Assembly (NCBI RefSeq): GCF_010389155.1
Contig: NC_057761.1
Span: 15,316,501-15,380,500 of the forward strand
DNA: 64,000 bases
Direction of reading: 5' to 3'
DNA from: Erigeron canadensis
Lineage: Eukaryota > Streptophyta > Magnoliopsida > Asterales > Asteraceae
A program made the translations under genes and the position numbers. The notes under the pieces were generated by a model, which saw only the letters and a program-made list of their open reading frames with translations, was not told the DNA's origin and made no database searches. Of the stretch, positions 1-64,000 are shown piece by piece. How positions within the stretch are numbered: position 1 is the first letter of the stretch; each line of letters begins with the position of its first letter.

Positions 1-435
1 AAGTAATATGTAGTGTGTGTGAGTACAAGAAAATTATAGTAGATGATAGTAAGTGCCTAGGATCGATCAACCTTCTTCTATTTATAATGCGAGTGCAAAA
101 CTAACTATCTGATATTGTAGGGATCTTCCATATCCTCAGTTCTTGAACGTTGGTGAAGATCTTCCCTGGTCAAGTGATCGTTACTGTATTTCTCCTCATG
201 CAGAATTCTACTTGAAGTTCGATTATGTTGGAGGACTAAGTCTTCTTTGCGTGTTGAAGAGATTCTTTGCTTGTATGCTTGATTTTGTACCGTTAGAGGT
301 ATTTCCCATGTGTGATTATCATTGATGTGTAACAATACGTTAGTATATCTTTCGAATGTTCCGTTGTGTCAAGATCCTAAGATGTCAAGATCCTGGGCTT
401 TCAAGATATTGGTGCTTGAAATTTCAGGCATAACA
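1..435 (-). repeat. 3' LTR of the Tat element, partial
   Basis: This aligns with 8427-8902 and ends in the same GGCATAACA. Roughly 450 bp lie outside the window. Compared with the other LTR it lacks about 40 bp (present around 8757-8795), just before GTGTAACAATACG. Confidence 0.88.
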
Positions 436-450
436 ATTGTCCCCAAAGTT
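436..450 (-). promoter_or_regulatory. polypurine tract of the Tat element
   Basis: On the minus strand the tract reads AACTTTGGGGACAAT and abuts the LTR start TGTTATGCC. This is the expected place for plus-strand primer formation. Confidence 0.6.
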
Positions 451-630
451 ATTTAATAAAATCATTTTTATTTGAATAACTTTGAAGTTTCTAGAGAAAG
501 CTTTGACCGGAGTCAAATGTTAAAATTTCTAAAACTGTTCCACCGATAAGACGCGTGTAAAAAGGGTAAACAAGAGTCTTGACACGAAAAAAATAACTAC
601 TTGACGGTTCAATATTCTGTCTTTTACCCC

Positions 631-640
631 TCTATATAAG
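631..640 (+). promoter_or_regulatory. TATA box of the antisense gene in the Tat element
   Basis: TCTATATAAG lies about 70 bp upstream of the ATG at 707 on the strand opposite to gag-pol. This is typical spacing for a plant TATA box plus a short 5' leader. Confidence 0.55.
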
Positions 641-706
641 TCAACACTTCTACTCATATGTAAATCATCAATAACTTATTTTTCTTTAAAAACGCAAATC
701 TTCATT

Positions 707-1107
707 ATGTCTCTAAAATCGCTAGGAGAATTTCTACAAAAGGTGTGTTCAAACATTTTTCATTTGGTTTCTTTTTTCATTTTTGCTAATGTTTATTTCT
801 TAACTTTATATTTCAGTCTCTTGCCGACCTCGAAGATCAACAAATCGCAGAGGACAAACTAAATGATGATATCATCAAGTCTTTAGAGAATTTGCTTGAA
901 TCACACAAAGAATGTGCAAAGACCGAGCAAGAAATGAGTTCAGAGGTCAACAGGGGTTTGAAAGCGAGAATCGAGATTTTGGACCACACTCTCGATGCCA
1001 CACAAGAAGAGCTTAGAGTTGCTAGAGAAGAGATGGCAAGAATGAGGTCTATTCTCGACAAGTTGAAGAGAATCAACCCTGATCTTTACTGGGAAATTCA
1101 TCTGTAG
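707..1107 (+). CDS. antisense spliced ORF, small coiled-coil protein inside the Tat element
   Basis: Exon 1 is 707-742 (12 codons, ATG TCT CTA AAA). A 74-bp intron, 743-816, has GT...TTTCAG borders and phase 0. Exon 2 is 817-1107, ending in TAG. The predicted protein has 108 residues, rich in Glu, Lys, Arg and Leu, with heptad-like spacing through most of its length (for example KARIEILDHTLDATQEELR), so a coiled coil is likely; no catalytic motif is visible. It lies between the integrase end and the 3' LTR and reads against gag-pol. Extra antisense ORFs in this position are known from Tat-lineage elements, so I infer an element-borne gene rather than a host gene. The frame is open in this copy although gag-pol is decayed. 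Confidence 0.6.
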
Positions 1108-2268
1108 GGAATTTCTATGGGCGATGAAGGATATAATGCAAAGGCCGGAGCCTATACCCTTTTGATATTAGTAATAGGAATCGTTAGGGGTAATGCTTCG
1201 TAGAGAAACAATGTACTAGGAGGGGCGAGATTGATCCGGAGTGATCAATCACGATTGTAAAAAACTACTTTTGAGCAGTTTGATGTAAATTTCTTTTTGA
1301 ATGAACATTAGTCTTTTGATCCATTTTGATTTTTGTTTAAAAAACCAAAGCTGTTAATGAGGGTAAAATAGTAAAATGAGTAATTAATATTACTGCACTG
1401 TTTGTCGGGTAATCATGACTTTTGACTTACTTGACAATAAATTCAGTAAGTAGTCAAATCAACACAGTGATTAAAGATAAGATATATGCACCTTGTGTAA
1501 GCGATTAAGATCCCACTTGATGGCTATGATCTTTGCTCTGCAGTATGTTTAATAATTGTTGATTTCCACTTATGCCTGCATTAAAATAATACATCGGTGT
1601 GGAATCGAATAAGATCTTGTTAGGAATTAAAATCAAGAAGGGACATTCTCAATTTCAATTTATTTCGTAAGAACACTATTGTTCAAGATATTAAGGGTGT
1701 CTTAACATCTTGAAATTACTTAAGAGGCGTGGTTTGCCCATTTCGAATGTTCATTGGACAATGATGGCGTGGCTAGCCAAATCAGGAGATCAATGGTAAC
1801 ATTGATAACCAACAGAATTAATTTCGATGACCTTGGAATTTAACCCTTCAACCATCTAATTAACTTGTGCGACCCGGACGATTTAAGAAAGGTGTATGCC
1901 TTTAACCAATAGTTGGTGTTAGAGTCGTCCGGTAGAAATTCCATAATGAAAAGGTGAAGACCTTTAAACAAATGTAGGCGTTAGAGCCGAACCTTGTCAC
2001 ATGTTCTTGTACATATGATTGTTGATATAGATTCGTCTTGTTGAACCTATAAAAACTAAAGATTCATTTGAAACTAGCGTTAGCCTTTTGGCTAACACCA
2101 CCCCGACGCTCAAGTCAGTATCATTATTTTGAAGAAAATAATATATGACAAAGAAATAGAAAACTCAAAGGTAAGGAAGCTACTCGGCTTTGTCGAAAGA
2201 CAAAGTAAACTATATATGATAAGTTTTGAGATGGATGGCGTTCCATGCTCTTTGGACTAGTGTACCTT
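1108..2268. other. non-coding spacer between integrase end and antisense gene
   Basis: No coding potential was seen on either strand. It holds two imperfect 39-40-bp direct repeats (1888-1926 and 1949-1989; both contain AGGTG, CCTTTAA and GCGTTAGAG-like blocks). A short inverted pair, CGGACGA near 1876 and TCGTCCGG near 1924, brackets the first copy. Tandem repeats in this part of the element are a known habit of Tat relatives. Confidence 0.5.
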
Positions 2269-3357
2269 TCAAAGTTTGAAGCCAATAGGATCCTTCCCAG
2301 CTTCTCCTTCTATTAAGTAAGGACCTTCCCATTTTGGGTTCAACTTACCATCAGGTTTAGTTAGAACCTTTTTGAGAACTAGATCTCCAATTTGAAATCT
2401 TCTAATTCTTATATTTTTATTATAAGACTTAGCGATTCGCTGTTGATAAGCTGCTATTCTTATCTTGGTTCTTTCTTGTAGTTCAGCTACAACTTTAAGA
2501 TCTTCAAGCAACAATTCCTTATTTTTCTCATAAGTTAATAAGCTTACCCTTGCTGTAGGTAAATCCATTTCGGTGGGTAATACTGCTTCAGTTACAAAGA
2601 CAAGTGAAAATGGCGTTTATCCAGTGGCCGTTTTCGAAGTGGTTCGATCAGCCCATAAGAGAAATGGAAGTTCTTCAGCCCATTTTCCTTTAGCTTGTCC
2701 CAGTCTTTTCTTGAGAATGTTCATGATGATCTTATTGCTTGACTTTGCTTGTCCGTTAGCTTGAGTATGTATAGGAGTAGAGGTGATCATTTTAATTCCC
2801 CAACTTTCGCAGAAATTAGTTGTCCTTTTGCCAATAAATTGTGATCCATTGTCACAGATTATCTCAGCGGGAACTCCAAATCGTGTTATTATGTTTTTCT
2901 TGATGAAAGATATAACATGAGCTTCTTGGATCTTGGCATATGCTTCTGCTTCAATCCATTTAGAGAAGTAATCAGCCATGGCCAGAAAGTATTTCTTTCC
3001 TGCTGAAGATTCTGTCATTGGTCCGACAATATCCATTCCCCACTTCATGAATGGCCAAGGTGAAAGAACTTGATGCATAGGTTCTGCTGGTTGATGATAA
3101 ATGTTGCTATTTCATTGGCATGCATCACATTTCTTCGAGTATTCTTTAGCATCTTGTTTCATAGTTGGCCAATAATAACCTGTTCTCAAGATCTTGGAGT
3201 ATAAATATCTTCCTATGGTATGGTTTCCACATTCACCTTCATGGATATCTTTGAGCACCTCAGTAGTCTCAGGATGTTCCAAACATCTAAGATATAGTCC
3301 TGCAAGTGATCTTCTATACAAAGTACCATTTATCATAGAATAATGTGCAGTTTTCAT
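2269..3357 (-). pseudogene. Tat integrase, broken
   Basis: Three domains appear in order on the minus strand. The HHCC zinc finger (3112-3357) includes HEGECGNH and KKCDACQ. The catalytic core (2617-3078) includes MDIVGPM and IICDNGSQF. The C-terminal region with a GPY/F-like module (2269-2568) includes WEGPYLI. A stop falls between zinc finger and core near 3110, and the core and C-terminal part are separated near 2570-2616. In the core the residues at the third catalytic position read NGQAKSSNK, where gypsy integrases have NGQAE, so the DDE glutamate is a lysine here. The protein is therefore catalytically dead independently of the breaks. Confidence 0.85.
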
Positions 3358-3382
3358 GCGAAAATTCTTTGGGTGTTCATCC

Positions 3383-3943
3383 TTAGGAATTGTGGGTGTT
3401 TAGATATTCTATTATGGGTGTAGTCCAGGAATTTTGATTATTTTCAGGCTGGTCTACGTCTGTATCTTGAATAGCTAATATCTTTACTGATTCTGATCCT
3501 ATAGCAGGTTGCAAAATGTAAACTATAGGAATTCTAGTTTCTGGAGACATCTTAAGTGTAGATCCTAGATTAGCCAAGGCACCAGCTTCAGTATTTTCCT
3601 CTCCAGGAACTTGTTCTATTTCAAATAAATCGAAATTTTCTGCCAATTTCTTGACAATTTCTAGATATTGTATCAGTTTTTCACCTTTCTCAGCGTATGT
3701 CCCATTGAAATGATTAGCTAAAAGCAATGAATCTACATATACTTTAAGATTTCTAATGTTCATATCTTTAGCCAATTGCATGCCAGAGATTAAAGCCTCG
3801 TACTCTGCTTCATTATTAGTAGCTATAAAATGACAATTGACTGCCTGGGGTATGATATCCCCCTGTGGCGATTTTAGTACGATACCTAACCTTATTCCTT
3901 TAATGTTAACTGCACCATCAGTATGTAAAGTCCATTTTTTAGT
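3383..3943 (-). pseudogene. second (archaeal-type) RNase H domain of the Tat element
   Basis: Visible motifs in order are LHTDGAVN (first Asp), NNEAEYEAL (Glu) and LKVYVDS (second Asp), followed by QVPGEENTEAGALANLGS. This acidic set is that of an additional RNase H I domain, distinct from the ordinary RNase H upstream at 3947-4400. A TAA near 3944 separates it from the first RNase H. Its presence fixes the element in the Tat lineage. Confidence 0.8.
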
Positions 3944-3946
3944 GGA

Positions 3947-5399
3947 TTATTCTAGCATTTTGACTTCTAAGTCTACATCAGATTGCAAACCGGTACTAAA
4001 ATTAGCCACAAAGTCTGCTAAGGCCTGTGACTTTATGGGAGTCCTAGGTTCATAGATTAAGTTAAAAGCACTTAATTTAACAAACCACTTAGCCATGCTA
4101 CCAGATACTTCAGGCTTTCTTAGGACACATTTTATAGGGTAATTAGTCCTAAAATGTATAGCATGTGTTTCAAAGTAATGTCTAAGCTTAGTGGATGCCA
4201 TTACCAATGCAAGTATAAGTTTTTTGAGATGAGAGTACCTGGTTTCAGCATCAATTAAATTTTTGCTTACGTAATAAATAGGATTTTGCTGACCTTCTGT
4301 TTCCTTTACCAATACTGCACTGACTGAAGTTAAAGATACTGCCATATAAAGATATAAAGGCTCTCCATCTTCAGGCTTTACCAATAGTGGAGGAGTGGAA
4401 AGATATTTCTTCAATTCCTGGAAGGCATCTTCCTGTTTTTCTCCCCACTCGAACCTTTTGTTTTTCCTTAGAATATCATAAAATACTTTGCATCTGTCTG
4501 AAGATCTTGAAATGAATCTATTCAACGCTGCCAATCTTTCTGTCAATCTTTGAACATCCTTGGCATTCGAAGGAGACTTCAAATTCAGAATGGCTTTGAT
4601 CTGCTCTGGACTTGCTTCGATTCCTCTCTTGGTGACCATATATCCTAGAAACTTTCCAACACCAACTCCAAAGTTGCACTTTGCAGGGTTTAGCTTCATA
4701 TTATATTTTTCTAGGATGTCGAAGGCCACTTCAAGATCTTTCAATTAATCTTCAGCTTTCTTTGACTTGACCACCATATCGTCTATGTATACTTTCATTG
4801 TATCCCCCAGTTGGTCTTTGAACATCATATTGACCAACCATTGATATATTGCACCTGCATTTCTAAGACCAAAAGGCATTGCAATATAACAATAAATACC
4901 TGTTGGCATGATAAAGGTTGTGGCTTCCTGATCTTCAGGTTCCATTTGTATTTGTTGAAACCCTGAAGAAGCGTCCATAAATGTGAGCATTTCATGTCCA
5001 GAAGTAGCATCGACCATTGCATCTATGTGAGGCAGAGGAAATGGATTTTGGGCAAGCTTTGTTTAGATCGGTAAAATCTACACAAACTCTCCATTTCCCA
5101 TTCTTTTTCTGCATCACAACTACGTTGGCTAGCCATTCAGGAAATTTTACTTCCTTGATCATCTTTGCTTTTAGTAGTCTTTCCACGTCTTCTTGAATAA
5201 TGGCATTTCTCTTAGGAGTGAACTTTCTTCTTTTCTGTTGGATAGGCTTGAAACTTTTGTCAATTCCAAGCTTGTGAGTGATCACATCCTTTGATATCCC
5301 TATCATATCTTCTTGTTTCCAAGCAAAAGTCTTCATTCTTTTCTTTAGAAAGTCAGTAAATTTGACTTCTAATTCTTTTGAGATTTTTGCCCCTAACAA
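3947..5399 (-). pseudogene. Tat reverse transcriptase and RNase H, broken
   Basis: RT fingers and palm are seen at 4992-5399 (WLANVVVMQKKNGKWRVCVD, TDLNKACPK). After a frameshift near 5045 the palm continues at 4745-5017 (DATSGHEMLTFMDASSGFQQ, FGLRNAGAIYQ, catalytic KVYIDDMVVKS). An in-frame TAA at 4745-4747 separates the catalytic YIDD from the thumb and connection, which continue in the same frame at 3947-4744. The gypsy-type RNase H there (PIYYVSKNL, ETRYSHLKKLILALV) is degenerate. Lengths and order are normal for plant Ty3/gypsy. At least one frameshift and one stop make it non-functional. Confidence 0.85.
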
Positions 5400-5492
5400 T
5401 ACTTTAATATTAGGATCTTCTGGTATTAAATTAACTTCTTTGACATCTTGTTCTTCTGGTTCACCAACATCAAAGATCCTTTTCTGTAATTG

Positions 5493-5910
5493 CTATTGGG
5501 CAGTAGGCTTTGCTGCTGACTTCATGCTTGATGTATAACATTCCTTTGCCTCTTGTTGATCACCTTTGACAGTAACCACTCTCCAAGGTGTTGGAATCTT
5601 AACACATTGGTGGTATGTCGATGGTACCGCCCTCATTTCGTGAATCCATGGTCTTCCTAGGATTATATTGCAACCTAGGAGAACATCCACCACACAAAAT
5701 TTCTGCATAGAGTTCAGTCCTTCCACATATACTGGCAATTTGATCTCTCCTATAGTATATTTGGTTTCTCCACTGAAACCAATTAGTGGAGATATTTTTC
5801 CAATAATGTTGTCTTCAGAAATATCCATTCTCCTTAATGTTTCCAATTTGATTATATTCAAAGAGCTTCCATTATCTATCAAAATCCTGCGACATAGTGG
5901 TTAGCAATAA
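5493..5910 (-). pseudogene. Tat aspartic protease and linker
   Basis: The translation contains IDNGSSLNII, the position of the retropepsin active site (usually D-S/T-G; here D-N-G), followed by NIILGRPWIHEMRAVPSTYH, the conserved ILGRPW flap and C-terminal block of Ty3/gypsy proteases. It lies between gag and RT as expected. It is separated from the RT segment by a stop near 5493 and from gag by non-open sequence at 5911-6009. Confidence 0.75.
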
Positions 5911-6009
5911 AGAGAGTAACGACCAAACCATCATGATGGGGCTCTATAATGTCATCAAAGTCGTCATCTTCAAAGGAGATAATATCCGAGTCCGAAATAT
6001 AAGCCTTCT

Positions 6010-7880
6010 TCACATTCTTCTCCCTTTTTCTGCCTTATTTTGCTTTGCAAATCTTTTGGCTGTTGAATAACTAGTTCTACAAACTTCTGACCCACCAGAA
6101 ATAGTGTTAATTACTTTGGCATTTGCTGGTGGAGAATCCGCTTTTTGGGCAAGTTTTGGCTTGGTGAGATCCATGCCTTCAACGTCTTTAGCCTTCTTTC
6201 TCCCCATCAACTCTGTCAAATACCCTTTGGATAAGAGTATGCAAATTTCTCTTCTTAGCATTTTGCAATCTTCAGTAATGTGACCAAAGTCTTCGTGGTA
6301 GGCACACCATTGGCTGGTATCCTTCTTCTTGAAGTAGCCATTATTATTTTTCTTTTGTGGCCATCTAATCTTATCTCCAAGGTTTCTCAAGGCCATTATC
6401 AAGCAAGGTATGCCAACAGTGAAGCAATATGTTGATAGTGTAGGGTACTCAACCCTTTCTTCTTCTTCAACAACACCAATTTGATTCTGAACATGTCTTG
6501 TATATGGTTTATGCCTTGGCTTGAAGACTGGAGTCTCAGTCTTGCAATTCGGTCGATTATAAGACAAACCTTCCAGTTTTGCTGTTGTCAGTTCGTTTTC
6601 TTCAAGTCTGATGAACCTTGTTGCTCTTGCTTTTGCTTCATCCAAGTTTCTACATGGTGTCATGATGAGATCCTCTTGGAACTTGAATCCCTGATGGAGA
6701 CCTCTCTGCAAAGCTTGAACAGCAGTTAGCATATCTAAGTTAGGAATATTAAGAGATTCTTTAGTAAACTTAGTCATAAAATCTCTAAGTGATTCATGCT
6801 GTTTTTGAGTAATTTTATATAAGTCGTCAATTAATTTCTCAAAAGTTCTACTGCATGAAAATTGACTGTAAAATAAATTAGTTAAATCAGCAAAAGAGTT
6901 TATGGATCGAGGGGGCAAACTCTGCAGCCATTTTAAGGCTGAGCCAGATAATGTGGAACCAAAGCTTCTGCACAAGCATGCTTCCTTCAGGTTGTAGGGA
7001 ATGGGCACAGTCTCCATTTTCTCCAAATACAATGCGATATGTTCCTGTGGATCAGCAGTTCCGTCGTATGGCTTCATGTTTGGCACTTGGAATTTCTTTG
7101 GAATTTCCACATTCGCAATCCTATCTCCGTATCTATTGATGAGATAAGAAGCAAGATTGACTTTGGAATTGGATTGCAAAATCCAGGAACACTTGAGATC
7201 ATTTCCTTAATTTTCTGAAATTCTCTTGCGATATATGCATTTGTTCCTTGTTCCTACAATGGGTTAGTATAACCGAATGATCTAGTAAAATTATTCTCAT
7301 TAGGTAAACCTGATCATGCATTAGCAGATGTCCCAGCAGCCTGCGTATTTTGTGGGATATTACTCCCAAAATTTCGGGATTCAGTTGGGATCGTGATGCT
7401 GAATGGCGCAAATCTAGGAAGTGCATATGATACTGGAGTTGCAAACAAATTTCTTGGAGTTATCGGGGGCTTATTTTCTGTGATCCTGGACTCCAATATT
7501 TTAAATTGTGCTTGAGTGAATTCCTGATTTGCTTCAACCGTTTTAGTAAGTTTCTGCAAAATTTCAAACAAGTTAGGTGTTTCTTCAGCACTAGTATCTC
7601 TGGCATTCTCTTCGGATCCAATATTAAAGGCATTTGAATAGGCTCGTTCAAAGTCTGATCGTTCCGCTCGCCCTGTTTCAGTGTTTTTAGTTTCTACTAG
7701 AGTTTCGTCAATAATGCGAAATTCATTCGTTTGATCAGCAGGTGCCTTATCCTTGCTTTGATTAGGACGAGTCATGTTGTCCTTGTTTTTCCGATGGTAA
7801 TTGATTCCTGAAGCAATACCAGTCATAGAAGAAGAAATAGCAGGAGTAGTTTGCGAAGAGTTAGTTGGCTGGGTCGACAT
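6010..7880 (-). pseudogene. Tat gag, broken
   Basis: The N-terminal part is open at 7314-7880. The capsid part is at 6010-7179, in another frame, with frame changes around 7180-7320. The capsid region has the retrotransposon gag signature (YDGTADPQEHIALYLEKM, LPPRSINSFADLTNLF, DLYKITQKQHESLRDFMTKF). A zinc-knuckle-like block, WCAYHEDFGHITEDC, follows near 6270-6320. It packages element RNA into virus-like particles in intact relatives. The start at 7880 is the first ATG after the PBS. Confidence 0.85.
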
Positions 7881-7955
7881 TATCGGAATTAACTTGAGAA
7901 AAATAGTTTTTCTGAATTGTAGATCTGGGATTTTAAATAACTGAAAGCACCTTTT

Positions 7956-7973
7956 GCCCTACGGTGGGCGCCA
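7956..7973 (-). promoter_or_regulatory. primer binding site, tRNA-Lys type
   Basis: On the minus strand it reads TGGCGCCCACCGTAGGGC, three bases after the LTR end. From memory of the plant tRNA-Lys 3' end, 17 of 18 positions match its complement. This fixes the element's direction. Confidence 0.75.
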
Positions 7974-7976
7974 AAT

Positions 7977-8902
7977 TGTTTTGGTCAAAAATCACCTAAG
8001 ATAATATACGTCGAAGACTTTGATTAATTAAGTAACCAAACTTTCGTTCGTGAGGTAATGTGCTTGTAAAATGTGTTGAGTTGCAAAGATGCGTTGTTAA
8101 GAAAGACTTTTGACAAGAGATTATGTTGACTAAATAATAAAGAAGGTTAAGATAATTGCAAACTAATGTAAATGATGAAAAATATGTTAAGGTAAACAAG
8201 ATATCAAGCAATAATCAATTAAGTAATGCGTAAAATAAAGAGTAAAGAGCAATAACACCGATATTTATTGACGAGGAAAAGCCCTTAATCCTTAGAGGAT
8301 CGCCGGCATAAAAACCACGGGAGGAAATAATCGTTCCTGCCTTGTTCTTTATTGATTTGTATTGAAATGATTACAAAGGGTGGAAGTTAGTTAATCGATC
8401 TTTCCAAGTGTATAAGCAGCGAAGAAAATAATATGCAGTGTGTGTGAGTACAAGTGAATTATAGCAGATGATAGTAAGTGCCTAGGATCGATCAACCTCC
8501 TTCTATTTATAATGCGATGCTAAACTAACTATCCGATATTGTAGGGATCTTTCATATCTTCAGTTCTTGAACGTTGGTGAAGATCTTCCCTGGTTAAGTG
8601 ACCGTTACTGTATTTCTCCTCATGCAGAATTCTACTTGAAGTCTGATTATGTTGGAGGACTAAGTCTTCTTTGCGTGTTGAAAAGATTATTTACGTGTAT
8701 GCTTTATTTTGTACCGTTAAAGGTATTTCCCATGTATGATATTGATTATCATTGATCCTGCATGTTTGACTCAAGAGGAAATAATAATAACATGTGTAAC
8801 AATACGTTAGTATATCTTCCGAATTTTCCGCTGTGTCAAGATCCTGAGATGTCAAGATCCTGGGCTTTCAAGATATTGGTACTGGAAATTTCAGGCATAA
8901 CA
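7977..8902 (-). repeat. 5' LTR of the Tat element
   Basis: This 926-bp LTR has TGTT...AACA ends. The inner end is set by the PBS and the outer end by homology to the left LTR. On the minus strand a TATAAATAG-type box lies at about 8500-8510, with transcription running toward gag. Confidence 0.85.
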
Positions 8903-11195
8903 TTCTTAATTTTACTTTCATAAAACTTCTTCATAATATACTTATCAAAACATGATCACATTACATATCAACCACAAAAATCGTAAGATAATCCCACCTT
9001 TACTTATTCCCGGATCCCAACACATTTCAAATCATATCATGATATACATACAACTCAATCATCATGTCACGTCTTACATATCTCACATAAACATATCACA
9101 CGTATACGTATAGCACACATGTAGAGTAATTACTTCTAATTGTGCCTATCAACGATTATATCACACATATCAACATATCTTACTTAAATCTCACGTCACA
9201 TTGTAATCACACGTCTACATGTACATCTTTCTCACATGTTCATATAGTTATCTTATTCAACTTATTCCCACATCTTACATCTTTAATCAATTTACATATT
9301 ACGCACTAGCTTTACAACTAGCACGATTTCCCACGTCTTAACTTTTAGGAAAGGCAATGTCATTGGTGGTTAGTCACTCCACCTGAAAATATTAGTCCCA
9401 CGTAACTATGCCGCAAGGAGCCACTCAAGCAACCACGTGCGCACTAGCTTTTCAACTAGCACGAGTTAAGCTTAACACTTCTCACGTCAATCTCACATAT
9501 TTAGCTATAGCATTTCCCACGTATTTATATCTTTCTTACTTTTTACGCACTAACACAAAGGCTAAAACGGTTTCCCACATCTCATAACTCCCACGTGTAT
9601 CTAGTGAACTAGACATATCATACTTAAATTCCACATACAAACCATCACATATTAACATTAAGGCATATTAGGCACATTATCAACAACACATATCTTAGAC
9701 ATATCATGGCAACGTAGTTATAAGCATCATACTTCATATGCACATATTTACTTCTAGTTTAAACATCATCATATCAACATAAACCATTTCAACATGCATA
9801 CATTCCCACATAACCTCCCGCATAATCTGGAAAACCCAACGCATACAAGATACTCCGATTAAGAGGTTAATTATAGAAAACTACTTTTGTTGTGCCTCTA
9901 ACGTGAGAAAAGTCATGTATCTTACATCAATGGAGTACTCAACAATCACAAATGTGTTTACCGTACTTGAAAAGTGTTCCCGACAACCTATGATACAAGA
10001 AGGATGGATATATAAGTCAACTAGACACTTAAACGCACTTAGAACCCTTCTGCCGGCTGATATCGCCGAGCCCATGGGTGGTCTCGTCGATATCAACTTC
10101 CAGATTTGCATCCTTCACTTGCAGGCGACTTTTCAACCTCAAGACGACCAAATGAGTCAAAACTTAGTTCTTAAGAAATGTAAGGAACTCAAAGAACTTT
10201 CCAGAAATATAAACTTTGACTCTTGAAGTTCTCTAATGAATGAGTTATGATGTTTACAAGATAGGCCTGCAGAAATCGTCTGAAATTCGACCACTTTTGC
10301 AAATTGACACTTTTAGTCTATCTATGGGCCAAATAACCATAGAAACCACCACGACCTATACCAAGTAAACTATCATTAACTAGGTCAATATTAAGCTTTT
10401 GAAAACATCAACTAATCCTTGTATCAAATACGACAATGACTTACTCTTTAAAACACCCGAAAAACGTAAAATTGGTAACGTGTTGGTCAATAACTGAATA
10501 CCTCAAGTGGGTTTCCAATTAACCACATGGAATACACTCTAATACATCTAAACAACATTATTCATCATTAAAGTTTGCATCTTGATACAGTTAATCATCT
10601 CTACTAACGAATTTACTCACGAAAACGTCGTTTTTAACCGAAAACATCTACTTTAAACAACTCCAACCCTCAAGGTCGAATATACAGAGACAAAACCTAC
10701 TTTAAAACTTAATCAAAAATCAAATGATGATATAATACCTGTAGGGTTGATCAACCTATCGAAACCAAGCAAAAACCCTTCCGAAATCCCACGAAATCGA
10801 CTATAACTTGAAGATTTGACCTAGGGTTTTGTGTGAAAAACTTTTTCTAGGGTTTTGATCTGAATTACTGCCCTAGGGTGGACCTCCATACCTTTTATAT
10901 ACTTAAATAACTTTTAAAACTTTACATCTAGGCCCTCACACTTCGTTACAATTCGTTTCGACCCTTAACGACTGTTTTAACGCCTAGGGGAACACTTATC
11001 GACCCTTATATCTTATCGGGAACAATAAATGAATTTATTAATCATTATCAAATTTATTTTCATTACTTTAAATCACTTTAACATATATCTCACGTAAATC
11101 ATTTAATTCACGTAAGCACATATAAAACACATAGTAACTAACGGTCGTTAACGACAAGTTAACGGTCAACGTCAAAAAGTTTTGGGATGTTACAC
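8903..11195 (-). repeat. probable gypsy LTR remnant (chromovirus/Tekay-like), interrupted on its left
   Basis: Read on the minus strand it begins at about 11195 with TGTAACATCCCAAAAC, a start typical of long plant chromovirus LTRs. Further in is a TATA box (ATATAAAAGG on minus, 10891-10900) followed by a leader-like stretch with CCCTAGG blocks. From 9000 to 9800 it is AT- and CACATAT-rich. No significant ORF was found; 9903-10226 is open but has no recognisable domain. The Tat element appears to be inserted at 8902/8903. No second LTR, PBS or PPT was found, so this is a remnant. Confidence 0.45.
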
Positions 11196-12238
11196 AAAGA
11201 CAAATAAATCATATGTCGTTTTGGTTAGGGGTTTTTAAAGCTATCCATATTCGAAGCCGCCATCCGAAAAATCTAAAAATTCGATCCGATTTTATCCGAA
11301 AAGTCGGCTATCCAAAATTTTAGATTCAGATAATGATTTTTAAAAATTTTTGAAATCCGAGAAACCTTATCTTTTTTCTTTTTATAAAAAAAAATTAACA
11401 TCTTTCTTTTATTGTTCGAAAAAAACCCGAAAATTTTATTTTGAATATCTAAAAATATCTGAAAGTATCCTAAAATATTTCTGTTATTTTATTCAATTTC
11501 GGATATTTTTTCGGATAGTGAAATCCATAATCTGAAATTCATATATCCGAAATTTTGGATATCTGACAACTCAAAAATGGTCTTCTGTTACTAAAATGGA
11601 CAAACCACAATAACCAATCCTGAAGTTAATTGAAAAATGAGTCACTTCATCAATTATAAAAATCTCTTTAAGTAAAAACACAACTTACAAAATAAAATAA
11701 AATAAAATTCGCTTTCAATTTACATTGTATCACATCAATTTTCCACTAACACTTTTAACCGATTGCATTATATAACATCAATTCTAATTTTTCAACTCAC
11801 ATCCACTAATTTTGTTGACATATTCAAACGACACCAAATTTCAACCCACACTACATTTATTTGGTTATTACAGGGACCAAGCTTGCATATAACTGTAAAA
11901 TACGAGTAAAATATAGAAAAATATAGTAGAAAGATGAAAAATGAAAATAAAATCCATGAGTGTGGATATACTGGGAATATGTTCCTGCTGCAGTCACAGG
12001 CATTCACAAATTGAGGAATCAAGTAAGCATTACTCTCTTTGCTAATGAACCATTGTAAGTATTTTATCATTTATTACTGATTAATGTGTTTGGCCTAGGT
12101 CTATTTAGAAACAGTTTAGTTAAGACCCTATACCTCCCTGTCCCTGCTTTATGCGGGGATTAGGTACAGTTATTGTTCTTGTTACTGATTTATGTCTTTC
12201 ATCATAGACAACAGTTTTGAGCTTGAAGAAACAACAAG
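11196..12238. other. AT-rich intergenic region upstream of the formiminotransferase-like gene
   Basis: 11240-11560 is low-complexity sequence with recurring ATCCGAAA/ATTTTCGGAT words. 11700-12200 presumably holds the promoter and 5' UTR of the next gene, with an acceptor-like TCATAGACAACAG just before 12215. No other coding potential was seen. Confidence 0.4.
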
Positions 12239-14239
12239 ATGCTGAGACTAATGTTGTCCTGTTGTAAAGTATACATATCTGAGACACGAAACAAATCTGC
12301 ACTCGACTCAATTGAGCGAGCTGCCAAACTATTTCCCGAGGCAGTTGTTGTGAATAAGTTTGAAGATGAGACTTACAACAGAGTAGGATACACACTTGTC
12401 TCGAAATCGGGTCTAAGTGATACAACATGTTCCTTGAAACCTGCTGTTTTTGCAATGGTGAAAGCAGCATTTGAAAACATTGATTTTGAGTTGCATAGTG
12501 GTAGCCATCCGCGGCTTGGTGTTGTTGATCATATATGTTTCCATCCGTTGGCTTCAACGTCTCTTGAACAAGTTGCTCAGACTGCTAAAGCTCTTGCTAA
12601 GGATGTTGGTTCCACGCTTCAAGGTTTGCTTCTTTGAAATAAGTATTAACGTGTCAAGAGCTTTATAAAATGATGGTAGTTATCTTATGTCAGCAATTTC
12701 GGAGGAAATTCATATACCAGACTTGATACCTTATGAATTTTGTTGAACAAAAGATGATAATTGTGCAGACACTAGTTAGAAGGGACAAAAAGGGAGGTAG
12801 TTTTGATACTCCTTGAAACAAGATAAATGAAAATACAATTCATAATTGAGATAGATAAATTGAGCTATTTCTTAGATTTTGGTGGCAGTAACTTAACTAA
12901 AGACGATGAGAACGTGAACATGTCATTTGGGGCGGGCTATGTATTAAAATGAGGTTTCTGCACCTTTTAACCCTTTCTACCCATTCGATATTTTGTTGAC
13001 TTTTTTAAGTTCACATTTTTGACCAATGCTAAACCAAATTGACCCCTTTGTTAGTATATGGGGCAAAACTGCTATATTTAGCTGGCACCAGTTGTTACTT
13101 ATGAATCATATTGCACCATCTTGGGTTCAATCTGGTTATAAGACAGCTACAAGGTAAATTTAGTTAGACTTGGCCCGTTTTGACCTGTACTAACAAATGA
13201 TCCTTTTAAACCAGAAATCATTTTGTTCTGTTAGCAAACCTGTCCCTATTGACATTTTACATTTGAACATATCATCTTTTCATCAAGTCATGCATGTGGA
13301 ACTTTTGGTACGTAAGTAGTGTAGAATTTAATTATGTATAACAGATCAATGGTGGCGTCCTTTTGGGAATTAATTCAATAGTAATTAGATCGTAAACATT
13401 ACAGTGTGATATATGAGATGTGTGATGATTTTTTGAACTATTATTTGAGTTTTTATTATAAACCAACGACATTACAAAAGTATAAAAAAAAATGAGATAA
13501 AAAGAGGGCCTTGCTTGAACAAAACTTGTCAAAGAACCATCTTTCCAGCAAAACTTGTCAAACAGCGTTGAAACCCTACACTCAGTCAAAATGAACCAAT
13601 TTCAAAACATCAACAACCTTCCTGAAGCAATTCTGTTAGTGTTGAAAAACCATCAACTAATACTATTCAGCAATTTGATTGTGCAAGTTTATTAGTGAAA
13701 TTCTTGTTAATGTTTACAAAATTGCAGTCCCTACCTACACATATGGTGCTGCTAATAATGAACAAAGATCACTCGATTCCATCAGAAGGGAGCTTGGCTA
13801 CTTCACACCAAATGCAACTGGAAATCAATGGTCAGGTGGACTACAGTCATTAGCTCTACCAACTGAACCAGATGAAGGTCCATCCCAAGCGGTTCAAGCA
13901 AAGGGTGTAGTTGTCATAGGAGCAACCAAATGGGTCGTTAACTACAATGTTCCTGTGTTCTGTACCGACATTGGTACAGTTCGTAGAATTGCGAAAAGGG
14001 TAAGTGGACGAGGTGGTGGACTTGCATCCGTTCAATCAATGGCATTGGTTCATGGGGATATCGTTGAGGTTGCTTGTAACTTGCTGGATCCAAGCCAGGT
14101 TGGTGAGGATCAAGTTCAGGCTGCGGTTGAACATCTAGGAGCAGAAGAGGGTTTGACTATTGGGAAAGGGTACTTCACGGATCTTTCTCAGGAAGAAATT
14201 ATACAAACTTACCTGAAGTTGAGTTCTTCAAAATTTTAA
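12239..14239 (+). CDS. glutamate formiminotransferase-like protein (plant FTCD-like)
   Basis: Exon 1 is 12239-12623 and exon 2 is 13728-14239, joined by a 1104-bp GT-AG intron (CAAG|GTTTGC ... ATTGCAG|TCCC, phase 1). The protein has 298 residues, the usual length of the plant family that keeps only the formiminotransferase domain and lacks the cyclodeaminase. The N-terminal subdomain shows CCKVYISETRNKSALDSIER, FEDETYNRVGYTLVS and HSGSHPRLGVVDHICFHPL; the HPRLGVVDH block holds the family's active-site histidine. The second exon has RRELGYFTPN, VPVFCTDIGTVRRIAKRVSGRGGGL and ends in LSSSKF. Animal relatives move a formimino group from formiminoglutamate to tetrahydrofolate; the plant substrate is not settled, so folate-linked one-carbon metabolism is inferred. 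No signal peptide was seen. This is the only intact-looking host gene here. Confidence 0.85.
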
Positions 14240-14476
14240 GTGATTTTGACATTACCTGATCTATTGAATATGTATCGCTTTTTTATGCTTGACACATGCG
14301 TAGCATATCGAAACAAAATTTGTATTTGAGTTTCGTTGTTTTCTCAGTTGTATACCTTGGGTACAAATTAGGTGAAGAATCTGTTTATATATAAATATAT
14401 GCTGGCTGCTCTTATAGCTTCATAAATTAAATCATTAGTGTTCATTGTTAATCAGATCGTCAATAACTGTCTGATT

Positions 14477-14502
14477 TATATATATATATATATATATATA
14501 TA
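14477..14502. repeat. (TA)n microsatellite
   Basis: About 13 TA units lie just upstream of the PGK retrocopy. Confidence 0.9.
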
Positions 14503-14509
14503 AATCAAA

Positions 14510-15575
14510 AAGTGTTGCACCAAAATACAGCCTGAAGACACCTGTGGCTGGACTCTTCGAGCTTTTTGGAGTTGAGGTCAGGATGAAAGATAATTTCACA
14601 GGTACTGATGTTGCGAAACTGGTGGTCAAGATCCCAGTGGATGGTGTTTTGTCTTGAAAGTTTCAGGTTCAATAAAAAGGAAGAAAAGAACAAAGCTGAG
14701 TTCGCTTTGAAACTTGCATTAAAAGCAGACTTGGATGTTAATGATGCCTTTAGGACTAGTAAATACTTGAAGCCTGCTCCTTCTGGGACGCTGGGTACCT
14801 CATTCTAGGGGAGCTTGACGACTTTGTTGGAGTTGTACCGAATCCCATGAAGCCATTTGCTGCAACTGTTGGCGAGTCAAAGGTGTCAAGCATACTTGGT
14901 GTGTTCGAGTCATTGTTAGAGAAGGTTGACATTCTTGTGCCGGTGAAGGTATGATAATTCACCTTTTATAAAGCCCAAGGGTACAAAGTTGAATCGCCTC
15001 TTGTGAAAGAAGTTAAACTTGACATTGCAACATTACTTCTCGAAAAGGCCCAAGTCTAAACGGGTATTTCTTCTACTCCCAACTAACGATGCAAATGCTG
15101 AGAAGTTTGCTGCAGATGCCAACAACAAAGATTGGTGGAGGGGATATTGCACTATTTTCCATCGAGTCGTTCAATGAAACCTTGTATGTGACCAGAACTA
15201 TTATCTGGAATGGGACTATGGACATGTTAGAGTTGGAGAAATTTTCTGTACAGAGCTGATATATATCAGAACTCAGTGGGAAGGGAGGTATAACCATCAT
15301 TGGAGGTGGTGATTGTTAGGGATTGAAACCATTTCAAGGTATGGATCTTGTCCCACATCGGTTGTATGGGAAACCAATGTGGGGTTTATATACCAAATGG
15401 GTTGTTTCACCTGTTCGACTAGTCTTTTGGGTTGTGTTCTCCCATTTTGTATGAAACAGGGATTCAGATGCAGCTGTGAAAAAGGTTCAACCTGCTGACA
15501 AAAGATACCCACATCTCAACAGGTGGTGTTGCTAGCTTGACATTACTCGTGGGGAAGACCATTCCCGGAGTGCTT
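14510..15575 (+). pseudogene. phosphoglycerate kinase retrocopy, decayed
   Basis: Shifting between frames recovers PGK blocks in the right order: [100 protein letters not shown], then AVKKV and a final GKTIPGVL-like block. The N-terminal third is missing, there are several stops and frameshifts, and some blocks (for example the ATP-site GGGMIF) are damaged. PGK is glycolytic, or Calvin-cycle in its plastid form; I cannot say which was the parent. No intron-like gaps interrupt the blocks, which suggests a processed copy. The only long interruption, 15314-15458, is a mobile element. Confidence 0.85.
15314..15458 (+). mobile_element. TRIM-like solo LTR inserted in the PGK pseudogene
   Basis: This 145-bp insert begins TGTTAGGG and ends GAAACA. 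It carries CTTGTCCCACATCGG and a TATA-like TTTATATACC, as small plant TRIM/LTR promoters do. It sits exactly inside the PGK GGGD-S block and is flanked by GTGAT (15309-15313) and GGGAT (15459-15463), a 5-bp target duplication with one change. Removing it restores the PGK reading across the site. Confidence 0.7.
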
Positions 15576-15659
15576 ATTTTTCATATTTCTATTTTGCTGA
15601 AAGTTTGAAATATTGTTATAACAAAACCGAACTTGTGGTTCGTTTACAGTTTCCCATTC

Positions 15660-15881
15660 AGCCCAGAAGTTAAAAATAAATGTTCCTATAAAGCTGTGAC
15701 CTCATCACTCAATGGTTCGTGAATTGAAATCGGCGATCATTGATAATGATTTGTTTCGCACATTTGTGTACATTAGGGTTTAGGATTGTTTCTACTCTAT
15801 AAATATGATTGTAATGTAGTAATGTACCATCATTTGATCAATGAGACACTTCCTATTTTCATTTTCTTTCATGGTACCAGA
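15660..15881 (+). repeat. Ty1/copia LTR fragment with degenerate PBS
   Basis: A CTCTATAAATA box at about 15798 is followed by TGTAATGTAGTAATG and ATCAATGAGACACTT, a typical copia R/U5 layout. TTTCA then TGGTACCAGAA (15873-15883) resembles the tRNA-Met primer site TGGTATCAGAG. The downstream sequence is leader-like but has no gag. The left border is uncertain. Confidence 0.4.
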
Positions 15882-15883
15882 AT

Positions 15884-16268
15884 TAAATATATAAACATAA
15901 AATCGTCGTCGGAGAAATAGTTATTCTCTGGTCATTGGCTAATCTTCGATGATATGGAGGGATCATCTGAAATCATTTCCTCTCTTGATTAAATCGTTTG
16001 TTGATCGTATTTTACCAATTTCTTACTATTTTATGTTTCTCATTTTTCTGTCTATGTCTACTAGAGTACTATGTTTTATAATTTTTTTCATTCACTACTG
16101 CTGCGACTAAAAGATATACGTCTAGGTGTTTAGCCACAATGATTTCTTAATATAGGGAGTTTTAGATATGTTAATTAGCGTCATGTCACTCATATCGGCT
16201 ATACTTTTTTTTTGGAAAAGATGTTACACTTGTATAAATTTTACATGACCAAGGTGGATCTATATAAT
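15884..16268. other. AT-rich intergenic sequence
   Basis: It may include the first bases of the copia leader after the degenerate PBS. No gene or clear repeat was recognised. Confidence 0.3.
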
Positions 16269-16404
16269 ATAAGGGAGTGATATATCTACATCACTCTTTT
16301 TCCATCTACAACAACGGTATATATTTTATAGCACAGTGTACAACTATACAATGCATACATTGTTGTAAATGGCTAAAAGTGGTTGTAAATATATCATTTC
16401 CTAT
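16269..16404. mobile_element. MITE with about 50-bp terminal inverted repeats
   Basis: The left arm 16269-16320 (ATAAGGGAGTGATATATCTA...) pairs with the right arm 16354-16404 over nearly its whole length with few mismatches. Both arms hold TGATATAT-C/T-TACA and CAT-C/T-TACAACAA blocks. The element is about 135 bp with a short centre, is AT-rich and has no coding capacity. The flanks are TA-rich, so the target duplication cannot be read safely; the superfamily is undetermined. Confidence 0.7.
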
Positions 16405-18010
16405 ATAAAATAAGGAATGCTAGAATGACTTATATTTTATAAACTTTTTTTACTAACATACATGGAACTATGGAAGACATGGGCTTTCTAAGTCATTTAA
16501 TATTTTTTAAATAAAACTAACCTAGGTTAATTGATGCAGGACCAAGCCCAACCATTAAGGACTAGGCCCTTTTGTTTTTAGAAAATCAAGACAAAAAGAG
16601 AGCACCACAAAAATAGGCATAACTTTTGCTAAAAGGCTCTGTTTAGGGCGTGTGACCAGTCAAAACGAGACGCATCAAACTGCAAACTACCAAAGGCGGT
16701 TTGGTCGACCTTCGAGCCCCGAAATGGCCTTTTTCTATGAGTTTTGGACCATTTTGTATGTTTTTTCGGTTTTTTTGGACTTTCTTTTGATTATAACTTT
16801 CGGCCCACTTGTATTTTAGGGCCCATTCGAATTTTGCAGCTTTATTTATATGTATCTGGACATGGGGAAATGATCCGTTGATAATAAATCAAAAATTCAT
16901 TTTTTTCCCTATTCACAATGTGTGTTTAGTGTGAGATCCAGATTATCGGTATTCAATCTGAATCAACGATAATTTAAAGTATTGTTTTCCGGGTATTATT
17001 TGAATCAACGGAATCAATTAGTTATGTTAAATTTCCGTATGCGTCATTAACCCAATACACTATAAGAAAGACTTACAGTTTCTCATATATCATTGTAACA
17101 TTAACAAAACTATAAGTTACCTTTGAATTCAGTCAGATACACTCAAATCAATATGAAGAAAAAAAAAAAGAAGATTCTGCCACGATGATGCAAGAAAACT
17201 AACTTTAATATTATTGAATTAATCGGGTACTTATCATGTTACAAACTTTTATTCGCTTAACTTCAAGAAAAAAACTCATATGACCATAGAAAGTCAAACT
17301 AAAAATACTATGGAATTACCCAAAAATATACAAGTGATCATCAGCCAATAAAAAACTCAATCGAATATACTGGACTATCCTCAAACACTTGGTGTACAAT
17401 CTACCTTATATACAATTTCTTCAATCCATTAATCAAAATTTTCAGTATAAAAAAATCGGGCATCATATACCTAAACTGGCAACGATATGTAGTCCTTACT
17501 TGCAGCCTTTATCTTCTTCGCGTATATGGGGATTCTGGGTTTTATTTGTGTATTTGGGATTCTGGGTTAATAAGTGTTTATGGAAGAGAAAAACATATTT
17601 TGGATCGGAGGGAGAGAGGAGATAAATGGCTGAGAATAAGCTGTTGTCATTAATCATTTTCCTAAAATATAAGGTATACACTTGCACACCCTATTATTGT
17701 TCCTAACTTTGGTAAATAAAAGTTTTATTGGTCTTATTCTTTAAGAGTGCATAACCTGAAAAAAAAAAAAAAGAGGTGCATGGAGAAAGTGGTAGGTTTC
17801 TAATCTTTGAAGAAGATGAATCATTAAAGTATTTTTTTTTTTCAACAAAATGACTAGTTTTTAACCAATTGTATTGTTCTATCCCTCAATATTTAGTCTA
17901 TTTTGATGCGTAAAACACGCGACAAACCAAACACAGGGAAAAGTAACGTTTTAATCAAAGAACTAGTACAACGGAAATACTATTTTCGTGCGGATTTTCA
18001 GGATATTATG
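16405..18010. other. AT-rich intergenic DNA, possible old LTR fragment at about 16533-17000
   Basis: 16533-17000 begins TGATGCAGGACCAAGCCC and has a TATA-like TTTATTTATATG at about 16842, as in an LTR. No partner LTR, PBS or coding region was found. The rest has A/T runs and short ORFs without recognisable domains. Confidence 0.3.
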
Positions 18011-18036
18011 AAAACAAACAAACAAACAAACAAACA
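18011..18036 (+). repeat. (CAAA)n microsatellite
   Basis: Six or so CAAA units are visible. Confidence 0.85.
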
Positions 18037-18065
18037 AGAACAACAAAATGAAATTATAGATAAAG

Positions 18066-18262
18066 AATCCACCACTAAGATTCATAAAGACCAAGTCATC
18101 GGAATCAAGGATAAATGAAACACTCCAACCCACCACTATATTTGATAAATATCTAGTCATCACAGACACAGATAAAGGAATCGAAGATTTTTGGATCGCA
18201 CCACTATATGATAAAGGTCTAGCCAGCACAAATATAGATAAAGGGATCACTCCAAACCACCC
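18066..18262 (-). repeat. three imperfect tandem repeats of about 65 bp
   Basis: On the minus strand each unit has a TTTATC start, a G-C/A-TGRCTAG or GACTTGG middle, and ends near ATAGTGGTG. The minus-strand frame 17963-18250 translates the units as roughly 22-residue repeats (IPLSIFVLARPLSYSGAIQ, IPLSVSVMTRYLSNIVVG). No function is assigned. Confidence 0.5.
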
Positions 18263-18275
18263 AGATCAAATATTT

Positions 18276-19352
18276 ATAAAGGTAAATAAAGATTTTGGAT
18301 AAGAAATAGAGGCTGTTTTATTAATTTTATTCAATTCAATAATAACTGCCTTTACAATGAAAATAAAGCCCCTATTTATAGCCAAATATGCTATTTCCTA
18401 TGAATTAACAAAATATAATATTAAAATAATGAAAGGATGTCATAGGCAAAGGACAATCACTAATTTATCAACCAATAGGAATTGAATACACAAAGCTTCT
18501 AGAAAGATTCTTCATGTATAAGGACCCACAAACCGCTTGAAATAATGTTGTCACAAATTCATTCCTTATCCCTGTCAACAGTTGTCATTCCTTCTTTATT
18601 AGACCCAAAAACATGTGACTGAAACAAATTTTATTTGGGGAAACTGGAAACTAAAATCTAGAACGTCCAACTGGAGACTTAAATCTGGAGCTGGTCACTA
18701 TTGTGCTTCAATGGATAGCTTCACTGACGGATCACTGTTGGTTGCCACTAGAGCTTCTTGTTATTGGAGAAGTGTTACAACTAGCGACTGGACTGGTTCA
18801 GTAAACACTTGTCTTGTCTGAAATGGGCCACTGCTAGAATTAACATGGCTTGTTCACATGGCATTATCAGTTCAGTTAGTTTCTCTAGTTCAGTTGTCTT
18901 TTCCAGTTCATTGGTGTTTGCCAGTGTGAGTCCCTCGATAGCTATAGATCGCTCTCGAGATCGTCTATGATTATGTCGTGAGTGCGGAATCCTCACGAGA
19001 TAACTAGTTTGATTAGTAAACTGGTATATCGCTAATTATCAAGTAAATAATCAGCCGTATTATGCTATCTTCGTTTCTATAAGATATAGAACGAACTTAG
19101 GTGTCTGGTGTACTTGTATGTCGAACGTGATACTTATTTTAGAGTATTCATTCGTATATATATGTTTTGAGTCGAACTGGGCTTGCTGGGCTTTGTTCTT
19201 ACGAACTTAGCTGCCCAGCCCATGTAACGAAGTTAATCTTCGTTTGTACCAAACGAAGTTTATCTTCGTTTGCCTCTAACGAAGATATACCTTATCTTCG
19301 TCAGATACAAGACTTAGTTATATTCCTAAGTATTTCATCTTAAGGAATCCTA
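18276..19352 (-). repeat. possible copia LTR on the minus strand
   Basis: Read on the minus strand it starts TGTTAGGATTCCTTAAG at 19352. It has a canonical TATA box, GGCTATAAATAGGGGC at about 18382, and a poly(A)-signal-like AATAAAA region at 18310-18330. No PBS match or second LTR is seen, so it may be a solo or decayed LTR. Confidence 0.4.
19226..19302. repeat. three consecutive AACGAAG...CTTCGTT hairpins
   Basis: The palindromes at 19226-19245, 19251-19271 and 19278-19302 share the same arms around AT-rich centres of differing sequence (TTAAT, TTTAT, ATATACCTTAT). They lie inside the possible LTR at 18276-19352. Confidence 0.7.
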
Positions 19353-19737
19353 ACACATATGATGTTTGTACTTGTATATTACACAACAAACATCATACAT
19401 AACACACATATATATAACACCAAAACATGTAATCGATCATTACCATAACATAAAGTCCATAATCTATCAATTACATATATAGATACGACATAAATTAACA
19501 TAATGTCTCAATCTAAACGACATATCAAATCTAAGTTACTAAAAAAGGATTAGAGTTTTCTTAAAGTGACGCTTGACATTATATTGAAACGACGCATGTC
19601 TCTTTTATGTTATACTTATTATAAAAAAATTTCTTTTAAGATAGATTTATAAACAACAAATAGTCATACGTTTAGTATTATATTTATATCTAATTAAACA
19701 TATATACATAAATTATTTTTCTAACATTCTCGATTAT
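19353..19737. other. AT-rich sequence without genes
   Basis: No ORF or repeat structure is supported. The last bases, 19738-19746, may be the outer end of element B's LTR. Confidence 0.3.
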
Positions 19738-19746
19738 TGAACTTTA

Positions 19747-20719
19747 TGTTAGGTCCAATTTTGGCTATAAACTGGAGCTCTCCAGCTGCATTTGGAGAAA
19801 ATGAAGAATTGTCCGAAATATTAGAAGTCGAGTTGCATTGTACAGTTTAAGCAACTGATGACTTCCTCCAGTTGAGATCTGAAGACATAAATCTGAAGAC
19901 CTTTCAGTTGAAGTCGAAGACAACAAGTGGAAGAAAGGAAATGGCAATGGCAGCGAAGCCCAGTTGACATTTCACCAGATCAATCGACTGGAGATCTTCC
20001 AGTGTAAATGCCTTTACAAAGCTTTACCCTGATTACTAGGAGGACCTTTTACACTACATCCTTTTACTCGGACAATAATCTTGTCTGTGGATAAAAGTGC
20101 AAAGATGTAGAGTGGTTGAATAAAGTAACCTTTTGTCTTACTTTATTTAGCACACACAAAGGATTATGTACTAATACTTTTGTGTGTTGTCAACCATATT
20201 TGTACGTCGAAGTTGAGATCCCAATGCTTATACTTCGACTATAAATAGAGGTCCTTGCCCAAGCATTTCAACAACTTTGCAAACACATACATTCTGCAAT
20301 ATTGGTGAACTTGTGCAATATTCTCTCAATCGCAAAAAGGAACATTTTACAACTTTAAGTGTTTCGATTGTTAAGAGAATTTCCAAGTATAGATCAATTG
20401 TATTTCATAGGTTGTTAGGATATTTACATCTTTGTATTATCTTGGTTCCGCAACAACCTTGTACTTTATTTAACAATCTATAAATAAAATACACTTGAAA
20501 ATTACATATTGTCTCACCATATTTTCTTACTTGTCAGTTACATTATTGCATTGTATTTACTTATTTACATTGTCACCTTAATAAGTAAACCTCCAGATTA
20601 CCTGGTACACAATCACTCTAAACTGGTCACGTCCAGATTAAGTGATTGTGTTGCAAAGTACACTCACCATTGACATAGAGGTGTCTTCAGCACCCATATA
20701 ATATTAGTTGGGACTTACA
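19747..20719 (+). repeat. 5' LTR of element A
   Basis: It is 973 bp with TGTT...TACA ends. The TATA box is CTATAAATAGAGG at about 20239. AATAAA-type signals lie around 20480. It is followed by the PBS. Confidence 0.93.
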
Positions 20720-20721
20720 AG

Positions 20722-20733
20722 TGGTATCAGAGC
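20722..20733 (+). promoter_or_regulatory. primer binding site, initiator tRNA-Met type, element A
   Basis: TGGTATCAGAGC lies two bases after the LTR end, the classic copia primer site. Confidence 0.92.
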
Positions 20734-20776
20734 GGGCAGGTTGAATTGTTTCAATTCTATAACCTAGGTCTGCTTG

Positions 20777-22222
20777 ATGGCTGCTGAAGGTGAGAATGGT
20801 TCTGGTCCTCAAAATGAAACTAATCCTAATCCTAACATTAATGTGACAACTCCTTTGAACACCAATCCTCCTCCTCCTCCTCCTACACCTGGAGCTAGCC
20901 ATGTCCATGTACACTATTCCAATACTCCAGTTCCCAAATTCGATGGGAATGGTGAGACCTTTGGTGCATGGAAATCTAGAATGCTCTTGCATTTTGGTGG
21001 GATAGAGAGGTATATGTTGAAAATCCTCAAGGATGGACCATATATACCCATGTCCGGTGGTGTTAGCCCTCTTTTTGACCCAATTGGGAGAAGAGTTACC
21101 AGGGAAAAGTCTGAGGAACATTGGTCAGACGAGGATCGCAGACTGGTTGATCTTGATACCAGACTGAAAAACATGATCTTTGCTGCTGTCCCTGAGGAAC
21201 TAATTCCAACACTTGTGTTGTTTCCAAGTGCTAAATCTATGTGGGATGAATTAGCTCTCCAGTTTGAAGGAGGAAATGACACCATTGTCACCAGAAAGGC
21301 TGCACTAAACAAGAAGTATGAATCCTTCTTTGCTCTTCCCAATGAAAGTTTAACTGGTACTTACACCAGATTTACTAGCCTAATTAATCAACTTAGAGGC
21401 TTGGGAGTGGAGAAGGATAAGGATATTCTTCTTGAGAAATTTTGTGATGTATTGCCATCCAAATGGGCACACATGGTTCTTGTCTTAAGACAAGGTAAGA
21501 CCTTGCATAGCCATACTCTTGCTTCCCTTTATGGAGCCTTCAGATTCACTGAAGATAATAATGCTGCAAGGATATTGGTTGAGCAAGATGCTTTAAACCA
21601 TGCTCAGAGTTCCAAGGTCGCCAACCTTACTGGGCAACTTTGTGCTGCTTTAATGTCTGCTGAGAATGTCCAGTTACATTCTATGAAGGAGATGTTAAAC
21701 AACTTACTGAACTCTGACCTAACCACAAATCTAAGTAATGGTTGTGTGGAAACTGACGATGATGATCTGGTAGCCATGATTGCTAAAACCTTTAACAGGT
21801 TCAAGCATAAATCTAATCGATTTAATGAGTCCAATAATGCTTCCAGTTCAAATTCTCTGGATAAGGCCAATCTTATCTGCTATAAGTGTGGTAAGAAAGG
21901 TCATTTCATGAAGGATTGCAGATCTAGTCAGATGAACAACCAAACTGGTCCTGTTGTCCTAAATTTTGTTAAAACTGATGATTATAAGGCCAAATACAAG
22001 AAACTTAAGGCCCAAATTGCTCTCATGTCTCTTGAACAAGAAAAAGAGAAAGAAAAGAACAAGTGCATGATGGCTCAAACTGAAGGGAAATGGGAACTCT
22101 TTGATGACTCATCTGATGATGAAGAAGAGATTAGAGATGTGTGTTTCATGGCATTAGAAAATCAACAACCAGTGGTAAAAGATGATTTTGTTTCTGGAAG
22201 ATGGGTAGGTAAGAGATTATGA
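20777..22222 (+). CDS. gag of element A
   Basis: The frame has about 481 codons from the ATG at 20777 (a TTG codon precedes it). The N-terminus is Pro/Asn-rich. The UBN2-type copia gag domain follows (FDGNGETFGAWKSRMLLHFGG, MWDELALQFEGGNDTIVTRK, LINQLRGLGVEKDKDILLEK). A CCHC zinc knuckle, CYKCGKKGHFMKDC, lies at residues about 371-384. The tail is acidic (DDSSDDEEE). Gag forms the particle and binds element RNA in the cytoplasm. The frame ends early at TGA 22220; related sequence continues in another frame to about 22400, so the end is probably a frameshift. Confidence 0.85.
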   Translation: MAAEGENGSGPQNETNPNPNINVTTPLNTNPPPPPPTPGASHVHVHYSNTPVPKFDGNGETFGAWKSRMLLHFGGIERYMLKILKDGPYIPMSGGVSPLFDPIGRRVTREKSEEHWSDEDRRLVDLDTRLKNMIFAAVPEELIPTLVLFPSAKSMWDELALQFEGGNDTIVTRKAALNKKYESFFALPNESLTGTYTRFTSLINQLRGLGVEKDKDILLEKFCDVLPSKWAHMVLVLRQGKTLHSHTLASLYGAFRFTEDNNAARILVEQDALNHAQSSKVANLTGQLCAALMSAENVQLHSMKEMLNNLLNSDLTTNLSNGCVETDDDDLVAMIAKTFNRFKHKSNRFNESNNASSSNSLDKANLICYKCGKKGHFMKDCRSSQMNNQTGPVVLNFVKTDDYKAKYKKLKAQIALMSLEQEKEKEKNKCMMAQTEGKWELFDDSSDDEEEIRDVCFMALENQQPVVKDDFVSGRWVGKRL

Positions 22223-23178
22223 TGTTGAATTGGATACAAAACTAAAACTGGATATTGCTGAATCATTAAATGATGACCTGTTATTTGTTGAAACTATGAG
22301 AACTGACTGTGAAAGATATTTGGAAACTGTTTTAATTGAGTTTAACAACATGAAAGGTCAAATTAATGATTTGTCCAGTTGGCGCTCAAAGAGTCAGATT
22401 TGAAAAATGAGGCATTGGAAAGAGACAACCAAAAATTAAAATTTGATCTTGAAAAGGAACACATGGTTATCAAATCTTGGGTACAAGCATCTGGTAAAAA
22501 TTATGACGCTTTTTCAAAAACCATTAATGCTCCAAAAAACTGCTTGGAAATCTGGTGATCTTCAGATGGCAGCTGTTTTACCCACAATTCACCAGATGCC
22601 AGAATCAGTTAGAGTTGAGACTCCATATGACTCCTCTAACATTGCCAAATCTGAATCCATTGAGACCACCCCTGTTGAGGTCAAAACTGGAGCCAAAAAG
22701 GCTAAAGCTTCAGTTAAAAAGGAAGCTGGTGATAATCCTTTACCTCAAAAGTCCAATGAGCCCAAGACTCCAAAGACTCAGAATTTAGCTGAACCCAAGT
22801 CCAAGGTTCAGCAGCCTATAGAAAACAACCTATTGTTAAAACTGGAGAGTCAACTCCAAAATTTGTCTAGGCAAGTACAAAGTTGTACTGCCAGAATAAA
22901 AAATCTGGAAGGAGCTTCGTCTTCTTCAGTTGAAAAACAAATTGTTAAAACTCCTCCATTGAAGCAAAAGCAAAAACAAAATCAATCTGCTCAAAAAGGA
23001 GCAAAATCTGGAATGGAAAAGGAGGATGTTGTTGTTCCCATCAAACCAATTGTTTTTACTCCTGAAGCTGGAAATAATCCTCCAGTTCCAACCCAAGTAA
23101 ATCTGCAGAGTCTTCTCAAGAGAAGTCTGGTGGACCCATCAAGAAAAGATGGGTTCACAAAAATAACTAATTATCTAC
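22223..23178 (+). pseudogene. gag-pol linker of element A, frameshifted
   Basis: After the gag stop, coiled-coil-like sequence resumes (LDTKLKLDIAESLNDDLLF). A Lys/Pro/Gln-rich frame runs 22443-23255 (PLKQKQKQNQSAQKGAKSG). Such long, low-complexity spacers between gag and protease are typical of Sireviruses. The frame changes again around 23180 to enter pol. Function unknown, perhaps structural. Confidence 0.6.
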
Positions 23179-24399
23179 TTGGGTGTGCAGGACAATCGAA
23201 AGAAGAATATCTGGTATCTGGACAGCGCTGCTGGACAGACAATGACCGGATGTAAGCCCCTGCTGGAAGAGTTCACTGTCCAAGATGGACCGACAGTGAC
23301 ATTTGGTAATGATGGAAGTGGGAAAACTGAAGGATATGGTGTCATTGACAATGGACAGGTCCAGTTCACAAAAGTTGCATTTGTTAATGGTTTGAAATAT
23401 AACCTGATAAGTGTCAGTCAACTTTGTGATGATGGATATAAGGTGTTGTTCGATATTGCTCAAGGTACCATATTTAACAAGGATTGGAAAGTAGTGATGA
23501 TTGCACCAAGGAAAGGGAATGTGTACATAATGGACATGGAACCTGCTCCAAAAGAGCATTGTTTCTATGCCAAAGCTGATGAGGACACCAACTGGTTGTG
23601 GCACAAAAGGTTATCCCATCTTAATTTCAAGAATATCAATAAGTTATCTAGAAAACAACTGGTGGAAGGGATTCCTTTAATTTCCTTTAAAAAGGAAAAG
23701 CCATGTCTAGGGTGTGAGATGGGCAAAAAGAAAAGAGCCAGTTTCAAGACCAGGCAAAACTTCAGTATCACTGAACCTCTTCACATGCTGCATATGGACA
23801 TCTTTGGTCCAGTGAATGTTCAAACTAAAGCTGGTAAACAATACACTTTAGTTGTTGTTGATGAATACACTAGGTATTGTTGGGTGGTATTCACCAGATC
23901 AAAAAGTGATGCACCTGGTGAAATCATCTCACTCATCAAAAGAATTGAACTCAAATATACCAAGAAAGTGTGTCAGTTGCGAAGTGATAATGGTACTGAA
24001 TTCATCAACAATGAATTAGAGTCATTTTGCACTGACACTGGCATTTCTCAAAACTTCTCTTCAACTCGTTCTCCAGAGCAAAATGGTGTGGTTGAAAGGA
24101 AAAATCGCACATTGATTGAAGCTACAAGAAGTATGTTATCTGAATCAGGTCTTCCTACCAGTTTTTGGGCAGAAGCAGTGTCTACAGCTTGTCATACCCA
24201 AAATTGGTCAGTTTATGTCAAGAGACATAGGAAGACTGCCTACGAAGTCCTCAGGAATCGTAAACCAAACATTGGATATTTTCATGTATTTGGTTCTCCA
24301 GTTTATATTTTGAACGATTCCAGTCAATTGGGAAAATTTGATGCAAAAGCTGACGAAGGTGTTTTCGTGGGGTATTCAGATATAAGAAAGGCCTATTGA
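23179..24399 (+). pseudogene. protease and integrase of element A
   Basis: The protease block reads WYLDSAAGQTMTG, where most Sireviruses have DSGCS-HMTG; D-S-A still fits the aspartic protease pattern. The integrase follows: an HHCC finger (LWHKRLSHL ... CLGCEMGKKKR), catalytic Asp in LHMDIFGPV, Asp in RSDNGTEF and Glu in EQNGVVERKNRTL. The DDE triad is complete. The frame is closed by TGA at 24397-24399, where the family has an arginine codon; this fits a single C-to-T change of CGA, and the same frame continues beyond it. Confidence 0.88.
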
Positions 24400-26527
24400 G
24401 TTTATAATTATAGACTCCAAAAGGTACATGAGACAATTCATGTCACATTCGATGAATCAAATGAGGCAATCAATAAAAGACTAAGCCTTGATTTATCTTC
24501 AGCTGACCCAGTTGATTTTGGTGTATCTGATCAAGTTCATCAATCAGTTTCTACACCAGAAGATGTTTCCAGTCATCAAGACTTGGAACCAGTTGCACAG
24601 AAGAAAATCTCCAGTGACACTCCATTTTATCCCTCCATCAGTTTCAATTTACCACAGAAACTGGTGATTGGATCAGATGTTCGTGCCACAACAACATCAG
24701 AACCAGTTCAGACTTCTCCAGTTCTTCAAAATATGCCTTTGTTTCAAAATATGCCTTCTCCAGCTGACACTGATGATGAAGTTGAAGTAGTTTGGGCTGA
24801 TCCATCTCCAGTTGCCACAACCGTTGAAGATCGTCAGGTGTCTTGCACTGATGTTGTGAAATATCAACCTAGTCAATACACTAAATGGACAGTTGCTCAT
24901 CCAATTGAGCAAATTATTGGAAATCTAGATAGTGGGGTTCAGACTAGAAGAGCCACAAGTGAACAATGCTTGAACGTTACCTTCTCATCACTGATTGAAC
25001 CGAAGAAGATTGATGAGGCTTTGGCAGATCCAAGCTGGGTTGAGGCTATGCAAGAAGAACTTAACCAATTCGAAAGGAACAATGTTTGGGAACTTGTTCC
25101 TTGTCCTCCAGGGTTAAAGAAAGAACCCATTGGAACGAGATGGGTCTATCGAAATAAGATGGATGAAGATGGCAATGTTGTCAGGAACAAAGCAAGATTG
25201 GTTGCCAAGGGTTATTGTCAAGCAGAAGGCGTTGATTTTGATGAAACTTTTGCTCCAGTTGCAAGACTTGAAGCCATTAGAATTTTCTTGGCTTATGCTG
25301 CTCATTTGCAATTCAAAGTCTTCCAGATGGATGTCAAAAGTGCGTTCTTGAATGGAAAGTTGGAAGAAGAAGTGTATGTTAAGCAGACTCCAGGGTTCTT
25401 GAACGAAAAGCATCCTCACTGGGTATATAGACTAAACAAAGCTTTGTATGGTCTTCGTCAAGCCCCAAGAGCCTGGTATGACACTCTAACTAAACATGTT
25501 CTTAATAATGGTTTTCAAAAAGGTGCAATAGATAATACCTTGTTTATCTTGAAAGAAAAAGGTAATATCTTGTTGGCACAAATTTATGTTGATGACATTA
25601 TATTTGGGTCAACTGATGATGGAATGTGTAGAAGGTTTTCAAAAATCATGTCTCAAGAATATGAGATGAGTTTAATGGGTGAATTAACATTTTTCTTAGG
25701 TTTACAAATTAAACAAACCATGGATGGTATTTTTATTAACCAAGAAAAATATGTCAGAGATTTGTTAAGAAAATACAAATATGATTCTATCCCATCGAAA
25801 ACCACACCTATTTCAGCTCCATTGAATTTGGATTCTGACCCAAATGGTAAACCAGTGGACCAAAAGGAATATCGTGGAATGGTTGGTTCACTGATGTATT
25901 TAACTGCCAGCCGACCAGATATAATGTTTGCAACATGTCTATGTGCCAGATTTCAGGCCAATCCAAAAGAATCACATTTGCATGCTGTTAAACGCATTTT
26001 CAGGTACCTGAAAGGGTGCCCTAGCCTTGGTCTTTGGTATCCCAAAGGCTCAGGGTTAGATCTAATGGGTTATTCAGATTCAGATCATGCAGATTGTAAG
26101 ATTGATAGAAAGTCTACAACTGGTGGTTGTCACTTCCTGGGGGAAAACTGGTGAGTTGGACCAGTAAGAAGCAGACTTCGTCTCAATGTCAACTGCTGAG
26201 GCAGAGTACATTTCTGCGGCCAGTTGTTGTGCCCAGATTCTTTGGATCAAAAACCAGTTACTTGATTATGGTATGAAATACACAAGAACCCCAATCTTTT
26301 GTGACAACATCAGCGCAATTGCTATATCTCACAACCCAGTGATGCACTCAAAGACAAAGCATATTGACATCAGGTATCACTTCATTCGTGATCATGTTAT
26401 GAAAGGAGACATTGAAATATATTTTATCCCCACTGATAAACAGTTAGCTGATGTTTTTACAAAACCTCTTGATGAAAAAACTTTTAAACATCTCATCAGT
26501 GAACTGGGTATGTTAAATCCTCATTAA
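24400..26527 (+). pseudogene. reverse transcriptase and RNase H of element A, first copy
   Basis: In frame with the preceding segment. The linker is followed by the RT ([52 protein letters not shown], catalytic [10 protein letters not shown]) and RNase H ([45 protein letters not shown]). A frameshift at about 26145-26185 lies in a G run and is absent from the second copy around 30975, so it may be a sequencing error. The stop is TAA at 26525-26527. Apart from that and the 24397 stop the pol frame is open. Confidence 0.88.
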
Positions 26528-26551
26528 ACTGGAGAGGCCCTCCAGTTGAGG

Positions 26552-26632
26552 ATGGTCCAGGTGATCCCTGATTGGTCGGAGATTGAACGCCTTTGATGTA
26601 CTCAAAGACTAGTCATTGATCGAATGGATCAC
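26552..26632 (+). repeat. hairpin with conserved loop motif, element A
   Basis: GTGATCCCTGATTGGTCGGAG pairs, with bulges, with sequence ending GATCGAATGGATCAC. The loop reads ATTGAACGCCTTTGATGTAC (26582-26601), near-identical to motifs in elements C and F. A smaller perfect hairpin (AACTGGAG/CTCCAGTT, about 26527-26547) directly follows the pol stop. Confidence 0.65.
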
Positions 26633-26633
26633 A

Positions 26634-26652
26634 TTTTTAGGGGGAAAGACTC
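26634..26652 (+). promoter_or_regulatory. internal polypurine-like tract between pol and env-like gene
   Basis: TTTTTAGGGGGAAAGA resembles the terminal PPT at 36087-36100, but it lies about 600 bp upstream of the env-like start. A copy lies near 31467. Function inferred only. Confidence 0.45.
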
Positions 26653-26819
26653 AAAATATTTTTCCAATTAAAATTCGTTTTATTTTGAAAAATGCAACTG
26701 GAGGATCTCCAATTGAAACTGGCATCTGGAAAATCTCTCCTGTATACTAGTTTGGTCTTGTCTTAAACTGGTGGTCAACCAGATTTCATAACGTTATGTT
26801 TTACTTGGTGAATACTTGT

Positions 26820-27237
26820 GACACGTGATGATACTCGAGTGTTTGTATCACTCTCACAAACGTCACCTGACATGTCTTACGTGTCAAGATTTTTTGCTGA
26901 AAATTATTGCACTTTTTATGGGAATTGTTGAAGTTAATGGGTGAGTTGGAATACCAGCCGTCATAGCATTAAATGCTTGATGGGAGGTATTAAATGTTTT
27001 TGAATTCTCAAAATTACTAAAAATCAAATTTTGAAATTGTGTGTAAATTTGGGGATTAAAATATCTTTTCGTATATATATTGGTAATATTTTACTGCATA
27101 TATATACCCCACTAAATATTTTTTTTTTCTCATTTACTTCGCACAAAATTCTTTCTTTACTCTTCCAATCATTCACAATTCGAGATCCCTTTCTCTCTTT
27201 CTTCTTTAAATCCAAAACCCTAAATCCAAAATCTCAA
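26820..27237 (+). promoter_or_regulatory. promoter-like leader of the env-like gene, element A
   Basis: A G-box-like ACACGTGA (about 26821), an ACGTGTC (about 26879) and TATATATA boxes (about 27073 and 27098) are followed by a CT-rich leader with AAACCCTAAATCC just before the ATG at 27238. The arrangement resembles an ordinary plant promoter, but no transcript evidence is available. Confidence 0.4.
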
Positions 27238-29613
27238 ATGGCTCCAAAATCATCATCTTCTTCATCTCGCTCTTGTGATGTGAATCTACTCACTGTCGAG
27301 TATAATCCATCCGAAAATGTTTCTCATGCTGTTGGTGCCCATATAAGTTCAAAATTAATAAAATTAAATCCAAACAATCCAATGTCATCTCTTTAAGGGC
27401 ATCAGGCCGCTGATTCTCTCATTGGGAAAATCCAATCCTTTCTTCGGGATTCTCCCCTCAGCGATGCCTTTTCTATGAACCCAAACAAGTTGTTTCATGA
27501 TTACTTGTGCGAGTTCTAGTACACGGCGTCCAATTCTGATGACTGCTCATCCATCTCCTTCACTTTAAAAGACGAGTCAGTCCCGTGTACCATCACCACT
27601 GAAACATTGAGGGAGGCCCTTAACCTCAATTACTGGTTACAAGATGAGAGTCCAGTGGTGATTTCTCCTAATATCAACTTCCGTCAGGTCTTTCTTGACA
27701 TGGGGAATAAAGAAGTCTTGGAGGGAGGTGTACTGAAGACCAAAGGATCAATTACTATGAGAGGGCTTTCACCATCCTGGAAGTACTTCATGGTCCATTT
27801 GGTGGAAAGTTTAGGTGGGAGTTCAGGTGGTTTGGACCAGATAAACTCTTTTCAGGCAGAGATGGCATACTGCCTGTGGAATGGACTAAGGGTGGACTTC
27901 GCAAACATCCTGTTTAGAAGCTTGGTGTTTAAGTTAAAAGGCAACAGGGGTCCTTGTATCCCATTTTCGCGATTTCTATCCCTTTGTTTCATACTAATTC
28001 TGGGCAGAGAGGAATACAATAACACGCAATCATTATACTCTGTGCCAGAATATTAAGAAATCTGGACAACCTTGTGTCCACATCTGATGAAGTCCAGATT
28101 TCACCAAGAATGCTACTGGCATTCTTTAGAACTGATGCACCACCACCAGGTAAGTCAGAAAGACAACTGGGCGGGCCTCAAAATAATGAGGGACCCACCA
28201 TTTGTCTGCAGATGCTGTGACTGTTGCAAATGCTGTGACTGTTGCAGAACCTGGAGATCTCCCCTCAGGCATCCAGCGGTTCCAAAGGCAAGAAGATCTA
28301 CCAAAGTAGAAGGAGATCTAGATCAGGACTTGCTATATCTGACCAGTCACAGCCAGTGATCGTGGTCTCTGAATCACAAGCCCATGATATTGCAACTGAG
28401 AAAGAGCAGTTGTAGTTGAGGCTCCAGTTACCTCTTTTCAGGGAGAAGATACTTCGGAACGGATCCTATAACTGATGAAACCATTGAGGAAACTCAAACT
28501 GGTCATCAGGAGTCTGAACAACCTGTTCAGCCACCCCCAACATTTATGGATCTTGGCATAAATAAGGGTGAGTTTCAGCTTGAATCTTCAGATTCATCTG
28601 AGACTGAATCTAACCAGGAGATGGCTGATGCAACTGTACTTGATCAGCTCCCTTCTCTCCTTGGTCAGCCCCAAGAACCACAAGTTTCAGTTTCACCACT
28701 TGACTTCTCCTCCTTACAAGAAATTTCAACATTCGCCTCTCGACAACTACTTTCATCCATGAATGTGCCTAGAAATAGACACATTCTTACACCACCGTCG
28801 CCGACGTTCACACCTGAGCATTCTCAGCATGAACGTCACATTGAATCTCTTTCCCTTCCTTCTTCAACAACTTCTATTCCTTCAGCTGGTGCAACAACAA
28901 CTGGAGAAACTTCACTTTCTGTACCTCCTGTTGTATCTTTGCATTCCGAGCAGGTCCAGTGGCACCTTCCCCTCCGTCACTGGACACCCAGTTCGTGTCT
29001 TTCCAAACCGATATCTCAACCTTTTAACAAGGGTGGAAGATATTCAGAAGACACTAGACAGAATACCAAGTCCCTCTCCAAATACTACAAGGATCACATT
29101 ACTAATGTAAGGGTGGTTGATTGGGGATTAAAAGTTCTCTGGCAATGAGGACTTGGTATTCAGGAAGCTCAATGAGTTGGTCATCAGCTGCAATTCACTG
29201 GCTTTCTTTAAAGGAAGCTTTTGACTTAACTCAATCAAAGGTACACACATCCATCACCAACCTGCTGAATAATACTGTCAGATCATCAGAGGTTGAGTTG
29301 ACCAATTAGAAAGACAGGTCAAATTACTTTTGAAAAACCTGGTCGGATGTTGTTGAGCTTGGCAACCAGTTGGCCACTTCAGTTGGTCAGAAAATTGAAA
29401 ATACCTGGCTGAAAGGGAGAATAATTTGATAGAAAGGGTGATATCTGAGATCACTAAGATTGCAGTGCCTCAGGTGATTTCACCCCCATAACATTGAGAT
29501 CAATCAGTTGAGGTGCAGTCTGGATACATTAGCCAGCAAGGTATGGCTCACACTACTGGCAATTGAAAAACTGACCACTGAAGCTGGCAAAGAAAAGGAA
29601 TAAAGTTGGAAAG
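27238..29613 (+). pseudogene. env-like gene of element A, first copy, truncated at the gap
   Basis: It starts MAPKSSSSSSRSCDVNLLTV and reads in one frame to 28053, with TAA at about 27394 and TAG at about 27519. The part 27607-28053 (LREALNLNYWLQDESPV, ITMRGLSPSWKYFMVHL) resembles the globular N-terminal domain of Sirevirus env-like or extra ORFs. After a frameshift near 28040 it becomes Ser/Pro/Thr-rich (LTPPSPTFTPEHSQHERH). Single-base differences from the second copy grow denser toward the gap. No signal peptide or fusion peptide is seen, so the env label is positional. Confidence 0.7.
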
Positions 29614-29713
29614 NNNNNNNNNNNNNNNNNNNNNNNNNNNNNNNNNNNNNNNNNNNNNNNNNNNNNNNNNNNNNNNNNNNNNNNNNNNNNNNNNNNNNNN
29701 NNNNNNNNNNNNN
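29614..29713. other. assembly gap of exactly 100 N
   Basis: A run of 100 N is the usual placeholder for a gap of unknown size. The sequence after it (from 29714) repeats what began at about 24863. Confidence 0.98.
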
Positions 29714-31360
29714 ATCAACCTAGTCAATACACTAAATGGACAGTTGCTCATCCAATTGAGCAATTATTGGAAATCCAGATAGTGGGGTTCAGACTAGAAG
29801 AGCCACAGTGAACAATGCTTGAACTCACTTCTCATCACTGATTGAACCGAAGAAGATTGATGAGGCTTTGGCAGATCCAAGCTGGTTGAGGCTATGCAAG
29901 AAGAACTTAACCATTCGAAAGGAACAATGTTTGGGAACTTGTTCCTTGTCCTCCAGGGTTAAAGAAAGAACCCATTGGAACGAGATGGGTCTATCGAAAA
30001 GATGGATGAAGATGGCAATGTTGTCAGGAACAAAGCAAGATTGGTTGCCAAGGGTTTTGTCAAGCAAAGGCGTTGATTTTGATGAAACTTTTGCTCCAGT
30101 TGCAAGACTTGAAGCCATTAGAATTTTCTTGGCTTATGCTGCTCATTTGCAATTCAAAGTCTTCCAGATGGATGTCAAAAGTGCGTTCTTGAATGGAAAG
30201 TTGGAAGAAGAAGTGTATGTTAAGCAGACTCCAGGGTTCTTGAACGAAAATCCTCACTGGTATATAGACTAAACAAAGCTTTGTATGGTCTTCGTCAAGC
30301 CCCAAGAGCCTGGTATGACACTCTAACTAAACATGTTCTTAATAATGGTTTTCAAAAAGGTGCAATAGATAATACCTTGTTTATCTTGAAAGAAAAAGGT
30401 AATATCTTGTTGGTACAAATTTATGTTGATGACATTATATTTGGGTCAACTGATGATGGAATGTGTAAAAGGTTTTCAAAAATCATGTCTCAAGAATATG
30501 AGATGAGTTTAATGGGTGAATTAACATTTTTCTTAGGTTTACAAATTAAACAAACCATGGATGGTATTTTTATTAACCAAGAAAAATATGTCAGAGATTT
30601 GTTAAGAAATACAATATGATTCTATCCCATCGAAAACCACACCTATTTCAGCTCCATTGAATTTGGATTCTGACCCAAATGGTAAACCAGTGGACCAAAA
30701 GGAATATCGTGGAATGGTTGGTTCACTGATGTATTTAACTGCCAGCCGACCATATAATGTTTGCAACATGTCTATGTGCCAGATTTCAGGCCAATCCAAA
30801 AGAATCACATTTGCATGCTGTTAAACGCATTTTCAGGTACCTGAAAGGGTGCCCTAGCCTTGGTCTTTGGTATCCCAAAGGCTCAGGGTTAGATCTAATG
30901 GGTTATTCAGATTCAGATCATGCAGATTGTAAGATTGATAGAAAGTCTACAACTGGTGGTTGTCACTTCCTGGGGGGAAAACTGGTGAGTTGGACCAGTA
31001 AGAAGCAGACTTCCGTCTCAATGTCAACTGCTGAGGCAGAGTACATTTCTGCGGCCAGTTGTTGTGCCCAGATTCTTTGGATCAAAAACCAGTTACTTGA
31101 TTATGGTATGAAATACACAAGAACCCCAATCTTTTGTGACAACATCAGCGCAATTGCTATATCTCACAACCCAGTGATGCACTCAAAGACAAAGCATATT
31201 GACATCAGGTATCACTTCATTCGTGATCATGTTATGAAAGAGACATTGAAATATATTTTATCCCCACTGATAAACAGTTAGCTGATGTTTTTACAAAACC
31301 TCTTGATGAAAAACTTTTAAACATCTCATCAGTGAACTGGGTATGTTAAATCCTCATTAA
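29714..31360 (+). pseudogene. reverse transcriptase and RNase H of element A, second copy
   Basis: It is near-identical to 24863-26527, beginning in the linker before RT. Between 29714 and about 30300 it lacks many single bases found in the first copy, which breaks the frame. From 30281 the RT ([10 protein letters not shown]) and from 30757 the RNase H (STAEAEYISAASC) are readable. The G run that breaks the first copy is one base longer here and keeps the RNase H frame. Probably the same locus as the first copy, not a true duplicate. Confidence 0.85.
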
Positions 31361-32065
31361 CTGGAGAGGCCCTCCAGTTGAGGATGGTCCAGGTGATCCC
31401 TGATTGGTCGGAGATTGAACGCCTTGATGTACTCAAAGACTAGTCATTGATCGAATGGATCACATTTTTAGGGGGAAAGACTCAAAATATTTTCCAATTA
31501 AATTCGTTTTATTTGAAAATGCAACTGGAGGATCTCCAATTGAAACTGGCATCTGGAAAATCTCTCCTGTATACTAGTTTGGTCTTGTCTTAAACTGGTG
31601 GTCAACCAGATTTCATAACGTTATGTTTTACTTGGTGAATACTTGTGACACGTGATGATACTCGAGTGTTTGTATCACTCTCACAAACGTCACCTGACAT
31701 GTCTTACGTGTCAAGATTTTTGCTGAAAATTATTGCACTTTTATGGGAATTGTTGAAGTTAATGGTGAGTGGAATACCAGCCGTCATAGCATTAAATGCT
31801 TGATGGGAGGTATTAAATGTTTTTGAATTCTCAAAATTACTAAAAAATCAAATTTTGAAATTGTGTGTAAAATTTGGGGATTAAAATATCTTTTCGTATA
31901 TATATTGGTAATATTTTACTGCATATATATACCCCCACTAAATATTTTTTTTTTCTCATTTACTTCGCACAAAATTCCTTTCTTTTACTCTTCCAATCAT
32001 TCACAATTCGAGATCCCTTTCTCTCTTTCTTCTTTAAATCCAAAACCCTAAATCCAAAATCTCAA
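31361..32065 (+). other. pol-env spacer of element A, second copy
   Basis: It repeats 26528-27237, including the hairpin loop motif (about 31414-31436, one base shorter), the PPT-like AGGGGGAAAGA and the TATA/CT-rich leader. Confidence 0.8.
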
Positions 32066-35000
32066 ATGGCTCCAAAATCATCATCTTCTTCATCTCGCTC
32101 TTGTGATGTGAATCTACTCACTGTCGAGTATAATCCATCCGAAAATGTTTCTCATGCTGTTGGTGCCCATATAAGTTCAAAATTAATAAAATTAAATCCA
32201 AACAATCCAATGTCATCTCTTTAAGGGCATCAGGCCGCTGATTCTCTCATTGGGAAAATCCAATCCTTTCTTCGGGATTCTCCCCTCAGCGATGCCTTTT
32301 CTATGAACCCAAACAAGTTGTTTCATGATTACTTGTGCGAGTTCTAGTACACGGCGTCCAATTCTGATGACTGCTCATCCATCTCCTTCACTTTAAAAGA
32401 CGAGTCAGTCCCGTGTACCATCACCACTGAAACATTGAGGGAGGCCCTTAACCTCAATTACTGGTTACAAGATGAGAGTCCAGTGGTGATTTCTCCTAAT
32501 ATCAACTTCCGTCAGGTCTTTCTTGACATGGGGAATAAAGAAGTCTTGGAGGGAGGTGTACTGAAGACCAAAGGATCAATTACTATGAGAGGGCTTTCAC
32601 CATCCTGGAAGTACTTCATGGTCCATTTGGTGGAAAGTTTAGGTGGGAGTTCAGGTGGTTTGGACCAGATAAACTCTTTTCAGGCAGAGATGGCATACTG
32701 CCTGTGGAATGGACTAAGGGTGGACTTCGCAAACATCCTGTTTAGAAGCTTGGTGTTTAAGTTAAAAGGCAACAGGGGTCCTTGTATCCCATTTTCGCGA
32801 TTTCTATCCCTTTGTTTCATACTAATTCTGGGCAGAGAGGAATACAATAACACGCAATCATTATACTCTGTGCCAGAATAATTAAGAAATCTGGACAACC
32901 TTGTGTCCACATCTGATGAAGTCCAGATTTCACCAAGAATGCTACTGGCATTCTTTAGAACTGATGCACCACCACCAGGTAAGTCAGAAAGACAACTGGG
33001 CGGGCCTCAAAATAATGAGGGACCCACCAATTTGTCTGCAGATGCTGTGACTGTTGCAAATGCTGTGACTGTTGCAGAACCTGGAGATCTCCCCTCAGGC
33101 GTCCAAGCGGTTCCAAAGGCAAGAAGATCTACCAAAAGTAGAAGGAGATCTAGATCAGGACTTGCTATATCTGACCAGTCACAGCCAGTGATCGTGGTCT
33201 CTGAATCACAAGCCCATGATATTGCAACTGAGGAAAGAGCAGTTGTAGTTGAGGCTCCAGTTACCTCTTTTCAGGGAGAAGATACTTCGGAAACGGATCC
33301 TATAACTGATGAAACCATTGAGGAAACTCAAACTGGTCATCAGGAGTCTGAACAACCTGTTCAGCCACCCCCAACATTTATGGATCTTGGCATAAATAAG
33401 GGTGAGTTTCAGCTTGAATCTTCAGATTCATCTGAGACTGAATCTAACCAGGAGATGGTTGATGCAACTGTACTTGATCAGCTCCCTTCTCTCCTTGGTC
33501 AGCCCCAAGAACCACAAGTTTCAGTTTCACCACTTGACTTCTCCTCCTTACAAGAAATTTCAACATTCGCCTCTCGACAACTACTTTCATCCATGAATGT
33601 GCCTAGAAATAGACACATTCTTACACCACCGTCGCCGACGTTCACACCTGAGCATTCTCAGCATGAACGTCACATTGAATCTCTTTCCCTTCCTTCTTCA
33701 ACAACTTCTATTCCTTCAGCTGGTGCAACAACAACTGGAGAAACTTCACTTTCTGTACCTCCTGCAGTTGTATCAGTTGCATTCCGAGCAGGTCCAGTGG
33801 CACCTTCCCCTCCGTCACTGGACACCCAGTTCGTGTCTTTCCAAACCGATATCTCAAACCTTTTAACAAGGGTGGAAGATATTCAGAAGACACTAGACAA
33901 GAATACCAAGTCCCTCTCCAAATACTACAAGGATCACATTACTAATGTAAGGGTGGTTGATTTGGGGATTAACAAGTTCTCTGGCAATGAGGACTTGGTA
34001 TTCAGGAAGCTCAATGAGTTGGTCATCAGCTGCAATTCACTGGCTCTTCTTTAAAGGAAGCTTTTGACTTAACTCAATCAAAGGTACACACATCCATCAC
34101 CAACCTGCTGAATAATACTGTCAGATCATCAGAGGTTGAGTTGAACCAATTAGAAAGACAGGTCAAATTACTTTTGAAAAACCTGGTCTGGATGTTGTTG
34201 AGCTTGGCAACCAGTTGGCCACTTCAGTTGGTCAGAAAATTGAAAATACCTTGGCTGAAAGGGAGAATAATTTGATAGAAAGGGTGATATCTGAGATCAC
34301 TAAGATTGCAGTGCCTCAGGTTGATCTCACCCCCATAACATCTGAGATCAATCAGTTGAGGTGCAGTCTGGATACATTAGCCAGCAAGGTATCTGATCAC
34401 ACTACTGCAATTGAAAAACTGACCACTGAAGCTGGCAAAGAAAAGGAATAAGAAGTTGGAAAGGAAGCACCGGCAACTGGGCTCTCCCCAGATGATTTAA
34501 ATATACTTCAAGCGATTCAAAAGTGTCAAGACACCACTTGTGGAAATGTCATGACTCAATCTCAAGAGATTAATCATCTATGGTGGACAGTTCGCATGTT
34601 ATGTGGAGTCTTCAAAGAGTGCAAGAACATGCAATCGTGGCAGCCTCTAGATCGCTTGCCCTCCAGTCATGCCCATTTTAAAGATATTAGGCAAGGACTA
34701 GATGCTGCCAAGGGGGAAAGGTCTGTTCGTGTCCCTCGCACTCTAGTTGAAGCTTCAAGTTCAGGGAAGGAGATGGTTGTTGCTACCAGTACTGAGGCTG
34801 GTGAGCAGGTAATTGAATCTTTTGATGATGTGGTTAGGGGGAATGTGGATAAAGGAAAGGCCATTGCAACTGATGACTCTAAGAAACCTGTCGCCGATGC
34901 ACCTATTTTGGAAACTGGCAATATTGATCAATTGCCTCCAGTTACTGAAAGCGAAAGTCAGAAATTAGCAAGGGTTGGGTATCTGGTCAAGGAAAGGAAG

Positions 35001-35827
35001 AAACAAATGAAGGCCAATCAATTTGAATCAAAAAAATCTTCCAACCCCTCTTGTTAATGTAACTGACGCACAACTCCTTGGCTTGCAACTGTTGGAATAT
35101 AAGAAAATCAAAGAAGATCCAAGGATTGTCAATGCCTTGAAGGAAATGCTTGAAGTAGAACTGGACAAACACTACCAAGATGATGAAGCTGGTCTTGATG
35201 CCAAGTGTTTGAATGTATCGGTGGAAAAGGCTAAAGAGATAAGGTCAAAAGGGATTCTCAAAAGGATTGAACAAGTTAAGAAAGTGGTCAGCAAAGTATT
35301 AACTTCACCCAAGTCCAAAGGAAGAAAACAGAAAAGCCTTATCAAGAGATGCAAATCTGAGGACTTGGGTAGAACCATCTGAACCCACAACTGATGATAT
35401 TCGAGCTGCTACTCACAAACTGAGCACAAGTAAGATTAAGCTGACCAATGAATCAGAGGCTCGCACATACTTAACTAATGTACAACGTCGAAGGCACAAT
35501 AAAGGTAAGATCACTGATGTAAAAGTATCGATCAAGCCTAGTGCCAAACATTTTGTTGTTGAGGTTCAATACTTTGGTGGACCCAAAAGAACAACTGAGA
35601 ACCCTGTTGTCCATCAGTATGGTCATTCAGAGCATGTGGAGATGTTGAGTTTGCTAGAGGGTAGGCAGCGAAAGAACAAGGTTGAAAAAGGCTAGGAATA
35701 CGTATTGCAAAATCTGATCAAGTTCAAGGAAAACATTGAAGAAAGATTAGGCCTTGATCTTGAAGACAAACAACCAATCTCATCTGTTGCCAAGAGAAGG
35801 AAAACTGGCGAGGGGCCATCTTTCTAA
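32066..35827 (+). pseudogene. env-like gene of element A, second copy, complete to its 3' end
   Basis: It has the same start and the same two stops as the first copy (TAA about 32222, TAG about 32346), a globular part to 32881, then a frame 32903-34054 rich in Ser, Thr, Pro and Gln. Coiled-coil-like segments follow (34215-34451, IENTLAERENNLIERVI), then 34551-35057, then a Lys-rich part 35023-35382, and a C-terminal segment to TAA at 35825-35827 that holds VAKRRKTGEG, a nuclear-localisation-like cluster. Several frameshifts and stops separate the parts. The implied protein is over 1,200 residues. Function in the element is unknown. Confidence 0.7.
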
Positions 35828-36085
35828 GTTTTCCTTCTATCTATCTACTTATAATTTTATTTAATTTCTTGTAACTTCATTGTAAAATTGTGTATATACA
35901 AGTTGCCAGATTGTAATTCACAAGTTAGATAACTGATAAGATCTACAAACAATTAAAATTAAACCCAAGGCATTTGATGATCTATAAAAATGTCTTGGAA
36001 ACTTAATAGGTTTTATCAAACACAAGTATTTCAAACTTACACTTGTATAGAAACAAGTTTGAAAATACTTGGCAATACTTCAGGA
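35828..36085 (+). other. 3' untranslated spacer of element A
   Basis: AT-rich sequence between the env-like stop and the PPT; no coding potential. Confidence 0.6.
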
Positions 36086-36100
36086 CAATTAGGGGGAATT
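36086..36100 (+). promoter_or_regulatory. polypurine tract of element A
   Basis: AATTAGGGGGAATTT directly abuts the 3' LTR start TGTTAGGTCC. Confidence 0.8.
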
Positions 36101-37073
36101 TGTTAGGTCCAGTTTTGGCTATAAACTGGAGCTCTCCAGCTGCATCTGGAGAGAATGAAGAATTGTCCGAAATATTATAAGTCCAGTTGCATTGTACAGT
36201 TTAAGCAACTGATGACTTCCTCCAGTTGAGATCTGAAGACATAAATCTGAAGACCTTTCAGTTGAAGTCGAAGACAACAAGTGGAAGAAAGGAAATGGCA
36301 ATGGCAGCGAAGCCCAGTTGACATTTCACCAGATCAATCGACTGGAGATCTTCCAGTGTAAATGCCTTTACAAAGCTTTACACTGATTACTAGGAGGACC
36401 TTTTACACTACATCCTTTTACCCGGACAATAATCTTGTCTGTGGATAAAAGTGCAAAGATGTAGAGTGGTTGAATAAAGTAACCTTTTGTCTTACCTTAT
36501 TTAGCAAACACAAAGGATTATGTACTAATACTTTTGTGTGTTGTCAACCATATTTGTACGTCGAAGTTGAGATCCCAATGCTCATACTTCGACTATAAAT
36601 AGAGGTCCTTGCCCAAGCATTTCAACAACTTTGCAAACACATACATTCTGCAATATTGGTGAACTTGTGCAATATTCTCTCAATCGCAAAAAGGAACATT
36701 TCACAACTTTAAGTGTTTCGATTGTTAAGAGAATTTCCAAGTATAGATCAATTGTATTTCATAGGTTGTTAGGATATTTACATCTTTGTATTATCTTGGT
36801 TCCGCAACAACCTTGTATTTTATTTAACAATCTATAAATAAAATACACTTGAAAATTACATATTGTCTCACCATATTTTCTTACTTGTCAGTTACATTAT
36901 TGCATTGTATTTACTTATTTACATTGTCACCTTAATAAGTAAACCTCCAGATTACCTGGTACACAATCACTCTAAACTGGTCACGTCCAGATTAAGTGAT
37001 TGTGTTGCAAAGTACACTCACCATTGACATAGAGGTGTCTTCAGCACCCATCTAATATTAGTTGGGACTTACA
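36101..37073 (+). repeat. 3' LTR of element A
   Basis: It is 973 bp, the same length as the 5' LTR, followed by the CTTTA target duplication. Confidence 0.93.
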
Positions 37074-37078
37074 CTTTA

Positions 37079-37407
37079 CAAATCATCAAACCAACTCACA
37101 GTTATAGTATAATGCTTTTATTTAAGTTGTAATATAGCAGAAATCGTTCGTGTTCGGGTGCGGAAGTAAGGTGTATAACAATGGTGGAAGTGTGTGTGTT
37201 AGTGTGTGTATTGAGAGAGACGACCTGAGTGTGTGGACAGCTTGGGAAATATTTTTATCAAAATATGACTAAAGGTTACAAAAGGTTAAGGCTTGAGGGG
37301 TATTTATACTCTAAGTAAATACATAAGCTCCCCCTTAACCTTATATTACATATACAAAATAACAAAGATAAGGAAATACAACTAAGCACTATTTTGAATT
37401 TCTAACA
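37079..37407 (-). repeat. 3' LTR of element B
   Basis: On the minus strand it starts TGTTAGAAATTCAAAATAGT after the PPT. It has a TATA box (GAGTATAAATACCCC) at about 37300 and GT-rich repeats at about 37185-37235. The outer border is unclear because element A seems to be inserted near it. Confidence 0.65.
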
Positions 37408-37420
37408 TTCTCCCCCTTAG
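37408..37420 (-). promoter_or_regulatory. polypurine tract of element B
   Basis: The minus strand reads CTAAGGGGGAGAA, abutting the LTR start TGTTAGAAATTC. Confidence 0.75.
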
Positions 37421-37437
37421 TGCTTGGTTGTCTTTTA

Positions 37438-40400
37438 TCAGTTCCTCCTCCTTCTTTTCTCAGCTCGTCTTTTCTTGTTCTTTCTTTTCTTGTAATCTTG
37501 AGCTGCTTTTGATGTAGATGGCTTATCTTTCATAGAATTCCAAAAAGCTCTTTTCTTGTAACTATTCCAAGAGTCATTCCAATACCTCTTAGGAATGAAA
37601 TGCCAGTTAGCACCTTCTGGACGTTCATCGGGCAATCTGATATTATCTTGAAAGTTAACTGGAGGAATATTATGAGGACCTCGTTCATGACTTGGATTCC
37701 AAAGAACCCATGAACCTGTCTCAGTATGAATAATTCCTTCTCTTGGTTTAATTGTTCTGGCAGCAATAAGATCTCTAACCCTTTGACGCATATCAATTGT
37801 CTCTTGGATCCTTCTTATGTGTCTTTCTCTTTGAATCTGGATGTTTTCATTTTCACTAGGATCAGGATTATCATGTATGGCTCTGAGAAAGAATAAACAA
37901 TATTTCAGAGTGCCATCTGAATACTTGGGAAAATCAGATGCACGAACAAAGATTTTTCCTCTGAAGCTGTTAATGAAAACGAATCCATCCAATTCTTATA
38001 TTGGATCTCCAATCTGATAAGAATTCAATTCATAACCTCCTGCTCTCTGATTTGGTCTCGTGAGATTGATTCTTCTTGTTCTCCTTTCTAGACCAATTTG
38101 GAAATCATTAAACTCATAATATCTGATTAAAGCCTGAATGTGACTCTTCAGAGCTTCATAAGCAAGGAGTTGATCTGGAGTCTTTGTAATCAAATGAGCA
38201 TACTGGTTGTAGAGAAAGAGGATGTCAGAGATTGGCAAGTATTGGAAAGATTCTTCATGAACAACATAAATGTGACCATCAGCTCTTTAAACTCTAAATC
38301 GGACAAGTCTTTGGTTCTGATTCTTGATAGGAGCAATCAATGTTAACACACTTGTAATTGGACTCTGGAACTGATTATACCACTCTTCACTTCTTACTGA
38401 ACTTTCAGCATTCATCATTTCTAAGTATGCATCCCTTTGATTTTGATGTCTGAAAAGAAAGAATGCTCTCAACCTATTCAAGGTCATGTTGAGTCTTTCC
38501 TCAGATGAGCAGTAAATTGGGAAGGCTCTTTCTTCAATGTATCTTGCCCTGCATACTAACTCTTCAGGTCTGACATTCAAATCTAGCATTTGTGCATAAT
38601 TCTCATACAAATACCCTTCATTGATTTGCCAGATTTTGTCTCGAGTGATTCTTGGATGTCTAATACCCATGCTAAGCTCTCTTGGCGTGTCAAGATTATT
38701 TGTATCTCTCAGATCATAGACAATCTCTTCAAAGATATCTTTCTCAAATTGTTCTTGAGACATAGCTGGTCTTGGTGGAGCATCATTAGAATCATCCGAA
38801 TCAGAATCACTATCATCATCAGTCCTATTCCCTGGTTGAAACGGATCAGGATCACTTGATTGATCAGAACTCGATGTAGTTGAGTAATAGTGAGAGATGT
38901 ATTTAATAAGCGGAGGCAGATCATCTGAATCAGAATTATGAACTTGATGAGCTTGAGATGATGAAGGAATATCTACACTTTGACTTTGATCTTGATTTCC
39001 TTCTGTTGTATCTTGAACACTTGCTTCTTGTGTTGTGTTATGACCTTTACCACTATCTTGAATATTCTCCCCCTCGGGTTGATCATCAGAATTTTGATCA
39101 TCCCGACTCCTTAAGATAGTGGCCGGTCAACATTGTTGTTCAAGCTCAGTTATTCTCTTTTGAAGAGCTTCAGTTTCAGCTTTATGAGTAGTATCAGTAT
39201 CCAAGAAATGTAGATATGAAATAATTGAATGACAGATGGCTTTCTTCGGTGGGTTCAGATTAGGCTCTTCAGATCTTAATCTACGAAGTACTGCCATAAT
39301 GAGAGTATTAGTGGATATACCACTTTCATGAAGCCTACTAGCAGTATAGTCATTCAAATAAGTATCACTAATATCAGATTCCGAAGAAGATGAAGAACTT
39401 GAAGAATAATCAGCAGAATCAGGATCAGGAAATGATTGTTGAATTGGAATAGTTAATGAAGCTGGAATTTCTGGTGGTGTTGGTGATGAAATTGGAGATG
39501 ATTGACTATTCGGTGGTGTTGATATGATTGGTTGAGAAGACAAAGGAGTAACGGTTGTAACAGTTGAAATATGAGGTGTAGTAGGTGTTGAGATTGGAGT
39601 AACAACAGATGAACCAATTCTAAGTGTACCACCAGTAAGCAATCTACGTGGTGAAGAACTGGTTTGAGCCATGGGAAGTTTACCAGTAATAGTATATCTT
39701 GAAGCACGTAATACACTTTCTTGTTCTTGTTCAATTCCTTCAACCAAATGAGTCACAAGATTACGAAAATCGGAGATAGTGTTACAACAACTGGAGATTC
39801 AGAAATTGGAGTATCAGAAGTAACAGAAGCTGGCACATCAGTAGTTCCAAGTGGTTCTACTGAGTGACCTGACGACATCATAACTGTCACAGGATTTCCT
39901 GTTGGTTCAAGAGTTTGAACAACAGTTGATGATTCGGCTTCACAACCAGAATCCTTTGGAAAGTGGACAAACATAACACCGGTGTCACTTAGATCAATCG
40001 TTAAACCCAAAGCACGAATAGCCGCAGCAAATGCTCGAGCTCGAGAGAGTTCAAACTGTCGCTAAGCCAATTCAGCTACACAGGTGCCTTCGTTCAAAGC
40101 TGGCATAATGTTAGCAATGGAAGGACTTCCAAACAATCCTTGAGAGGGCACTAAAGCCGAGCTCTCTATGTTTGTTCCGGCAGCATCACCTAGATGTGCA
40201 AATGGTACAACAATCAGTGTAAGTGTCCTAGGGGTTCTAGACAAACGTGCAGAAACGAAAGTCAAGAGAGGGGCAAATGTCTCTTTATCTTCAACATCCA
40301 CAGACTCTGAAGGAGACTGGGATGGATTTCGTGGATTTTGCCCATGCAGAAATGAGACGTCAGTCTGTAGAGAGACTTCCGAATGTCTAGTGGAGGTTTG

Positions 40401-41855
40401 ACCTTGCAAGAGTTGGGAGCTCTTTTCTTCTACCCTAGGTCGAACCCGGCGAGTATATGTGGTTTGGACTAATAAAAGGCCAACGTTTTCTTTATGCCTT
40501 ATACCTAGCCCGGACCTCTCATCCTCTCTAACATTTTCGACTCCTCCCTCATTTCCACCTTGTTCCTCCGGGATGTCCATGACATCATCAACAAATTGAT
40601 TGGCTTCATTATCAGATGAATCAATATCAGAATCAGCCACATCTTCTAGTTCAGCTCGTGAAAAACGATCATACTCAAAGCGAGATCTTTTGAATATTTT
40701 CTTTTTGATATTAACAGGAATGGACTTCCTGCGGCCTTGAAAGTATGTCGGTGGAGGAGATAGGAAAACATCTGTAGATATTGTTGATGAAGTAATATGA
40801 GTTGGTATTGATTGTGATTGAGGCATTGCTGGGGGTTCTGGTGTTAGAATTTCTGGAAGTGGAGTTGTTTGATATGGTGAAGAATGTCTTTGTGGTGATG
40901 GTGTTCTTGGTGATGGTGATCTTCTGATATTTGAAGTTTTAGGAGGTGGTGATCGAATAGGTCTTGGAGTCCCAGACTCAGAGATAGTATTCTCAGAAGA
41001 TGTAGGAGAAGAAGGTTCAACTGGTGTTTTTCTTTTCAACTGCTTTTTCTTTGAACGTCCTTTTTTTTTTCTTTTGTTGATGCACTTTCTTACTCAACTT
41101 TAACACAAACATTTCACCTTTTTGTTTCTTACTCTTTGGCCTACCTGAACTGGATTCACCCTCACTCTCTTTTCTTTTCCTGTTAGACCCCTCACTTGGC
41201 AACCTATGCACAACTTGGGTAGGAACCGGGAGGCTTTTTGGTCCCAGAGTTGTTCTAATCCAGTCCAGATATGCCTTCTTGGCATCATCAGAGTCGGGAA
41301 CCATATCAAGTAAAAATGATGGAATCAGATAAGAATAGTTAGGGATACCAGAGTCTCTAACAAACTTGAAAGGATGAGTAATAACTTTCCCTGTTTCAAG
41401 AAGTCTTGGAATATGCTTCTTGTTCCTGATTATACTTCGGAAAATTGCTGAGAGAAATCTTATGAAAGGAATATACTTCTTGGGAGCAGTTATTTTTCCA
41501 TTTACTGCAACTATCAGCTGATCCCAAAGAAGTTGAGCAATGTCGTAGTGCTGATTGAACACAAACCCATAAAATATGTACAACATTGTCTGGGTCAAAT
41601 TATCCATTCCTCTTGTATATGGATGAAAACAGTTGCTGAGAACAGAAAACACATAGTACCAAATTCTTTGTAACTTCTTCAGCTTGAAATCAGTTGTTTT
41701 TGTCAAAGGACCGTCATAGCCAAGTGATATCAAGGCAACAAACATCACATCATTTGACTCAAATACATCATAATCATTTCTCCCATTTGAGTTTGCTTCT
41801 GGTAGCCTTAAATATCTTCTGAAATCATCTAAATTGAATTCGATGTCATATGTAT
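37438..41855 (-). pseudogene. env-like gene of element B, frameshifted and 5'-truncated
   Basis: Segments read right to left: 41017-41748 (globular domain: SLGYDGPLTKTTDFKLKKL, YIPFIRFLSAIFRSIIRNKK, SGIPNYSYLIPSFLLDMV), a basic stretch NRKRKESEGESSSGRPKSKK resembling a bipartite nuclear signal, a Pro/Ser-rich segment 40062-41039 (RSPPPKTSNIRRSPSPRTPS), 39127-39756, 38287-38763, 37996-38238, and a C-terminal segment 37438-37992 ending KKRRAEKRRRRN. The protein implied exceeds 1,400 residues. The first part is homologous to the env-like gene in F at 60000-61496. No signal peptide is visible. C interrupts it within the block homologous to F's NTYDFEFNLDDF. Confidence 0.7.
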
Positions 41856-42174
41856 TGTATCAACACGATTTTATCATTTGAATTCACATCAACAATGGCG
41901 TTTGGTTAGTGTGTGTGTTCTTGGTGTTTGTGTGTTTTTAGAGAGAATTTGGATCAAGAGTGTGTTATTCAGGTGTAGTGGTATGAGAATTGTTCAAAAG
42001 TTTAGCCAGAGTTATGATTTCTAAGGAATTGAGGGCTATTTATAGTCTAAACTAACCAACTATGCTAATTATCACAATTAGCCCTTCAACCTTATAAATC
42101 ATCAACTCATGACTTAACAACAAGTAAGTCCATAATTTAAATTACAATGTATCACTATTTTTGGATTTCTAACA
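41856..42174 (-). repeat. 3' LTR of element C
   Basis: It is 319 bp and the inverted match of the D LTR at 48090-48411 (shared AACCAAACGCCATTG, TAAAATCGTGTTG). The TATA box is GACTATAAATAGCCC at about 42046 on the minus strand. C and D belong to the same family. Confidence 0.88.
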
Positions 42175-42854
42175 TTCTCCCCCTTAGTGATATATTGTAA
42201 GGTCTGAAGTACGTGTTGTTTTGTCTTGTAGGAATGAATTTGATGAGCCCGGTGATGAAGACAATTGGTGATTTGAAACAAGCCTTCAAAGCTTTCTCAT
42301 TGTCTTTGGAGAACTTGATTCAGTATTGGTCTTGGACTTCTTGATGTTTAATTATTTGTCGATTCTCAATGTTCTTTGTGAACAGAGAATGATGAGTGTG
42401 TGTGTGTATAAATCTTCGAGGATTGTTGAATCACAGAACAGAGTTGTCTTTTGAAATGCGGAAGGTATGAATTAGTCTTGAATTCTTCAATCTTCGAATC
42501 TTGAAGTCTTTTGAATGAATTTTCAGAAACATGTACTCTCCTCCTTGATGTGTGCAATGTAGCTTTAGGTAAAGTGTTGTTGTATGACTTGAAGATCTTT
42601 AATTTGATGAAGACTCTTTTTGAAACTTTTCTTCTTTGTCTTGAATCTTCAATCTTTTGTCCTTTGAAGCTTTGATCTTTGTCACATCATCTAAAGCACT
42701 TTTGAGAGTAAACATTTGAATGAGGATTTGAAAAGTCTCTTATGAAGTAATCATGCTCCCCCTCAATTCATGAGTAATCATAGTCTCTTTGATTTTTGAA
42801 AAATCTCTTGTTAAATCTTGAATGTATATCCTTTTCTTTTGAGATGAATAATCT

Positions 42855-43023
42855 ACAAGTTGAATTTGGAAACCCTTGTAGTTTGGAATGAAATTGACAA
42901 ACAAACTTTGAAGAAGAATGATGAGTTGATGTCACAAATGAAATTTGAGATAAAAGAACTCCAAATAAACTTGAAAACTTCCAACAAGAAGCTGAATGAT
43001 AGTATCTCGAAAAGCAATTGAAA
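42855..43023 (+). pseudogene. coiled-coil linker fragment, inverted relative to element C
   Basis: The plus strand reads EIDKQTLKKNDELMSQMKFE and onward to a TGA at about 43021. The first part matches the coiled-coil ORF of element E (EIDKQTLKKNDELMSQ, 55534-56322). Here it lies antisense to C's own genes, so it is a rearranged piece. Confidence 0.65.
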
Positions 43024-44546
43024 CAACCAAACACAAACTTTTCTCCTTGTCCTTATCAATTATACTAATTTCTTCTCCTAATCAATAATCAATCATACTA
43101 TTTTCTCCCCCTCATAATGACAAAGTTGGGAACCAATGTCATTATGCAAACATTGATTGATTCGAATGTTAAAAGAAATAATCATGACTAAAATCTAGAC
43201 ATTATGCACATGGAGAATTATCAACCATCAAAACATCAATCTAACCAAATAAACCAACCCAATTGTTCCTATGGGTGACTAAAACGTAAGATTAAAGTTG
43301 TTGGGATAAACATTTTATTATGGTGTTGGTGTTTTCTGTGTTGGGGTGATGAGAAAAGAAACCGGATAAGAATGATCCGTTTGCATTCAAAAATCAAAAG
43401 GATTAATGAAATGACCGAAAGAAATGTATATCATTTATCGGATTTCCTATGTATTATTGAGAAATACACAAAGCAAACCTCTAACATAGTTTGGTCTATT
43501 GGCTTTTCAACCTCAAGATTGCTTCAAAGAATGTAAACCATGGTCAGTGTCACTTAAGCGTTCGATAACCATGTTCTACTATCCTTAAAGACTTTTAGGA
43601 AAAATCCAAGGTCACAATAGACTTCTTGTTAACTCAATAATTACAAAAATGCAATTATGAGACCTACTTTCAAAGTTGGAAATGATGTTAGCAATGGTAG
43701 GATTTCCATTTGATCATCGTGAAATATCAATTAAGATATCACTACAAATGTTCCGGCTTTATCACAAAGATAAGCATGTATATCACAAAGATATGACGTA
43801 AATGTGTCCTAAAGAATGAATAACGATCAAATTAATGATCAATCACGAGAGCTCTAGACACAAAGTGATCAAATGAAGTCGGGGACTGGAGCAGAGTGTC
43901 ACCCTTTTTCAATATGTTAGTCTTCCAAATGAAGAGTCAATAGAAATGAGAAAACCTCCGTGAGAAATAAAACAAGCATTTGTTAAGAAACACTTGAGTG
44001 GTTAGGTAAAGATGTGCATCGCTTTATTGGGTCCATGAAGGCTTCTTCAATATCGAGATATCAACAAATGACATCCGATAGAAATGTGTTTTACCCGGCG
44101 ATTTGAGAATTTTAGGGAAGGGTAATAATTCTTTTAACCCTTTTTTTTTCACAACATTATCACCATAACCTCTCACTTTTCGACTTTACTCCCTCCAACT
44201 TAGTTGCACAAATTCATCATCACTCAAAAATACCCTCACTTTCTAATGAAAGAAGTGAATACTCCGGGGTTAGAACTCATCGGCGATGATGAAATTCATG
44301 GAGTATATTTTTGAGAAAAACCTAGTCGCTCATGTGCAAACTAAACACCGAACTTCCTTTGAAAAAAAATTCATCAAATGTGAAAAAAAAATGTTTAAAC
44401 AACACATTTGAAGTTTGAAAGAGATTTGAAATCACAAACTCCCCCTTAATCTATGCAAAGATAGATCAAAAAGATTTTCATAGAAAAGATGGAGCAAAAA
44501 TGATTTGTGTGAAATTAAAACAAGTTTTATGAAAAGTGAACTTAAT

Positions 44547-44747
44547 CAATTGTTCAAGATGAGACAACTCGGGAGTACACAAAGGCGTTCAATCCTTTGC
44601 TTCTCATATCAACAATTGAGAGTTTTTTGAAACAGGTGTAACAAAATTACAATCAACATCTTGTATTACACATATACATTCATATAAGACCACTTGGAAG
44701 TACACAAAGGCGTTCAATTCCGCGTTATCTTATATCAATTTATATGT
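44547..44747 (-). repeat. two hairpins with the conserved loop motif, element C
   Basis: Hairpin 1 has arms 44547-44564 and 44602-44618 (CAATTGTT...GATGAGA against its complement) and loop motif 44573-44592. Hairpin 2 has arms 44669-44688 and 44728-44747, with about three mismatches in 20, and loop motif 44698-44717. On the minus strand both loops read TTGAACGCCTTTGTGTACT. The copies are about 126 bp apart. Confidence 0.75.
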
Positions 44748-44804
44748 ATAATAATCATGAATTAATTCCAATTTTGAAACATAAATAATTTTCTTTTTAA
44801 AACC

Positions 44805-45001
44805 GGGTTGCATACAGAGTATATGCAAGCCATTTTTGAAATAAATAACACAAATAAGCACGGGTTATACACTGAGTGTGCATAAGCCATGAAGTAATAA
44901 ATACATCATTTAAGCACGAGTTACATAGATAGCATATGTAAGCTACTTTTAAAATAAATAGTTTAATGAAGAACGGGTTGCATACAGAATATACGCAAGC
45001 C
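44805..45001 (-). repeat. tandem array of four 27-nt hairpins, 56-57 bp apart
   Basis: The hairpins lie at 44805-44831, 44862-44888, 44918-44944 and 44975-45001, each of GGGTT...AAGCC form, with the connecting sequence also related (TTTGAAATAAAT). Inner stem bases differ between copies but often in pairs (G-C to A-T at the sixth pair; C-G to T-A at the seventh). A G-G mismatch at the third pair is kept. The array starts about 130 bp downstream of the pol stop. Confidence 0.8.
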
Positions 45002-45134
45002 ACTTTTGAAATAAATGAAAAAAAAATCTTTTTGTTATTTTTCAAAATTTTTATTTTTGTATTTGATTTTTGTTTTTCAACTTTTTATGACTTTTTGAAA
45101 AATGAATCAAGAATTCCTTCCATGATAAAGTGAA

Positions 45135-48089
45135 TCAAGGATCAAGATTTAGCATACCAAGTTTAGAGATTAAGAAATTAAACCTCTGGTCGTCCAGTGG
45201 TTTTGTGAACAAATCAGCGAGTTGGTAGTCAGTTCCCACGAAGTAGAGTTCGATGTCACCTTTCTCAACATGATCTTTGAGAAAATGATATCTCACATCA
45301 ATGTGCTTTGAGCGTGAGTGGTTGACTGAGTTGACATCAATTGCAATGGCACTTTGAGAATCACGATAGATAGGGATACGATCATATTTCAGACCATAAT
45401 CGGTAAGTTGTGTTTTCATCCATAACACTTGAGCACAGCAACTAGCAGCAGCCACATATTCAGCTTCCGCTGTTGACAGTGATATACAATTTTGCTTCTT
45501 GGATGACCAACTTACAATCTTTTCCCCTAAGAATTGTAAAGTACCAGATGTGCTCTTGCGATCAAGCTTACAACCTGCATGATCTGCATCTGAATAGGCA
45601 GTTAAATTGAATCTAGTATCCCTTAGATACCAGAGACCGAGATTGGGTGTACCCTTCAGATAACGAAAAATTCGTTTCACAGCTTGGTAATATAAATCAG
45701 TAGGAGCAGCTTGATACCTAGCACACATACATGTTGCAAACATTATATCTGGGCGAGATGCTGTAAGATACAACAACGAACCAATCATGCTTCTATACCT
45801 CTTTTGGTCAAATGGTTTCCCATTTTTATCAACATTAATGTTTGTACGAGCAGCCATTGGAGTTGAAATTGAAGAACATGTAGTCATATCAAACTTTTTC
45901 AACATATCCTTTATGTACTTACCTTGTGATATAAAGATACCAGTTGGTAATTGTTTGATTTGTAATCCCAAAAAGTCATCAACATATATTTGGACAAGTA
46001 AAACATGTTTACCTTGCTTATGAATAAACAGGGTAGGATCAATAGTACCTTTGGAAAGCCTCCTTTGAGTAAGAAAGTAGATAAGGAATCATACCATGTA
46101 GATAAGGAATCATACCATGCTCGGGGTGCCTGCTTCAAACCATAGAGGGCCTTGTCTAACCTGTAGACATGGTTTGGCTTCTTAGGATCAACAAAACCTT
46201 CAGGTTGCTCCACGTAAACTTCTTCTTTGAGTTCTCCATTCAAGAATGCTATCTTCACATCCATTTGAAACACTGTGAAGTTTCTGAATGCGGCATAAGC
46301 TAAGAATATACGAATGGCCTCCATTCTTGCAACAGGAGCGAAAGTTTCGTCAAAATCCACACCAGGTTGTTGGCAGTAACCCTTTGCAACCAATCTAGCT
46401 TTGTTCCTTACTACAACTCCATTTTCATCCTTCTTGTTCTTGAAAATCCACTTGGTGCGAATTGGTTCTTATTTCCTTGGATTTGGAACCAATCTCCATA
46501 ACTTTAGTCTTTCAAACTGAGCTAATTCATCTTGCATTGCTTTAACCCACTCTGGATCACAAAGAGCTTCAGAGACAGTTTTGGGTTCGATGTTACTCAG
46601 TGAAAGTGCAACAAGACACTCATTGACTGTAGTACGGGTGGAAACACCAGCTTGTGGATCTCTGATGATCTGTTCTGTAGGATGATCTTTGCGCATACGT
46701 GACCACTTGTTGTCATGAGGAAGAGGATCTTGTTGATGAATGTCAACATTATCATCATTAAATCCAGAGTTCTGTTGAGAAATGGAATCATAGCTTGGAA
46801 GAACTCTTTCCTCAAAGTTTGGATGATCAAAATCCAGTGGTACATACACATTTGGAGTATTTGATGGATTTGTTGTTTGGGTGATTTGAGAAGGTTGTTC
46901 TTGAACATTCTTTTGAGAATAAATATCACTTGAAGGTGATTCTTCTTGCTCTGCAGAATTTGAAGATGATTCATGATAGTTATCAGGAACTGATTCATTT
47001 GTTTGAATAGGGTCTTTGTTCGGAATTGGTTCATTGATGACTTGAGGTTCCTTTTCTTGAATCGGTTTTGAGTTGTAGAATTCTTCGAAAAGAATATCTA
47101 GCTCTTCACTTGTTGGAGTTGGATATTTCTTGAACTTTGAAGCTAAGGTAGACGTCCTTGAGGAAGCACTTGAAGTACTTGGATCACTAATTGTTGGTAG
47201 CAAACTTTCTTGTTCAAATATCATGCCAGACATCTTGTCAAACCAAACATTCATGGTTTCTTGAATCGTGTTTGTTCGACGATTGAAGATGCGATATGCA
47301 ATCGATGTCTTTGAGTAACCTACAAAGTAACCTTCGTCACCTTTCCTTTCAAACTTTCCAACATTTTCCCGATCATTCAAGGTATAACAGACACACCCAA
47401 AAATATGGAAGTAACTGATGTTGGGTTTGCGTTTGTTAATAACCTCATAAGGAGTCTTCTCATGACGCTGATTGATGATGGACGAATTTTGAGTGTGACA
47501 GGCAGTGTCAACAACTTCAGCCCATATGTTTGATGGTAACTTGGAATAAGCAAGCAGTGTTCTTGCTGCTTCCACCAGCGTACGGTTTCTCCTTTCAACG
47601 ACACCATTTTGTTGCGGGGTACGAACAACAGAGAATTGGTGAGTAATGCCTTTCGATTTGCAAAATTCATTGAAGATGGCATTTTTGAACTCAGTACCGT
47701 TATCCGAACGGATATATCGGACAGGAAGTTGAAGATTCACTTGAGTGGAAGTGATGAAATCGATCAAAATTTGAGTTGTTTCATTTTTTGAAGCAAGAAA
47801 CTTGACCCAAGTGTATCTTGAATAATCATCAACAATAACCAGAATATATCTCTTCCCGTTTCTGCTTTGTACTTTCATAGGGCCACAAAGATTCATGTGA
47901 AGCAAATGAAGAGGTGCCAAAGTGTGTGGAATTTTCTTTGGTTTATGAGAAGTTCTCTTGATCTTCCCAACTGCACAAGAAGGACAGACATGCTCACTCT
48001 CATATTTGTAGTCAGGCAAGCCTATAACAAGTTGCTTGTTGACTAAAGCATTGATGGTTTGATAATTCAAGTGAGAAAGCCTCCTATGC
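45135..48089 (-). pseudogene. pol of element C (integrase, RT, RNase H), broken
   Basis: Read on the minus strand it enters at the integrase finger (HLNYQTINALVNKQL ... CPSCAVGKIKRTSHK). The first catalytic Asp is replaced: LHMNLCGPM, where D has LHMDLCGPM; the other two are present (RSDNGTEF, QQNGVVERRNRTLVE). A stop at about 46470 replaces a Glu codon before RT. The RT part 45911-46393 carries a 21-bp tandem duplication (WYDSLST twice, 46076-46117) and a frameshift before YVDD. RNase H 45135-45971 is open ([22 protein letters not shown]). Not functional. Confidence 0.88.
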
Positions 48090-48411
48090 TGTTAGAAATC
48101 CAAAAAAGTGATACATTGTAATTTAAGTTATGGACTTACTTGTAGGTAAGTCATAAGTTGATGATTTCTAAGGTTGAGGGGCTAATAGTGAGAATTAGCA
48201 TAGTTGATGTGTTTAGACTATAAATAGCCCTCAATCCCTTAGAAATCATAACAATAAGCATAACTCTTGACATACATTCCATACCATTACACCTGAATAA
48301 CACACACTTAATCCTAATTCTCTCTCAACACACACACAAACACCAAGAACACGCACACTAACCAAACGCCATTGTTGATGTGAATTCGAGTGATAAAATC
48401 GTGTTGTTACA
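48090..48411 (+). repeat. 5' LTR of element D
   Basis: It is 322 bp, TGTTAGAAATCC...GTTGTTACA. The TATA box is GACTATAAATAGCCC at about 48220, followed by a CA-rich R/U5 (CACACACACAAACACC). Confidence 0.9.
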
Positions 48412-48413
48412 TT

Positions 48414-48425
48414 TGGTATCAGAGT
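48414..48425 (+). promoter_or_regulatory. primer binding site of element D, tRNA-Met type
   Basis: TGGTATCAGAGT lies two bases after the LTR end. Confidence 0.88.
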
Positions 48426-49573
48426 AAAACATCGTTTTGATCTCGATCCATAACTGAATTCAATCACATTTTCATCAAAAATCACCTTTAATTATGTTTT
48501 TTTTTTGTTTCTGTTCGTTTTTTTTCCTCACTGAAAATCCAAAAAAATTAACCTCTCAAATCACAGAAAATCACAGATGTTTGTTCACCGTTCGATTCCT
48601 CATAGTTAATAACATAATCCTCTCAAGTTTCATGTTCTAATTCGATCTGAATCAAAAGTTCAGATTTTGAGTTTTTGGCGCTAAAATTTGGGATTTGATT
48701 CTGTTGTGTTATAAGCTAAATTGTGTTAATCGGATCATAGCTGAGGTGAAAACAAACTGTTTGCAAGTGGTTTCATGTTCCAATTCTCAGAAAATCAAAA
48801 GATATTGAAGTTTTAAAAAATCGTCAATGGAGGTGTTCATACTCAGAGGTTGAAGACGACTGTGTGAAGCTAAAACGATCTTATTTAGATCGTTTCAGTT
48901 TTTCTACCCTTGATACTTTCATATCAGTATTGTGGCTTGTAAAACGATTCAAATTTTGATCGTTTTGACAAGTGTGGTTGTGTTGTGAAGAATTGATTGT
49001 GGCTAACTGATCCTTTGGATTGGTTTTGGTCAATTCAATTTCTTGAAAAATACACAAGTTTTTGAGGAATCCTGAAAAGAAACCAAAACGATCTCTTTTA
49101 GATCGTTTCAGTTTTCTTAGAGATCAGAACGATCTCTTTTAGATCGTTTCAAGTTTTGCTTGAACATTTTCTGGTTTGATTAATTCGTGAAGTGTTGTGT
49201 TTGGGAATCATACTACTCTTGGGTAACTGATCTTCGTGATTGGTTTTGCTCAATTCATTTCATTCCATTTCATACCAAAACTCTGCCCAAATCATTTCAG
49301 AATACTTAGAAGTTTTCTTCTTCAAAAAATCGTTTCAAGTTTAAATCGTTTCATTCTTAATTCAATTTAGATCGTTTCAAATTAAATCGTTTCATTCCTG
49401 CACATTGAGATCATTTCATTCCTGAAAATTCAGATCGTTTCATTCATACTTCAAAACAGATCGTTTCATTTTCATTTCAATTCAGATCGTTTCATTTCAT
49501 TCCAACTTAGATCGTTTCATAGTTTCATATTTTCTTCAAAATCAATTCAATTCTCAATTCAAATCAATTTCAA
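48426..49573 (+). repeat. gag leader of element D with GATCGTTTCA palindrome and half-site array
   Basis: No ORF. Full quasi-palindromes AAACGATCT...AGATCGTTT lie at 48873-48895, 48941-48966, 49084-49108 and 49127-49150. From about 49330 to 49523 roughly eight half sites (AGATCGTTTCAT or close) follow, mixed with TTCATTC words, ending 50 bp before the gag ATG. Confidence 0.8.
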
Positions 49574-51676
49574 ATGACTACTCGTGAAGCATTGTCTCTG
49601 GGTACTGATACAAGACCACCAGTTCTTTATCGTGGTAACTATGGACTTTGGAAGAAAAGGTTCATGGATTATGTGGAACGTCAGACAAATGGTCTCATGC
49701 TTAAGGACTCAATCATCAATGGACTTGCTATGCATCGTCATCCTACTACCCGTGCTATTTTGACTCCTGATCTTTTGAACGCCGAACAAAGAGATCGTAC
49801 TGCTGCTGACAACAGAGCTAGATCATGCTTGTACCAAGCACTTCCTGATGAGATCTATGGCTCAATTGATTCTTACGACACAGCAAAGGAGATTTGGGAT
49901 GAAGTTGCTAGACAAATGGAAGGTTCTAATGTAACCTCAACAATTCGACTGACAAATGTCTTAACTGAGTTTGACAATTTTCAGAAATCACCAAATGAAA
50001 ATCTTGAGTCCGTGTAATACAGATTCTGCAATGTGATCAATGAACTAAGAAAGAACAAGGTCAAGAAAGATGAGATTGAGCTGAACATCAAATTTATCAA
50101 AGCACTTGGTCCCGAATGGGAAGATTATGGAACTCAAATCAAGCAACATCAAGACCTGACCAAATTCACCATTCATACTCTTTATGAATCTTTCAAGTTG
50201 AATGAGAGCAAGGTTCTGAGCAAAAATTCATTCAACAAAGTGCCAGAAGTTGTATCTACTGATCCTTTGGCATTGGTTGTTGAACGAAAGGTTTCTGAGG
50301 CTCTTAAAAGACAAATGACTATTGTTTCTTCGTCTGATGAGGAGGGAGAAGATTACTTGACTCCAGGAGATGGTGTTCCTGATGAATTCTACCAAGCTCT
50401 TGCCGCTGTTACCAAGCATTTCAAGAAAAAGTATTTCAAAGTGAGGCCAACTAACAACAATCTTCGAACTTCATCAACAAGTGCATTTCCAAAGAAGGAA
50501 CAATATCATCACAAGAGTTTTGAACAAGGTGAAACAACTGTTTCCAAGAAAAGAGACAAGAAAGCAGAAAATGAGAAACAAATCATGGAAAAAGAAAAGA
50601 CATCTGACAAAAAGTGTTACAACTGTGGAATTCCTGGTCATTTTGCTGTGGATTGCAAGCTGCCTCGTAAGAAGGATTATGCATACTACAAGCAGAAGAT
50701 GCTTCTAGCAAAGCAAGTTGAAGCCGGTCAAGCCTTGATTGCTGAAGATGACAAGTGGCTTTTACTTTCTGATGATGAAGACGAAGATCTGTCTGCCAAT
50801 GTATGTTTCATGGCAAGGTTAAGCAAAGACAAAGTGTTGGAGGCTGACAACACTGACGAGGAATATCCCGATGATGAGGTAAATCTCGACTTTACTTTTT
50901 CATCAATTAAGGATAAAGAGTCTTGTAGAATTGGCTTATCAAACTTGACGAATCATTACACTTCTTTAGCCAACAAAAACAAGAAATTGAAAAATAGCAT
51001 TGTATTTTCAAAAAGGGAATACACAAAACTTCTTGAACAAAATTGTAAACTACTTTTTGAGTATGATGCTATGAAACAAGAATTTCAAAACTATAAAGAA
51101 CAAATGTTGGTTAAAGAATGTGAAATGAATGTGTCTCCTAACTCTAAGTTATTGAAAAAGTGTCATAATTTAGAAAAGACCATTCTTCATCTTGAAAAAG
51201 CCAATCAAGATATTGAAGTTCAAAAGACCAATGAATGGCTTCATGCAAATGCGAGACAAATGGATGTTGATATTCTGAATAAGAAGCTTCAAGAAGCTAC
51301 ACCAAAAACAATTGAACTTGAAAGAAAAGTTTCTGATTTAAATCATAACTGTTTTTTAAAAGGCATTGAGATTGAAAATCTTGGAAGACAAATTGAGGAA
51401 CATAAAAAGAATATACTTTTCTATCAAGAAAAGTTGTACAAAGTTGAACAAAACCCTCTTTTGGATTTCACTGCCTATTTTAATAAGTCAAAAATTGATA
51501 GATCAGAACTTCTTCTTGGGTTGGGATTTGAGAATATCACTCCATTGCAAAAAGCCAAAGACAAGATTGAACCCTTGTATGATGAAAAGTTTTTGAGACT
51601 TGGTATGGTTCAACAATTCATTTGTCCATTGGATGACGAATTTGAGACTGTTGAAGTTGAGAAAATTTCAAAATAA
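49574..51676 (+). pseudogene. gag of element D
   Basis: It starts MTTREALSLGTDTRPPVLYR at the first ATG after the leader. The copia gag domain (YGLWKKRFMDYVERQTNGL, AKEIWDEVARQMEGSNVTST) is followed by CCHC zinc knuckle CYNCGIPGHFAVDC near 50621-50662, then an acidic stretch (SDDEDEDLS) and a long coiled coil (NKKLKNSIVFSKREYTKLLE). One TAA at 50015-50017 interrupts an otherwise continuous frame of about 700 codons. Structural particle protein. Confidence 0.85.
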
Positions 51677-53369
51677 TAAATTTTTGGTTAATTATGATGC
51701 AATTAATACTTCTTACGAAACGAAAAAGTCATCATTTTTTGAATTAGAAGAAATTGCGTCTAATTTTCAAAACCAAGAATCTGTTGTTTCACCACCTAAA
51801 CCAACTAAATTGTATGTTCCATCCACATTTTTGGAAAAACAAATAGAAGATTTACAACAAAAGGTGGAATCTCAACAAAAACTTATTAATAATCTACATT
51901 CTCAAAGTCCGAATTCAAAGAATGAATCAGTTGTTGTTGATATCAAGAAAGTTTGTGTGAATGTTTCTACCCAAACTGATTTCTGTCTTTTAGTAGACCA
52001 TTCCACTCAGACTGCTTGTGTTTCATCTACTGGTTCCTCCACCCAAACCTTGACTGATTCTTTTGAGTATTCATGTCAAAATACAGCTACTGAAATAGCT
52101 GATGATTATGTGCAATCTGATTTATCTAATGACGAACTTGCGCATAGTTTAGTTTTGATATGGTACTAGTTTAGGTTTTTCACTTATGAGTTTCCTGAAG
52201 AGTTAGTTGTTCACCCTAAGCTTTATGCTAGTATAGGTGTTGATACTTCTACTCAACTTTCTTGTGAAACCAAAGCAGTGTCAGTTCAAGTTGATTTTAT
52301 TCCTGAGACAACCAATAGTGTGAAGTTGGAAAACAAAACTCCTGATTTTTCAAAATTCTCTCCAGTTTCTACATTCACCAAAAATGATTTTGATAAATTC
52401 ATGGAGGGAGAATATGTTTTTGATCCTAAAACTGAGAAAAAGATTGAATCTACCAAAATCAAAGTTGAATCAAAAGAGGAATCTCCAAAATCGTTTTTCA
52501 AAGATCCAACTTCATATTACTCAAAGAAACGGGTTATTTAGAAACCCATCAAGACTGAACCAAAGACTGTCACCAAACCAAGAATCAATAAGTTAAAAAC
52601 AAAGTGTCCTACCCCAGAAAAGCATGTTAAAACCAAACAAGATGAGACCAAACCCAAAATCAAATACAACAAAGTGAAACTTCTGGAAATCAATTCAAAT
52701 GTTTCTTCGTCTAGCTCTCATTCTAGTTTAAATTTTAAAGTGTCTAAGTCTAGTTCAGTTTTGCTAACTAGGGATGCTTCAAATGGTGCAACTAGGTATA
52801 GGGATAGATATGGCTGGTTTTCTCATGATAAACCTAAGAAACAAGAAGTTTCTGCACCGCCAAAAGAGTCTAAAAAGATAAAAGTGCTTCAAAACTCTCG
52901 TTCTAATCTTCTTAGTGTCAATTCGACAGGTGGAAAGAGCTTAATTAGTGAGACCAAATGGGTAGCTAAGTCATTAGTACCTAAGTTCACTAATGTTGAT
53001 AAAAAGGAGAAAAGGCGAAGAAGAAAATATGGTAGTAAGAAGAAGCATGTTTCTGTTAAGTCAAACAATTTATCTTTTAAGTCTTCTGTGTTAAACAATG
53101 TTAATGGTGCCAAGGCTAGGCCTTGTGATGTTGTAAACAATGTTAATTCTTGTTCTCATATGCATGGTTTGAATGCTGGTAAACATGTGACTTTTGATTC
53201 GTGTGTTAATATTCGTTTGTTTAATCCAAATGTGCTTGTTGATAATGTGTTTGTTAACAAGTATGTTGATTCAAAAGCATGTTTGTATGCATCTCCTAAG
53301 TTATATCCCCTGCCTGTATTAACTAACCACAAAGGACCCGTCTCTAAGTGGGTACCTAAAGTTGGTTAA
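51677..53369 (+). pseudogene. gag-pol linker of element D with TQT repeats
   Basis: A frameshift near 51670 leads to a frame that stays constant from 51600 to 53369, with stops at 52167 and 52539. It holds a Lys/Glu coiled coil (LEKQIEDLQQKVESQQ), three STQT motifs plus STQL (about 51965, 52003, 52038 and 52245), a basic block EKRRRRKYGSKKKH and the family end block GPVSKWVPKVG. TQT motifs are the usual core of dynein light chain LC8 binding sites, and Sirevirus Gag is reported to bind LC8-like proteins. Confidence 0.7.
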
Positions 53370-54310
53370 ATTTTTGATTACAGGAAATAACCATCTGTGT
53401 TTGGATACTCGATTCTGGGTGTTCAAAACACATGACTAGCAATAAATCATTGCTCAAGAATTTTGTTGAAAGATTCATGGGAACTGTTCGTTTCGGAAAC
53501 AACAATTTCGCTCCAATTCTAGGTTATGGAGATATTGAAAGAAACGGAATTGTCATCAAGAAAGTTCATTATGTTGAAGGCCTGAGTCATAACTTGTTCA
53601 GTGTTGGACAGTTTTGTGACAACAATCTTCAAGTTCTTTTTCGACAATCTCTGTGCAAAGTCCAAACTCTAGATGGAATTGATATCCTATGCGGAGATCG
53701 TGAAGACAATCTTTTCTCAGTTAATCTTGATGATAACCAACCAACTGATAATATATGTCTTGTTTTAAAAGCTACTTCGAAAAATTCGTGGTTGTGGCAT
53801 AGAAGGCTTTCTCACTTGAATTATCAAACCATCAATGCTTTAGTCAACAAGCAACTTGTTGAAGGCTTGCCTAACTACAAATATGAGAGTGAGCATGTCT
53901 GTCCTTCTTGTGCAGTTGGGAAGATCAAGAGAACTTCTCATAAACCAAAGAAAATTTCACACACTTTGGCACCTCTTCATTTGCTTCACATGGATCTTTG
54001 TGGGCCTATGAAAGTACAAAGTAGAAACGGGAAGAGATATATTCTGGTTATCATTGATGATTATTCTAGATACACTTGGGGTCAAGTTTCTTGCTTCAAA
54101 AGATGAAACAACTCAAATTTTGATCGATTTCATCACTTCCACTCAAGTGAATCTTCAACTTCCAGTCCGTTATATCCGTTCAGATAACGGTACTGAATTA
54201 AAAAATGTCATCTTCAATGAATTTTGCAAATTAAAAGGCATTACTCACCAATTCTCTGCTGTCCGAACCCCGCAACAAAATGGTGTTGTTGAAAGGAGAA
54301 ATTGTACGCT
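53370..54310 (+). pseudogene. protease and integrase N-terminal part of element D
   Basis: The protease active site WILDSGCSKHMT (53402-53437) is intact. The integrase finger (WLWHRRLSHLNYQ ... CPSCAVGKIKRT) and first Asp (LHMDLCGPM) are intact. A G-run one base longer than in element C, near 54080, shifts the frame; the second Asp (RSDNGTEL) and Glu (QQNGVVERRN) follow in the new frame. Cut at 54310 by element E. Confidence 0.88.
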
Positions 54311-54564
54311 TGTTATAAACAAATTTAAGCTAGATTTGTGCAATTTATGGAGTTTGTGTTTAAAAAGGTGTTTGTGTGTGTATGGAGGTTAGGGATGAAG
54401 ATTAGAGATAAAATGTGTGGAATGTGTGTGTTTTTAATTTAGAAATGGTAAAAGTCTTACAAATTAGGTGTGGAAGGGGGTATTTATACCATAAATCTAA
54501 GATTTCACTAATGCCCCTTCCATCTCTAAAATATTACATTTTAACACCATTTTTAGGTCTAACA
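54311..54564 (-). repeat. 3' LTR of element E
   Basis: It is 254 bp, TGTTATAAAC...GGTCTAACA, with a TATA box GGTATAAATACCCCC at about 54485 on the minus strand. Its last 104 bp recur at 61538-61641 and its first 30 bp at 57514-57543. Confidence 0.88.
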
Positions 54565-55240
54565 TTCTTCCCCTTGGTGTTGAAATGTAATTCAACGTCT
54601 TTAAATACGAATTTGTTGATGAAGGTCTTCGAAGCTTTCTCATTGTCTTCAAGATCTTCCATCAAACTAATCTTTTCAGAGTAAATGCACTGCGGAAAAT
54701 GGATTTGGCTCTTGAGTTTTTAAAACACTTTGCGGAAGCTTGATCTTGGCTCTTTTAGATTTGAACATGAAAGCATCTTCTTGACAATCTTAACTTTGTC
54801 ACACTTCCCCTTGATTAATGAATCTCTCTCTTGAAGCATTTAGACAAACATTCTTCTTCATCACAAACTTCCCCTCGATCAAAAAGTCATATTTGTGTAC
54901 CACCAATGCTTATGTATAGGGTGTACCCGCGGCGTACCCACCACGTTAGAGATAGTTTTCTTCAAAGAATCAACTTGGGGTCATCCTTATTAATATATCT
55001 TCTTACTTCCCCTCAAATGATGAACTTTCTTGTTTCTCCCCATCAAATTTCAAGAAGACATTAAGGTCGTTCGACTTCATTGTTCTCTTTCTTCCCCTCA
55101 TGATGAATGTGTGGCTACATGTTCATCATGTTTCTTTGAAGTCGAAGCTGGGGAATCAACTATTATGAAGTAGTAATCCAATAAACAACATCTTTAGCCC
55201 GGGTTATACACTGACATGTGTATAAGCCATATTCATCGAA
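54565..55240 (-). other. 3' non-coding region of element E with repeated PPT-like tracts
   Basis: On the minus strand, AGGGGAAG-type tracts occur at 54565-54579 (the LTR-proximal PPT), and at about 54803, 54870, 55009 and 55091. One GGGTT...AAGCC hairpin lies at 55201-55228. It also contains the 39-bp segment 55052-55090 that reappears at 61497-61535. Confidence 0.7.
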
Positions 55241-56322
55241 TCACTTAACAACAACCTTTGGGACCCATTTTAGTGTAGACCCAATGGTTTTAGTCTTGAA
55301 ACTCCAAAGGAAAGTGTCATCGATTCGACGAATAGAATCTGCAATCCATAGAGGGTGAAAACTCGAAGTCGTTGAAAAGTTGAGTTTTCGTGGACGCAGT
55401 GGAGATGCAAAGACATTCACTTTTTGCATTGCAAATGGTTTTGGTGCAAGATCAAATAGCTCCCAAAATGAATATTTGAATGTCCTTGACTCAGTTGACT
55501 TGGGCTTATAAAATGACTTTGGCACAGTCTTTGTCAACTGAGCTTTTGCTTGAGAGATGAACTTGGTATTGTCTTCAAACGATAAGAATGGAATGAGAGT
55601 CTTTGTTCCATCAATATTTGTCTTCTGAGAGTACCTTCTATCCTTTTCCAAGGCATAGTTGGTAAACTGAGACACTTTACGGTTGGGGTTTTTGGAACAT
55701 CACCAATCTTGTAAGCAGGAGAACTACTCGATTGTTTCAGAAGAGCTTCAACTTTTGTATCAAGAGACTTCGACTTGAAAGATTCAATTCGACTTTCAAT
55801 CTTCTCAAGTTGTTTTTCAACCAAAGAACTCAAATCAGACAAAGAAATTGTTGACACTTCAGCCTTTATCTTTGAAGCAATAGTTGTTTCCTTCAAGAGA
55901 CGAGCTTCCAAGGATGAAACTTGTGACATCAACTCATCATTCTTCTTCAAAGTTTGCTTGTCAATTTCATTCCAAACTTTAAGGTTTTCAATTTCATCTC
56001 GAAGTTCTTTTATCTCACTTCTAAGCCTCACATTCCCAGCTTGAAAGTAGGTAATCTGTTCTTTCAGTTTGACATTCTCAGCTTGTAACGTGACTACTTC
56101 CCCTTGAAACTTTACATTTTCAGTTGCAATCGAATGAATCATTAACTTCATTACTTGACAAGGAGTTATTTCAGATTGCGAAAAAGTAGTCGTACAACAT
56201 GAGCACAGTCCACCTTTATGAAGTTTTATTTCAGATGAAGTAGGTGTCTTGGGTGAGGAAGTTAACCAAAAATTGAGGACGTAATCATTTTTGACCGAAT
56301 TTGAGATACTTGGACTTGTCAT
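55241..56322 (-). pseudogene. coiled-coil gene of element E
   Basis: The likely start is MTSPSISNSVKNDYVLNFWL (ATG at 56322-56320), although the frame is open to 56421. A Cys-rich GLCSCCTTTF is followed by a long coiled coil (VVTLQAENVKLKEQITYFQ, IKELRDEIENLKVWNEIDKQ) and a linker. A frameshift near 55680 leads to the end segment 55241-55675, which closes with STLKWVPKVVVK, the same end block as the gag-pol linker of D. So the only gene kept is a gag-pol-linker type protein. No enzyme domain. Confidence 0.65.
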
Positions 56323-56635
56323 TTTGTTGAGCAAAGGTGGAAAGAAATGAAAAGTATTGTGTTTTAAATTGAAATGAAGAGTTAAGAATTGAAAATTTTT
56401 GAATTTCAGGTTTCCCTCCAAATTTTGCTGTCGAAATATGTTCTTATGAAACTTGGAATTTCATGTAAACTTTGGATATCATGATCATACGAAAAATTTG
56501 ATAATTTCAAAAAAATATCGCCGAAACCGCGTCGAAAACGCACAAAAATGGACCGAAAATTTTTCGAACGCTACCAAACTTCAAATCTCCATGAATCATG
56601 CCATTTTTTTTTTTGAATTGGAATGATCTTGGTTG

Positions 56636-57062
56636 AAACGATCTAAATGAAGATCGTTTTAGGATTGGAAATGAAACGATCGAAAAGGAATTAAGAAGTG
56701 AAACGATCTTGAAAGGAATGAAAGGTAGAACGATCTAAAAAGAGATCGTTTTGGAAACTTGTAGGTGAAACGATCTAATTTAGATCGTTTTGGAATCAAA
56801 GAGCTGAAACGATCTAAAAAGAGATCGTTTTGGTTTCACCAAAACTGAAACGATCTACAAGAGATCGTTTTGGTTTCTTATCAGAATTTTCAAGAAATTG
56901 AATTGACCAAAACCAATCCAAAGGATCAGCTAGCCACAATCAATTCTTCACAACACAACCACACTTGTCAAAACGATCTAAATTGAATCGTTTTACAAGC
57001 TACAATCATTGAAGTAAATATGAAGTACATAAAACTGAAACGATCTAAATTAGATAGTTTTA
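56636..57062 (-). repeat. AAACGATCT/AGATCGTTT palindrome array in element E leader
   Basis: Seven full quasi-palindromes (about 56636, 56727, 56768, 56811, 56846, 56970 and 57038) and two half sites (about 56683 and 56699) lie between PBS and gene start. The flanking leader (CAACACAACCACACTTGTC, 56950-56970) is the inverted match of D's leader at about 48966-48990. Confidence 0.8.
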
Positions 57063-57500
57063 ATTTCACTTCATCTTCTCCAACAGTTCAGTTTCAACAT
57101 AAAACTCCATTGATGATCCTTAAAACTTCAATAACTTTTTACTTTCTGGGAATTAGAACATGAGACCACTTGCAAACTGTTTGTTTTCACCTTAGGAACA
57201 ATCCGATTAACACAATTCACCTCAAAACATAACAGATTCGAATCCCAAATTTGGAGCAAAAAATCTCAAAATTCAAACTCGCAATTCGGATTGAATTAGA
57301 ACGTGAAATTTGAGAGGATTATGTTTTTAACTATCAGGAATCTATTGGTGAACAAATAATTGTGATTTTATGTGATTTGTGAGATGATCAAATGATGAAC
57401 AGTGAAGAAAACGGTTTTGGATAAAAATTCGAATATTGATGAAAAATTGATAGAAATTGCAACAAATTGAGCTCTGGATCGTTAACGTGTAGTTATTTTT

Positions 57501-57511
57501 CTCTGATACCA
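57501..57511 (-). promoter_or_regulatory. primer binding site of element E
   Basis: The minus strand reads TGGTATCAGAG, two bases inside the 5' LTR, tRNA-Met type. Confidence 0.85.
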
Positions 57512-57513
57512 AA

Positions 57514-57543
57514 TGTTATAAACAAATTTAAGCTAGATTTGTG
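57514..57543 (-). repeat. inner 30 bp of the 5' LTR of element E
   Basis: It is identical to the first 30 bp of the LTR at 54311, then breaks off into unrelated plus-strand sequence. The other LTR piece is at 61538-61641. Confidence 0.85.
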
Positions 57544-57953
57544 ATTCCTTCAAAAGAAACATCTAAGGGTATAACTATTTATAGGGATCAGTATGGATGG
57601 TTCACTGTCAAAACTCCAAAGAAACAGAATCTCAAATCTTCAAACAATACCATGATCAATTTTTCTAACCCAAAAGGACCCATTCAAAAGTGGGTACCAA
57701 AAACAACATAATTGTTTTTGTAGGTAATAAAGCTCTGTGCTACGTATTTCCACTTTGGAAGATATTCAACACATGATCCCGGAATAAGTTTCTGATCAAA
57801 GAAACTATCTCAAATAAGTGCTAATTACCAATAGTGCATGTTGTGTAAAAATTCTCTATCTCTCTAATTTCATTCATTATCTGTCAAACATTGATGCTAT
57901 GCTTACGTGCAATATGTTTTATATCATGCAATGTTTGAGGGGGAGAGAAAGGA

Positions 57954-58423
57954 TAATTCATGAAGCAAAGGGGAGTTTGTGTATTTTGCACTATTTGATT
58001 AGAAACTCATTGTTATTTTAGAAAAAACAAATATAAAAATAGAAAATTTTAAAAATTCACAAAAATATTGTTGTTTGTTTTGTTTTGCTTGTTTATTCTA
58101 GTTTTTTTTAGAAATCTGATAAATGAAAAAGCCCAAAAACTAGTCAAGCCCAATATCAATCAAGTCCATAACCAACCCAGCCCAAAAATATTTGACCCGA
58201 CCCATTTTTTTTCCTTTCTTTCTTTCTTCTTAAGGAGGGAAAAACTTTTTTTTCTTTTTTTCTTATCTGTTCACGTATACCAGTAATATCACTAACTCTC
58301 TCACTAAAAATCTTCATAAAAACTTTTTGTTGCTGATCATCAAAAGAAGTTAAGGGTCTTGTTCCAAATCATTCTGTGATCATTTCTTTCTGAAACATCA
58401 TCAACTTTCAATCATATCCACAG
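57954..58423 (+). promoter_or_regulatory. leader-like region upstream of the env-like gene in F
   Basis: AT-rich sequence with a CT-rich block (58205-58263) and ordinary 5'-UTR-like sequence ends in CCACAG|GTACTATC, a donor-like site at 58424. No clear TATA box is placed with confidence. Confidence 0.3.
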
Positions 58424-58817
58424 GTACTATCTCGGTTTGAATGTAGATTTCATTGTTTTTATTTTTCTTGAATTTCTCGATTCTGTTAGTACTTCTGTGT
58501 TAACTGTGTGAATTAGAAGCATGCTCAGGATAGGTGTAAATGATTACTACATGTTTAAATGCTTTGTTTGATGTTTTTGAAAATTCAAAAACCCTTCCCC
58601 CCTGTTCTTGAAAATAAAGTTGATCAGAGTATGTTTAAATGGATTGATGCATTTCTGTTCAGATATATTGCGTAATAATATTGTTAGTTTGGCTAGGGAT
58701 GAATGTTATGCCATGCTCAAGTTGCAGTTTGATCTATTGAATGTGAATATTGATGTATGTTTGGTTAACTGAAAAGTGTTTGGCAAAAATATTCTATTTT
58801 AAAGTTGCTTTGATTCT

Positions 58818-59501
58818 AAAACGATCTAAATTTAGATCGTTTTGATTTCTGAACAACTTGAAGTAAAATAAGTTTACCATTCACCTTTTATGTTCTTTTT
58901 ATGTTATTTCTTTGATAAAACCCTTGAGACTGAGACCAAAACGATCTAAAATTGGATCGTTCTTGGGTCTGTACGCTGTGTGGTTTGATAATGAGTTTGG
59001 AAATTCGATTGATGGGTAACTGAATTCTTATGAATTCGATTCGCTCAAATCTGATACTTTTTAAATGTAAGGAGAAATCATGAATTTGATTTCACTTTAT
59101 ATTTTTTAAGTGTTGGAAAATCTTGAAAAGAGAAGTGAAGTGTTTCTCAAATTTGTTTTCAAAACGATCTAATTTAGATCGTTTCATTCTTTCTTCACTT
59201 CAAAAGTTTTCAACAAAACCTAAAACGATCTCTTTTAGATCGTTTTATCTTTTCTTTCCCATACTTAACATTTTTTTCCCTCTCACATGAGAAACTTAAA
59301 ACGATATCTTTTAGATCGTTTTACTTTTTTTTTCCATACTTAAAATCTTTTCTCAAATAAAGGATTAACACGATCTCTTTCAGATCGTTTCAACTTCAGT
59401 TCTCCATACTTTCTTTAATCTTTCAAAACGATCTAAATTTAGATCGTTTCATTTCTTTCTAACTAAGATTTACTCAGAACGATCTAAATTTAGATCGTTC
59501 A
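58818..59501 (+). repeat. array of eight AAACGATCT...AGATCGTTT palindromes upstream of the env-like gene in F
   Basis: Copies lie at 58818-58843, 58938-58963, 59161-59184, 59222-59247, 59298-59322, 59368-59391, 59425-59450 and 59477-59501. Centres vary (TAAATTTA, CTTTT, TCTTT) while arms are kept. They fall within the candidate 5' intron 58424-59984. Confidence 0.85.
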
Positions 59502-59612
59502 GAATTTTATACTTAGAAATTTTTTTTTCAAAAAGTTTACCCTTAGAAATTTTTATCTTTTAACATTTTATTTTTACTTTTATTCTTGTGTGGTGTGACA
59601 AACTGTTTTGTA

Positions 59613-59930
59613 TGATCATATACTTGTCATATATTTTGGAATATGAGGAATCGAACGCCTTTGTGTACTTCCTTATTATTCTCAAATATATCATACTTAT
59701 ATGATTATATATTATTTTCAAAGTTATATACATATCAAAGTATATAAGAGCACAAAGAATTGATCGCCTTTGTGAACTTCTTTGTAAACTTATATATGGA
59801 AAATATGTATTTAACTATTCTGTGTTTATTTTCTCATAACAAATAATTTATAAAGGATACACTGAGTTGATCATCTTTGTGAACCTCCTTGTATCTTATA
59901 TAAATTGTCTGTGTGAACCTTGTTATTTGC
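59613..59930 (+). repeat. three hairpins with the conserved loop motif, F
   Basis: Loop motifs are at about 59650-59672 (TCGAACGCCTTTGTGTACTT), 59757-59778 (TTGATCGCCTTTGTGAACTT) and 59866-59887 (TTGATCATCTTTGTGAACCT). Each is flanked by AT-rich arms that pair with each other (for example 59613-59648 with 59670-59705). Spacing is 106-109 bp. Confidence 0.72.
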
Positions 59931-59999
59931 TATTCAAATATTATTTTTGTATGTGTTAAAAGTTTTTTTTTTGTCTAAATTCAGAAAATTATAAAAATA

Positions 60000-61496
60000 A
60001 TGGATCATCAAGAGGAGGTTAGACATGATGAAGAGATTGCCATTAATGAATCGATAAAAGAAATTCTTACAGCCGGAAATTCTATCAATATGAGAAATAA
60101 TCGATATCTGAATGATCCTTTCAATGCCCCCGGCTTTCCAATAATTTCAGCAATCTTCCACAATCATCCTCTTACTCATGCTCTAACAGTAGATGTTGAC
60201 TTGGCTGAATCATATTTATTTGACATGTGGAGATCCATTATCTTTGTGCAACCACATGATCCATCTTCATCAAGGACTAAATCAAAAGTCAAATCTCCAG
60301 AACTTCGTAGACAAGGCTATTTTCAATTTGAACTGCAGTCTGGAGATAATACATATGACTTCGAGTTCAATTTAGATGATTTCAGAAGATATTTAAGGCT
60401 ACCAGAAGCAAACTCAAATGGGAAAGATGATTATGATGAATTTGAATCAAATGATGTGATGTTTGCTACCTTGATATCACTTGGTTATGATGGTCCTCTG
60501 ACAAAAACAACTGATTTTAAGCTAAAGAAGTTACCAAGAATTTGGTACTATGTGTTTTCTGTGCTCAGCAACTGTTTACATCCATATACAAGAGGAATGG
60601 ATAACTTGACCCAGACAATGCTGTACATATTCTATGGGTTTGTTTTCAATCAATACTACGACATTGCTCAACTTCTTTGGGATCAGCTGATAGTAGCAGT
60701 AAATGGAAAAATATCTGCTCCCAAGAAGTATATTCCTTTCATAAGATTTCTCTCAGCAATTGTCCGAAGTATAATCAGGAACAAGAAGCACATTCCAAGA
60801 CTTCTTGAGACAGGGAGAGTTGTTACTCATCCATTCAAGTTTGTTAGAGACTCTGGTATCCCTAACTATTCTTATTTGATTCCATCATTTTTACTTGATA
60901 AGGTTTCTGATGCTGATGATGCCAAGAAGGCATATCTGGACTGGATTAGAACAACAATGTGACCGGAAAGCCTCCCGGTTCCTACCCAAGTTGTACATAG
61001 GTCGCCAAGTGAGGGGTCTAAGAGGAAAAGAAAAGAGAGTGAGGGTGAATCAAGTTCAGGTAGGCCAAAGAGTAAGAAACAAAGAGGTGAAATGTTTGTG
61101 ATAAAGTTGAGTAAGAAAGTATATCAACAAAAGAAGAAGGGAAGTTCAAAGAAAAAGAAGTTGAAAAGAAAAACACCGGTTGAACCTTCTTCTCCAACAT
61201 CTTCCGAGGATACAATCTCTGAGTCTGGGACTCCAAGACCAATTCGATCACCACCTCCTAAAACCTCAAATATCAGAAGATCACCATCACCAAGAACACC
61301 TTCACCACAAAGATACTCTTCACCAATACAAACATCTCCACTTCCAGAAATTCTAACACCAGAACCCCCAACAATGCCTCAATCACAACAAATTCCAACT
61401 CAAATTCCTTCATCAACAATTTCTACACCTGTTTTCCTATCACCTCCACCGACATACTTTCAAGGCCGCAGGAAGTCCATTCCTGTTAATATCAAA
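60000..61496 (+). pseudogene. env-like gene of F, 3'-truncated
   Basis: The start MDHQEEVRHDEEIAINESIK is intact and open for 320 codons to TGA at 60960. The same reading resumes after it (SLPVPTQVVHRSPSEGSKRK), so the stop is a small deletion. Domains: an alpha/beta-looking N-terminal region (FPIISAIFHNHPLTHALTVD, SLGYDGPLTKTTDFKLKKL, PYTRGMDNLTQTMLYIFYGF), a basic bipartite-type cluster (KRKRKESEGESSSGRPKSKK), then a Pro/Ser-rich segment (RSPPPKTSNIRRSPSPRTPS). It ends where F joins the 39-bp piece of E. Homologous to B's gene. An acceptor-like TTTTTTTGTCTAAATTCAG lies 16 bp before the ATG. Confidence 0.75.
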
Positions 61497-61537
61497 AAGA
61501 AGACATTAAGGTCGTTCGACTTCATTGTTCTCTTTAT

Positions 61538-61641
61538 AAATTAGGTGTGGAAGGGGGTATTTATACCATAAATCTAAGATTTCACTAATGCCCCTTCCAT
61601 CTCTAAAATATTACATTTTAACACCATTTTTAGGTCTAACA
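61538..61641 (-). repeat. outer 104 bp of the 5' LTR of element E
   Basis: It matches 54461-54564, including GGTCTAACA, and is followed by the ACGCT target copy. It contains the TATA box region. Confidence 0.88.
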
Positions 61642-64000
61642 ACGCTGGTGGAAGCAGCAAGAACAATGCTTGCTTATTCCAAGTTACCATCAAACATGTG
61701 GGCTGAAGCTGTTGACACTGCCTGTCATACTCAAAATCGGTCCATCATCAATCAGCGTCATGAGTAGACTCCTTATGAGGTTATTAACAAACGCAAACCC
61801 AACATCAATTACTTCCATATTTTTGGGTGTGTCTGTTATACCTTGAATGATCGGGAAAATGTTGGAAAATTTGAAAGGAAAGGTGACGAAGGTTACTTTG
61901 TTGGTTACTCAAAGACATCGATTGCATATCGCATCTTCAATCGTCGAACAAACACGATTCAAGAAACCATGAATGTTTGGTTTGACGAGATGTCTGGCAT
62001 GATATTTGAACAAGAAAGCTTGCTACCAACAATTAATGATCCAAGTAATTCAAGTGCTTCCTCAAGGACATCTACCTTAGCTTCAAAATTTAAGAAATAT
62101 CCAACTCCAACAAGTGAAGAGCTAGATATTCTTTTCGAAGAATTCTACAACTCAAAACCGATTCAAGAAAAGGAACCTCAAGTCATCAATGAACCAATTC
62201 CGAACAATGACCCCATTCAAACAAATGAATCAATTCCTGACAACAATCATGAATCATCTTTAAATTCTATAGAGCAAGAAGAATCATCTTCAAGTGATAT
62301 TTATTCTCAAAAGAATGTTCAAGAACAACCTTCTCAAATCACCCAAACAACAAATCCATCAAATACTCCAAATGTGTATGTACCACTGGATTTTGATCAT
62401 CCAAATTTTGAGGAAAGAGTTATTCCAAGCTATGATTCCATTGCTAAACAGAACTCTGGATTTAATGATGGTAATTTTGACATTCATCAACAAGATCCTC
62501 TTCCTCATGACAACAAGTGGTCATGTATGCGTAAAGATCATCCTACAGAACAGATCATCGAAGATCCACAAGCTGGTGTTTCTACCCGTACTACAGTCAA
62601 TGAGTGTCTTGTTGCACTTTCACTGAGTAACATTGAACCCAAAACTGTCTCTGAAGCTCTTTGTGATCCAGAATGGGTTAAAGCAATGCAAGATGAATTA
62701 GCTCAATTTGAAAGACTAAAGGTATGGAGATTGGTTCCAAATCCAAGGAAAGAAGAACCAATTCGCACCAAGTGGATTTTCAAGAACAAGAAGGATGAAA
62801 ATGGAGTTGTAGTAAGGAACAAAGCTAGATTGGTTGCAAAGGGTTACTGCCAACAACCTGGTGTGGATTTTGACGAAACTTTCGCTCCTGTTGCAAGAAT
62901 GGAGGCCATTCGTATATTCTTAGCTTATGCCGCATTCAGAAACTTCACAGTGTTTCAAATGGATGTGAAGACAGCATTCTTGAATGGAGAACTCAAAGAA
63001 GAAGTTTACGTGGAGCAACCTGAAGGTTTTGTTGATCCTAAGAAGCCAAACCATGTCTACAGGTTAGACAAGGCCCTCTATGGTTTGAAGCAGGCACCCC
63101 GAGCATGGTATGATTCCTTATCTACTTTCTTACTCAAAGGAGGCTTTACCAAAGGTACTATTGACCCTACCCTGTTTATTTGTAAGCAAGGTAAACATGT
63201 TTTACTTGCCCAAATATATGTTGATGACATTATTTTTGGGTCAACCAGTCAAACTTTTTGTCGAAATTTTTCATCTCTAATGGTCAATCATTTTGAAATG
63301 AGCATGATTGGGGAAATGAATTACTTTTTAGGTCTACAAATCAAACAATTACCAACTGGTATTTGTATATCACAAGGTAAGTACATAAAAGATATGTTGA
63401 AAAAGTTTGAAATGACTAATTGTACTTCAATTTCAACCCCAATGGCTGCTCGTACAAATATTAATGCTGATAAAAATGGGAAACCATTTGACCAAAAGAG
63501 GTATAGAAGCATGATTGGTTCGTTGTTGTATCTTACAGCATCTCGCCCAGATATAATGTTTGCAACATGTATGTGTGCTAGGTATCAAGCCGCTCCGACT
63601 GATTTACATTACCAAGCTGTGAAACGAATTTTTCGTTATCTGAAGGGTACACCCAATCTTGGTCTCTGGTATCCAAGGGATACTGGATTCAATTTAACTG
63701 TCTATTCAGATGCAGATCATGCAGGTTGTAAGCTTGATCGCAAGAGCATATCTGGTACTTTACAATTCTTAGGGGATAAGATTGTAAGTTGGTCATCCAA
63801 AAAGCAAAATTGCGTATCACTGTCAACAGCAGAGGCTGAATATGTAGCTGCTGCTAGTTGTTGTGCTCAAGTGTTATGGATGAAAACACAACTTACCAAC
63901 TATGGTCTGAAATATGATCGTGTCCCTGTCTATTTTGATTCACAAAGTGCCATTGCAATTGCTGTCAACTCAGTCAATCACTCACGCTCAAAGCACATTG
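61642..64000 (+). pseudogene. pol of element D, continued: integrase C-part, RT, RNase H (runs off window)
   Basis: It resumes TLVEAARTMLAYSKLPSNMW directly after the ACGCT copy. A TAG at about 61766 replaces a Lys codon (HE*TPYEV; C has HEKTPYEV). After that the frame appears open to the edge: linker, RT ([50 protein letters not shown]) and RNase H ([13 protein letters not shown]). The 21-bp duplication seen in C is absent. Ends within HSRSKHI at 64000. Confidence 0.88.

Follow-up and report, generated by a model that had tools for sequence, protein, structure and literature searches.

Does the 20-nt motif that recurs in three Sirevirus elements (A, C and F) of this stretch mark a conserved RNA structure, and if so, what might read it? 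In a preliminary description of the whole 64,000-nt stretch analysed here (the window), the motif had been placed in A, C and F between pairing flanks, always in the sense orientation. Seven hairpins carrying the motif were recovered, each within three bases of the position given there. In A, the motif matches lie at 26583-26602 (+), where one base is inserted (...TTTGATGTAC), and at 31415-31434 (+); in C, they lie at 44573-44592 and 44698-44717, both on the minus strand; and in F at 59651-59670, 59760-59779 and 59867-59886, all on the plus strand. For F the motifs and their strand were as described, but the coordinates (59650, 59757 and 59866) were one to three bases off, and the third match is more divergent than the others (GATCATCTTTGTGAAC). 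At up to three mismatches the window contains five matches, compared with 0.00 in 100 shuffles. The flanks of the motif copies do pair in predicted folds, and the A and C hairpins are on the strand of pol, while the F hairpins are on that of the env-like open reading frame, which bears out the sense orientation. The features concerned are the following, with the bit scores obtained with our model R1.

26539-26644 (+): hairpin A, span of the predicted fold, tip TTGAACGCCTTTGATGTAC, 46.2 bits
31371-31475 (+): hairpin of the second, near-identical A copy, tip TTGAACGCCTTGATGTAC, 39.1 bits
44651-44767 (-): hairpin C1 of element C, 61.4 bits
44539-44624 (-): hairpin C2 of element C, 55.1 bits
43521-43592 (-): hairpin C4 of element C, second core form TCGAACGCTTAAGTGACAC, recognized by eye and by folding, R1 negative
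59605-59715 (+): hairpin F1, upstream of the env-like open reading frame, 64.2 bits
59722-59816 (+): hairpin F2, tip with a swapped inner pair (GATC...GAAC), 64.8 bits
59834-59916 (+): hairpin F3, closing stem GAG/CTC, tip GATCATCTTTGTGAAC, 56.6 bits
26639-26646 (+): internal polypurine tract AGGGGGAA, immediately following hairpin A; the predicted fold has it paired at the base of that hairpin
44439-44446 (-): internal polypurine tract AGGGGGAG, downstream of hairpins C1 and C2
24400-26154 (+): reverse transcriptase part of element A pol (RVT_2); RNase H similarity continues, in a broken frame, to ∼26518
45135-46088 (-): reverse transcriptase/RNase H end of element C pol
59979-60962 (+): env-like open frame of F, 62 bases past F3, first ATG at 60000, no Pfam match
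27520-28056 (+): env-like open frame of element A; its second copy, 32348-32881, is without a Pfam match

The pol gene of element A ends with a TAA at 26525-26527, and hairpin A lies just after it. As the two A copies are near-identical, the window contains six distinct first-form hairpins, the number originally proposed; that count had, however, overlooked the second-form hairpin C4 at 43521-43592 (-). The treatment of F as one element could not be upheld, as its hairpins and env-like frame sit in an insert (∼54315-61641) that interrupts the integrase of a C-like Sirevirus copy, the integrase similarity resuming at 61642. A separate hairpin belongs to this outer C-like copy and lies 590 bases beyond the window end (contig C1:15381090). 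On either side of the window copy of the F insert stands a direct repeat of 108 bases (54457-54564 and 61534-61641). The insert also contains two overlapping open frames of 152 and 308 amino acids at 55241-56460 (-), for which no protein match was found in ten F- and E-type loci, the only match being a short one at window positions 42866-42940.

In the predicted folds, the hairpins are long and imperfect (∼70-115 bases), with the motif at the tip. Rather than the single open loop of 20 bases initially envisaged, the predicted tip consists, from the outside inward, of a UU or UC bulge in the 5' strand, a G-C pair followed by an A.A mismatch, an inner stem of four base pairs (ACGC/GUGU, including one G.U pair) and the four-base loop CUUU. 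The closing stems comprise three to four or more pairs (GGA/TCC, GGAA/TTCC, GAA/TTC, GAG/CTC or GGTA/TACC). Two forms of the tip were distinguished, a first form UYGA(A/U)CGC-CUUU-GUG(U/A)AC and a second form UYGAACGC(C)-UU(U/A)-(G)GUGACAC, the latter topping C4, the hairpins found right after pol in the H lineage and the type present in loci L117 and L118. The variant usual in A (the A form) has AUGUAC and a loop that is shorter; its predicted tip is larger and less paired than that of the standard fold. Model R1 was built on the first form and did not detect the second, so that the kinship of the two forms rests on the core letters and on the similar folds. A two-state switch based on CAAAGG/CCUUUG (in some C2 and C3 copies) or CACAAAG/CUUUGUG (in F2) was dropped, since such alternative pairing is absent in C1 and C4 and is hence not general. 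Mimicry of tRNA was likewise discarded, with ARAGORN reporting 0 genes in the window. The string CGCCUUU...UAC bears a likeness to loop I of U5 snRNA.

The host genome (426 Mb; a single plant genome) was searched with several patterns and with their reversed counterparts as controls. The 17-base core was found at 3,450 places with up to two mismatches (1,750 + 1,700), compared with 51 for the reversed pattern (20 + 31), and a 19-base pattern with four free positions at 1,574 places (800 + 774) versus 0 reversed. The second form gave 506 places (262 + 244) and the A form, which is two mismatches from the core, 490 (241 + 249), each versus 0 for the reversed pattern; the 490 are largely contained in the 3,450, and all these figures count relatives, not independent events. 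Within this genome, then, the motif is present in other family members in thousands of copies, and its absence from them, which the preliminary description had named as a ground for rejection, was not observed. Forty loci were sampled around the first exact matches on contig C1. Their surroundings were Sirevirus-like in all 40; same-strand protein matches to the gag, pol or env-like frames of the window Sireviruses were obtained for 37, and L068, L089 and L094 were linked to the C or F regions by DNA similarity. Thirty loci are C-type, eight F-type and two E-type, with one C-type locus (L095) additionally holding an A-type copy, and 27 of the 30 C-type loci have two or three motif hairpins. 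In the reverse direction, 13 C-type pol copies from contig C1 below 12.92 Mb were chosen by protein and not by motif; these are close relatives, drawn from the 150 best protein matches of 8,386 candidates. Twelve of the 13 keep the downstream hairpin sequence, 10 of them with exact hairpins listed within ∼0.5 kb, L110 with two hairpins by model and L109 with only the C4 form, while the fetched piece of the thirteenth, L108, ends inside a C4-like arm. Across the window and 43 loci, model R1 yielded 104 matches of at least 36.7 bits and no further ones up to an E-value of 0.1. A 24-base pattern had no match in GTDB genomes. The 16-base core occurred in 59 IMG/VR contigs, once per contig, which is about the chance level estimated for a collection of that size; none of these 59 folds like the hairpin (best R1 match 25.5 bits, E 0.009), and the pol of element C had no relative in IMG/VR.

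Altogether 110 motif-like places were collected from the window and the 40 loci, of which 100 were taken into the family analysis. Of the 10 left out, six are copies of a GATGGCATTTTTGAAC stretch, three are isolated matches and one (L104) is a truncated copy; the window copy of the GATGGCATTTTTGAAC stretch is antisense to integrase. Comparison of nine hairpin types (36 pairs) revealed a mean identity of 86% (67-100%) for the 18-base tip, but of only 38% for the arms and 31% for the further flanks, in agreement with the earlier observation that the arms differ while the loop is kept. The loop itself was CTTT in 98 of 100 places listed of 1,418 found with a search pattern that fixes the rest of the tip. 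A G.U pair was kept in 90 of 91 distinct aligned rows. Hand counting of 100 places listed of the 1,574 gave A-U in 89, U-A in 11 and a mismatch in 0 for the first free inner pair, and C-G in 89, U.G in 3 and a broken pair in 8 for the second. Among the types read, the U-A swap is confined to F2 and F3, and hence it may reflect one or two events.

These figures bear on the possibility that the motif owes its spread to chance, shared recent ancestry or one recent transfer. Copies within a type are indeed closely related, as this explanation would have it, but the shuffled and reversed controls stand against it, as do the arms and flanks of different types, which are near background identity. Its probability is practically negligible, and the single recent transfer that the preliminary description had considered is contradicted within this genome by the same arms and flanks.

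Covariation of the arms was assessed in 11 representatives and in an alignment of 91 distinct rows. In the representatives, 80.7% of cells were standard pairs versus 31-47% in slid versions, a comparison biased in favour of the structure, as this was drawn from the folds of the same sequences. Changes on both sides were seen in 12 of 17 pairs, compared with 4-7 in slid versions and a mean of 8.4 in shuffles, 3 of 500 being as high, and the covariation score of 0.411 (0.227 shuffled) was reached in 0 of 500 shuffles. The 91 rows, whose alignment was fitted to the model, scored 0.319 versus 0.198 shuffled, again with 0 of 500 as high. In both sets, the number of cells with both-side changes was reached in 0 of 500 shuffles. 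Other measures did not separate from the controls: the count of further pair types was equalled in 107 of 500 shuffles for the representatives and in 426 of 500 for the 91 rows, where sliding by +1 gave 32 against 31, and the number of pairs changed on both sides in the 91 rows was equalled in 64 of 500, with 11 against 12 on sliding by +1. Within single families, G.U and A.C deviations amounted to 32 and 22 distinct events, which is not significant and tells against a simple reading, and most copies within families look like decaying insertions. This within-family test used 4 of 11, 3 of 7, 7 of 8, 19 of 21, 23 of 25 and 20 of 22 members, divergent ones being omitted and families of fewer than five skipped; the criterion for family membership was loose (up to 26 differences in 60 arm bases), so that chimeric copies such as L086 were included. 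Between types, the outcome favoured pairing, as G.U outnumbered A.C at the pairs other than the fixed G.U, with 13 versus 7 in the 11 rows and 135 versus 68 in the 91 rows, the alignment of which leans to the model. Within this genome the arms thus covary above the shuffled and slid controls on most, though not all, measures, contrary to the lack of covariation against which the preliminary description had cautioned.

At L086:3548-3603 (+), a hairpin combines the left arm of C1 with the right arm of C2. We read this chimera as a deletion between neighbouring hairpins with its joint in the shared tip, and the joint may point to template switching at this site. Yet another type of hairpin, GCAAGTA TTGAACGCCTTAGTGACAC TGCTTGT, was seen at L117:80-200 (+) and in L118 (-); the stretch that contains it is possibly an open frame as well.

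Folding of both strands supplied a further line of evidence. Of 99 distinct hairpins belonging to the nine types, 94 folded better as the sense than as the antisense strand, and 88 had z below -2. Sense was also better in 11 of 11 A-form copies and in 8 of 8 C4 copies. In the H type, the first hairpin was sense-better in only two of six copies and the second in five of six; hairpin C2 of the window, folded in a longer stretch, was better in antisense (-25.1 versus -22.8); and for the A form, with its poorly paired tip, z was below -2 in one of two. Taken with the compensatory changes, found beyond controls if not on every measure, the thousands of copies and the nine arm types, these results support the proposal of a structured RNA element, and we hold with high confidence that the hairpins are structured RNA of the sense strand. 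What the computations establish for the first form are the hairpins themselves, with their number, position, orientation and covariation, and the conservation of the tip. Both the pairing and the tip letters of the sense RNA seem to matter. A feature acting as DNA or in silencing, such as protein-binding palindromes or small-RNA sources comparable to the LTR palindromes of maize Sireviruses, is by the same token very unlikely. It could draw on the excess of small RNAs that portions of a published study report at clustered-palindrome regions of maize Sireviruses (PMC10760457), but the conserved tip is not palindromic, the arms differ between types, sense folding exceeds antisense in those 94 of 99 hairpins and a G.U pair is kept in 90 of 91 rows.

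The arrangement of the hairpins within the elements was then compared among types. As first proposed from A, C and F, the arrays lie downstream of pol or upstream of an env-like gene, and in the loci read they are 3' of gag/pol. An array comprises one to three hairpins, or up to three plus a separate fourth in the C type, and neighbours are mostly spaced by 104-129 bases in all types. In the C layout, the RNase H end is followed after ∼240-690 bases by the hairpins, and then by C4, which a simple pattern found in 22 of the 30 C-type loci, and by more polypurine tracts further down. In A and H, one or two hairpins directly follow the pol stop, which is visible in five of six H copies, and are followed by AGGGGGA. 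The E layout (two loci, with pol in L069) consists of pol, polypurine tracts, 2 kb, two hairpins and env similarity, and the F layout of two or three hairpins and then env, with an env match in seven of eight loci and, for L089, DNA similarity only. F-type loci have gag upstream in four of eight and a pol match in none of the eight within the 6.5 kb read (∼3.5 kb upstream and 3 kb downstream); the elements concerned (L074, L075, L077, L083, L087, L089, L102 and L107), and with them the window copy, are perhaps non-autonomous. The env-like frame of F matches an Erigeron canadensis (Asteraceae) protein with 75% over 27% of the query, and four other matches are better; the Erigeron match suggests a host of the daisy family. 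A further env-like stretch minus its first ∼120 residues, at 37438-41859 (-), adjoins element C and may belong to an F-type copy that was divided when C inserted.

The hairpins accompany pol by itself in some elements and pol together with an env-like gene in others, and in a third group they accompany an env-like gene in whose vicinity no pol was detected. This argues against a role in expressing the env-like gene, whether by ribosome entry, by control of splicing or as the leader of an internal promoter. Such a role would fit the 62 bases between the end of F3 and the env-like open frame in the window, the E-type locus L069, where the hairpins are ∼190-300 bases ahead of the env similarity, and the RM-like palindromes just upstream in the window copy. 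However, 30 of the 40 loci are C-type and have the same kind of array with no match to the env-like queries in the ∼3 kb read past the hairpins, and the H arrays (pol stop in five of six) and A arrays come directly after the pol stop. With arrays present both with and without env, and both with and without nearby pol, expression of env is quite unlikely as their common purpose, and so is the private need of one pol.

The neighbouring polypurine tracts suggest another role, in which the hairpins would expose or shield the internal tract and thereby direct RNase H and the priming of the plus strand, in the manner of the inverted repeat found at the 3' LTR. In 22 of the 30 C-type loci, AGGGGGA follows the last hairpin at a distance of no more than 300 bases, compared with an average of 0.08 per 300 bases in these loci; it also occurs 34-35 bases past the A tip in seven of eight fetched copies and after the second H hairpin in five of six, and the predicted fold of A has the tract paired at the base of its hairpin. 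In contrast, none of the eight F-type and neither of the two E-type arrays has the tract within 300 bases downstream or 600 upstream, the tracts of the E-type locus L069 follow pol with the hairpins 2 kb further, and it is the tip and not the tract side that is conserved. We consider this aid to reverse transcription unlikely. In the two window A copies (26535-26646 for the one shown) and in some of L119-L126, the predicted partner of the tract is a CCCTC-like stretch at the base of the hairpin, and the tract would hence be hidden in the RNA.

Packaging offers a further interpretation. Tandem hairpins with a common tip are typical of packaging signals, and Gag, through its nucleocapsid part, might bind the tips and select the genomic RNA, the env-bearing elements that lack pol being packed with the help of pol-bearing ones. 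The F-type loci, which have hairpins but a pol match in none of eight and gag in four of eight, are as expected for elements that depend on a helper. The hairpins are, however, situated 3' of pol, which most known packaging signals are not. Furthermore, the Gag of A and that of the C-like outer copy (49628-50206) share 28.6% identity over 205 amino acids, whereas the tip is nearly identical in both. Dimerisation through kissing loops was rejected, the CUUU loop not being self-complementary. Recognition by Gag is thus a possible but on the whole rather unlikely explanation.

The explanation we prefer, at slightly less than an even chance, is that the hairpin arrays present a shared tip to a trans-acting factor and so aid export or stability of the unspliced RNA. 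The region behind pol or ahead of env would encode long imperfect hairpins in the sense RNA of these Sireviruses, each offering nearly the same tip on arms that are free in sequence but held to pairing, and a factor common to these elements would read that tip. Sequence-specific recognition of the tip is likely, and a trans-acting factor that recognizes it seems a better candidate than dimerisation or translation of env. The reader is probably a host RNA-binding protein, given that the tip is nearly the same in A and the C-like elements although their Gags share 28.6% identity, which makes a conserved host reader likelier than the elements' own Gag. Binding of the factor might then help to export or stabilise the unspliced genomic RNA, a tentative step with somewhat less than even odds. 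This step is proposed from position and analogy. Retroviral constitutive transport elements, which are located 3', aid unspliced RNA, and it is the 3' position and the repetition, shared with such elements and with the Evade ENE, that led us to place export or stability first, with packaging second and use of the polypurine tract third; the hairpins are not taken to be related to either of those elements. Whether the arrays form a new plant RNA family for transport or stability, read by a conserved plant RNA-binding protein, common to autonomous and apparently pol-less Sireviruses and preserved in its tip while almost all bases around it could vary, is more conjectural, and we regard it as doubtful for the present.

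If they do form such a family, Sireviruses would bring to light a pathway by which plant hosts handle unspliced RNA. The near-exact tip, present on thousands of copies, provides a bait for finding the factor that reads it, and allows a test for the existence in plants of a route for transport or stability that parallels the retroviral one; the shared tip can also serve as a marker for classifying elements without detectable pol. Sireviruses rank with the most abundant elements in certain plant genomes and make up ∼21% of the maize genome, the latter figure according to the abstract of PMC3599292.

As regards known features, the preliminary description had named no previously described Sirevirus element of this kind, and we found none either in Rfam or in the literature searched. 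No Rfam 15 family reached the gathering cut-off over the whole window; with lax filters, the best hits in 59600-59960 and 44520-44800 had E-values of 0.044 and 1.3, the former to mir-5014 (21.2 of 101 bits) and discarded as far below the cut-off. Literature searches for strings, conserved motifs, Sirevirus hairpins or palindromes and RNA structure, covering few subscription papers, gave no description, and the string search returned one unrelated paper only. The hairpin arrays look like an apparently undescribed RNA control signal of Sireviruses.

The features reported for Sireviruses in the sections consulted of Bousios et al. (2010; PMC2829016) are multiple polypurine tracts, RM palindromes, an inverted repeat at the polypurine tract, a TATA box, the LTR/PBS junction and an integrase signal; pieces of the motif did not occur in that text. 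The RM boxes, as those sections present them, are likewise repeated inverted-repeat motifs of non-coding DNA, some of them clustered upstream of the env-like gene. They are, however, palindromes of 10-20 bp with a CGG-CCG core except in Tnd-1, vary by element and are abundant in LTRs, whereas the hairpins measure ∼70-115 bases, have a non-palindromic tip common to the elements and are present where no env was found. By inspection, the tips are not palindromic and have no CGG...CCG. In placement, the hairpins are upstream of env in F and E and occur also without env similarity. Palindromic boxes AAACGATCT...AGATCGTTT, RM-like without the CGG-CCG core, are found beside the F hairpins at window positions 56748-57074 and 59142-59404. 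The inverted repeat of Ty1/copia elements around the terminal polypurine tract and 3' LTR is also a stem-loop near a polypurine tract, as is hairpin A with its tract in predicted pairing, but the conserved part of the repeat, as outlined in PMC2829016, is its arms, the repeat straddles the LTR junction, and upstream polypurine tracts are without it. The ENE of Evade/Copia93 is a structured RNA between the open reading frame and the 3' LTR that acts on its own RNA, and in this it is similar to the arrays; it grips poly(A) by U-rich internal loops with adjacent G-C pairs, as set out in parts of PMC12501189, and inspection of our predicted folds revealed no opposed U tracts of that kind. The constitutive transport elements and direct repeats of retroviruses share with the arrays their 3' location and their repeated hairpins with conserved unpaired bases.
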